In this document: piece after piece, positions 1 to 35,394 of the stretch
Position numbering within the stretch: the first letter of the stretch is position 1
Layout: each line of letters opens with the position of its first letter
DNA from: a virus
Virus record (IMG/VR): IMGVR_UViG_3300044608_001851
Coordinates: 1-35,394 of that record
DNA length: 35,394 bases
Direction: 5' to 3' (one strand)
Position numbers and translations under genes: made by a program
The notes under the pieces: generated by a model
What the model saw: only the letters and a program-made list of their open reading frames with translations
Told to the model about the DNA's origin: nothing
The model's database searches: none

Positions 1-2
1 AC

Positions 3-410
3 GCACGGATCGAGAACAGCGGACAAGCTGCGGAGTTGGAGCGGCTCAACGAGGCTAAACGCTGGATACCAGTGCTAGATAGAGTGCCTGAGCTTGGAGT
101 TGATGTGCTTGTGTTGCAGCGTATCGGTCAGTGTGAGGTGGCGTGGAGACACGTTGTTGACGGCAATTGGATGTCCTATGCTGCGCTTGGCGAAATCACC
201 CACTGGATGCCATTGCCTGAGTTGCCGAAACAACGCTGGATTCCGGTCGATGAGCGGTTGCCGGAAACGCGAGACCCCGTTCTTACGTTGTGGGTGAGCG
301 GAATGCAAAGCGTCAAACAATACGACGAACAACACGGATGGAACACTGGCGCACAGGTCACCCACTGGATGCTATTGCCTGAGCTGCCGAAGAAGGAGGT
401 GCAGGGATGA
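3..410 (+). CDS. Tandem DUF551-domain protein, 5'-truncated
   Basis: The frame is open to the window edge, so the N-terminus is missing; a TTG at 36 could start a shorter form but the upstream residues look like a continuing helix. Two DUF551-like units follow each other: RWIPVLDRVPE...THWMPLPELPK and RWIPVDERLPE...THWMLLPELPK, the classic WIPV-x-ERLPE opening and THWMPLPE-P closing of this small phage domain. DUF551 has no established biochemical function. The stop overlaps the next start by ATGA. Base use is G/T-rich, unlike the C-rich centre of the window. Domain recognition is firm; the role is unknown. Confidence 0.75.
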   Translation, partial: ARIENSGQAAELERLNEAKRWIPVLDRVPELGVDVLVLQRIGQCEVAWRHVVDGNWMSYAALGEITHWMPLPELPKQRWIPVDERLPETRDPVLTLWVSGMQSVKQYDEQHGWNTGAQVTHWMLLPELPKKEVQG

Positions 411-757
411 GCGAGCAGGAAATCAACGAAGCCATCGCTGAAGCGTGTGGAAGGGAGAGGAACCCAGACGGTGGTTGGTACCCCGACAACGGATTACGAG
501 TCGGCACGCAGGCCATTCCAGATTATTGCGGCGACCTCAACGCTATGCACGAGGCGGAGAAGGTGCTGGATGAGACGCAGGCCGAGGATTATGAGGAACT
601 GCTTGGGGAGTATGGGTTTCATTCAACCGCCCGCCAACGCGCAGAGGCGTTTCTGATGACGCTGGGGAAGTGGGAACCAGTAGTAAAGGATTCATTGACA
701 ACTAACGGTGACCATTTGCATGGCGTCACGAAAATGCTCGGGAAGGAAACCAAATGA
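407..757 (+). CDS. Phage ABA-sandwich-type small protein
   Basis: This 116-aa protein shows the family pattern EINEAIAEACG (start), a GGWYPDNG insert, PDYCGDLNAMHEAE (middle) and ATARQRAEAF-like STARQRAEAFLMTLGKWEP (C-terminal). These are signatures of the small phage proteins described as phage ABA sandwich domain; their function is not known. A strong ribosome site, AAGGAGGTG, lies 8-14 bases before the ATG. It is very similar to the truncated gene at 35153 and more distantly to 34902, so it belongs to a small paralogous array. A short tail after GKWEP is not shared with its relatives. Confidence 0.75.
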   Translation: MSEQEINEAIAEACGRERNPDGGWYPDNGLRVGTQAIPDYCGDLNAMHEAEKVLDETQAEDYEELLGEYGFHSTARQRAEAFLMTLGKWEPVVKDSLTTNGDHLHGVTKMLGKETK

Positions 758-1017
758 GCAACCTTCAATCCATCGCCCCCAGCATCCTCGCCGGAATGCT
801 CGACCAGATCGCAATCGATACGCAGCCAATCTTCCGGCCCTACCTCATCGAAGCCGCACGACGATTGCAGCAGATGCCGGTGTACGGGGGAGCCGTCGCA
901 ATCCCCGACGACCTCCGCCGCAACGCCTCCGCCGAAGAACTTGTCGCGCTCCTCACGGCGCAAAACCACCAACTCCAAACAGCACTCCAGACACTCATCG
1001 ATGCTCACACCCCTTGA
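754..1017 (+). CDS. Hypothetical protein, 87 aa
   Basis: A small acidic, largely helical protein (SNLQSIAPSILAGMLDQIAI at the start, LVALLTAQNHQLQTALQTLI near the end), likely ending in a short amphipathic helix. No family recognised. It overlaps the preceding gene by ATGA and the following primase-helicase by 17 bases, so it is probably translated in the same early operon and may be an accessory of replication; that is inference from position only. Confidence 0.6.
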   Translation: MSNLQSIAPSILAGMLDQIAIDTQPIFRPYLIEAARRLQQMPVYGGAVAIPDDLRRNASAEELVALLTAQNHQLQTALQTLIDAHTP

Positions 1018-2890
1018 CCGCGCCCGCGCCTACGCCGCAAAAGTGCCAGGAGCAGTCTCCGGACAAAACGGACACTCCTCAACCTACGACCTCGCCCGCG
1101 TCCTAGTTCACGATTTCGCCCTCCCCGAACACGACGCGCTCCAGATCATCGCCGAGTGGAACGCCACGTGTTCGCCTCCCTGGTCTCAACGAGAACTCGA
1201 ACACAAAATCCGACAAGCCGCCTCGAAACCGCACACGACACCACGAGGCGCAAAACTTGACCTCGCGCGAAACACCGTTTCCCCGACCGGCCGCTTCATC
1301 GTTTCGCGATCCAGCGCGCCACCGGCCGACATTGCCTCCGGGGGCGCAAACCCCGCCGACGCAATCGCCCTTCTAAAAGCCGCCTTCGACCCCGAAGAAA
1401 TCGTCTGCATTTGCACCCAAGCCGCCGAAGCCGAGGACGGAAAACACCGACCAGGCTCCCACGGAACATTCAAAACCGCAGCGTGGTTCATCGAACAAAT
1501 CGAGAGCGGAACAAACCCCTTCACCGCCCCGAGCGCGGGGGGGCGCTGGATCCGAATCAACCCCTACAAAAGCGGAAGCACCACCGGCGCCGACCAAAAC
1601 GTCGCATCGTACCGCCACGTCCTGATCGAGTTCGACGACCTCCCCGAAGCCGACCAGCTCCACATCCTCCGCGCCTCAAACCTACCCCTGACGGCCATAA
1701 TCTCAAGCGGGGGGCGCTCCTACCATGGCTGGGTTCGCGTCGACGCACCCGACCGGCACACTTGGGAGAGCCGCCGAGATGCGATCTACGCCTACCTCGA
1801 AGACGCCAACCCTTGTCCCGCCAACAAAAACCCCGGCCGCTTTTCAAGACTGCCAGGGTGCGAGAGGGGCGCGCAGGTTCAACGCCTCATCTCCGGCAGG
1901 ATCGGGCCGGAAAGTTGGGAGGAGTTCGAGGTGTGGCTTCGCCGCCGAGACCTCCCCCAAGGCCTCTCGATCATGGACGTGGGCAACGTCCCAATCGCCC
2001 CCGACCCAACCTGCATTCTCGGAAACCGCTGGCTTTGCAAAGGCGGGAGCCTCGTCCTAGTTTCCTCGTCCGGAGTCGGAAAATCCTCCTTCGTGCTTCA
2101 GTTCGCGGTGGCCCTCTCGACCGCCATTCCATTTTTCGGCATCGCCCACCCCAACCGCACCCCACTCCGCGTCGGCATCATCCAAGCCGAAAACGACTGG
2201 GGCGACGTCCGCGAAGCCCTCGAAGGGGCGCTTCTCTGGCTAACCGCAGCCGGACGAAATGAGCCCGGCATGGTTCAGCGAATGGCCGCCAACCTCCGCT
2301 TTTTCCGCGAAAACACAAAAACGGGGGCGCCCTTCCTCGCAATCCTCCGCCAGCTCATCAAAGAACACCGCCTCGAAGTTGTCATCCTCGACCCCCTGAT
2401 GGCTTTTTTCGGGGACGACGTCGCAGACCAAAAAGCGATGTCGCTATTCCTCCGCAACACACTTCAGCCGATCCTTGAAGAGACGGGGGCGGTAGTGATC
2501 ATCGTTCACCACACCGCCAAGCCAAAACAAGAAGCCTCGCGCAACCACTCCGAAATCGCGTACCTGGGGGCGGGTTCAAGCGAGCTAACCAACTGGGCGC
2601 GCGAAATCGCCGTCCTGCAAAGGGAACCAAACCGCAAGGAAAAGCAGGGCGCTTTTTTACTCAGCTTATGTAAGCGGGGGCGCCGTGCAGGACTGCTAGA
2701 CGACAACGGAAACCCCGTCACCCAACTCCGCGTCGACCACGCCGACACCGGGATTTTTTGGCGATACGCAACCCCACTCCCGCCCGACCCCGAAGACACC
2801 GAAACCGAGAAACCAGCCGGGACTTTTACCCCATCGCGGAAGTTCAAAAGCCGAGCACCTAAACGTTTCAGAGAGCAGCACGGGGAATAA
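1001..2890 (+). CDS. Primase / RepA-type replicative helicase
   Basis: This 629-aa fusion combines three parts. Residues ~1-75 (PLDRARAYAAKVPGAVSGQNGH, PPWSQRELEHKIRQAA) match the helical domain common at the start of phage primase-helicases. Residues ~140-320 look like an archaeo-eukaryotic-type primase: acidic motif IEFDDL (~210), SSGGRSYHGWVRVD, and KNPGRFSRLPGC. Residues ~345-560 form a RecA/RepA-like ATPase (AAA_25 type) with Walker A SSSGVGKSS (~358), Walker B VVILDPLMAF (~459) and IVHHTAKP. It probably primes and unwinds phage DNA. The ATG at 1001 is chosen because family similarity begins directly after it; an upstream ATG at 941 would add 20 Arg/Ser/Lys-rich residues inside the previous gene. 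An odd basic tail (SRAPKRFREQHGE) may bind DNA. Confidence 0.85.
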   Translation: MLTPLDRARAYAAKVPGAVSGQNGHSSTYDLARVLVHDFALPEHDALQIIAEWNATCSPPWSQRELEHKIRQAASKPHTTPRGAKLDLARNTVSPTGRFIVSRSSAPPADIASGGANPADAIALLKAAFDPEEIVCICTQAAEAEDGKHRPGSHGTFKTAAWFIEQIESGTNPFTAPSAGGRWIRINPYKSGSTTGADQNVASYRHVLIEFDDLPEADQLHILRASNLPLTAIISSGGRSYHGWVRVDAPDRHTWESRRDAIYAYLEDANPCPANKNPGRFSRLPGCERGAQVQRLISGRIGPESWEEFEVWLRRRDLPQGLSIMDVGNVPIAPDPTCILGNRWLCKGGSLVLVSSSGVGKSSFVLQFAVALSTAIPFFGIAHPNRTPLRVGIIQAENDWGDVREALEGALLWLTAAGRNEPGMVQRMAANLRFFRENTKTGAPFLAILRQLIKEHRLEVVILDPLMAFFGDDVADQKAMSLFLRNTLQPILEETGAVVIIVHHTAKPKQEASRNHSEIAYLGAGSSELTNWAREIAVLQREPNRKEKQGAFLLSLCKRGRRAGLLDDNGNPVTQLRVDHADTGIFWRYATPLPPDPEDTETEKPAGTFTPSRKFKSRAPKRFREQHGE

Positions 2891-3221
2891 ATAACTAACT
2901 AAGATGAACCCCTCCCTTTTGATGCCGCGCTTCTCCCCACGCCCCACCCCACACCCGTTTCCCCTCTCCACCCCCCTTAGAGGGGTGGAAGAGGGAAACG
3001 GGGTGGGGATGGGGCGGTGGGAGAGCGGCAAGGCGGTAAAAACGAAAAGAAAAAGACAATCCGCACCCGTCACCCTCAGACACATTTTCGGCGCGACGAC
3101 GACCCCGCCGCGCGCGCCACGCGCAGCTTCCTATTCGGCATCGCAACCGCAAAACGCAACTCGCCCTCAAACCACACAAGCACACCGCCCCCACCCCCCC
3201 CTAGATAAGGAATCTCTTACC
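2891..3221 (+). other. Non-coding boundary between early and packaging genes
   Basis: About 330 bases separate the helicase from the packaging operon. The first half holds a very long hairpin (separate entry). The second half, 3018-3221, contains a purine-rich segment, then a GC-rich stretch with repeated CGCGC words and a C-run at 3190-3201. No convincing sigma-70 promoter is visible, and the frames open across it are compositional. Confidence 0.5.
2942..3014 (+). repeat. Long imperfect GC-rich hairpin
   Basis: The two arms, roughly 2942-2974 and 2981-3014, pair through about 30 base pairs with only a few single-base bulges. The inner stem is CCACCCC / GGGGTGG around the loop CCTTAGA, continuing out through CCCTCT/AGAGGG, CGTTTCCCC/GGGAAACG and CCCCACC/GGTGGGG blocks. 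There is no T-run after it, so it is not a textbook intrinsic terminator, but it lies right after the early operon and could stop or stabilise transcripts. It could also be a REP/MITE-like mobile repeat. The word TTAGAGGGG recurs at the terminator near 12154. Confidence 0.7.
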
Positions 3222-3296
3222 ATGCGCCAAAATAGTTTGCGGGGACGCACCCAACGAAGCAGCTGTGTGAATAAAATAAACCACGTTGACAGATGA
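3222..3296 (+). CDS. Putative 24-aa leader peptide
   Basis: A short frame encodes a basic peptide (MRQNSLRGRTQRSSCVNKI...), with AAGG about 11 bases upstream of its ATG. Its TGA overlaps the start codon of the terminase small subunit as ATGA, the same junction used by nearly all genes here. It could be a coupling leader that delivers ribosomes to the terminase gene, which has no obvious ribosome site of its own. The short length makes chance possible. Confidence 0.3.
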   Translation: MRQNSLRGRTQRSSCVNKINHVDR

Positions 3297-3994
3297 AACC
3301 CGAACCTCAAACACCGCCGCAACCGGCCCCAATCGCCTCAAGAGTGGCCGCGCAGAACGTGAAGATTCTTTTGGAGCGTCAGAAATCGGGGAAGCCCCTT
3401 TCGCGCTCAGAAATCGCACAGGTTGAGAAATACTTCGAAGAGCAAAACGGCGGAAAACCCAAAGAGGAGTTCGCTAAATCCCTCCAAGACCTCGCCGGAA
3501 TCTTCCACACCAACCGCGAAACCATCCGCCTTTGGCTCAAAGCCGGAGCACCTCGCCCGACCGGTTCCGGTTTCTACCCCATCAATGCCTGGCGCGACTG
3601 GATCCGCGAAAACGGCAAAGAAACCAATGAGGCGGAAACCCTCGACAAGGCCCGCCTCACCTGTCGACAGATTCAGCTCAAAATCGAAAAAATGGAAATC
3701 GAGGTCGCACAGGCACGAGGCGAACTGATGCACGTCGACACCGTACGCCAAAAGCTTTTCCAATCGTTCGACACCGTCCGCCGCCTCCAACTCCGCATGG
3801 GAACTTCTCTCGCCTCTCGCCTCGCCGGAATGGAACCCGCCGACATCGAGCGTGAAATCACCCAAGCCCTTGAAGAGAGTTACGACGCCATCCAGCGATG
3901 GGCGGACACGATGGCCCGCACCGAGGAACCCGACCAGACATCAACACCGACTAAACCAAAACGCACCCGCAAACCCAAAACCCCGAAAGCATGA
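3293..3994 (+). CDS. terS: Terminase small subunit (Nu1-like)
   Basis: A 233-aa protein with a helix-turn-helix in residues ~60-105 (KSLQDLAGIFHTNRETIRLW, then GFYPINAWRDWI), as in lambda Nu1/packaging small subunits that bind the packaging initiation site. A long helical region follows (KARLTCRQIQLKIEKMEIEV, then GELMHVDTVRQKLFQSFDTV), typical of the oligomerisation part. The tail is Thr/Lys/Pro-rich (PTKPKRTRKPKTPKA), presumably flexible and DNA-contacting. It is the first full-length gene of the late operon. Unusually, three genes separate it from the large subunit. Confidence 0.75.
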   Translation: MKPEPQTPPQPAPIASRVAAQNVKILLERQKSGKPLSRSEIAQVEKYFEEQNGGKPKEEFAKSLQDLAGIFHTNRETIRLWLKAGAPRPTGSGFYPINAWRDWIRENGKETNEAETLDKARLTCRQIQLKIEKMEIEVAQARGELMHVDTVRQKLFQSFDTVRRLQLRMGTSLASRLAGMEPADIEREITQALEESYDAIQRWADTMARTEEPDQTSTPTKPKRTRKPKTPKA

Positions 3995-4689
3995 AACCAA
4001 AAATCAAGGAACGCGACCCCCGCCAACTAACCCCAAACCCGCGCAATGCCAAGAGGCACGACGCCGACCAGATCGCCAAACTCAAAGCCTCGATTCTCCG
4101 GTACGGTTTCACCGCCCCAGTTCTCATCGACGCCGCCGGCGTCATCATCGCCGGACACGGACGAACCCGCGCAGCCATCGATGCCGGACTCGCAACGATT
4201 CCAACAATCCAACTCGACCTCACCGCGGACGACGCCCGCGCCTACGCACTCGCCGACAACAAACTCGCCGAGCTTGGCGGAGGTTGGGACTTGGAGATTC
4301 TCCGCGCCGAACTGGCCGACCTCTCAGCCCTGCCGGAGATCGAAACCGGATTCACCGACGCCGAGATTCAGACTCTTCTTCATGGGCCGAGCCGCAAACT
4401 CACAAAGGACGAAATCGAAGCCGCAGCCGACGACGACCCGCCGGAGGAAAAGCCGGACGACTTCGAACGCCAACTCGCAAAGGTAACCAACCCGACGCTT
4501 CCCCTTGTCGCCCAATACGGCGAAACCCAGCAAGCTTTCCTCATCGTTTGCGACAACTCAGTCGACGAGGCGTGGCTTCGTCATGTTCTCGGCCTAGAAG
4601 AGCCGCGCCAAAGCTACAAAGACCAGAATGTCCAATCCTCAAACGTCATCGCAGTCTCCGAACTCCGCGCCGCATGGAACTCTCGATAA
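3991..4689 (+). CDS. ParB-fold (ParB/Srx) domain protein
   Basis: A 232-aa protein whose first ~125 residues match the ParB-like nuclease/NTPase fold found at the front of phage ParB-methyltransferase fusions: RQLTPNPRNAKRHD, QIAKLKASILRYGFTAPVLI, the box GHGRTRAA (~50-57), and AYALADNKLAELGG. After an acidic linker (AAADDDPPEEKPDDFE) comes a small C-terminal domain (FLIVCDNSVDEAWLRHVLGL). No methyltransferase domain is attached. It overlaps the small terminase by ATGA and the next gene by 16 bases. A CTPase or nuclease role is possible; its placement beside a glycosyltransferase hints at DNA modification or packaging control, which is inference. Confidence 0.75.
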   Translation: MKPKIKERDPRQLTPNPRNAKRHDADQIAKLKASILRYGFTAPVLIDAAGVIIAGHGRTRAAIDAGLATIPTIQLDLTADDARAYALADNKLAELGGGWDLEILRAELADLSALPEIETGFTDAEIQTLLHGPSRKLTKDEIEAAADDDPPEEKPDDFERQLAKVTNPTLPLVAQYGETQQAFLIVCDNSVDEAWLRHVLGLEEPRQSYKDQNVQSSNVIAVSELRAAWNSR

Positions 4690-5411
4690 TCATTCCGAGC
4701 AGGGGGCGCCCCGCTTCCGTCCTTACCAAAATCACCGGAGCCAAACTTTTCGTTCCCGAATCCGAAGCGGACTCGTACCGACGCCACAACCCCGACACCG
4801 AAATCCTCACCCACCCGCCAACCCGCAACCTAGCGCACAAACGCCAAACCATCCTCGACCGATGGCCATCTGTCTTCATGGTCGACGACGACATCGCATT
4901 TGTTTCGCGCCTGTACTCAACCGGCAACAATCGCCACAACCACCTAAGCCCCGACCAAATCGCCGATCTGATCCAAGCAACCGCCACAAGCGCACGCCGC
5001 TCCGGATGCTATCTTTTCGGGTTCAATGCATTCCCCAACCCCCGACACTACCACACCCACAAACCCATCCGGTTTAACGCTTACATCAACGCGTCCGCTT
5101 TCGGCATCTTATCCGGTTCGTCACTCTATTTCACCGAGCGCACAACCGCCGCCGAAAGCCATTGGATAAACCTCCTCAATTGCTACTACCACCGGCGGAG
5201 CTTCCAAGACGCCCGTTTTTGTTTCGCGCAGGAACCAGGAAGCACTTTCTTTCGACCTGGTGGACAGACTGCAAACCGGACGCAAGACACCGAAAAAGCC
5301 GACACGCTTTTCCTTAAACGAACTTTCGGCGACGCCGTCCAAATCCGCAAAGGGTCACAGCACGCCGCGATCGCTCACCCCTACCAACGAACCATCAAAT
5401 TCCCGTTCTGA
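4674..5411 (+). CDS. Glycosyltransferase, TAGT-like
   Basis: A 245-aa protein beginning with the GT-A-like pattern MELSIIIPSRGRPASVLTK, then LFVPESEADSYRR (~25-37), a RNLAHKRQTILDRW segment and the acidic metal/sugar-binding motif FMVDDDIAF (~67-75). Together they resemble the TET-associated glycosyltransferases described by Iyer, Aravind and colleagues in phages with hypermodified DNA. The start at 4674 is chosen because the family similarity begins at that Met. It sits between a ParB-fold gene and a GIY-YIG gene inside the terminase operon. DNA bases are a plausible acceptor, but no TET oxygenase or hydroxymethylase is in the window; capsid or cell-surface acceptors remain possible. Confidence 0.65.
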   Translation: MELSIIIPSRGRPASVLTKITGAKLFVPESEADSYRRHNPDTEILTHPPTRNLAHKRQTILDRWPSVFMVDDDIAFVSRLYSTGNNRHNHLSPDQIADLIQATATSARRSGCYLFGFNAFPNPRHYHTHKPIRFNAYINASAFGILSGSSLYFTERTTAAESHWINLLNCYYHRRSFQDARFCFAQEPGSTFFRPGGQTANRTQDTEKADTLFLKRTFGDAVQIRKGSQHAAIAHPYQRTIKFPF

Positions 5412-5734
5412 TGTTCCACGTTTACCACCTCGTCGACCCCAACGACCGCGCCGTCCGCTACGTTGGGAAAAGCAGCAAACCCAAAGCCCGCCTCGCGCAA
5501 CACCTCGCCGACGCAGCCGCCGCCGATAACACCGATAAAAAACGGTGGATTCGTCGCCTCGTCGCCGCCGGACAGAAGCCCGTCCTCGTCATCGCCGGAA
5601 GTTTCGCGACCGAACCATTGGCCCGCGCTTTCGAGTCCGATGAATGCCACCGCCACATTCACTCCATCACCAACATTCACGACCCTGCCAAAAGAGCCGC
5701 CGATCTCCACAAAGCAACCCGCGCCGCCAAATGA
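5411..5734 (+). CDS. GIY-YIG endonuclease domain protein
   Basis: A 107-aa stand-alone domain. HVYHLVD at residues 3-9 and RYVGK at 16-20 fit the GIY...YIG strands; R27 in KARLAQH and an acidic residue near E75/E78 (LARAFESDECHRHI) sit where the catalytic Arg and Glu are expected. These nucleases nick or cut DNA. Start and previous stop share one base (TGATG) and the stop overlaps the large terminase start by ATGA. It could be a homing-type insertion, a packaging-associated nuclease like those near other terminases, or part of the ParB/glycosyltransferase cassette. Confidence 0.75.
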   Translation: MFHVYHLVDPNDRAVRYVGKSSKPKARLAQHLADAAAADNTDKKRWIRRLVAAGQKPVLVIAGSFATEPLARAFESDECHRHIHSITNIHDPAKRAADLHKATRAAK

Positions 5735-7491
5735 GCATTTTCTACGAGACCCTCGCCGAGATTTTCTCCGCCAAAAAGCAAACAACGCCGTGGAAATGGG
5801 CCGAGCAGCATTTGACCCTCGACAACACAACAACGCTCCCGGGACGTTTCCAGATCCGAAACGCGCCTTTCTGCGCCGAGCCGATGGAAGCATTTGCCGA
5901 CAACCGCATCGACGAACTGACCATTATGTGTTCAGCCCAATCCGCCAAAAGCCAAATGCTGATCACTTGCCTATGTTGGGCAATCGCCGAAGACCCCGGC
6001 CCCGCTCTCTGGGTGATGGCCAACCAAGACGACGCCGAGGAGTTTCACCGCGTACGACTAAAGCCGCAAATCCTCTCAGCCGAACCCATCCGGCGTTTGA
6101 TGATTCAGCACCGTTCAGCCGACAAGGCCTCCGGCATGGATTTCTCAACGATGCACCTCTCGATTCGCGGCGCACACTCACCCGCCAAACTCCAGTCCCT
6201 TCCGGTTCGCTGGTTGATTCTCGATGAGGTACGCAACTACCCACCCCAAGCCCTCGACACCGTCCGCAAACGCGTTCGCGCTCAATGGAACCACCGTATC
6301 GTCCAAATCTCCACGCCCGACCTCGAAAACGACGAGATGCACAGAAGCTTCCTCCAAGGTGACCAACGCCATTTCTACTGGGCGTGCCTTCAATGCGGAG
6401 AGCACTTTTGCCCGACATGGGACACCGTCAAATGGGACACCGACGAACGAACGACCCGCCCAAATGGCGATTTCATTTTCGACCGACTCGCGGAGACAAT
6501 CCGCATCGAATGCCCCCATTGCCATTTCGCGCACTTCGACAACGCCCACACCCGCAAACGCCTTTTGCAAAACTTCCGGTGGATACCGCATAACGAAACC
6601 GCGCCCGCCGCTCACCGTTCGTACCATTGGAACGCCTTCATTCCCATCTGGATTCAATGGCGCAAAATCGTCGAAGAGTTTCTGGAAGCAAAAAAGGTTT
6701 TGAACCTAACAGGCTCAACCGGAAAACTCCGGATCTGGAAGGGGGAATCCCTTGGCCTTCCTTGGACGCCGGATTTGCAGGAGGAAAACACGTTGGTTGT
6801 CGAGGCCGGAGCCGCAGCCTACCCACTCCGCACCGTTGGCGACGGAATCCGCATTCTCACCGTCGACGTTCAACAAGATCACCTCTGGTTTCTGGTTCGC
6901 GAGTGGCAACCGGACGGAGCGTCGCGCCTTGTCGACTGGGGGCGCGTTCACGGTTTCGCCGACCTCCCGCCAATCCAAGCGCAATACGGAATCCCCAATG
7001 CCAACGTCCTGGTCGACTCCGGATTCGAAACCTCCGCCGTGTACGCCGCCATCGCCCGACACGAAGACCGAGAGGGAAACCGATGGAAGCCGACCAAAGG
7101 AACACCCAACACCGACGGATGGACAATCGACGGAGTGAAGAGGCCGTTTTTCTTCTCGTACACCGAAATCGGTAAAGGCCACAAGCCCATCCGGCTCCTC
7201 CTGTTTTCCGTCGCACTAATGAAAGACCACCTCTGCGCTATGATTCGCGGTGGCCCCTATCAACCCCGTTGGGAATACTCGACCGAAGCCGGAAAGGATT
7301 ACCTCTCGCAACTGACCGCCGAGCGTCGCCGTGAAAAAGTAGACAGCTATGGCCGGTCAACGTATTTTTGGGAACGGATACGCCGCAACAACCACGTTTT
7401 CGACCTTGAGGTTCTCCAACTTCTGGCCGCGACTGGCCACCGCGGAATCCGATTGAACGGAGAACTCGCGACCGATGGCAAACGAAATTGA
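5731..7491 (+). CDS. terL: Terminase large subunit (GpA family)
   Basis: The packaging motor, 586 aa. Visible parts: lambda gpA-type N-terminus (FYETLAEIFSAKKQTTPWKW), deviant Walker A SAQSAKSQ (~68-75), Walker B WLILDEVR (~161-168), QISTPDLENDEMHRSF coupling region, a zinc-finger pair CLQC (~220) and CPHC (~261), and the C-terminal RNase H-like nuclease with VDVQQDHLW (~378) and VDSGFETS (~427). The ATG at 5731 overlaps the previous stop. It translocates DNA into the prohead through the portal and makes the cuts. GpA-type terminases usually make cohesive ends, so a cos site is expected but was not identified. Confidence 0.93.
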   Translation: MSIFYETLAEIFSAKKQTTPWKWAEQHLTLDNTTTLPGRFQIRNAPFCAEPMEAFADNRIDELTIMCSAQSAKSQMLITCLCWAIAEDPGPALWVMANQDDAEEFHRVRLKPQILSAEPIRRLMIQHRSADKASGMDFSTMHLSIRGAHSPAKLQSLPVRWLILDEVRNYPPQALDTVRKRVRAQWNHRIVQISTPDLENDEMHRSFLQGDQRHFYWACLQCGEHFCPTWDTVKWDTDERTTRPNGDFIFDRLAETIRIECPHCHFAHFDNAHTRKRLLQNFRWIPHNETAPAAHRSYHWNAFIPIWIQWRKIVEEFLEAKKVLNLTGSTGKLRIWKGESLGLPWTPDLQEENTLVVEAGAAAYPLRTVGDGIRILTVDVQQDHLWFLVREWQPDGASRLVDWGRVHGFADLPPIQAQYGIPNANVLVDSGFETSAVYAAIARHEDREGNRWKPTKGTPNTDGWTIDGVKRPFFFSYTEIGKGHKPIRLLLFSVALMKDHLCAMIRGGPYQPRWEYSTEAGKDYLSQLTAERRREKVDSYGRSTYFWERIRRNNHVFDLEVLQLLAATGHRGIRLNGELATDGKRN

Positions 7492-7717
7492 TTACCACGC
7501 AATCTTTCGAGCGATGAGCACGGCGGAACTCTCCGCCGCCATCGCTCGACTAAACCAAGAGTTTGCCGACCCCTACACCGCAATCTCCGCCGCCGGAACC
7601 TCCTCGCAACGCGACCGCGCTCAAATCGCCACCGAACTCTCAGCCGCTTGCCAAGTTCACGCCGAGCGCACCGCCTCCGGAACCCCTCGCACCCGCGCCC
7701 GCGCTTACTTCGCATGA
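7475..7717 (+). CDS. gpW-like head-tail connector (candidate)
   Basis: An 80-aa protein between the large terminase and the portal, exactly where lambda has gpW, the small adaptor that prepares the portal for tail joining. It begins with an amphipathic segment (AIFRAMSTAELSAAIARLNQ) and has an Ala-rich second helix. It overlaps the terminase by 17 bases and the portal by ATGA. Sequence similarity to gpW by eye is limited; the call rests mostly on size, position and helix pattern. Confidence 0.5.
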   Translation: MANEIDYHAIFRAMSTAELSAAIARLNQEFADPYTAISAAGTSSQRDRAQIATELSAACQVHAERTASGTPRTRARAYFA

Positions 7718-9420
7718 ACCTCTTATCCCGTCTCAAACGCACCGCCTTCTCTTGGATCGGAGCCACGCCGACCGCCGAGCGCAAACTAACGCCCTCGCAA
7801 AACTCCAACCACCCAGAGACATCAACAAACCAACGCTCCCGAGTTCAACTCATCTGGGAAGCCCGAGACCTCCAAAGGAACCACCCACTCGTCGCCGGAA
7901 TCCTCAAGCGTCTCAGCCTGTACACCGTCGGAACCATCCGGTTTCAAGCCCGCACCTCCGACCCCGCTTTCAACGCCGCAGCCGAAGCCTATTTCCAAAA
8001 GTGGAGCCGAAACGCCGACATCGCCGGACGGTTCGACTTCGTCCACCTCGTCCAACTGGCATTCATTTCGTTCCTCCGCGACGGCGACGCCGTCATCGTT
8101 CACAGCATCACCACCGACGGACTAAAGGTTCAGTTAGTCGAGGCCGACCGCGTTGGGAACCCGTACGCCTCTATCGTCGCCGAAAACGAAATCGGCGGGA
8201 TTTGCTTCGACGACCTCGGACGGCCCGAAACCTTCCGCATCTATCGGCGCACGATGGGAGCCGCGTATACAGACCCACAAGAGATTCCCGCCGCACGTTG
8301 TCTGCATCTATTCGACCCCGAACGGCATGACTCCTACCGTGGAATTTCAGCCCTAGCACCCGTCATCGCCACCTGTCGCGACATCGTCGACATTCTGGAA
8401 GGGGAAAAAGCCGCCGTGAAATGGGCAGCAGGACAATCCGGCCTTATCAAAACCCAATCCGGCAACGGGCAGGGATGGGACGAAACCACCGCAACCGGCG
8501 AACGCATCGAACGAATCAAGCCAGGCACCATCCACTATTTGAAACCCGGTGAAGAGGTGCAGAGTTTCCGCAACGAACGCCCCTCCGTGACATTCACCGG
8601 TTTTCTCGAAACCCTCCAACGCCACATCTCCGACGCTCTCGGACTGCCCTATGGGTTTTTCGTCGACTCGTCAAAGCTAGGAGGCGTCACCGCAAGGCTC
8701 GATTCCCAGCAAGCCGCCCGTGTTTGTCGCCGCTACCAAGACCTCCTCACCCGTCAGATTCTCGACCCGATCGCGCAAGCCGTCGTCGCCCTCGGAATCG
8801 CCGAGGGACAGATTCCGGAAAACCCAAACTGGAACGCCCACCGCTGGCAGTTTCCGCCGTGGCCGTCCGCCGACATCGGACGCGAAACAAAAGCCGCACT
8901 TGAAGAAATCGCAGCCGGTGGCGGGACTTGGTCGGAATACTACGCAGAGAAGGGAGAAGACTGGGAAGAAGCATTCAGCCAATCCGCAATCGAGACCGCC
9001 CGCCGGAAGGCGATTTTCTCGGAAGCAGGAGTGGCCGACCCCGTCCTCGCCGCCGCCGCCATGAAACCCGGAGCCGGAGCACCTCCGCCCGCCGCCTTCC
9101 AAGCAAAGCCGGAATCGTTCGAACCTCCCAAAGGCGTCCAAGAGGCCGCGGCCAGAGCACTCCGGAACCGAGAGCAGCAACCTCCAAGCAAACGCGGCAT
9201 GACTCCGGTTGGAATCGCCCGTGCTCGCGACCTCGCCAACGGTCGCCGCGTTTCCGTTGAGACGCTAAAACGGATGAAGGCCTATTTCGACCGGCACGAA
9301 GTCGACAAGAAAGGCAGCACTTGGGACGCGTACGGCAAAGGCCGACAAGCTTGGGATGGATGGGGCGGGGACGCCGGACGCACTTGGGCAAACCGCGTTC
9401 TCGCCAGCCTCGAAAAATGA
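7714..9420 (+). CDS. Portal protein (lambda gpB family) with C-terminal extension
   Basis: A 568-aa protein of the phage_portal_2 type: basic N-terminus, VQLIWEARDLQRNHPLVAGI, GDAVIVHSI, RVGNPYASIV, RCLHLFDPERHDSYRGISAL, YGFFVDSSKLGGVTARLDSQ. The dodecameric portal is the DNA gateway of the prohead and the docking site for terminase. After residue ~485 comes a separate segment (RGMTPVGIARARDLANGRRV, LKRMKAYFDRHEVDKKGSTW, WGGDAGRTWANRVL) resembling a small domain often seen in other phage head/protease proteins. The ATG at 7714 overlaps the preceding stop. Confidence 0.9.
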   Translation: MNLLSRLKRTAFSWIGATPTAERKLTPSQNSNHPETSTNQRSRVQLIWEARDLQRNHPLVAGILKRLSLYTVGTIRFQARTSDPAFNAAAEAYFQKWSRNADIAGRFDFVHLVQLAFISFLRDGDAVIVHSITTDGLKVQLVEADRVGNPYASIVAENEIGGICFDDLGRPETFRIYRRTMGAAYTDPQEIPAARCLHLFDPERHDSYRGISALAPVIATCRDIVDILEGEKAAVKWAAGQSGLIKTQSGNGQGWDETTATGERIERIKPGTIHYLKPGEEVQSFRNERPSVTFTGFLETLQRHISDALGLPYGFFVDSSKLGGVTARLDSQQAARVCRRYQDLLTRQILDPIAQAVVALGIAEGQIPENPNWNAHRWQFPPWPSADIGRETKAALEEIAAGGGTWSEYYAEKGEDWEEAFSQSAIETARRKAIFSEAGVADPVLAAAAMKPGAGAPPPAAFQAKPESFEPPKGVQEAAARALRNREQQPPSKRGMTPVGIARARDLANGRRVSVETLKRMKAYFDRHEVDKKGSTWDAYGKGRQAWDGWGGDAGRTWANRVLASLEK

Positions 9421-9755
9421 GCTTTTCCCTCCGCCAACTTCCGGACGGCCAATGGGTAAAACTCGCCCGCCGCCTCACGTTCTCGCTCGATTTCGACCGC
9501 ACCTTCACCGCAGCCCCCCAACTGTGGCGGGACTTTATCGCCAACGCCCACGCCGCCGGACACCGCGTCGTCTTGATCACGCGCCGACCGGACACCAAAG
9601 CCGACCGCGACGAGGTGACCAAACGCACCGCAACCGCCAATCTCGACCGCCTCATTTTCGCCGGACAAACTCAAAAAGAGGACGCGGCCCGCGCAGCCGG
9701 TGAAACCATCGACATCTGGATTGACGACCACCCCGTCGGAATCCCCGCCGCTTAA
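9417..9755 (+). CDS. Small HAD-family phosphatase
   Basis: At 112 aa this is near the minimum for a HAD hydrolase. Motif I is LDFDRTF with D25 and D27 as nucleophile and acid/base; motif II is VVLITRR; a Lys in the TQKEDAARA region may serve as motif III; motif IV is IWIDDHP. Phage relatives act on nucleotides or polynucleotide 3' ends, but the substrate here is unknown. The first ~18 residues (SLRQLPDGQWVKLARR) are extra and match the start of the next gene. It sits between portal and protease, joined to the portal by ATGA, an unusual place for an enzyme. Confidence 0.7.
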   Translation: MSFSLRQLPDGQWVKLARRLTFSLDFDRTFTAAPQLWRDFIANAHAAGHRVVLITRRPDTKADRDEVTKRTATANLDRLIFAGQTQKEDAARAAGETIDIWIDDHPVGIPAA

Positions 9756-9759
9756 TCCC

Positions 9760-9921
9760 ATGCCCTACGCCGTCAAACAACTTCCGAGCGGTGAGTGGGT
9801 GAAAGTGAAACGCACCGCCGCCGACACCATCGTTTCTCGTCACAAAACCAAAGCGGACGCAATCGCCGCCATCCGCGCCTACTACGCCAACAAACGCAGC
9901 CTCGAAAACCGCTCAAAATGA
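9760..9921 (+). CDS. Small DUF2188-like protein, 53 aa
   Basis: A basic peptide with the pattern AVKQLPSGEWVKVKRTAA, then SRHKTKADAIAAIRAYY, reminiscent of the compact beta-beta-alpha DUF2188-type proteins (W-VK...S-H-TKAEAI-AA). Function unknown. Its first strand pair resembles the extra N-terminus of the HAD gene immediately upstream, suggesting duplication of one small module. Start chosen at 9760, four bases after the HAD stop; stop overlaps the protease start by ATGA. Confidence 0.6.
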   Translation: MPYAVKQLPSGEWVKVKRTAADTIVSRHKTKADAIAAIRAYYANKRSLENRSK

Positions 9922-10796
9922 ACACGACATTCTCAGCCCTCGCACCCGAAACCGTCGGCGAAAAAATCATCCACGGAGTTTCGGTGATCACGACCGGCCC
10001 CGCAAAAGGCCACGGACTAATGGTCGACGCCGAAACCCTCGCCCAGGTTGTCCAATGTTCCAAGGCCCGCGCCGTAAAAGTCAAGATGCTCCACAACTCC
10101 GACCTCTCACAAGTGATCGGGACTCTCAAAAACTTCCGCATCGACGGAGAAAAGGTGCTGGCCGACCTCCACCTTCTGGCCTCCGCCCCCGCCCGTGATT
10201 TTGTTCTCGAAATCGCCCGCACGATGCCGACCGCGTTCGGCCTTTCCATCTCGTTCGAAGGTGCGCCAGACGGCAACCTCGCCCGATGCTCACGTTTGCT
10301 TTCCGTCGACCTCGTCGACGAACCCGCCGCAAACCCAGACGGGTTGTTCGAAGAAAAACCAATAGACGCCCCTGCCGCAGATGTTACAACGAACGCAGAA
10401 CCTATGACCGAAAACCCCGAAAAAATGGAAGCCCCAACGCCAGAAGACCGCATCGCGGCTCTTGAAGCGGCCATCGGGGAAATCAAATCGATGCTCGCCT
10501 CACTAGTGGCCGAGGAATCCTCTGAAACCGAAATGGCAGCAAAACCGGAACCCGCAGCCGAGCCGGAACAGAAGGCCGGAGAAGCCTTCGAAGCAATCGA
10601 GTCGAAAATCCTCGGAACGGTCGAAACGCGGTTCGAAGCCCTCGCGACCCTCATCAAATCGATGGGCGCACCCGTCGCACATGGCGCAGCCGGTGACGCC
10701 ACCAAACCTTCCTCGCCGATCAACTTTGCAGAACTCCGCAAATCCGACGCCGCGATGCGGTCACACCTCATCGAGCGCGGAATCCTCAAACACTAA
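9918..10796 (+). CDS. Prohead protease-scaffold fusion
   Basis: A 292-aa protein with an N-terminal prohead serine protease domain: conserved early strand KIIHGVSVITTG, candidate catalytic His in KMLHNSDLSQVIG (~59), candidate Ser in FGLSISFEG (~110), and SVDLVDEPAANPDGLF closing the domain (~135-150). From ~160 it becomes Ala/Glu/Pro-rich with a coiled-coil (RIAALEAAIGEIKSMLASLV) and a helical tail (NFAELRKSDAAMRSHLI) typical of an internal scaffold that binds capsid subunits. It would guide shell assembly and then degrade itself. It precedes decoration and capsid genes, as in lambda C/Nu3. Confidence 0.82.
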   Translation: MNTTFSALAPETVGEKIIHGVSVITTGPAKGHGLMVDAETLAQVVQCSKARAVKVKMLHNSDLSQVIGTLKNFRIDGEKVLADLHLLASAPARDFVLEIARTMPTAFGLSISFEGAPDGNLARCSRLLSVDLVDEPAANPDGLFEEKPIDAPAADVTTNAEPMTENPEKMEAPTPEDRIAALEAAIGEIKSMLASLVAEESSETEMAAKPEPAAEPEQKAGEAFEAIESKILGTVETRFEALATLIKSMGAPVAHGAAGDATKPSSPINFAELRKSDAAMRSHLIERGILKH

Positions 10797-10811
10797 ACCC
10801 AAAATAAAAAA

Positions 10812-11183
10812 ATGGCTCAAAACGACTCTGGCTTCAAGGCGTTCACAGTTGGCGCGACGGCGATTCCCGCCGGTTCACGCGTTCAACTTTCGAGCGGCGT
10901 ATTGGTGGCAGCAGCCGCCCCTAACGGTTCAGCAATCGGCGTCGCCCTCGCGGACGGCGCAGTCGGCGGAACGCTCACCATCAAACTCAACAACGCCGCA
11001 GGGACGCACGATATGCTGGCCTCCGGCGCAATCACCGCAGGAGCACCCGTGTTTCCAGCGGCCTCCGGCAAAGTCGCATCCGCGACGACCGGCGGAAACC
11101 TCGCAATCGGAATCGCACTCGAAGACACGACCGGCGACGGCCAGAGAATCGAAGTCGCGCTCCAACCGCAAGCCCACTCCTAA
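10812..11183 (+). CDS. Head decoration protein (DUF2190-like)
   Basis: A 123-aa beta-rich protein: AFTVGATAIPAGSRVQLSSG, repeated A-IGVAL / AIGIALEDT blocks, GAPVFPAASGKVA, ending in RIEVALQPQ. This is the pattern of small capsid-decorating proteins (DUF2190 or gpD position) that cement the expanded shell. It lies directly before the major capsid gene. The leader is CCCAAAATAAAAAA before the ATG, with no Shine-Dalgarno sequence despite expected high expression. Confidence 0.75.
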   Translation: MAQNDSGFKAFTVGATAIPAGSRVQLSSGVLVAAAAPNGSAIGVALADGAVGGTLTIKLNNAAGTHDMLASGAITAGAPVFPAASGKVASATTGGNLAIGIALEDTTGDGQRIEVALQPQAHS

Positions 11184-11197
11184 CCACTCCTTAAACC

Positions 11198-12142
11198 ATG
11201 TACGCAAACTCAACGGCAATCCTCCGCGCAGACATTCAAGAGGCGGTCATTCAAGCGGGTGGCGCAGATGCTGGCCTAATCGGTGGCCTCGTCATGCCCC
11301 CTCTAGAAGTCTCCGGCAAATCCGGCCAGTACCTCAAAATCGAAACCGCAGCCGGAAACCTAATGAAGGTTGATGGCGACGCGGCCAAGCGGGCGCAGGA
11401 TGGGAGCTATTCCCGCATCAACCGCAGTTGGACGGCAGACACCTACCTCACGGAAGACCGTGGCTTAGAGGAGTTGGTCGACGACTCCCAACAGGCAGAC
11501 CTCGCCCGCTTCCTCGATGTTGAAGCAACCATCGCAAAGCTTTTGCTCCGCAACATCAAATTGGCGCACGAAAGCCGCGTGGCTTCCGCGATTTTTAACA
11601 CCGGAACATTCAACGCGACCGCAGCCGGAACCGCATGGACGGATGCCGGAGCCGATCCGGTTTCGGACATCCTTAACGCCATCGCCCGACTCCTCAAAAA
11701 AGGAGTTTCGGCAAACACGTTGGTGATCAACCAAGACGTTTACAACTTGCTCCGGAAAAACGCGAAGGTTCAATCGTTCATCTTCGGCTCCGTCGGAACC
11801 GGCGACCTCCGCAACGTGGACTCCACGCTCATCGGCGCAAACCTTGGAATCGAAAAGGTTCTGGTTGCGTCCGCAGCCTACGACGCATCCAAGCGCGGAG
11901 CCGCATCGCCCTCCGGCACGTTCGTCTGGGCGTCCAACCGCGCATGGGTTGGTAACACCGCATCCGGCAACTTCCAAGCAGGGGGCGCGGGGCGCACGTT
12001 GACGTGGAAGGACGATTCACCGGATCTGTTCACCGTCGAAACCTACCGCGACGAATCCCGCCGCTCCGGCGTTGTTCGCGTCCGCCAGTCCACCGCCGAG
12101 AAAATCATCGACTCCACCGCCGGAGAAGTGATCACTTGGTAA
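11198..12142 (+). CDS. Major capsid protein
   Basis: A 314-aa protein in the lambda gpE position after the decoration gene. It shows an N-terminal helix (ILRADIQEAVIQAGG), the SGQYLKIETAAGNL strand, AKRAQDGSYSRINRSW, a long central helix (EATIAKLLLRNIKLAHESRV), TLVINQDVYNLLRKNAKVQS and a C-terminal beta region (TLTWKDDSPDLFTVETYRDE), consistent with an HK97-fold shell protein of the type containing VINQDVY-like backbone helices. No cleavable delta domain is obvious. An intrinsic terminator follows, so the gene may accumulate separate mRNA. Confidence 0.85.
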   Translation: MYANSTAILRADIQEAVIQAGGADAGLIGGLVMPPLEVSGKSGQYLKIETAAGNLMKVDGDAAKRAQDGSYSRINRSWTADTYLTEDRGLEELVDDSQQADLARFLDVEATIAKLLLRNIKLAHESRVASAIFNTGTFNATAAGTAWTDAGADPVSDILNAIARLLKKGVSANTLVINQDVYNLLRKNAKVQSFIFGSVGTGDLRNVDSTLIGANLGIEKVLVASAAYDASKRGAASPSGTFVWASNRAWVGNTASGNFQAGGAGRTLTWKDDSPDLFTVETYRDESRRSGVVRVRQSTAEKIIDSTAGEVITW

Positions 12143-12157
12143 TCTGACCACCCTTAG

Positions 12158-12192
12158 AGGGGGGGACGGGACACCCCGTCTCCCCTTTTTTC
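12158..12192 (+). terminator. Intrinsic terminator after the capsid gene
   Basis: A stem of about 11 pairs (GGGGGGACGGG with CCCGTCTCCCC, one G-U wobble) and a short ACAC-type loop is followed by six Ts. It lies 15 bases after the capsid stop. It would limit read-through into tail genes, raising capsid relative to tail dose. Confidence 0.85.
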
Positions 12193-12194
12193 TT

Positions 12195-12416
12195 ATGGTT
12201 CCGCCTACCTCACAAGTTCAACGCTACACGGGGATGGAAACGCCTGGTGGCCTCGCCGTTTTAGCTAAAAGCCATTTCCAGCATGGGCCGAAGGCAACCA
12301 ACCCGCCGCCGGTGACCGCAGCCCCATTGACACCACCAGGAGCTGGAATCTACGACGCCTCCGGAAAGCTTCCCCAGATTCAAGGCGCCGGCCTTGAGTT
12401 TCTCGCCTACGCATGA
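12195..12416 (+). CDS. Hypothetical 73-aa protein
   Basis: A Pro/Gly/Ala-rich small protein (TNPPPVTAAPLTPPGAGIYD) with an N-terminus VQRYTGMETPGGLAVLAKSH; no family recognised. It begins right after the terminator T-run and overlaps the next start by ATGA. Its place between capsid and head-tail joining genes suggests a minor head or connector component. Confidence 0.5.
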   Translation: MVPPTSQVQRYTGMETPGGLAVLAKSHFQHGPKATNPPPVTAAPLTPPGAGIYDASGKLPQIQGAGLEFLAYA

Positions 12417-12736
12417 ACCCGCTTTTCCAAGCCTCACTCTCTCGCAGTTTCGCGCACTCCGTTTCCGTGTTCGGCGCAGACGTCCTGCTCAACGGCGAAA
12501 CCGTCCAAGCCATCGTTTCCGAACCGGAGTTTTCTTCCATGCCGGAAGAAGGTGGGACAAACATCGGCGGAGACCTAACCATCCGCATTTCGCGCACCAC
12601 TTTTGACGAGTTCGGGAAAGCCGGTGACCCGCGAAAAAACCTCTTCACGGTCAATGGACAGAAATACCGCCCCACGATGCTCCGTGACACGCCCGAAAGC
12701 CCCATCCTCATTTTTGAAACGAGGCAAGACCAATGA
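12413..12736 (+). CDS. Head-tail joining / stopper protein (FII-like)
   Basis: A 107-aa beta-rich protein with SVSVFGADVLLNGETVQAIV, SEPEFSSMPEEGG, LTIRISRTTFDEFGKAGDP and VNGQKYRP. This short arrangement, reading as an antiparallel barrel with a flexible loop, is typical of lambda gpFII-like head-completion proteins. It occupies the FI/FII slot, after capsid and before tail terminator, joined to both neighbours by ATGA overlaps. Confidence 0.6.
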   Translation: MNPLFQASLSRSFAHSVSVFGADVLLNGETVQAIVSEPEFSSMPEEGGTNIGGDLTIRISRTTFDEFGKAGDPRKNLFTVNGQKYRPTMLRDTPESPILIFETRQDQ

Positions 12737-13164
12737 GCACGTTTCTCTATGACCTCGAAACCGGAATCGTAAACGCGATTCTCTCCGACCCAGACGTCGC
12801 CGGAATCACCGTGACGACATCCCAGACGGACGAGGTAAAGGAAACGCTTTCCGCATTTGTGGCCGTCGAACACTCCCGCGAACTCGTCGCCGGATCACGC
12901 GTCTTTATCCTCGACGGAACACTCGCCCTCCGCATCAATCGATCGCAATACTCCGCCGAGGAAGCAGCAGCCGCCGTTCAGAACATCACCGCCGCACTTC
13001 TCAACGCGCCGAGCGGAGAAGAGGGGTTCGAAGCGTTCTCAAACGGAAGCGCAAAATGCATCGGTTTTGTGATGGGGGCGCAAAACACAAACTTCAAGGA
13101 CGAGGTGGAAGTTCACGTTTTTTCGTTTAAGCTTTGGGCGTACCAACTTCAAGAAACCAACTAA
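12733..13164 (+). CDS. Tail terminator / tail completion protein
   Basis: A 143-aa protein: N-terminal helix with DLETGIVNAILSDPDVAGIT, then strands including FILDGTLALRINRSQ, helix AEEAAAAVQNITAALLNAPS, and C-terminal strands VEVHVFSFKLWAYQL. The alpha-beta order, size and position immediately before tail-tube-like genes fit gpU/gpZ-type tail terminators, which cap the tail tube and set its end. Confidence 0.6.
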   Translation: MSTFLYDLETGIVNAILSDPDVAGITVTTSQTDEVKETLSAFVAVEHSRELVAGSRVFILDGTLALRINRSQYSAEEAAAAVQNITAALLNAPSGEEGFEAFSNGSAKCIGFVMGAQNTNFKDEVEVHVFSFKLWAYQLQETN

Positions 13165-13171
13165 AACCACA

Positions 13172-13498
13172 ATGGCAACCATCCACAAAGGGGGATTGAG
13201 TTACGGAGCACTTGGCACAACCAAGACGCAGTCCGGAATGCTCGTCACCCAATACAACGCTAAAAAATCAAGCGCACAGAAGGAAATCACCGGCCCGAAC
13301 GGCGAAATCCAGTCGCTTGCCCTGTACAACATGAAGACCGAGGTGACCATCGATGGCTACATTTCCGGAGCGTTCTCCGGCACGATTGGCTCGACCGCAG
13401 ACACCTCGACCTTCATCGATTCAGTCAACCGCGCCTTCTCAGCCGAGGACGTCGCCAAACTGACCGTCTCGAAAACCTTCTACGCCGGATTGACCTAA
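13172..13498 (+). CDS. Tail-tube-like protein, copy A
   Basis: A 108-aa beta protein (GGLSYGALGTTKTQSGMLVT, KKSSAQKEITGPNGEIQSLA, YNMKTEVTIDGYISG). It resembles its immediate neighbour at 13512 in the block S-x-x-KEI-x-G-x-G...Y-x-x-K-x-EV. Position after the tail terminator is that of the major tail tube protein, and short tubes of ~110 aa are plausible. Whether one or both copies build the tube is unknown. The leader AACTAAAACCACA has no Shine-Dalgarno. Confidence 0.5.
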   Translation: MATIHKGGLSYGALGTTKTQSGMLVTQYNAKKSSAQKEITGPNGEIQSLALYNMKTEVTIDGYISGAFSGTIGSTADTSTFIDSVNRAFSAEDVAKLTVSKTFYAGLT

Positions 13499-13511
13499 CC
13501 ACTCGCACACT

Positions 13512-13853
13512 ATGGCCGCAATTATCAAAGGGGAAGACGTCGAATTCGGAACTGGCAACGGTTCGCCGACCCTCATCACCTCCGCAAGCGTCAACAAAAC
13601 GTCGTCAAAAAAAGAAATCGCCGACGGAGCCGGACAGTTCGGAGCCGTTGTCTACTACGCCATCAAGGACGAAGTGAATTTCGAAACGTACCAAGCGACA
13701 AGCCCCAACGTCGGAGACACCGCCGTTCTCCCAGGTCTCATCTCCGGATTCGTCGGGGGGAGCGTTTTCGTGACATCCTCGGAAGCCATTGAATCCTCCG
13801 AAGACTTGGTCAAATCCAACGTCCAAGCCGTCAGTTACGAAGCCATCGACTAA
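13512..13853 (+). CDS. Tail-tube-like protein, copy B
   Basis: A 113-aa paralogue of the gene just upstream: NKTSSKKEIADGAGQFGAVV, YYAIKDEVNFETYQ align with KSSAQKEITG...YNMKTEVTIDGY, while the C-termini differ (SEDLVKSNVQAVSYEAI here). Two tandem related tube-like genes may give a tube subunit plus an initiator/terminator ring variant, or be a divergent duplication. No other family recognised. Confidence 0.5.
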   Translation: MAAIIKGEDVEFGTGNGSPTLITSASVNKTSSKKEIADGAGQFGAVVYYAIKDEVNFETYQATSPNVGDTAVLPGLISGFVGGSVFVTSSEAIESSEDLVKSNVQAVSYEAID

Positions 13854-13882
13854 CACTCAACAGCCCCGAGGAGTTGCCGGAA

Positions 13883-13900
13883 GTGGCGGGCCAAAGCCAC
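13883..13900 (+). other. Small hairpin upstream of chaperone region
   Basis: GTGGC and GCCAC pair around an 8-base loop in the 79-base gap after the tube-like genes. No T-run follows. It could attenuate transcription between the tube genes and the less-needed chaperones, but the stem is only 5 bp. Confidence 0.25.
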
Positions 13901-13932
13901 GTCTCCTAAATCAAAACCGGCTCTTACCTTGT

Positions 13933-14448
13933 ATGATTGAATCTTTTTACACCACGGGAAACCAACGCCTCGCGGTGGCTCTCGCCACAATCGGAATCGA
14001 ACCGCACCGGAACCCCGTCACCGTCGAACGCTCGACACTTCCAAACGGCGAACAAACCACCCGCACCGCATTCCATTTCGAGGTAGCAGGAACGTGGACA
14101 GGTTTCGGCGGACAACCGCAAATCGCCATTCGCGCCGACCAGATCGCATCCGCCTACTTCACGCTGGGACGCCGGAAAAATCCGGACAACCTCGACTTCC
14201 GCATCCTCGCCGAGCTTCAAATCATTCACGCCTGTCTGGAGGTGCGCGACGAAATCAACCGCGTCCGCAAAGCCGCCAACCCCGAACAATCCTACATTGG
14301 CGTCGCAATCTGCGAAAACGCAACCACCTTGGCAGGGTACACCCACGCAACACAGGAGCTAACGCGCCAAAAACTGCGCCGAGGCATCCTCTACGCGCCG
14401 ACCGAGCAGTTGCCCGACGCCATCAAGATTTTCAAACAGTTCTCCTAA
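13933..14448 (+). CDS. Hypothetical tail-region protein, 171 aa
   Basis: The N-terminus (ESFYTTGNQRLAVALATIGI, then TRTAFHFEVAG) loosely resembles the small DUF5659-type proteins; the rest contains a helix ELQIIHACLEVRDEINRVRK and a C-terminal LRRGILYAPTEQLPDAIKIF. No firm family. The ATG at 13933 is taken because upstream residues in frame come from the preceding gene and the gap. Likely a minor tail or assembly factor from its place between tube and chaperone genes. Confidence 0.55.
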   Translation: MIESFYTTGNQRLAVALATIGIEPHRNPVTVERSTLPNGEQTTRTAFHFEVAGTWTGFGGQPQIAIRADQIASAYFTLGRRKNPDNLDFRILAELQIIHACLEVRDEINRVRKAANPEQSYIGVAICENATTLAGYTHATQELTRQKLRRGILYAPTEQLPDAIKIFKQFS

Positions 14449-14471
14449 AACCTAACCCGATAACCTAGCCA

Positions 14472-14873
14472 ATGCTCAACGACATCCAACACCTCATCAC
14501 CGCCGCCGCCAACACCGGCGAATCCATCGCGGGAGTCAACTGCCGACCCCTCACGCTCCAGACGTTCGCGCTCCTCGAGCTAACCGACAACCAGATTCTG
14601 ACCGCAACAGAGACCAAGATGGCCGACGTTCTCGGCTTCATCTATTTGCACTCCGCGCCGGAGAAGGAAATCGCCGAAGCCGTTTCCGCCTACGTTGCAG
14701 GGAACAAATCCCGCATCCTCCAAGAAGCACTCAAGCTTCCCTCAATCCCATTGTCCGACATCGGCAACATCGCCCAATCCATTCGCGAAATGATTGAGCG
14801 AGCAATGCAGTCTCAAGTCGAAATCGAGGACTCCGACGCAAAAAGCCTGGGGGAGTCGCAGGGGCGGGAGTGA
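14472..14873 (+). CDS. Tail assembly chaperone (gpG-like)
   Basis: A 133-aa helical protein with NCRPLTLQTFALLELTDNQI, ADVLGFIYLHSAPEKEIAEA and a coiled C-terminus. The PLTL-x-x-x-LLE opening is common in tail chaperones that coat the tape measure during tail assembly. It is followed, in the -1 frame and overlapping by GTGA, by a short second gene, echoing the lambda G / G-T pair. The C-terminal codons contain A5 and G5 runs (14840-14853), possible slippage sites. Confidence 0.6.
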   Translation: MLNDIQHLITAAANTGESIAGVNCRPLTLQTFALLELTDNQILTATETKMADVLGFIYLHSAPEKEIAEAVSAYVAGNKSRILQEALKLPSIPLSDIGNIAQSIREMIERAMQSQVEIEDSDAKSLGESQGRE

Positions 14874-15058
14874 TCGCCCGTTTCCTTCACTTTTTCGCGG
14901 AAAGGTACGGTTGGCGACCTGCTGAGATTCTCGCCCTCAGTTTTCACGATGCAAACCAACTCATGCGAGCAGCCCTCGAATCCGATGGCATTCGACTCCG
15001 GCCTCCGCGTGGATTAACCTCGCACTATGGCCCGCCCGAAGATTTCCTTTTCTCTTGA
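14870..15058 (+). CDS. Second chaperone segment (gpT-like), 62 aa
   Basis: Begins with GTG overlapping the previous TGA. The sequence RFLHFFAERYGWRPAEILAL, FHDANQLMRAALES fits the short C-terminal chaperone segments (x-x-YGW-x-P-x-EIL-x-LS) found downstream of gpG-like genes. The -1 frame is open upstream through at least 14822, so a fused G-T product by -1 frameshift is possible as well as coupled re-initiation. The end overlaps the next gene by 32 bases. Confidence 0.55.
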   Translation: MIARFLHFFAERYGWRPAEILALSFHDANQLMRAALESDGIRLRPPRGLTSHYGPPEDFLFS

Positions 15059-15749
15059 TCCAAGCGAGTGGGAAACCGTCTTCAACGCCTACGTCAAGGA
15101 GACGCGGATGGATGCTCGCGCTGCGTTCAAAAAAAAGGCGGTGGCGATTTCATTCGGATTGTTCCGTGGCCATCGCGATCTGCGAGGCAAAATCCTCCGC
15201 GCCATCGAAGCAGTCGCCAAACCCGGAAACGCCATCCGCATCCGGTCGCGCATCAAAACCGCTCAAGCCGTCCGGCTCAGTAAAAAGGAAGCCGCGCTCA
15301 AAAAAAAGGTTCTCCGGCTCCGAGCCATGAAGAACCAAGATTCAAAAGCCGCCGGACGGACTCGGAGCAGCATCGCGAAATTCCGGCAGTCGGTAAAAGA
15401 ACTGAGGGGCGAAAGCCTGGTCACGGATTTTCTCGGACGGCAGACCACCGACGAACGCAAACGGGAACTTGGTGCTCGCCGCGCTTCCGCCGGATTCATC
15501 GCCGCACGCAGTTGGAAGTTGGGCGGACAAACGCTCGACGACCTCGCGCCCCTCGACAAACGATCCAAAATCCGCAAACGCACCGACCCCGATAACCTCG
15601 CCCTAGAACTCGAAAACACTCGCCCGAACATGGGCGATTTCGTTCGAAAAACCAAATACACCCAAACGGTGATGGATGCGGAGGTGCAGGACATGAAGGA
15701 GGGCATTCTTAAAGTCATCAACCGCCGCCTCAACAAAGCAAACAAATGA
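15027..15749 (+). CDS. Basic minor tail protein candidate, 240 aa
   Basis: A strongly basic, helical protein (FKKKAVAISFGLFRGHRDLR, KKEAALKKKVLRLRAMKNQD, KVINRRLNKANK). No family recognised. It lies just before the tape measure, overlapping it by ATGA, where a minor tail or tape-associated protein is expected. It carries two A8 tracts (15129-15136, 15300-15307), each giving an in-frame A-AAA-AAG heptamer, but they simply encode Lys runs. Confidence 0.55.
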   Translation: MARPKISFSLDPSEWETVFNAYVKETRMDARAAFKKKAVAISFGLFRGHRDLRGKILRAIEAVAKPGNAIRIRSRIKTAQAVRLSKKEAALKKKVLRLRAMKNQDSKAAGRTRSSIAKFRQSVKELRGESLVTDFLGRQTTDERKRELGARRASAGFIAARSWKLGGQTLDDLAPLDKRSKIRKRTDPDNLALELENTRPNMGDFVRKTKYTQTVMDAEVQDMKEGILKVINRRLNKANK

Positions 15750-17938
15750 GCACCGCAACAGCAACCGTCCGCATCGGGGCAAACATCTCCGGACTCACCT
15801 CCGGCATCAGCCAAGCCAAAAGCGCACTCTCCTCTTTCGCGAGCAATGTGGCCGCGGTCGCCGGAGGACAAGCCCTGTTTGCTGGTTTGCAAACCGGACT
15901 CAACCTAGCGGTCAAAGGCATTCGCTCACTCGGAACCACTTTCTCCGAAGCCATCTCCGAAGCCGGAAGCTTCGAATCCATCCAAGCCCAGTTCACGACG
16001 TTCTACAAAGACACCTCCGTCGCGGCCTCCGCCGTTGCCGAGCTTGGAAAATACGCCAACACCACATCATTTCAGCTTCAAGACGTCGCCGACGCCGGAG
16101 CCGGTCTCGCATCGGTAGGCGTCCCCGCCGAGCAGCTCAAGGAATCCATCCGCGTTCTCGGAGACGTCGCAGCCGGTTCACGCCGTCCCCTTTCGGAGAT
16201 TCTCCAGCCGTACATCAAGACCCTATCGACAGGCCGATTCCAAACCGAAAGCTTCATGCAGTTTCTGGAGCGGGGGATTCCGATTGGCGAGCAGTTAAAG
16301 AAAAGCCTCAACCTAGACGACGCCGGACTCACCCGCGCCCTCTCGGAAGGCCGAGTTTCCGCGCAGCAAATGGTGGACGCTTTGCAGCAGATCACCACCA
16401 CCGGCATATTCGCCGGAGCCGCCGCCGCCCAAGGTGAAACGCTAAACGGCAAACTTTCAACCCTAGGAGACGCAATCGCCGAGCTAAAGCGCAACCTCGG
16501 AACCGCAGCCTCCACCGGACTCAAACCCCTTATCGAACTGGCATCCAACCTCGCCAACGCATTCGCGCCCCTCGCAACCTCAATCGGCAACGCGTTTACC
16601 GCCGCAGCCCAACGAGCCACTCAGTTCTCCGACGGATTCAAAACGAAGTTCGCCGCCGCCGTCGAATCCGGCGTGAAAGCCTTCCAAATTATCGAAGGGG
16701 CGATTCGCAACGGAACCTTATGGGACGTGCTCTCAGCCTCCGCCAAAGTCGCATTCGGCGAAGTGCAGTTGGTCGCAGCCCAGACACTCCAAGGAATTCA
16801 AGAGGTTTTCGAAAAGGGGGACGTTTTCGCCGCCCTTGGCCGAGTCTCCGACTCATTCATCAACACCCTCATCGAAGCCGCGCCAAAAATCGGAGCCGCG
16901 TTCGAAGGCCCAGTCGGCTCTTCGCTCAAACGAGCCGCCGACAGTTTCGCAAGCTACCTAAAGGAGCAAGTCGACTTTGCCATCTCCGGCGCACTCGACA
17001 TGGTGCTCCCCAGTTTCCTATCCCCCGCAAACGCCGACATGACCGGCGGAGGAATGCGCCGAGCAGGGATGGACACCTCAACAATGCCCACCGGATTCGC
17101 AAGCGGCATGGTCAGCCCTGCGCAAGCGCAGGAAATCGCCGCAGCCAAAGCCGCCGGATACCCAACACCACTCACACCAGGAGAAGTGAGGGAAACCTTC
17201 GCGGGAGGAAAACGGATCACCTACAACACAAAGGAATCGCTGGTTAACGGCGCAATCATTCCACCGGCAAACTCCGACGCATTCGCCGAGGGAACCGGCG
17301 GAGGAGGACTCCTCGCCATTTTCCAGTCCGGATTCAACAAACAAACCGAAGCAACCGTCAGACTTCAGCAGCAAAACGAAAAAACCCGCCTAGAACTTGT
17401 TCGCCTCATCGAGGAAGCGAAGAAAAGCACCGTCGCCGCCCGCGAACAAATCGGAGTGTTGCGCCAAACCGCCGAGCTAACCGCCAAAGAGGGAGCCGCC
17501 GCAGCAAAAGAAGGAGGCGCAGCCGGAGGACGAGGGATGGAACGGTTCACCAGTCTCGAAAGAATCGGAGGAGGCAGACGCCGCACCGGAGGAGGTTCCA
17601 GCGAAATCATTCCCCTTGAAGGCCGAGAGCCTGGTCTACGATCCGCCGGAACCTTTACCGGAGGTTTCGCCAGTTCTCCGGCATTCCAGAAGGCCAAGGC
17701 CGAGCAAAAGCGACAGGCAGAACTCGCCAAACTCGGCCCTGTTCAAGGCCCGCCGATGGCCGACTTCATCCGACAGGAACGCCAACGCCTCGCAACGCCT
17801 CGCATCGATTTCGACGTCGCACCCAAATTCCCTCTGCCGATTCCAGTCGGATCAAAAATCGACCCCGTTGTCGAATCCATCCAACGCCAAACCGAAGTTC
17901 TCCGCGCTCAAGGGTCGCTCAACGTCCAAGCAATCTAA
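15746..17938 (+). CDS. Tail tape measure protein
   Basis: The second longest visible tail gene product, 730 aa, Ala-rich and mostly helical. The N-terminal domain matches the tape-measure pattern: RIGANISGLTSGISQAKSAL, SFESIQAQFTTFYKD, KYANTTSFQLQDVADAGAGL, LKESIRVLGDVAAGSRRPLS, TLNGKLSTLGDAIAELKRNL. Hydrophobic stretches lie around residues 20-70. The distal part has a coiled coil (RLQQQNEKTRLELVRLIEEA) and a Gly-rich linker. Its length sets tail length; by the usual ~1.5 A per residue rule this predicts a short tail of roughly 110 nm. It also probably exits first for DNA entry. Confidence 0.85.
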   Translation: MSTATATVRIGANISGLTSGISQAKSALSSFASNVAAVAGGQALFAGLQTGLNLAVKGIRSLGTTFSEAISEAGSFESIQAQFTTFYKDTSVAASAVAELGKYANTTSFQLQDVADAGAGLASVGVPAEQLKESIRVLGDVAAGSRRPLSEILQPYIKTLSTGRFQTESFMQFLERGIPIGEQLKKSLNLDDAGLTRALSEGRVSAQQMVDALQQITTTGIFAGAAAAQGETLNGKLSTLGDAIAELKRNLGTAASTGLKPLIELASNLANAFAPLATSIGNAFTAAAQRATQFSDGFKTKFAAAVESGVKAFQIIEGAIRNGTLWDVLSASAKVAFGEVQLVAAQTLQGIQEVFEKGDVFAALGRVSDSFINTLIEAAPKIGAAFEGPVGSSLKRAADSFASYLKEQVDFAISGALDMVLPSFLSPANADMTGGGMRRAGMDTSTMPTGFASGMVSPAQAQEIAAAKAAGYPTPLTPGEVRETFAGGKRITYNTKESLVNGAIIPPANSDAFAEGTGGGGLLAIFQSGFNKQTEATVRLQQQNEKTRLELVRLIEEAKKSTVAAREQIGVLRQTAELTAKEGAAAAKEGGAAGGRGMERFTSLERIGGGRRRTGGGSSEIIPLEGREPGLRSAGTFTGGFASSPAFQKAKAEQKRQAELAKLGPVQGPPMADFIRQERQRLATPRIDFDVAPKFPLPIPVGSKIDPVVESIQRQTEVLRAQGSLNVQAI

Positions 17939-17940
17939 CC

Positions 17941-18588
17941 ATGGCCGTCACCCACTCCAAACCATTCGGCGATCCCGTTCCCGTTTCCGCACAGGTTGAT
18001 TGGTCGGGAGCCTTAGAAGCAACTTTCCAATTCCGAGGAGCACCAGGGTACGACTGGCCATTCCTTAAATCTTTTGGGGGCACGACGCTCCGACGCACTT
18101 CCAGCCGAGAAATCAAAGAATACGCGTCGCAAGAATACGTCATCTCCGAAGCCACCTACCGCGGAAGAGCCTTCATTCGCAATCAAATCTCAATCGAAGG
18201 AACGGTGACAACGGAGCCAATCACCGCCCACCATAAATTTGAGGAACTCGCAGGATCTCCAGCCGAACCCGACTCCACATACGCCATTTGGGAAAACCGC
18301 AACGGCATAAACACGTTTGTCCAATGGAAAAACGATTCAAACTACGCGGGGATGGACTCCTTCCTGTCGCCGGAGTGGACTGCGTCCGTTGAGTGGCTGT
18401 CGGACACAGTTTCCAACTTTGTTCCAGGAACAATTTACGCTCTACCAGACGCAGGAGATTTCTCAGATGACTCCGGATTTGAGTGGCTTTGCACAGCAGT
18501 TTCCCAGCAGCCGCACGGGAACGCATACAGAATCAACGCTCAACTCATCGGTTCGCAAAACTGGCCTTCCACAATCTACACCACATAA
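17941..18588 (+). CDS. Distal tail protein, paralogue 1
   Basis: A 215-aa beta-rich protein with no recognised family by name. It shares with the next gene the block EPITAHHKFEELAGSPAEPD (next gene EPITAHPNFEEIAGTPDEPN), an AIW/AVW strand, and a YAG...F-S segment. It also shows FQFRGAPGYDWPFLKSFGG near the start. Starts two bases after the tape-measure stop, so it is probably in the distal tail or baseplate hub cluster. Confidence 0.55.
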   Translation: MAVTHSKPFGDPVPVSAQVDWSGALEATFQFRGAPGYDWPFLKSFGGTTLRRTSSREIKEYASQEYVISEATYRGRAFIRNQISIEGTVTTEPITAHHKFEELAGSPAEPDSTYAIWENRNGINTFVQWKNDSNYAGMDSFLSPEWTASVEWLSDTVSNFVPGTIYALPDAGDFSDDSGFEWLCTAVSQQPHGNAYRINAQLIGSQNWPSTIYTT

Positions 18589-19293
18589 ATGGCACACGTT
18601 TACAAAGGGCTCATCGCAAGCGGCAATCTCGTCTTGGGACAAGTCGAAACAGGTTATGACGAGTGGGGAAACCTCCTCGAAACCGCAAGTTACTACGGCA
18701 CAGGCAATGCCGTAACACAGATAGCAGAATCCATTTCACCGCTTGCAGCGATGGCAAACGACCGCAACATACTTTCGCGGTCTGTAAATTTCGACGTGGA
18801 CTCGGGCATCGCCACACTCACCGAAACCCGTGTTTTGGTTTATGCAAACCCAGACATCAAACGAGTTTCCTTGGAGTCGCAATCCGGTCGCGAACCAATC
18901 ACCGCCCACCCAAATTTCGAAGAAATCGCCGGAACGCCAGATGAGCCAAATTTTGCAAATGCCGTTTGGGTAAAAGCCGACGACGCAGACGAAACCATGC
19001 GGTTCGTTGAGCTTCGCGGAGCATTCGCCGGATACGAGCAGTTCATCAGCGGCTCCGGCACCCTCCTCCGCGTACAATGGATAGACGCATACAGCAACGT
19101 GGGTTTCGACGACAAGCTTGGCAAAATTGAATACCCAGAAGGGACTGGAATTTGGGGAGGCGCAAGCTCATGGCTATTGGTTGGCGCAACCTCCGAGCCG
19201 TTTGGGTCGCAAGCCAAACACACCAAAATCTATCGCCTCGCCTCTTCCAACGCCTCGCGCACCGGCGGATGGATGCCCTATTTTTACGCATGA
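18589..19293 (+). CDS. Distal tail protein, paralogue 2
   Basis: A 234-aa protein starting at the base after the previous stop. The central region repeats the preceding gene's EPITAH-x-x-FEE-AG-P-EP block and the following AVWV...MRFVELRGAFAGYEQF. The N-terminal half (MAHVYKGLIASGNLVLGQVE, ARVLVYANPDIKR-like strand LTETRVLVYANPDIKRVSL) differs. The pair looks like an old duplication of a tail or baseplate component; a dit-like or hub role is only inference. Confidence 0.55.
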   Translation: MAHVYKGLIASGNLVLGQVETGYDEWGNLLETASYYGTGNAVTQIAESISPLAAMANDRNILSRSVNFDVDSGIATLTETRVLVYANPDIKRVSLESQSGREPITAHPNFEEIAGTPDEPNFANAVWVKADDADETMRFVELRGAFAGYEQFISGSGTLLRVQWIDAYSNVGFDDKLGKIEYPEGTGIWGGASSWLLVGATSEPFGSQAKHTKIYRLASSNASRTGGWMPYFYA

Positions 19294-20972
19294 AAACGCC
19301 TCGCGGGAGCATTTCGAACGACCCGTTTTCTCGCACAATCAATCGAATCCGCGACGAACTGGTTCGGCTGCGGATCCAATCAAGCCCCGACGTTAAAGCC
19401 AACGAAACCCCAACTGGCACGCGTTTGATCGCAGCAGAAACCAAGAGCAAAAAATGCTTCCTCGCCCGTCATTTCGTTGAGTCGGAGGAGGGAGAGGACG
19501 CATTCGGGGAGCCAATCCTTATCGGTAAATTTCAAATTCACGCCCCTTACGGACTATTTCCTGCCCGCGAAGAATCAGTCTATGACAACCGACCGCGGAT
19601 TTGGAGGATGACCAAATTGTTTTCCGGACAAGACGTCAACGAGGTCACCACTCTCCCAACCATTCCCGAAGAAAACCTCACTTTCAACAGTTCAATCGCC
19701 GTGGCCAATGTTGTCTCCGGATTCTGGGGCGCAACCGTGGTTTTCACCCTTACACGCATTGGAGGGGACATGGAAACCAACCCGTGGCAAATGTTCGACG
19801 GGACGACCTTTTCAATGTGGGAGCAGGTTGAAACCGAAGAGCAAACGGACAAGCTTTGGAATCCGCTCTACATTCCAGAAAATCCAGACCCAGCAGCCCC
19901 AAAAGAAACCTACGTCAAAGTCCCGTATTGGCTAACCCCTTTTGGGTTCACCGCCCCATTTATCGACGAAGATGAAACAATGATGGGCCACAAACTCACC
20001 GGCCCGAACCATGATGTCGTCGCCATTTTTAAGGTCAAAGTTTACGCGTCCGAACACATATTTGCAAACGCGGTGACCGGAGCACTCGACCCAGACTGCA
20101 ACCCTATCGACAACTCGACGCCAGTAAGAAAATACGGCGCATTTTATGCACCGTACAATGCAACCGGAAAACCAACCTATGCGCTCCTCCGTAACGCCGG
20201 ATCAAATGGTGCAACTTCTCAAATCGCAATGGAAGGCCCGTATACCTACTACACCGGCAGACCGGAACGATGGCTAGTGCCGACGGAGCTAGTCGAAGAG
20301 TGGAATGAGCAGGAGCAACGCATCAGCGTGGATGATGTCATCGCAGCCGGTGGCGTCCTAAACACCGAAATCCGCTTGCCCGTTTTGCGTTGCATCAGGC
20401 GTGAACAAAAATACGACATCTCCGCGTTCTTTTTTAACGCTTACGAGCAAACCGACGCCGAGGGATCATTCAACCCAAGAGACGCCGTCGCGATGGACGA
20501 GTATGTCGACCAACCTTCTTTTTATGACGGAGGCTATCTAGACTCTTCTTTTCTCGGTTCAACGACCGAACTTGTAGTTCGCGCTCACGTTTTTCAGCAA
20601 AATTGCGACTACGACCCCAGCGAACCCAACACCGCGTCCAATCAACCTTTCTACCCTTGGTACCAAGGGGGATTCTACATCAAACAGAGGGACTCTCAGC
20701 CATTCCTCTGGAGACACTATATCGAGTACGGCAAAAGCCAACAGACTTGCAACGAACAGGAGTTCGAAATCATCACGACAACCGAAGAGAACGACGACAC
20801 CTGGGCGCAAGAGGGACACCCCCTCGACGTTTACAAGCCGCCGCAGACGCTTTTCTTTTTTCCAGGTACGGCCCAATATGAAAAACCATTCTCCGCCGCT
20901 GGTTTTTACGCAACTCAAGAGGTGAATCGTCCGCAGCCAGAACCCTGTCCAGAACCACAACCAGAAGAATGA
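19290..20972 (+). CDS. Large hypothetical tail protein, 560 aa
   Basis: Not recognised. It is rich in aromatic and acidic residues (PWYQGGFYIKQRD, QPFLWRHYIEYG, DISAFFFNAYEQTDAEGSFN), beta-rich in appearance, and ends in a Pro/Gln/Glu tail (EPCPEPQPEE). Four Cys occur in the C-terminal third (NCDYD, QTCNEQ, EPCPEP and RCIRR). The chosen ATG at 19290 overlaps the previous stop by ATGA. The position between tape measure and fibres suggests a central tail-tip or baseplate component, perhaps the equivalent of the tail-tip lysin/receptor platform. Confidence 0.6.
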   Translation: MKTPRGSISNDPFSRTINRIRDELVRLRIQSSPDVKANETPTGTRLIAAETKSKKCFLARHFVESEEGEDAFGEPILIGKFQIHAPYGLFPAREESVYDNRPRIWRMTKLFSGQDVNEVTTLPTIPEENLTFNSSIAVANVVSGFWGATVVFTLTRIGGDMETNPWQMFDGTTFSMWEQVETEEQTDKLWNPLYIPENPDPAAPKETYVKVPYWLTPFGFTAPFIDEDETMMGHKLTGPNHDVVAIFKVKVYASEHIFANAVTGALDPDCNPIDNSTPVRKYGAFYAPYNATGKPTYALLRNAGSNGATSQIAMEGPYTYYTGRPERWLVPTELVEEWNEQEQRISVDDVIAAGGVLNTEIRLPVLRCIRREQKYDISAFFFNAYEQTDAEGSFNPRDAVAMDEYVDQPSFYDGGYLDSSFLGSTTELVVRAHVFQQNCDYDPSEPNTASNQPFYPWYQGGFYIKQRDSQPFLWRHYIEYGKSQQTCNEQEFEIITTTEENDDTWAQEGHPLDVYKPPQTLFFFPGTAQYEKPFSAAGFYATQEVNRPQPEPCPEPQPEE

Positions 20973-21493
20973 TAATCCCACGATTAAAGAGCGGAGGAAC
21001 GCTCGCAAAAGTAATCAACGAGATCATCGATTACCTCCCGCGCCTTCGCGTCCAATCAACGCCGCAAGTTTTGGTCGACCACACCCCACGCGGCCAAATC
21101 CTGCGTTTCAAACAGGGTAACACCGTGCCAGGTTCGCCAGCAGTCCGCTCGCACCCGTTTAAGGTCCAACCAATCGGTGGCGATTCGGACGTCGTTGAGG
21201 TTTATTGGGGGACAGTCGGAGGAAGAGAAGCATTTTCAGAAGCAAAAAAACCGCTATCCATCTCCGTCAACTCGCGCATCGTCGTCTCCTGGACTCTCGA
21301 CATTGATGACGAAACAGCCGGAGGCGTTACGGGAGTCGTCGTAGACAAAGAGCCTGTTTCCGAGCCGTTCGAAATCGTTGACATCAGCGGGACTGGCATC
21401 CACTACAAAGCCCTCATCGCAACCGTTAACCTCGTCGGCGGGTCGCTCAACGTCCAGCAACACGTCATCAACCACATTCCAGCAATCATCTGA
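20969..21493 (+). CDS. Hypothetical tail protein, 174 aa
   Basis: N-terminal helix (SGGTLAKVINEIIDYLPRLR), then a beta-rich body (VVEVYWGTVGGREAFSEAKK, SRIVVSWTLDIDDE, FEIVDISGTGIHYKALIATV). The stop is followed by a 37-base gap before the next gene. No family recognised. Likely a tail or baseplate accessory, by location. Confidence 0.5.
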   Translation: MIIPRLKSGGTLAKVINEIIDYLPRLRVQSTPQVLVDHTPRGQILRFKQGNTVPGSPAVRSHPFKVQPIGGDSDVVEVYWGTVGGREAFSEAKKPLSISVNSRIVVSWTLDIDDETAGGVTGVVVDKEPVSEPFEIVDISGTGIHYKALIATVNLVGGSLNVQQHVINHIPAII

Positions 21494-21530
21494 TGACAAG
21501 CCGCGTTGAACCCCTACAATCCGACGCAGG

Positions 21531-22571
21531 ATGCTCCTCTCCGTCGCCCTAGATTCCGGCCTCGTCTACGTCTCCGGCCTCCGCCGAAGCGACGACCAAG
21601 AGGTGCTCCACCGCAACGGGGACGTTATCCCCACACAAATCGAGTTTCGCAACACGATTTCGAGCGCATCAACGGTCGACATGGGATCAACCAATGGCCT
21701 CCGGTTGACGGTAAAACCAAAGGGAGATTTCGACGCCAACGCTCTCCTCAGTTTCGCAAGTTGGACGCGGACGGCCTCCGGCTCATCCATCGATTATCGC
21801 GCCACCCTCAACACCGCATCCGGAGGAATCGACCGGTTGCTAGGCATCGACCCGTTCGACGTCGCCGAGCGTGTAGCCATCCAAACAACCGCTACAACCG
21901 CAACCCGCTCCTATTTCGACCTCGCCGACGATGCCGGAGCCGTTCGCGTTTGGTTTGGCGTCGACGGACTCGTTCCAACCGAGCCACCCCTAGCTCCGGA
22001 ATCCGGACGCCTTCTCAAAGTTTCCGTTCTCGGAACCGAAAACGCTTCCGACATCGCCGCCAAAATCGCCGCAGCCCTTGAAGCCGACGCCGCTTTCACC
22101 GCCTCATCCGCAGCCGACATTGTAACCGCGACAGCATCGACGCCAGGACAACGGATTCCGCCGCACCCGCGCTCCTCTAGCTACGGGGTGACCGTGCTCG
22201 ACGCGGGAGGCGACGAAACCGTCAAGGATCAGCCATCCGTGACGCTGCAAGCGGAAATCGCGTGGACTTACAATGGCAACCTCACCACAACCCGCGCTCT
22301 CCGGTGGCGGGTTGAGAACACCAACCGCCGCGCCTCGCAGCCGGTCAGCCTCCCGTTTTTCGACTCCACAAACATCGCAGCCGCCGCCGTCCTATTCACG
22401 CCGCAATCGCTCACCGGCCCACAGCAGACCCAAGCCCGTGCCAACATCGGAGCCGGTGGCGTCATCGGCGGAACTCCGGTCGACGGAAACGTGGTCGGCG
22501 TCATCGGGGGAGCGACAGTTTACGCAGATTTTCCAGTTCTCGCCGCCAAAGTAGACGGTGGCCAAGTCTAA
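21531..22571 (+). CDS. Tail/baseplate fibre-associated protein, 346 aa
   Basis: The N-terminal ~230 residues are beta-rich (IPTQIEFRNTISSASTVDMG, ARVWFGVDGL-like VRVWFGVDGLVPTEPPLAPE) including an SDIAAKIAAALEADAAFTAS helix. The C-terminal region has LFTPQSLTGPQQTQARANIG, the LT-x-x-Q-x-x-QAR-NIGA motif common near the ends of phage tail-fibre segments, and VYADFPVLAAKVDGGQV, a fibre-type closure. It is probably an upper fibre or its anchor. Confidence 0.55.
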   Translation: MLLSVALDSGLVYVSGLRRSDDQEVLHRNGDVIPTQIEFRNTISSASTVDMGSTNGLRLTVKPKGDFDANALLSFASWTRTASGSSIDYRATLNTASGGIDRLLGIDPFDVAERVAIQTTATTATRSYFDLADDAGAVRVWFGVDGLVPTEPPLAPESGRLLKVSVLGTENASDIAAKIAAALEADAAFTASSAADIVTATASTPGQRIPPHPRSSSYGVTVLDAGGDETVKDQPSVTLQAEIAWTYNGNLTTTRALRWRVENTNRRASQPVSLPFFDSTNIAAAAVLFTPQSLTGPQQTQARANIGAGGVIGGTPVDGNVVGVIGGATVYADFPVLAAKVDGGQV

Positions 22572-22584
22572 CCCATCCGCAGCC

Positions 22585-23721
22585 ATGCCAAACACGATCC
22601 AACTTAAACGCCGCATCACCTCGACAGGAGTCGACGGAGTGACCCTAGTGACCGCCGAACCTCTGTTCCAAGAGTTCGACAACCAACTTCTCATCAAAAA
22701 ATCCACCGGAGACGTCATCGTCGTCGGCGGGGAAGGAACCGCGACCGCGGACGGGATGGTCACGACCGCCAACCGCCCCCAGACAGTCAAGGGGACAAAG
22801 ACATTTTCGGGGACGCTCGACATTACAGGAGCTTTCCAAATCGCTGGCGTTGCAGTCACAGCAGACGCCGCCGAGCTTAACAAACTAGATGGGGCGTTGG
22901 TCACCACCGCTGAGATCAACAAACTCGCCGGAGTTTCCGACGGAACCGCAGCCGCAAATAAGGTTCTCATCGTCGACGCATCCAAAAACCTCGACCTCGG
23001 CTCCGGACTCATCTCGTCGACGGGAACGCCAACGCTCGACGCTCACTTAACGACCAAAAAATACGTCGACGACGTCGCCCAAGGTTTGGACGTCAAGGCC
23101 TCCGCTCACGTCGCAACGACCGAGCCTCTCCCCGCCTCAACCTACAACAACGGTTCGTCCGGCGTTGGCGCGACGCTCACAGGTGACGCTTTCGGCGCAC
23201 TCAGCATCGACGGCCACTCTCCTGCCATCGGGGAATCTGTTCTGGTTAAAAACCAAGCCGCTGCACTCCAAAATGGCCTCTACCGCGTGACCGCAGCCGG
23301 AGCCGTCGACGCGCCCTTCATCCTCACCCGCCGCACCGACGCGGACACCGGAGCCGAACTTTCTTCCGGTTCGTTCGTCTTCATCGAGCAGGGCACAGCC
23401 AACGGTTCAACCGGATGGGTTCTCTCAACCTCCGGCGCAATCACGATTGGCACGACCGCGCTCACGTTCACGCAGTTTTCCAGCGCGGGGATCGCAGACG
23501 CAGGGGATGGCCTTCAAAAACTCGGAACCACCTTCAGCGTCAAAACCGCCTCCGCTCAACGCATCGCCGTTTCCTCCGGAGGAGTCGACCTCGCGACAAC
23601 CGGTGTGACCGCAACGTCGGACGCTATCCTGTTTAGTGTCGACGCATACGGCAGACTCACCGCAGCCTCGAAAACCGTTGCAGCTTCCGCCGGCATCTCG
23701 ATTGACTGTGGCGAAATCTAA
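22585..23721 (+). CDS. Tail fibre protein, 378 aa
   Basis: Starts with MPNTIQLKRRITSTG, the opening typical of Mtd-like or trimeric fibre N-terminal modules (I-LKR-x...G). Internal repeats AELNKLDGALVTTAEINKLA are triple-stranded fibre motifs, followed by TKKYVDDVAQGLDVKASAHV and the widespread fibre domain GESVLVKNQAAALQNGLYRV...GSFVFIEQGTANGSTGWVLS. It ends with a beta segment (YGRLTAASKTVAA). The ATG at 22585 is preferred over a GTG at 22558 because the family motif begins there. Confidence 0.75.
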   Translation: MPNTIQLKRRITSTGVDGVTLVTAEPLFQEFDNQLLIKKSTGDVIVVGGEGTATADGMVTTANRPQTVKGTKTFSGTLDITGAFQIAGVAVTADAAELNKLDGALVTTAEINKLAGVSDGTAAANKVLIVDASKNLDLGSGLISSTGTPTLDAHLTTKKYVDDVAQGLDVKASAHVATTEPLPASTYNNGSSGVGATLTGDAFGALSIDGHSPAIGESVLVKNQAAALQNGLYRVTAAGAVDAPFILTRRTDADTGAELSSGSFVFIEQGTANGSTGWVLSTSGAITIGTTALTFTQFSSAGIADAGDGLQKLGTTFSVKTASAQRIAVSSGGVDLATTGVTATSDAILFSVDAYGRLTAASKTVAASAGISIDCGEI

Positions 23722-23733
23722 ACCTAGCGCAGG

Positions 23734-25821
23734 ATGTCCAACTTCATCCGACAGCTCCGGAAAACCACCACCGGTCTGCCCCCGCTCACCGGCATTCCCT
23801 CCGGCGTCCTCCTCATCAACACCGCAGACCTCACGCTGAGTTTCCCGAACGCAGCCGGAACAGACTGGGTGACCATCGCGGGAACAAACTCCGCCCCAAG
23901 TTTCGCCCTTGAACAGTTCACGTTCACCGGCAACGGATCGCAGACGGTTTTTTCGACGACCTCGACGGACTCAACCGACTCTCATTTCGTCGTCGCCGTC
24001 GGAGGCGTTTTCCAAACCGCCGGAACAAACTACACGGTCGCAGCAGGACAGGTGACATTCGCCGCCGCCCCAGCAGACGGGGAAACCATCAACGTGCTCG
24101 TCGCCTCCGGCGGAATCGCTGGCCCACAAGGCCCACAAGGCCCACAAGGCCCAACCGGAGCACCAGGTACAAACGGAACCAACGGAGCCGCCGGAGCCGA
24201 TGCCCTCTGGAACTATCGCGGAGCCTACGACATTGGGTCGTCATACGCACTCGGAGACGTCGCCACCTACGATGGCTCCCTTTACTACCGCACAGATCCA
24301 AACGGCGGAAACGTCGGCGACACGCCATCCGACAACTCCAGCTTCTGGGATTTGCTGGCCATTCGCGGAGACCAAGGTATACAAGGCCCGAAGGGAGACC
24401 CCGGCGATTCCATTGTTGGCATCACCGCGCTCACCGGCGACGTTACCGCGAGCGGGAGCGGTTCGCAGCCCGCCACCCTCGCAACCGTTAACGCGACAAC
24501 CGGAGCTTTCGGAACCGCCTCACAGGTTGGCCGACTGACCGTCAACGCCAAAGGACTCGTCACGTTGGCATCCAGCGTCCCAATCGCCATCTCGACCGCT
24601 CAAGTCACAAGCCTCGCATCCGCTCCCATCAACCTCTCCGGCGACATCACGGGGACAACCACAGCCGCAACCCTGCCGACGGTTAACTCAACGCCTGGCA
24701 CTTTCGGGAGCGCATCTCAAGTGAGTCGGCTCACGGTCAACGCCAAAGGACTCGTCACGTTGGCGTCCAACGTCCCAATCGCAATTTCGACTTCGCAAAT
24801 CACCGGACTGACCGCCGCCGCAATCGGCGCGGAGCCAACAATCACAACTCTACCCATCTCAAAAGGCGGAACAGGCCAAACAACCGCAGACGCCGCACTC
24901 AACGCCCTTCTCCCGTCGCAGACCACCAACGCCGGAAAATACCTCACGACGGATGGCTCGACAGCGTCATGGGCGACCGCGGGCGGAGGAGGGAGCGGGG
25001 GTGGTATACAGGTTGACCGTTACCTCACAACGCAGAACGTCACAGTCCCAGCCGGAGCCGTCCGTTTAGACGTTTGGTGCGTCGGAGGTGGCGGTGGAGG
25101 AGGCGGAGCCGCACGACTCGCGCCAACAGGAGGTGGCGGAGGAGGAGGCGGAGGCGCGGGCGTTTCGTTCGCAACATTCACCGCAAGCCAACTACCCTCA
25201 ACCATCCAAGTAGTGGTGGGGACTGGAGGAGCAGGGGGAACCGGAGCAACTGGCAGTCCCAACCAAACCGCCGGAACCGCCGGAGGGACATCCGGCGTTA
25301 ACGCGGGAGCATTAATCACCGTCGGCCCGAACTACATCATGGCAAGCGGTGGCGGAGCCGGTGGAGCAGGACAAACCGGAGGAAGTGGAGGGAGCGCAGG
25401 AACGATCGGCCAATACGCCACTTTTCTTGGAACGGGAGGAGGATTCGGAACAGGTGCGGTCGGACAAATCGGAGGACAGGGAGCGAGAGGAGCATCCGGT
25501 GGAGGAGGAGGGGGACATTTGCAAGACGGAACCGCATTCGCTGGCGGACAGGGGGCGCAAAATTACTCGACGTTGATTGGCCCAGCAGCCGGAGGGGCGA
25601 TCGGCGGAGCAGCAGGGACAGCAGCCACCGACCTCACTTTCGACGGACAAGCCGGAAGTGGAGGAGGAGGAGGTGGAGCAAACACCGCCGGAGTTGGTGG
25701 AGCGGGCGGAAAAGGTGGATTCCCTGGTGGTGGAGGAGGAGGAGGCGGAGCCGGTTCGACAAACGGAGGGAGCGGAGCCGCCGGTGGGGACGGACTCGTC
25801 ATCCTCACATGGTATTTCTGA
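23734..25821 (+). CDS. Tail fibre/adhesin with collagen and Gly-rich tip, 695 aa
   Basis: Modules in order: N-terminal [20 protein letters not shown]; a [10 protein letters not shown]...INVLVASGG domain (~60-130); collagen-like [16 protein letters not shown] (~130-145); a carbohydrate-binding-like segment with [15 protein letters not shown] (~168-185); a second short collagen run; two copies of the [20 protein letters not shown] repeat; [20 protein letters not shown]; then ~260 residues of extremely Gly-rich sequence ending in [10 protein letters not shown]. The Gly-rich end resembles polyglycine-II adhesins such as those of T-even gp38 type and is the likely receptor-binding tip. Confidence 0.8.
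24541..24764 (+). repeat. Intragenic direct repeat in fibre gene
   Basis: The 29-base stretch at 24541-24569 recurs unchanged at 24736-24764, exactly 195 bases (65 codons) later, embedded in longer similar units that encode [20 protein letters not shown]. It marks a tandem duplication of a fibre repeat and a place where length variation by recombination can occur. Confidence 0.85.
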
Positions 25822-25826
25822 CCGTT

Positions 25827-26645
25827 ATGAGTCTCCAAAAAATCTCCAACAACCTACTAGCGCAAGCCACCGCCCTCGGCAAAAGCCTTATCTCAGCAGC
25901 CGACGCAGCCGCCGCCAAAACCGCGTTGAACCTCGCGACGGTGGCCACCACCGGAAGCTACAACGATCTCGCGGACAAGCCCACGGGAGGAGGGGGGAGT
26001 GGTGGCGGTTCGTTCGCGGTCGACCAGTTCGGATTCACCGGCAACGGTTCGCAAACCGTCTTCACGACCACCGCGACAAGTTCGACCGCCTCTCATTTCA
26101 TCATCTCAGTTGGTGGAGTAATGCAATCCGCCGCGATCGACTTCACGGTTTCCAACGGCGTGATCACTTTTTTGCAAGCCCCATTCGCGGGGGAGCGCAT
26201 CAACGTGCTCGTCGCCTCCGGTGGCGTTGCTGGCCCGCAGGGAGAGACCGGAGCCACCGGCCCACAGGGAGCCACCGGAGCGCAAGGCCCAGCCGGAGCA
26301 ACAGGAGCAACCGGAGCGCAAGGCCCACAGGGAGCGACCGGCGAACAAGGCCCCGCCGGGACTTCGTTTGTTTTCGTCGGCGTGTACAACTCCGGAACCA
26401 CATACACCGCCGGACAAGTGGTTCGCTACGAGGACACCGCCGCGCAAACCATCGGATGCTACGTTCGCAAAACCGTTTCCGGCTCCGAGCTACCTACCGA
26501 CTCGACCAAATGGGACGCCATGCTAGTGTTGCCCACGACGGGAACCGGTGGAGGAGGAGGGACAACCACCTACACTTTCACGCGGCCCGAAGGCGGAACC
26601 TATCACCGACCAGGATCGACCGACAAATACACCCGCGCAGCTTAA
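25827..26645 (+). CDS. Tail fibre with collagen-like stalk, 272 aa
   Basis: N-terminal anchor module [20 protein letters not shown] then [20 protein letters not shown], shared with the gene at 28097. Next is the [10 protein letters not shown] domain shared with 23734, then a collagen-like Gly-x-x run ([16 protein letters not shown], about 36 residues), then [17 protein letters not shown], a carbohydrate-binding-like motif. It lacks a Gly-rich tip. The ATG at 25827 is preferred to 25809 since the shared anchor begins there and 25809 overlaps the preceding gene. Confidence 0.7.
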
Positions 26646-28242
26646 CCACTTAAACAAATGGCAGATTTACCAGTCACCCAAGCAGTCGACACCTTCATGG
26701 GTTCGGCCAATCAAACCGAAATGCGCTCCAACCTAGCGTTGGGGGATTCGGCGACAAAAAACACCGGAACCACATCCGGCACCGTGGCCGCTGGAGACGA
26801 CTCGCGCATCGTCGGAGCCGTCCAAACCTCTCGCACGATCAGCGCAGGCACAGGTCTCTCTGGAGGTGGCACTCTCGCGTCAGACCGCACGCTTTCGGTT
26901 TCGTTCGGCAACACGGCAGGGACGGCGTGCGAGGGAAACGACTCTCGCCTAAGCAACTCGCGCCCCCCTAACGGCAACGCTTCCGGCGACCTAAACGGAA
27001 CCTACCCATCGCCACTCGTCTCCGGCCTCTACAACCGCCCATTGGCAAGCGCAGCCCCAACCAACGGACAGGTTCTAGGCTGGAATGGATCGCAATGGAC
27101 GCCCATGACGGTCTCCGGCTCCGGCGCATCGGAAGAGTTTCCGGTCTTAGCCGTATTGTTCATGGGCCCAGTTTCCGGCCAAAACTACTCAATCCCCACA
27201 GGCTACAAATGGGCTGACCTTTACCTCTGCAGCGGAGGGCAAGGTGGCAATGGCGGAGACGTCCGCACCGTTTACGACGCCCAATCCTCATTTGCGGCAT
27301 CGGGAGGGAATGGCGGAGCCACCGGAGTTCTCCGGATGCTCAAGGAGATCTGGGTCAAAGGTTCAGTCCTCACAATGGATTTGGGAGCGGGAGGAGTGGG
27401 CGGAGCCGGTGGAGTGATTCAAGGTTACTCCAACGGGAGCCCTTCCTACAGCGCAGGACAACTTGGGGGGAATGGTGGAGATTCCTTGGTCTATTTTTCA
27501 ACCCCTCCGGAAGGCAGTCCGTCTTATTCCAATCAGCGTTTGATGAATGCTCCTTACGGAGGATCACGCCATTCACAACAATCATGGGCGGATGGGTACG
27601 GAGGAGGAGTGAACGCCCAAGGAGCAACGCCAACGCTGACGGCGTGGAACTCTCTGTTCCAAGTGATGATTCACCCAGGTGCTGGCGGAAGCGGAACCCC
27701 GTCGAGCGGGATCGGCCCGCAGTTCATCGACGGAGCCAAAATTGCCGACGGAAACGAGGTGATGATTTCAAACACGGGAGCCGTGTTGGCTTCGTACGAG
27801 GGGAACACAAACAATGGCATCGACGCCCTACAGGTTCCTCTCTTCACAAACTCCATGTCGTTCTCCGGTATGTTTTTCGGAGGAGCAGGAGGTGCAGGAG
27901 TCTATGCCGACGCTCCAAACAACTCCTACAGCCGAGGGGGGAACGGTTCCGACGCGCAGCCCGGATGCGGTGGCGGTGGAGGAGGCGGTTGCTTCGTTGG
28001 GAACAATCTGACCGATGCAGACCCGAATGGAGTCAAAGGAGGGGACGGAGGAGACGGTGGCGTCGGATTCCTACTTCTGATGCTCCGCAAATAGCCATGC
28101 AACAGGTCTCCAATAACCTCCTCGCTGACGCAACCACAGTCGGCAAGCAGCTTTTGAGCGCAGCCGACGCGACCGCCGCAAAGGCCGCGCTCAATCTCGC
28201 AGCGGTGGCCACCACCGGAAGCTACAACGATCTCGCGGACAA
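25939..28242 (+). repeat. Exact 40-base repeat shared by two fibre genes
   Basis: Bases 25939-25978 and 28203-28242 are identical. They encode the [14 protein letters not shown] anchor portion in two different fibre genes, with lower similarity on both sides. Exact identity amid diverged flanks suggests recent recombination or gene conversion. Confidence 0.85.
26658..28094 (+). CDS. Tail fibre/adhesin, Gly-rich, 478 aa
   Basis: An N-terminal segment with QAVDTFMGSANQTEMRSNLA, then TSGTVAAGDDSRIVGAVQTS and GNASGDLNGTYPSPLVSGLY, fibre motifs seen in many phages, followed from ~200 by a Gly-rich domain (GGQGGNGGDV, GGAGGVIQGYSNGSPS, GGAGGAGVYADAPNNSYSRG) ending in VGFLLLMLRK. This hydrophobic end resembles those of the other two Gly-rich adhesins. 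Three bases follow before the next gene. Confidence 0.75.
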   Translation: MADLPVTQAVDTFMGSANQTEMRSNLALGDSATKNTGTTSGTVAAGDDSRIVGAVQTSRTISAGTGLSGGGTLASDRTLSVSFGNTAGTACEGNDSRLSNSRPPNGNASGDLNGTYPSPLVSGLYNRPLASAAPTNGQVLGWNGSQWTPMTVSGSGASEEFPVLAVLFMGPVSGQNYSIPTGYKWADLYLCSGGQGGNGGDVRTVYDAQSSFAASGGNGGATGVLRMLKEIWVKGSVLTMDLGAGGVGGAGGVIQGYSNGSPSYSAGQLGGNGGDSLVYFSTPPEGSPSYSNQRLMNAPYGGSRHSQQSWADGYGGGVNAQGATPTLTAWNSLFQVMIHPGAGGSGTPSSGIGPQFIDGAKIADGNEVMISNTGAVLASYEGNTNNGIDALQVPLFTNSMSFSGMFFGGAGGAGVYADAPNNSYSRGGNGSDAQPGCGGGGGGGCFVGNNLTDADPNGVKGGDGGDGGVGFLLLMLRK

Positions 28243-29107
28243 ACCAACCGGAGGAGGGACGCCGCCACAAATCAATCTCTACACCCTCACAACTCACCCG
28301 TCCGGCACGGCAACTTGGACAAAGCCAACAGGAGCAAAATCCGTAAACGTGCAGATGTTCGGAGGAGGGGGAGGAGGAGGGAGTGGACGCAAAGACGCAT
28401 CCTCCAACGTCGTGCATTGTGGAGGAGGCGGAGGAGGTGGAGGCAGTTACCTCAACGTAACGCTACCCGCTGCCGCTCTAGACTCAACAGTCGCCATCAC
28501 GATCGGAGCCGGTGGCCCTGGTGGCAACGGACAAACCGCAACCGCTAATGGAGTCGACGGAACCAACGGTTTCAACTCGGCCTTCGGAACCTTGGTCGCC
28601 ACAGGAGGAGGAAGAGGAATAGGCGGTTCCATCACGCTCGGAAGCGGAGGAGCCGCCGCACTTAACTCAAATGCAGGGGCGAGCGCAGCGGTCAACGGTG
28701 GTGCCGGAGCCATCGGCAACCCGAACGCGCAAAATGTCGCGTGGAGCTATGGTGGCGCAGGAGGAGGGGCAGGGGGGGGGATTTCGACAGGGAACGCACC
28801 TTTTTTCGGAGGTAACGGAGGTCGCTCGAATGCACTCAACGCGCTAGGAGGGGGAGCCGGAAACACCACAACCGCAATCAACGGGGGCAACGGAACCGCC
28901 AACTCCAACGCCGAAATCGGTTTTCTCGCGTCCGGATCGGGAGGAGGAGGAGGCGGAGCGCAACTAACCGCGGACGGAGGAATAGGAGGAGCAGGAGGTT
29001 TCCCAGCCGCTGGAGGAGGAGGAGGAGGAGCAACCCAAACAGGTTCGCAATCCGGCGCAGGAGGAAACGGAGCCGCCGGAATGGTAATGGTCACAACCTA
29101 TTTTTAA
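28097..29107 (+). CDS. Tail adhesin, Gly-rich, 336 aa
   Basis: Anchor module MQQVSNNLLADATTVGKQLL then [20 protein letters not shown], near-copy of the one in the gene at 25827, followed by INLYTLTTHPSGTATWTKPT and NVQMFGGGGGGGSG, the usual entry into a Gly-rich tip, then ~230 Gly-rich residues ending VMVTTYF. The coding sequence contains a run of nine Gs at 28772-28780. The ATG at 28097 matches the paralogue's start; a longer frame upstream lies in the preceding gene. Confidence 0.75.
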   Translation: MQQVSNNLLADATTVGKQLLSAADATAAKAALNLAAVATTGSYNDLADKPTGGGTPPQINLYTLTTHPSGTATWTKPTGAKSVNVQMFGGGGGGGSGRKDASSNVVHCGGGGGGGGSYLNVTLPAAALDSTVAITIGAGGPGGNGQTATANGVDGTNGFNSAFGTLVATGGGRGIGGSITLGSGGAAALNSNAGASAAVNGGAGAIGNPNAQNVAWSYGGAGGGAGGGISTGNAPFFGGNGGRSNALNALGGGAGNTTTAINGGNGTANSNAEIGFLASGSGGGGGGAQLTADGGIGGAGGFPAAGGGGGGATQTGSQSGAGGNGAAGMVMVTTYF

Positions 29108-29110
29108 CCC

Positions 29111-29275
29111 ATGAAATACATAATCGCCCGAATCTTTGAACCGTCGACATGGAGAGGACTCGTAAGCCTCGCAACGCTTTTTGGTCTAAAAATCGCGCCA
29201 GACCAAGCCGACGCGGTTTTAACCGCCGGAGTCTCTCTCTACTCAGCCATCAACATTTTCCGTCGCGAAAAATGA
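29111..29275 (+). CDS. Holin candidate, 54 aa
   Basis: Translates as a small membrane protein, MKYIIARIFEPSTWRGLVSL..., with two hydrophobic stretches (RGLVSLATLFGLKIAP and AVLTAGVSLYSAINIF) and a charged tail (RREK). The FEPSTWRGL opening and P-x-x-A turn match a recurrent family of short phage holins placed before endolysins. It starts three bases after the adhesin stop and overlaps the next gene by ATGA. It would form the membrane lesion that times lysis. Confidence 0.7.
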   Translation: MKYIIARIFEPSTWRGLVSLATLFGLKIAPDQADAVLTAGVSLYSAINIFRREK

Positions 29276-29520
29276 CCATCGCCGCCGCTGACATCCTCGA
29301 CATTGTCGCCGCCCAAGGCCCAGTCGCCGCCGTACTCGCCGCCGGCCTTGTGTGGTTGGCGCGACGGTTGAACGAGTCGGAAGCCAAAGCCGACCAACGC
29401 CTAAACGCGATGGAATCAAACCACGACCGCCGCATCGACGCCGTTGAACGTCGCGCAGCCGCGTGTGAGGAAGACCGCGCACGCCTTTGGGGCAAACTCG
29501 CCGAGCTTTTCGAGAAATGA
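29272..29520 (+). CDS. TM/coiled-coil lysis accessory, 82 aa
   Basis: One N-terminal hydrophobic segment (VAAQGPVAAVLAAGLVWLAR, ~12-31) and then a charged coiled coil (RLNESEAKADQRLNAMESNH, DAVERRAAACEEDRARLW). The layout is that of Rz-type i-spanins or XhlA-like proteins. It lies between holin candidate and endolysin, each junction an ATGA overlap. No outer-membrane spanin partner (lipoprotein) was found. Confidence 0.6.
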   Translation: MTIAAADILDIVAAQGPVAAVLAAGLVWLARRLNESEAKADQRLNAMESNHDRRIDAVERRAAACEEDRARLWGKLAELFEK

Positions 29521-30128
29521 CGCTCTCCCCCGAAGGCCGGAAGCTTCTCCTCGATTTCGAAGTCGGGGGAGGTGAACCATACTACCGCAAATTTCTCCGG
29601 TTTCCGACTTGGCCAGGCGAAGCCTCCGGCGTCACGATCGGTATCGGTTTCGACCTCGGATTCAACACCGCGCCGCAGTTCGCGGAAGCTTGGCAACGGA
29701 TTCTTGCCGACGACAATTTCGCGACCCTCTCGCGCAGCCTCGGAATCACCGGCGCAAAAGCCCGCCACCTACTGGCCAACGATGGGCAACTCCGCGACGT
29801 TGAAATCCCGTGGGAAAAGGCCGTCGACGTTTTCGAGCGGATCACCGTCCCGCGCTTCTACATCGCCGCACTCCGCATCTACCCTCAACTCCTCAACCTT
29901 CCAGACGCCGCACGCGATGCCCTGGTGTCGCTCGTTTTTAACCGAGGAACAGCACTCGCCGGAGACCGACGCGCCGAGATGGTAGGCATTCAAAATGCAC
30001 TCCGCGACGGTCGCGTTTACGACATTCCCGCGTTACTCCGCTCCATGAAACGCCTGTGGCCCAACACTTTAGGATTGCAACGCCGCAGAGAAGCCGAAGC
30101 CGCACTCTTCGAGAAGGCGATTGCATAA
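29517..30128 (+). CDS. Endolysin (pesticin/T4-lysozyme-like muramidase)
   Basis: A 203-aa protein with catalytic-type Glu15 in LLLDFEVGGG, then WPGEASGVTIGIGFDLGFN, the T-x-G-x-G-x-D-x-G signature of pesticin/lysozyme-fold muramidases, and LVSLVFNRGTALAG where a conserved N-RG is found. It lacks a signal peptide, so it should depend on the holin. Start at 29517 overlaps the preceding stop by ATGA. Last gene of the late operon. Confidence 0.8.
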   Translation: MTLSPEGRKLLLDFEVGGGEPYYRKFLRFPTWPGEASGVTIGIGFDLGFNTAPQFAEAWQRILADDNFATLSRSLGITGAKARHLLANDGQLRDVEIPWEKAVDVFERITVPRFYIAALRIYPQLLNLPDAARDALVSLVFNRGTALAGDRRAEMVGIQNALRDGRVYDIPALLRSMKRLWPNTLGLQRRREAEAALFEKAIA

Positions 30129-30130
30129 AC

Positions 30131-30225
30131 GCCGCATTCGCAACGGTTTCCGGAGCGCATCGCAAACCGCTCTCCTTGTGGTATTTGTGCCGACTGCGTA
30201 AGCGGCGCATTCACAACGGTTTCCG
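30131..30225 (+). repeat. Direct repeats, 22 bp (20/22 identical)
   Basis: GCCGCATTCGCAACGGTTTC... at 30131-30152 recurs as GGCGCATTCACAACGGTTTC... at 30204-30225, 73 bases apart. Partial words (GCGCATC-CAAA) also occur between and after them. They could be protein-binding iterons or operator sites. Confidence 0.6.
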
Positions 30226-30269
30226 CTTGTAGCTTGCAAACGCTTAGATTCAAGCCGTTTACAGATTAA

Positions 30270-30301
30270 CCACCCGCCGAAACCTCACTTTCGACGGGTG
30301 G
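30270..30301 (+). terminator. Hairpin after the lysis operon
   Basis: CCACCCGCCGAAA and TTTCGACGGGTGG pair over 13 positions with one mismatch around the loop CCTCAC. It lies 140 bases after the endolysin stop. There is no T-run, so termination is inferred from position and stem strength rather than from a full intrinsic signal. Confidence 0.5.
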
Positions 30302-30444
30302 CCCCCAGACAACGCCGAAGCGCATCTCAAAAAATCTTCGCATTTCGCGATTTATTTTCAACCCTCACCGCAAGTGCCTTGTTTTGTGCGGTTTGCAGAG
30401 TGAAGAAAAAGAAAAAAAGATTTGCAGTCTGAAGGGGAATCGTG

Positions 30445-30476
30445 TTGAATAAAAACCGTCGGGGGCGCGGTAGTCT
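30445..30476 (+). promoter_or_regulatory. Possible early promoter
   Basis: TTGAAT at 30445-30450 is a fair -35 element; TAGTCT at 30471-30476 or GGTAGT at 30469-30474 are weak -10 candidates at 20 or 18 bases spacing. It lies in an AT-richer stretch 30 bases upstream of the first early gene. The -10 match is poor, so confidence is low. Confidence 0.3.
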
Positions 30477-30506
30477 CCGACGAAACCCCAAACCAAAGAC
30501 AACATT

Positions 30507-30818
30507 ATGACCCTCGCCGAAATCATCACTAAAGTTCTCACCAACCCCCAACTCAACGTCGTCCTCACCGAGGATGGGTTCGATTGGATGCCAACCGACT
30601 TTTCGGGGGAAACTCCGTTCCTAGACATAGCCAATCAAGAGGGACTCTACAACATGGCGGGGAACGCCGACCCGCTCACTGTCATCGACGGACTCGCCGA
30701 GTACATCACCGACAACATCCGCGAGTGGATTTGTGACGCCATCGACAACGAGCAGGACGCCCACGAACCAGACGATGAACGCATTGGATTTCTCGGACTG
30801 CTCCTCGAAAAGTTCTAA
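30507..30818 (+). CDS. Acidic hypothetical protein, 103 aa
   Basis: First gene after the non-coding region. Strongly acidic (IREWICDAIDNEQDAHEPDD) with an N-terminal helix LAEIITKVLTNPQLNVVLTE. Small acidic first-early proteins often mimic DNA or bind host enzymes, but nothing specific is recognised. The leader AAAGACAACATT lacks a Shine-Dalgarno sequence. Confidence 0.6.
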   Translation: MTLAEIITKVLTNPQLNVVLTEDGFDWMPTDFSGETPFLDIANQEGLYNMAGNADPLTVIDGLAEYITDNIREWICDAIDNEQDAHEPDDERIGFLGLLLEKF

Positions 30819-30858
30819 GCCGCCGACAACCTCATCGAAACCCCCAACACCTCACACC

Positions 30859-31209
30859 ATGAAAGCAACCGCTCTCCTATACACCGTCGACGGAACTTGG
30901 ACGCTCGAACCGCTCCTCTCCTTAATCGGAGTGGCCCGCCAGTTTCCGACCGCAGCCGCCGCCCGCTCATGGGCGAAAGATCAGCGATTAACGGTTCGCC
31001 GCGCTCCGAACTGTGACAGCATCGAATACAAACGCGTCCCCGCTCCTTACCGGATCGGCCCAACGGGGAAAGGCTGGATGGAAGCCCCGATGCCTTCCAC
31101 CCTCGCCGGCCACGTTTCTGTCCTCATCACCGCCACCGGCGCCCGCGGGCAAGACCTCTGGAGCGAACGCCGCGACGTGACGCTCGAACAAGCCGACGCC
31201 CTCATCTAA
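30859..31209 (+). CDS. Hypothetical early protein, 116 aa
   Basis: Contains AARSWAKDQRLTVRRAPNCD, typical of a small alpha/beta domain, and a basic stretch around APYRIGPTGKG. The ATG at 30859 is chosen over an upstream one inside the previous gene. A 92-base gap with a 6-bp hairpin (CCGGAG/CTCCGG, 31237-31253) follows. No family recognised. Confidence 0.5.
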   Translation: MKATALLYTVDGTWTLEPLLSLIGVARQFPTAAAARSWAKDQRLTVRRAPNCDSIEYKRVPAPYRIGPTGKGWMEAPMPSTLAGHVSVLITATGARGQDLWSERRDVTLEQADALI

Positions 31210-31301
31210 AACCTACTTTGCGACGGAGGAATAGAACCGGAGGAGAACTCCGGCGGGGGCGATGGCTCCTTCATTGAACACCTCCGGCGCACCCTCTCAC
31301 C

Positions 31302-31469
31302 ATGACTGACAAACAACTCGCCCCGCTCCTTTTCACGTTCGCCGCCTTCGACGCGGTGGCGATTTCTCAAACAAACGAAGTGGCCTTCCAAATCGCGCTG
31401 GGAATCCTCCTCTTGGTTTCCTATGCGGTCGGATTTCTGGCCGCGTTCGGCGAACCTCACGACCAATGA
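31302..31469 (+). CDS. Small two-TM membrane protein, 55 aa
   Basis: MTDKQLAPLLFTFAAFDAVA followed by a longer hydrophobic segment IALGILLLVSYAVGFLAAFG and a short charged tail. It looks like a membrane hairpin. The stop overlaps the zinc-ribbon gene by ATGA, supporting reality. In an early operon such proteins may act in superinfection exclusion or membrane anchoring of replication; no direct evidence. Confidence 0.55.
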   Translation: MTDKQLAPLLFTFAAFDAVAISQTNEVAFQIALGILLLVSYAVGFLAAFGEPHDQ

Positions 31470-31687
31470 ACGCTGACCTCGCAAACCTACTCAGTAAACA
31501 CGAACACCAAATCGACGCCGCGTTTCGCACCGGCGACAAACTCACAATTGCCAATGCCTACCTCGCCGTCACCATCGACCCTCCCGCGCATTGTCGCCGA
31601 TGCGGAAACCCCCGCCCCCGCGTGCAGGGACGCCGCCTCTGTTTCCGATGCGGAAAAGCGGAATTTGCTTCCCGTCGTCGCGGTTGA
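31466..31687 (+). CDS. Zinc-ribbon protein, 73 aa
   Basis: Helical N-terminus (LANLLSKHEHQIDAAFRTGD) followed by a treble CxxC pair: CRRCGNPRPRVQGRRLCFRC, spacing C-x2-C-x14-C-x2-C, and a basic tail FASRRRG. Probably a small DNA-binding or transcription factor. The 3' end overlaps the RuvC-like gene. Confidence 0.7.
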   Translation: MNADLANLLSKHEHQIDAAFRTGDKLTIANAYLAVTIDPPAHCRRCGNPRPRVQGRRLCFRCGKAEFASRRRG

Positions 31688-32105
31688 CCCTGGAGTAAAC
31701 GGCGGAATCGCCTGGTGCGACGTTGACCAAGGGGCGCAAGCCATCCGGATGCCGGACACCGACGGAGACATTCTCGCCACCTTCCGCGGACTCCGCCGAG
31801 CGGGGGCGCAAAGGATCGCGATGGAGTTACCCGCAAAATGCATCATGGGCGCCGGACGAATGGCCCTCCTCACGCTCCACCGCAACGTCGGTTTCCTTCA
31901 AGGCGTCGCAATGGCCGAGGGATTCGAACTTCACCTTCTCCAGCCGCAAAAGTGGATGGCCAAACTAAGTCTCAAAAAACGACCACAGGAGGAGCAACGC
32001 CGTTGGAAAAACAGGCTCAAAGAAGAGGCCCAGAGGCGATTTCCCTCGCTCAAGGTGACCCTCGCAAACGCCGACGCCCTTCTCATTCTCGCATCTCAGC
32101 AGTAA
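31665..32105 (+). CDS. RuvC-like Holliday junction resolvase
   Basis: RNase H-like core: LLPVVAVDPGVNGGIAWCDV at the start with the first catalytic Asp, RIAMELPAKCIMG with the catalytic Glu, and NADALLILASQ near the end with a last acidic residue. It would cut branched phage DNA before packaging. Family proteins begin just before the first Asp motif, so TTG at 31665 (146 aa) is preferred; an ATG at 31548 would add 39 low-complexity residues across the zinc-ribbon gene, a 140-base overlap. Basic region KKRPQEEQRRWKNRLKEEA may contact DNA. Confidence 0.75.
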   Translation: MLPVVAVDPGVNGGIAWCDVDQGAQAIRMPDTDGDILATFRGLRRAGAQRIAMELPAKCIMGAGRMALLTLHRNVGFLQGVAMAEGFELHLLQPQKWMAKLSLKKRPQEEQRRWKNRLKEEAQRRFPSLKVTLANADALLILASQQ

Positions 32106-32125
32106 ACCCAGACAGACAAACAAAC

Positions 32126-32956
32126 ATGGAAAACCAAAAACTCAGCCTTTTCCAAGGCATCACCAACCCCATCGAAGCCGCAACCCAGTTGGGAGAGGCC
32201 TTCGCCTCATCCGGACTTTTCGGATGCTCAAAGCCGCAGCAGGGAACCGTCCTCGCGATGCAATGCCTCGCGACCGGAATGTCACCGTTCGAACTGACAC
32301 AGACCTATCACATCATCGATGGCAAACTCAGCATGAAGGCCGACGCCATGCTTGGCCGCTTTCTATCGGCCGGAGGGAAGGTGATCTGGGGCACGCGTAC
32401 GGCGGAAAAGGTCACAGGCCGCTTCATCTACCGCGACAACGACCTCGAAATGTCGCAATCGATGCAGGAACTAATCGCCTCCGGCGTTGCCATCGCCAAA
32501 GGTGACCAACTCAAAGATAACTACCGGCGATACCCGCGCCAGATGTTAACCGCCCGCCTAATCTCGGAAGCGGTTCGCCTACTCGCGCCGGAGATTGTTT
32601 CCGGCGTGTATACGCCAGAGGAAATCGGGGACTTCGCCAACGAATCAACGCCTCCGCCCCCACGCCGAGAACCGGAACCGGAGCCAAAGCCAGAGCCCAA
32701 AAGGCCCGCAGCCAAAGCTAAACCGCCGACCATCGAAGCCGCAGCCGAGGTGATCGCCGGAGAAGCGCAGCCGGTGGCCGTCGACCCCGAAGACGAGTGG
32801 AAGACCATCCTCGGAGAGCACTATTCCAAAGCCCTCAACTTCTTCCATGCAACCGGAGTCCTAAAGGATGCCCAAAAACTCCAACACCTCCCAGACACCT
32901 ACAAGACCGCAACACGCACCCGCACCGCCGACCTCATCGCTAGGCTCTCCAAATAA
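32126..32956 (+). CDS. RecT-like single-strand annealing protein
   Basis: A 276-aa protein with the pattern QCLATGMSPFELTQTYHIID, GKLSMKADAMLGRFLSAGGK, KDNYRRYPRQMLTARLISEA, and VSGVYTPEEIGDF, as in RecT/Redbeta-type phage annealing proteins. After ~175 a Pro/Glu/Lys linker (PPPPRREPEPEPKPEPKRP) leads to a small helical C-terminal domain (ALNFFHATGVLKDAQKLQHL). It should promote phage recombination and is followed immediately by an SSB-like gene. No partner exonuclease of the RecE/lambda-Exo type is visible. Confidence 0.72.
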   Translation: MENQKLSLFQGITNPIEAATQLGEAFASSGLFGCSKPQQGTVLAMQCLATGMSPFELTQTYHIIDGKLSMKADAMLGRFLSAGGKVIWGTRTAEKVTGRFIYRDNDLEMSQSMQELIASGVAIAKGDQLKDNYRRYPRQMLTARLISEAVRLLAPEIVSGVYTPEEIGDFANESTPPPPRREPEPEPKPEPKRPAAKAKPPTIEAAAEVIAGEAQPVAVDPEDEWKTILGEHYSKALNFFHATGVLKDAQKLQHLPDTYKTATRTRTADLIARLSK

Positions 32957-32965
32957 CCAAACACC

Positions 32966-33469
32966 ATGTTCAAACCAGATCGCAACGCCCCAGCCAACGG
33001 AGGCTACCTCAAACAAGCCGGAATCTTCGCCGCCGTCATTCGTTTCCCCGAAGAAATCGAATGTATGCAAAGCGGGGAAACCAAGATTCGACTCCGCTTC
33101 GAGACCGAGCACGGAACCGCAACGGACGATTTCATCAACATGGAAAAGCTCTGGTGGAAGCTGAACGTACTTCTAGCAGCCGCCGACCCCACCGGAACCC
33201 TGATTCCAATCTCCGACGGAGCCGACGTCGACTTCTCCCACGAGAAAAACTTCATCGCGTTCGTTAAGCACTTCGACGGGAAAGCCGTGCGTTTCGCGCA
33301 CTTTGAAGAGAGCTACACCAAAAAGGACGGGACGACCGCGACATCCTGGAGGGTTCGACCGCTCGACCCCCGCAAGCACCACGCCGAGCAACTCACGAAA
33401 AAAGCACTCGCGCAGGTGACAGACCCAGCGCCGGCACAACCGGAAGAACCCGACGAAATCCCATTCTAA
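32966..33469 (+). CDS. SSB-like protein with DEIPF tail
   Basis: A 167-aa beta-rich protein (IFAAVIRFPEEIECMQSGET, FETEHGTATDDFIN, FIAFVKHFDGKAVRFAHFEE) ending in QPEEPDEIPF. An acidic linker finished by DxIPF is the protein-interaction tip of bacterial single-stranded DNA-binding proteins, recruiting host repair factors. Immediately downstream of the RecT-like gene, so the two probably act together on recombination intermediates. An OB fold is inferred, not shown. Confidence 0.65.
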   Translation: MFKPDRNAPANGGYLKQAGIFAAVIRFPEEIECMQSGETKIRLRFETEHGTATDDFINMEKLWWKLNVLLAAADPTGTLIPISDGADVDFSHEKNFIAFVKHFDGKAVRFAHFEESYTKKDGTTATSWRVRPLDPRKHHAEQLTKKALAQVTDPAPAQPEEPDEIPF

Positions 33470-33472
33470 CCT

Positions 33473-33691
33473 ATGCTCACCGACTCAGACCGCACGGAAA
33501 TCATCGCCATGATCCGAGACGAGATTGTCGACGCCATGCCCAAAAGCCCCTTCGGGGGCGGGGGCGCCGACCCATACCCGCCAAGCAGGACCGACGACCG
33601 GTCCGCCCTCACCTTCGAAATCCGCTTTTTGAGGCGCGAACTCGAAGCCCTCACCAAACAACTCCACAGCATCCAGACATCCGCAGAATGA
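33473..33691 (+). CDS. Hypothetical protein, 72 aa
   Basis: Short helical protein: N-terminal SDRTEIIAMIRDEIVDAM, a Gly/Pro linker PFGGGGADPYPPSR, then a coiled-coil-like EIRFLRRELEALTKQLHSIQ. Possibly an oligomeric accessory. The stop overlaps the next start by ATGA. Confidence 0.5.
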   Translation: MLTDSDRTEIIAMIRDEIVDAMPKSPFGGGGADPYPPSRTDDRSALTFEIRFLRRELEALTKQLHSIQTSAE

Positions 33692-34005
33692 ACCCAGACC
33701 CGACACTAAACGAAGCGCAAGAGATTCTCCGCCAATGGGCCGACGCCCGCGGAATCCTCGCGCACTCCACCCCGCAAGCCCAGGCTCTCAAACTCGTCTC
33801 CGAAGTCGGAGAACTGGCCGACGACCTCGTCAAAGGAAACGACCCAACCGACGCTCTCGGTGACGTTTTCGTTTGCCTCACCCTAACGGCGGAATTGCTA
33901 GGGATTCAACTCAACGACGCCGTCCTCACCGCATGGCATCAGATCAAAGACCGGCAGGGGCGCATGGTCGCCGGAGGCGCATTCGTAAAGGAGGAAACAA
34001 AATGA
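33688..34005 (+). CDS. MazG-like NTP pyrophosphohydrolase
   Basis: A 105-aa all-helical protein: QALKLVSEVGELADDLVKGN with the ExxE metal-binding pair (E39, E42), and DALGDVFVCLTLTAELLGIQ with the second acidic pair (D55, D59), then AWHQIKDRQGRMVAGGAFVK. MazG-type enzymes remove non-canonical NTPs or (p)ppGpp. In a phage with possibly modified DNA it may adjust nucleotide pools. The usual Glu before LGD is Ala here, with Asp one position earlier. Confidence 0.82.
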   Translation: MNPDPTLNEAQEILRQWADARGILAHSTPQAQALKLVSEVGELADDLVKGNDPTDALGDVFVCLTLTAELLGIQLNDAVLTAWHQIKDRQGRMVAGGAFVKEETK

Positions 34006-34418
34006 GAGAGACCCTTCCCGCCTACCTTCGACGGATGTTCGAAGGACTGAACCTCGCCAACGAACTCCGCGACTGGAACTATTTCGCAGCATTGCAGGAG
34101 ATGTCGTTCTCCGCATTCGCCAACGCGGTGGAACAACGAATCGGGACGTTCGCCGAACACCCGCGCCAACTGGCCATCCAACTGTTCGCACGCCGAGCCG
34201 TTGAGTTAACCGGACGAGCAATCCAACACGGACACCAAAACCCAACCGAGTTTCTCGCGATGGTCGCCGAGCTTGAAGACGCCATCACCAACGCGCCTCG
34301 ACTCGACCCCGACAAAATCGAAATCCTCGAAACTAACGAAACCGACCGCCGCCAATGGATCACGCCAGGATGCTGGCTCCCATCCGGACACAGTCTCGCA
34401 ATCCTGCCTCACAAATGA
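34002..34418 (+). CDS. Hypothetical early protein, 138 aa
   Basis: A good ribosome site (AAAGGAGGAAACAAA) precedes the ATG at 34002, which also overlaps the MazG stop. It is a helical protein (RETLPAYLRRMFEGLNLANE, PRQLAIQLFARRAVELTGRA, EFLAMVAELEDAI) ending in a Trp/Pro segment (QWITPGCWLPSG). No family recognised. Confidence 0.55.
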   Translation: MRETLPAYLRRMFEGLNLANELRDWNYFAALQEMSFSAFANAVEQRIGTFAEHPRQLAIQLFARRAVELTGRAIQHGHQNPTEFLAMVAELEDAITNAPRLDPDKIEILETNETDRRQWITPGCWLPSGHSLAILPHK

Positions 34419-34612
34419 GCACCAAAGACCCACTCGAAATCCTCCAACCTTTGGCGCAACTCGCCGCCAAACAAATCGACGCCGAGAGCCTGGTGATCCT
34501 CGCCCGAAAGCAGGGGGAAACCTTGGTTGTCGCCGAGGGGGACAACTGGCAATCACTCATTCTCCGAGTGGGGGCCGCGCTTCTCAACCAAACCGCCGAA
34601 AAAGATGCCTAA
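34415..34612 (+). CDS. Hypothetical protein, 65 aa
   Basis: STKDPLEILQPLAQLAAKQI, AESLVILARKQGETLVVAEG: a small helix-strand protein of unknown role. Its start overlaps the previous stop and its end overlaps the DUF551 gene by 8 bases, so it fits the early operon. Confidence 0.5.
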   Translation: MSTKDPLEILQPLAQLAAKQIDAESLVILARKQGETLVVAEGDNWQSLILRVGAALLNQTAEKDA

Positions 34613-34826
34613 AATTTACCTCAAGAGCTTCCTCCAATGGATTCCCGCCGCCGACGAGCTTCCGAAAAGGGACGTCCCCGTCATCGTCGCCGTCACCGCC
34701 GGCAAACAACGGTTCACCGCCGTCTCTCACCGCATGAGTAGGGGGTGGAGTGGACTCACCGGCTCCGCATCCGTGACACAATGGGCGCACCTTCCAACCC
34801 CGCCCCTCGATCCCAATGAAACCTAA
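34605..34826 (+). CDS. DUF551-domain protein, 73 aa
   Basis: FLQWIPAADELPKRDVPVIV at the start and VTQWAHLPTPPLDPNET at the end give the DUF551 frame (WIP-x-x-x-xLP-x-x-x-PV...THW-x-LP). Function unknown for the family. It is a single-domain version of the tandem protein at the other end of the window. Confidence 0.7.
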   Translation: MPKIYLKSFLQWIPAADELPKRDVPVIVAVTAGKQRFTAVSHRMSRGWSGLTGSASVTQWAHLPTPPLDPNET

Positions 34827-34905
34827 AACCATCGCACGCGTTCTCGGCTTCGTGTTTTTCGCCCTCATCGCCGCACTAACCATCGCCGCAAAGGAGGACA
34901 AATGA
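34816..34905 (+). CDS. 29-aa single-TM peptide
   Basis: Encodes MKPKTIARVLGFVFFALIAA... with KEDK at the end: a basic start, one membrane span and a charged tail. It overlaps the DUF551 gene and, by ATGA, the ABA-sandwich gene, and its own 3' end supplies that gene's AAGGAGG ribosome site. Possibly a tiny membrane protein, or merely a coupling leader. Confidence 0.45.
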   Translation: MKPKTIARVLGFVFFALIAALTIAAKEDK

Positions 34906-35156
34906 CCACCGACGAAATCAACCGCGCCATCGGTGAACTGTACGGGTGGCAAGCAGACTACTGTGGCGACCTCAACGCCATGCACGAAGCCGAAAAGTCT
35001 ATCTCAAATGACCTTTGGCAGTGTTACTTCAACCAACTGGCGCGTGTCACAAAAGCAGAGCAATCCGATGATAGAGTGTTCTTTTGTGCGACCGCTCGGC
35101 ATCGGGCCGAAGCGTTTCTGCGGGTGCTGGGCAAATGGGAGGAGGTGCAGGGATGA
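34902..35156 (+). CDS. Phage ABA-sandwich-type small protein, 84 aa
   Basis: Family pattern EINRAIGELYGW, DYCGDLNAMHEAEKSI, and ATARHRAEAFLRVLGKWEE. It is a shorter relative of the genes at 407 and 35153 lacking the GGWYPDNG insert. Strong AAGGAGG site upstream of the ATG; ATGA overlap with the next copy. Function unknown. Confidence 0.75.
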   Translation: MTTDEINRAIGELYGWQADYCGDLNAMHEAEKSISNDLWQCYFNQLARVTKAEQSDDRVFFCATARHRAEAFLRVLGKWEEVQG

Positions 35157-35394
35157 GCGATCAGGAAATCAACGAGGCAATCGCTAAGGCGTGCGGCAGG
35201 CAGAGAAACCCAGACGGTGGTTGGTATCCAGACAACGGCTTGCGAGTTGGCACGCAAGCCATCCCAGACTATTGCGGCGACCTCAACGCGATGCATGAGG
35301 CCGAGAATGTGCTGGATGAGACGCAGGCTAAATGTTACGAGGCCATGCTCGGGGAGTATGGCTTCCACGCCACAGCGCGCCAACGCGCAGAAGC
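35153..35394 (+). CDS. Phage ABA-sandwich-type protein, 3'-truncated
   Basis: Opens MSDQEINEAIAKACGRQRNP, contains GGWYPDNGLRVGTQAIPDYC and ends at ATARQRAEA at the window edge. It is close to the gene at 407 in both protein and DNA, including the GGAGGTGCAGGG leader, so they are recent copies. The remainder of the gene lies outside the window. Confidence 0.75.
   Translation, partial: MSDQEINEAIAKACGRQRNPDGGWYPDNGLRVGTQAIPDYCGDLNAMHEAENVLDETQAKCYEAMLGEYGFHATARQRAE

Follow-up and report, generated by a model that had tools for sequence, protein, structure and literature searches.

A conserved ParB-type and TAGT glycosyltransferase gene pair near phage terminase genes probably adds sugars to phage DNA

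Results

Three genes between the terminase subunits

What might a ParB-type protein, a TAGT glycosyltransferase and a small GIY-YIG protein do together when their genes lie between the two terminase genes of a phage? The stretch of DNA that raises this question (hereafter, the window) is a viral record from IMG/VR, 35,394 bases long, in which the genes for TerS, the ParB_N protein, TAGT, GIY-YIG and GpA-type TerL are followed by a short gene where gpW normally lies and then by a portal of lambda type (Table 1). A preliminary description of this DNA had reported the three genes between TerS and TerL, with ATGA or short overlaps at every junction. We confirmed both the coordinates and the overlaps: the TerS/ParB and GIY-YIG/TerL junctions are ATGA overlaps, the ParB and TAGT genes overlap by 16 nt, and the TAGT and GIY-YIG genes by 1 nt (TGATG). 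The ParB, TAGT and GIY-YIG family calls of that description were also borne out, as all three inserted genes scored above the Pfam cut-offs, and its motifs were all present (GHGRTRAA at ParB residues 55-62, SRGRP and DDD at TAGT residues 9-13 and 71-73, and HVY/RYVG in the GIY-YIG protein).

Table 1 Features of the terminase-flanked locus in the window.
Feature	Coordinates	Strand	Evidence
Terminase small subunit (TerS, flank)	3293..3994	+	phrog_57 2.1e-15
ParB_N protein with TAGT-partner C-terminal domain, 232 aa	3991..4689	+	PF02195 8.4e-8, 32.6 bits (cut-off 26.3); Spo0J/ParB/Noc CTPase structures by profile and by fold
C-terminal domain (CTD) of ParB protein, part tied to TAGT	4480..4686	+	51/51 CTD-only loci with TAGT directly downstream
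TAGT glycosyltransferase, GT-A fold, DDD motif, 245 aa	4674..5411	+	PF20691 5.6e-9, 36.7 bits (cut-off 27.5); phrog_842 (beta-glucosyl-HMC-alpha-glucosyltransferase) 1.6e-9 over residues 3-235; AF2 pLDDT 92.4; fold matches
Small GIY-YIG protein, predicted nuclease, 107 aa	5411..5734	+	PF01541 5.3e-5, 23.9 bits (cut-off 22.6); alignment of six homologues; near relatives confined to module
Terminase large subunit (TerL), GpA type (flank)	5731..7491	+	PF05876 9.5e-43; PF20454 1.6e-31

A related record of 34,870 bases (L005), in which the segment equivalent to window positions 33100-34993 runs straight into 699-11402, suggests that the window is an almost complete genome of ~35 kb in circularly permuted form. 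Elsewhere in the window, two long ORFs that resemble tail fibres and contain glycine-rich domains (26658-28094 and 27584-29107) overlap by ~510 nt in different frames. The portal of another record (L002:9042-10741) is, unlike that of the window, split over two overlapping frames, reflecting a frameshift or an assembly error.

The ParB, TAGT and GIY-YIG genes are under purifying selection, with dN/dS of 0.10-0.26 against L006 and L007 (at dS ~0.7-1.06). These values, together with the same gene order in divergent phages, argue that the arrangement is not due to chance. The TAGT gene has been locally exchanged or diversified relative to L005, since most of the stretch that holds TAGT and its margins (window 4643-5540) is 78-94% identical, against 99-100% in the flanks. 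Such divergence would fit a gene under host-defence pressure. A second, milder divergent patch relative to L005 was seen within TerL (window 6353-6712, 92-94%).

Protein families and folds

Among the TAGT homologues, 52/54 matched PF20691 and the DDD motif was invariant in all 54; the 245-aa protein thus falls within the glycosyltransferases, as had been proposed. Its start at 4674 is backed by agreeing aligned N-termini across homologues, and a 519-aa ORF (3852-5411) was rejected as a mere upstream extension of the TAGT frame. In fold searches, the predicted model matched the beta-glucosyl-HMC-alpha-glucosyltransferase of Klebsiella phage PKO111 (TM 0.76) as well as other viral TAGTs and GT-A enzymes, the top PDB fold matches including SunS, RmlT and WrtF. 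The TAGT profile found no match among PDB sequences, where relatives were reached by fold search only, and close tblastn searches of phage records with the TAGTs of the window and of L009 also returned no match.

The ParB protein combines a ParB_N fold and its nucleotide-binding box (by profile and fold) with a different C-terminal part. G55, R58 and N90 are kept in at least 90% of 51 homologues, and the resemblance to the Spo0J, ParB and Noc CTPases covers the N-terminal part only. Matches to solved ParB proteins end near profile position 130, and the helix-turn-helix and C-terminal dimer domain of partition ParB were not found; the remainder is a previously undescribed domain of ~65 aa (CTD). 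The CTD overlaps phrog_17622, a family without assigned function, and the predicted ParB structure is less confident over it. The window ParB is similar to the N-terminus of the PADLOC type II methyltransferase PDLC03229 (7e-23), and Pfam searches found no methyltransferase domain in the ParB, TAGT or GIY-YIG proteins of the window. In seven loci (L066, L072, L074-L076, L080, L081), the gene directly upstream of ParB-CTD encodes an additional, double-ParB protein whose C-terminal part differs.

In the GIY-YIG protein, residues Y5, Y17, R27, E75 and N88 were invariant in an alignment of six homologues, and a PDB sequence search found no close solved relative. We rejected a reading of these genes as a catalogued defence system: in PADLOC, TAGT had no match and GIY-YIG only a weak one (PD-T4-3, 2.4e-4).

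ParB-CTD and TAGT form an obligate pair

Profile scans of IMG/VR and one of GTDB genomes yielded 82 TAGT loci besides the window. Six-frame searches placed ParB-CTD directly upstream of TAGT in 82/83 loci, and the sole locus without it (L082) is a truncated contig beginning inside TAGT. For the reverse test, the query was an alignment of the CTD alone, with ParB_N left out, built from a closer set of sequences (an alignment of 17 diverse rows was too loose for scanning). This search recovered 51 loci, every one with TAGT directly downstream, and ~20 of them lay on contigs that the TAGT query had missed. The two genes overlap or abut in 48/54 non-redundant pairs. Their linkage spans different terminase families, TAGTs down to ~31% identity, and actinobacterial and streptococcal phages; in remote relatives (Javan291, L242-L249), the CTD is hard to detect and ParB_N is still upstream of TAGT. 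The core unit is therefore an obligate ParB-CTD/TAGT pair. Two TAGT genes per locus, tandem or nearby, were observed in L063, L065, L077 and L056, which suggests stepwise addition of two sugars.

The preliminary description would have been refuted if the three genes did not co-occur in related phages; they do co-occur, in related phages and unrelated ones alike. It needs correcting in two respects: GIY-YIG is specific to a single clade, and only some loci have the genes between TerS and TerL, the pair elsewhere usually lying just upstream of TerS/TerL. At least 44 of the 56 non-redundant loci had terminase genes no more than 6 kb away, and several of the remainder are contig ends. In Streptococcus phage Javan25, the same pre-terminase slot is occupied by ParB-type and C5 DNA methyltransferase genes.

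Accessory partners

Across the 56 non-redundant loci, the partners of the pair were a stand-alone MgsA_C protein (33), GIY-YIG (15) and N6_Mtase (14), along with the sugar-tailoring proteins WbqC (9), PIG-L (8) and a second glycosyltransferase, GT2 (7). GIY-YIG and MgsA_C never shared a locus. The former is confined to one TAGT clade (SH-aLRT 99), with two apparent absences there, one of them a contig end, and it replaces the stand-alone MgsA/RarA C-terminal protein of most other loci in what is essentially one event. The associated Fisher p of 3e-8 overstates independence for this reason. Seen in reverse, TAGT was present in 68/78 viral loci found with MgsA_C; one such stand-alone MgsA/RarA C-terminal domain protein, without an AAA+ domain, is at L080:5498-6118. 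Near relatives of the GIY-YIG protein were seen only next to TAGT (L091 being a truncated contig), and generic GIY-YIG relatives were discarded as evidence for the module because they lacked TAGT. A ParB-N6_N4 methyltransferase gene directly follows GIY-YIG, within the cassette, in L006, L007 and L009.

Module-bearing isolates and hosts

The module was found in lytic Microbacterium phages and in a prophage of Sphaerotilus natans. In Microbacterium phage Quhwah, of cluster EC, gp87 is ParB-CTD (CTD profile, E 3e-9), followed by gp88, TAGT (gp89, 9e-22), UDP-glucose dehydrogenase (gp90) and gp91 (L263:6521-7141), an annotated AAA-ATPase that the module's MgsA_C profile recovers at 2e-36. The genome is circularly permuted; its record begins with TerS and has these genes at its right end. 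Altogether, 56 Microbacterium phage records matched. The paper describing cluster EC notes the glycosyltransferase and dehydrogenase genes and ascribes no role in DNA modification to them (PMC7302621). The prophage of S. natans ATCC 13338 (L083) carries the GIY-YIG form, and no further prophage with the module was found among 399 genomes surveyed from the Sphaerotilus order.

Enzymes that could provide an acceptor base

The thymidylate-synthase family, which includes dCMP hydroxymethylase, had no match in 32 ParB-CTD module records, several of which are fragments; the control was positive in 9 genomes. Tet_JBP was likewise matched in 0/32 of these records, a weak null as its control was silent too. 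A C5 methyltransferase was present in 3/32 and missing from 29/32, and the annotation of Quhwah lists no acceptor-making enzyme (hydroxymethylase, TET or C5 methyltransferase). Taken together, these results indicate that no known acceptor base is apparently made. In a myovirus record, the neighbour of TAGT is a pyrimidine HMase.

Discussion

We consider it fairly likely that the module carries out phage DNA glycosylation directed by ParB-CTD, with a nuclease specific to one clade. TAGT would move a sugar from a sugar nucleotide onto phage DNA, and the translationally coupled ParB-CTD may load or aim it there, having kept the NTP-binding ParB fold and carrying a dedicated C-terminal domain instead of a helix-turn-helix. 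Such a role can be likened to the one presumably played by ParB_N domains in fusions with phage DNA methyltransferases. In the clade of the window, GIY-YIG could then cut DNA without the mark (host or unmodified), with a logic like that of T4 endonuclease II. Glycosylation would precede packaging. The analysis shows the protein families and folds, the conserved active-site residues, the gene linkage in both directions, purifying selection and the lack of thymidylate-synthase matches; the roles themselves, DNA as the substrate included, are our inference. The packaging-linked modification or discrimination module of the preliminary description fares accordingly: a so far undescribed DNA-modification module is the best-supported reading, whereas its link to packaging is a matter of position, in a slot also used by other phage DNA methyltransferase genes. 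That description missed the ParB-CTD/TAGT core, the interchange of GIY-YIG and MgsA_C, and the lack of a known acceptor-making enzyme.

DNA glycosylation is favoured by the TAGT membership, DDD motif and PKO111 fold match of an enzyme whose family includes the T2/T6 enzymes, which act on phage DNA, as well as by the two-way linkage and gene overlap of ParB-CTD and TAGT. It is also favoured by the DNA-related partners (ParB-N6_N4 methyltransferase, N6_Mtase, the MgsA/RarA C-terminal protein and the likeness to PDLC03229), by the sugar-tailoring partners (PIG-L, WbqC, GT2 and the UDP-glucose dehydrogenase of Quhwah), and by the methyltransferases of Javan25 in the same pre-terminase slot. It is weakened by the apparent lack of a known acceptor base, and because TAGT, in its characterised reaction, attaches the second sugar to a base that is already glucosylated. 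If TAGT glycosylated not DNA but a protein of the host or virion, RNA or a surface glycan, ParB-CTD would be its NTP-dependent regulator. This alternative would sit well with the missing DNA acceptor pathway in the 32 records and with the many acceptors that GT-A enzymes serve, SunS, RmlT and WrtF being among the top fold matches; PIG-L and WbqC are otherwise familiar from surface-glycan loci. We nevertheless regard this as somewhat unlikely, given that the closest characterised TAGT relatives act on phage DNA and that ParB_N, the DNA methyltransferases, MgsA_C and GIY-YIG each suggest a DNA target.

It is very improbable that the genes share no function and are linked merely by common phage ancestry and a cargo site by the terminase. 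The wider gene order is indeed common to many loci, and the split between GIY-YIG and MgsA_C, following one TAGT clade, amounts to about one event; but the linkage crosses terminase families, distant TAGTs and phages of different hosts, the reverse search with the CTD holds throughout, and the paired genes overlap. The GIY-YIG gene might instead encode a selfish homing-type endonuclease that sits in the cassette with no connection to ParB and TAGT, as many phage GIY-YIG proteins are homing enzymes and this one is missing from other TAGT clades and has no close solved relative. Its near relatives occur only beside TAGT, and throughout one clade it holds the same position and is under purifying selection (dN/dS of 0.21-0.26 in comparisons with L006 and L007), so we find the homing explanation unlikely.

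Within the DNA-glycosylation reading, we tentatively raise the possibility that ParB-CTD and TAGT act without a hydroxylated pyrimidine from the nucleotide pool or from TET. The acceptor might then be a canonical base (or its amine or the backbone), or be made by ParB-CTD itself. If true, glycosylating DNA that has no hydroxymethylated base would amount to a new chemistry of DNA modification. It would be widespread among small siphophages and would likely serve against restriction and CRISPR. The modification is directly searchable, because lytic isolates (Microbacterium cluster EC) and a cultured lysogen (S. natans ATCC 13338) carry the module.

Comparison with known systems

The nearest characterised relatives are the T-even TAGTs (PF20691), which belong to the same family with the same GT-A fold and, in T2/T6, act on phage DNA (PMC13216743). 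In an alignment, the window TAGT shares P8, S9, R12, Y35, R57, D71-D73, G196, G197 and R202 with that of Salmonella phage STP4-a. However, T-even genes adjoin dCMP hydroxymethylase and a beta-GT, whereas the window TAGT adjoins ParB-CTD and no hydroxymethylase was found. The TET-associated hypermodification clusters also include a TAGT-type glycosyltransferase and may differ in Tet_JBP, for which the 32 records gave no match while the control was silent; in the literature searched, whose coverage excluded a 2013 computational survey of DNA modification systems, we found no link of ParB to a TET-associated glycosyltransferase. T4 endonuclease II (DenA) is a GIY-YIG protein of a phage that protects its own DNA by base modification, and the window phage may, by analogy, shield its DNA in a comparable way, although the two GIY-YIG proteins showed no sequence match in the PDB search.

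Solitary phage TAGTs likewise occur without alpha-GT or beta-GT: a 2026 survey counted 288 of 753 phages (over a third) with TAGT but no known first glucosyltransferase, and reported their function as undefined (PMC13216743). The present TAGT loci differ in being tied to ParB-CTD and a small partner set, so that a large group of function-undefined TAGTs now has a common ParB-type partner, accompanied by a small repertoire of genes for sugar tailoring or related to DNA. The phage ParB-DNA methyltransferase fusions (phrog_498, PDLC03229) have a homologous ParB_N in the same pre-terminase slot. In the window, by contrast, the ParB protein stands alone, carries its own CTD and is paired with a glycosyltransferase, and the two probably glycosylate phage DNA in a manner not yet described.
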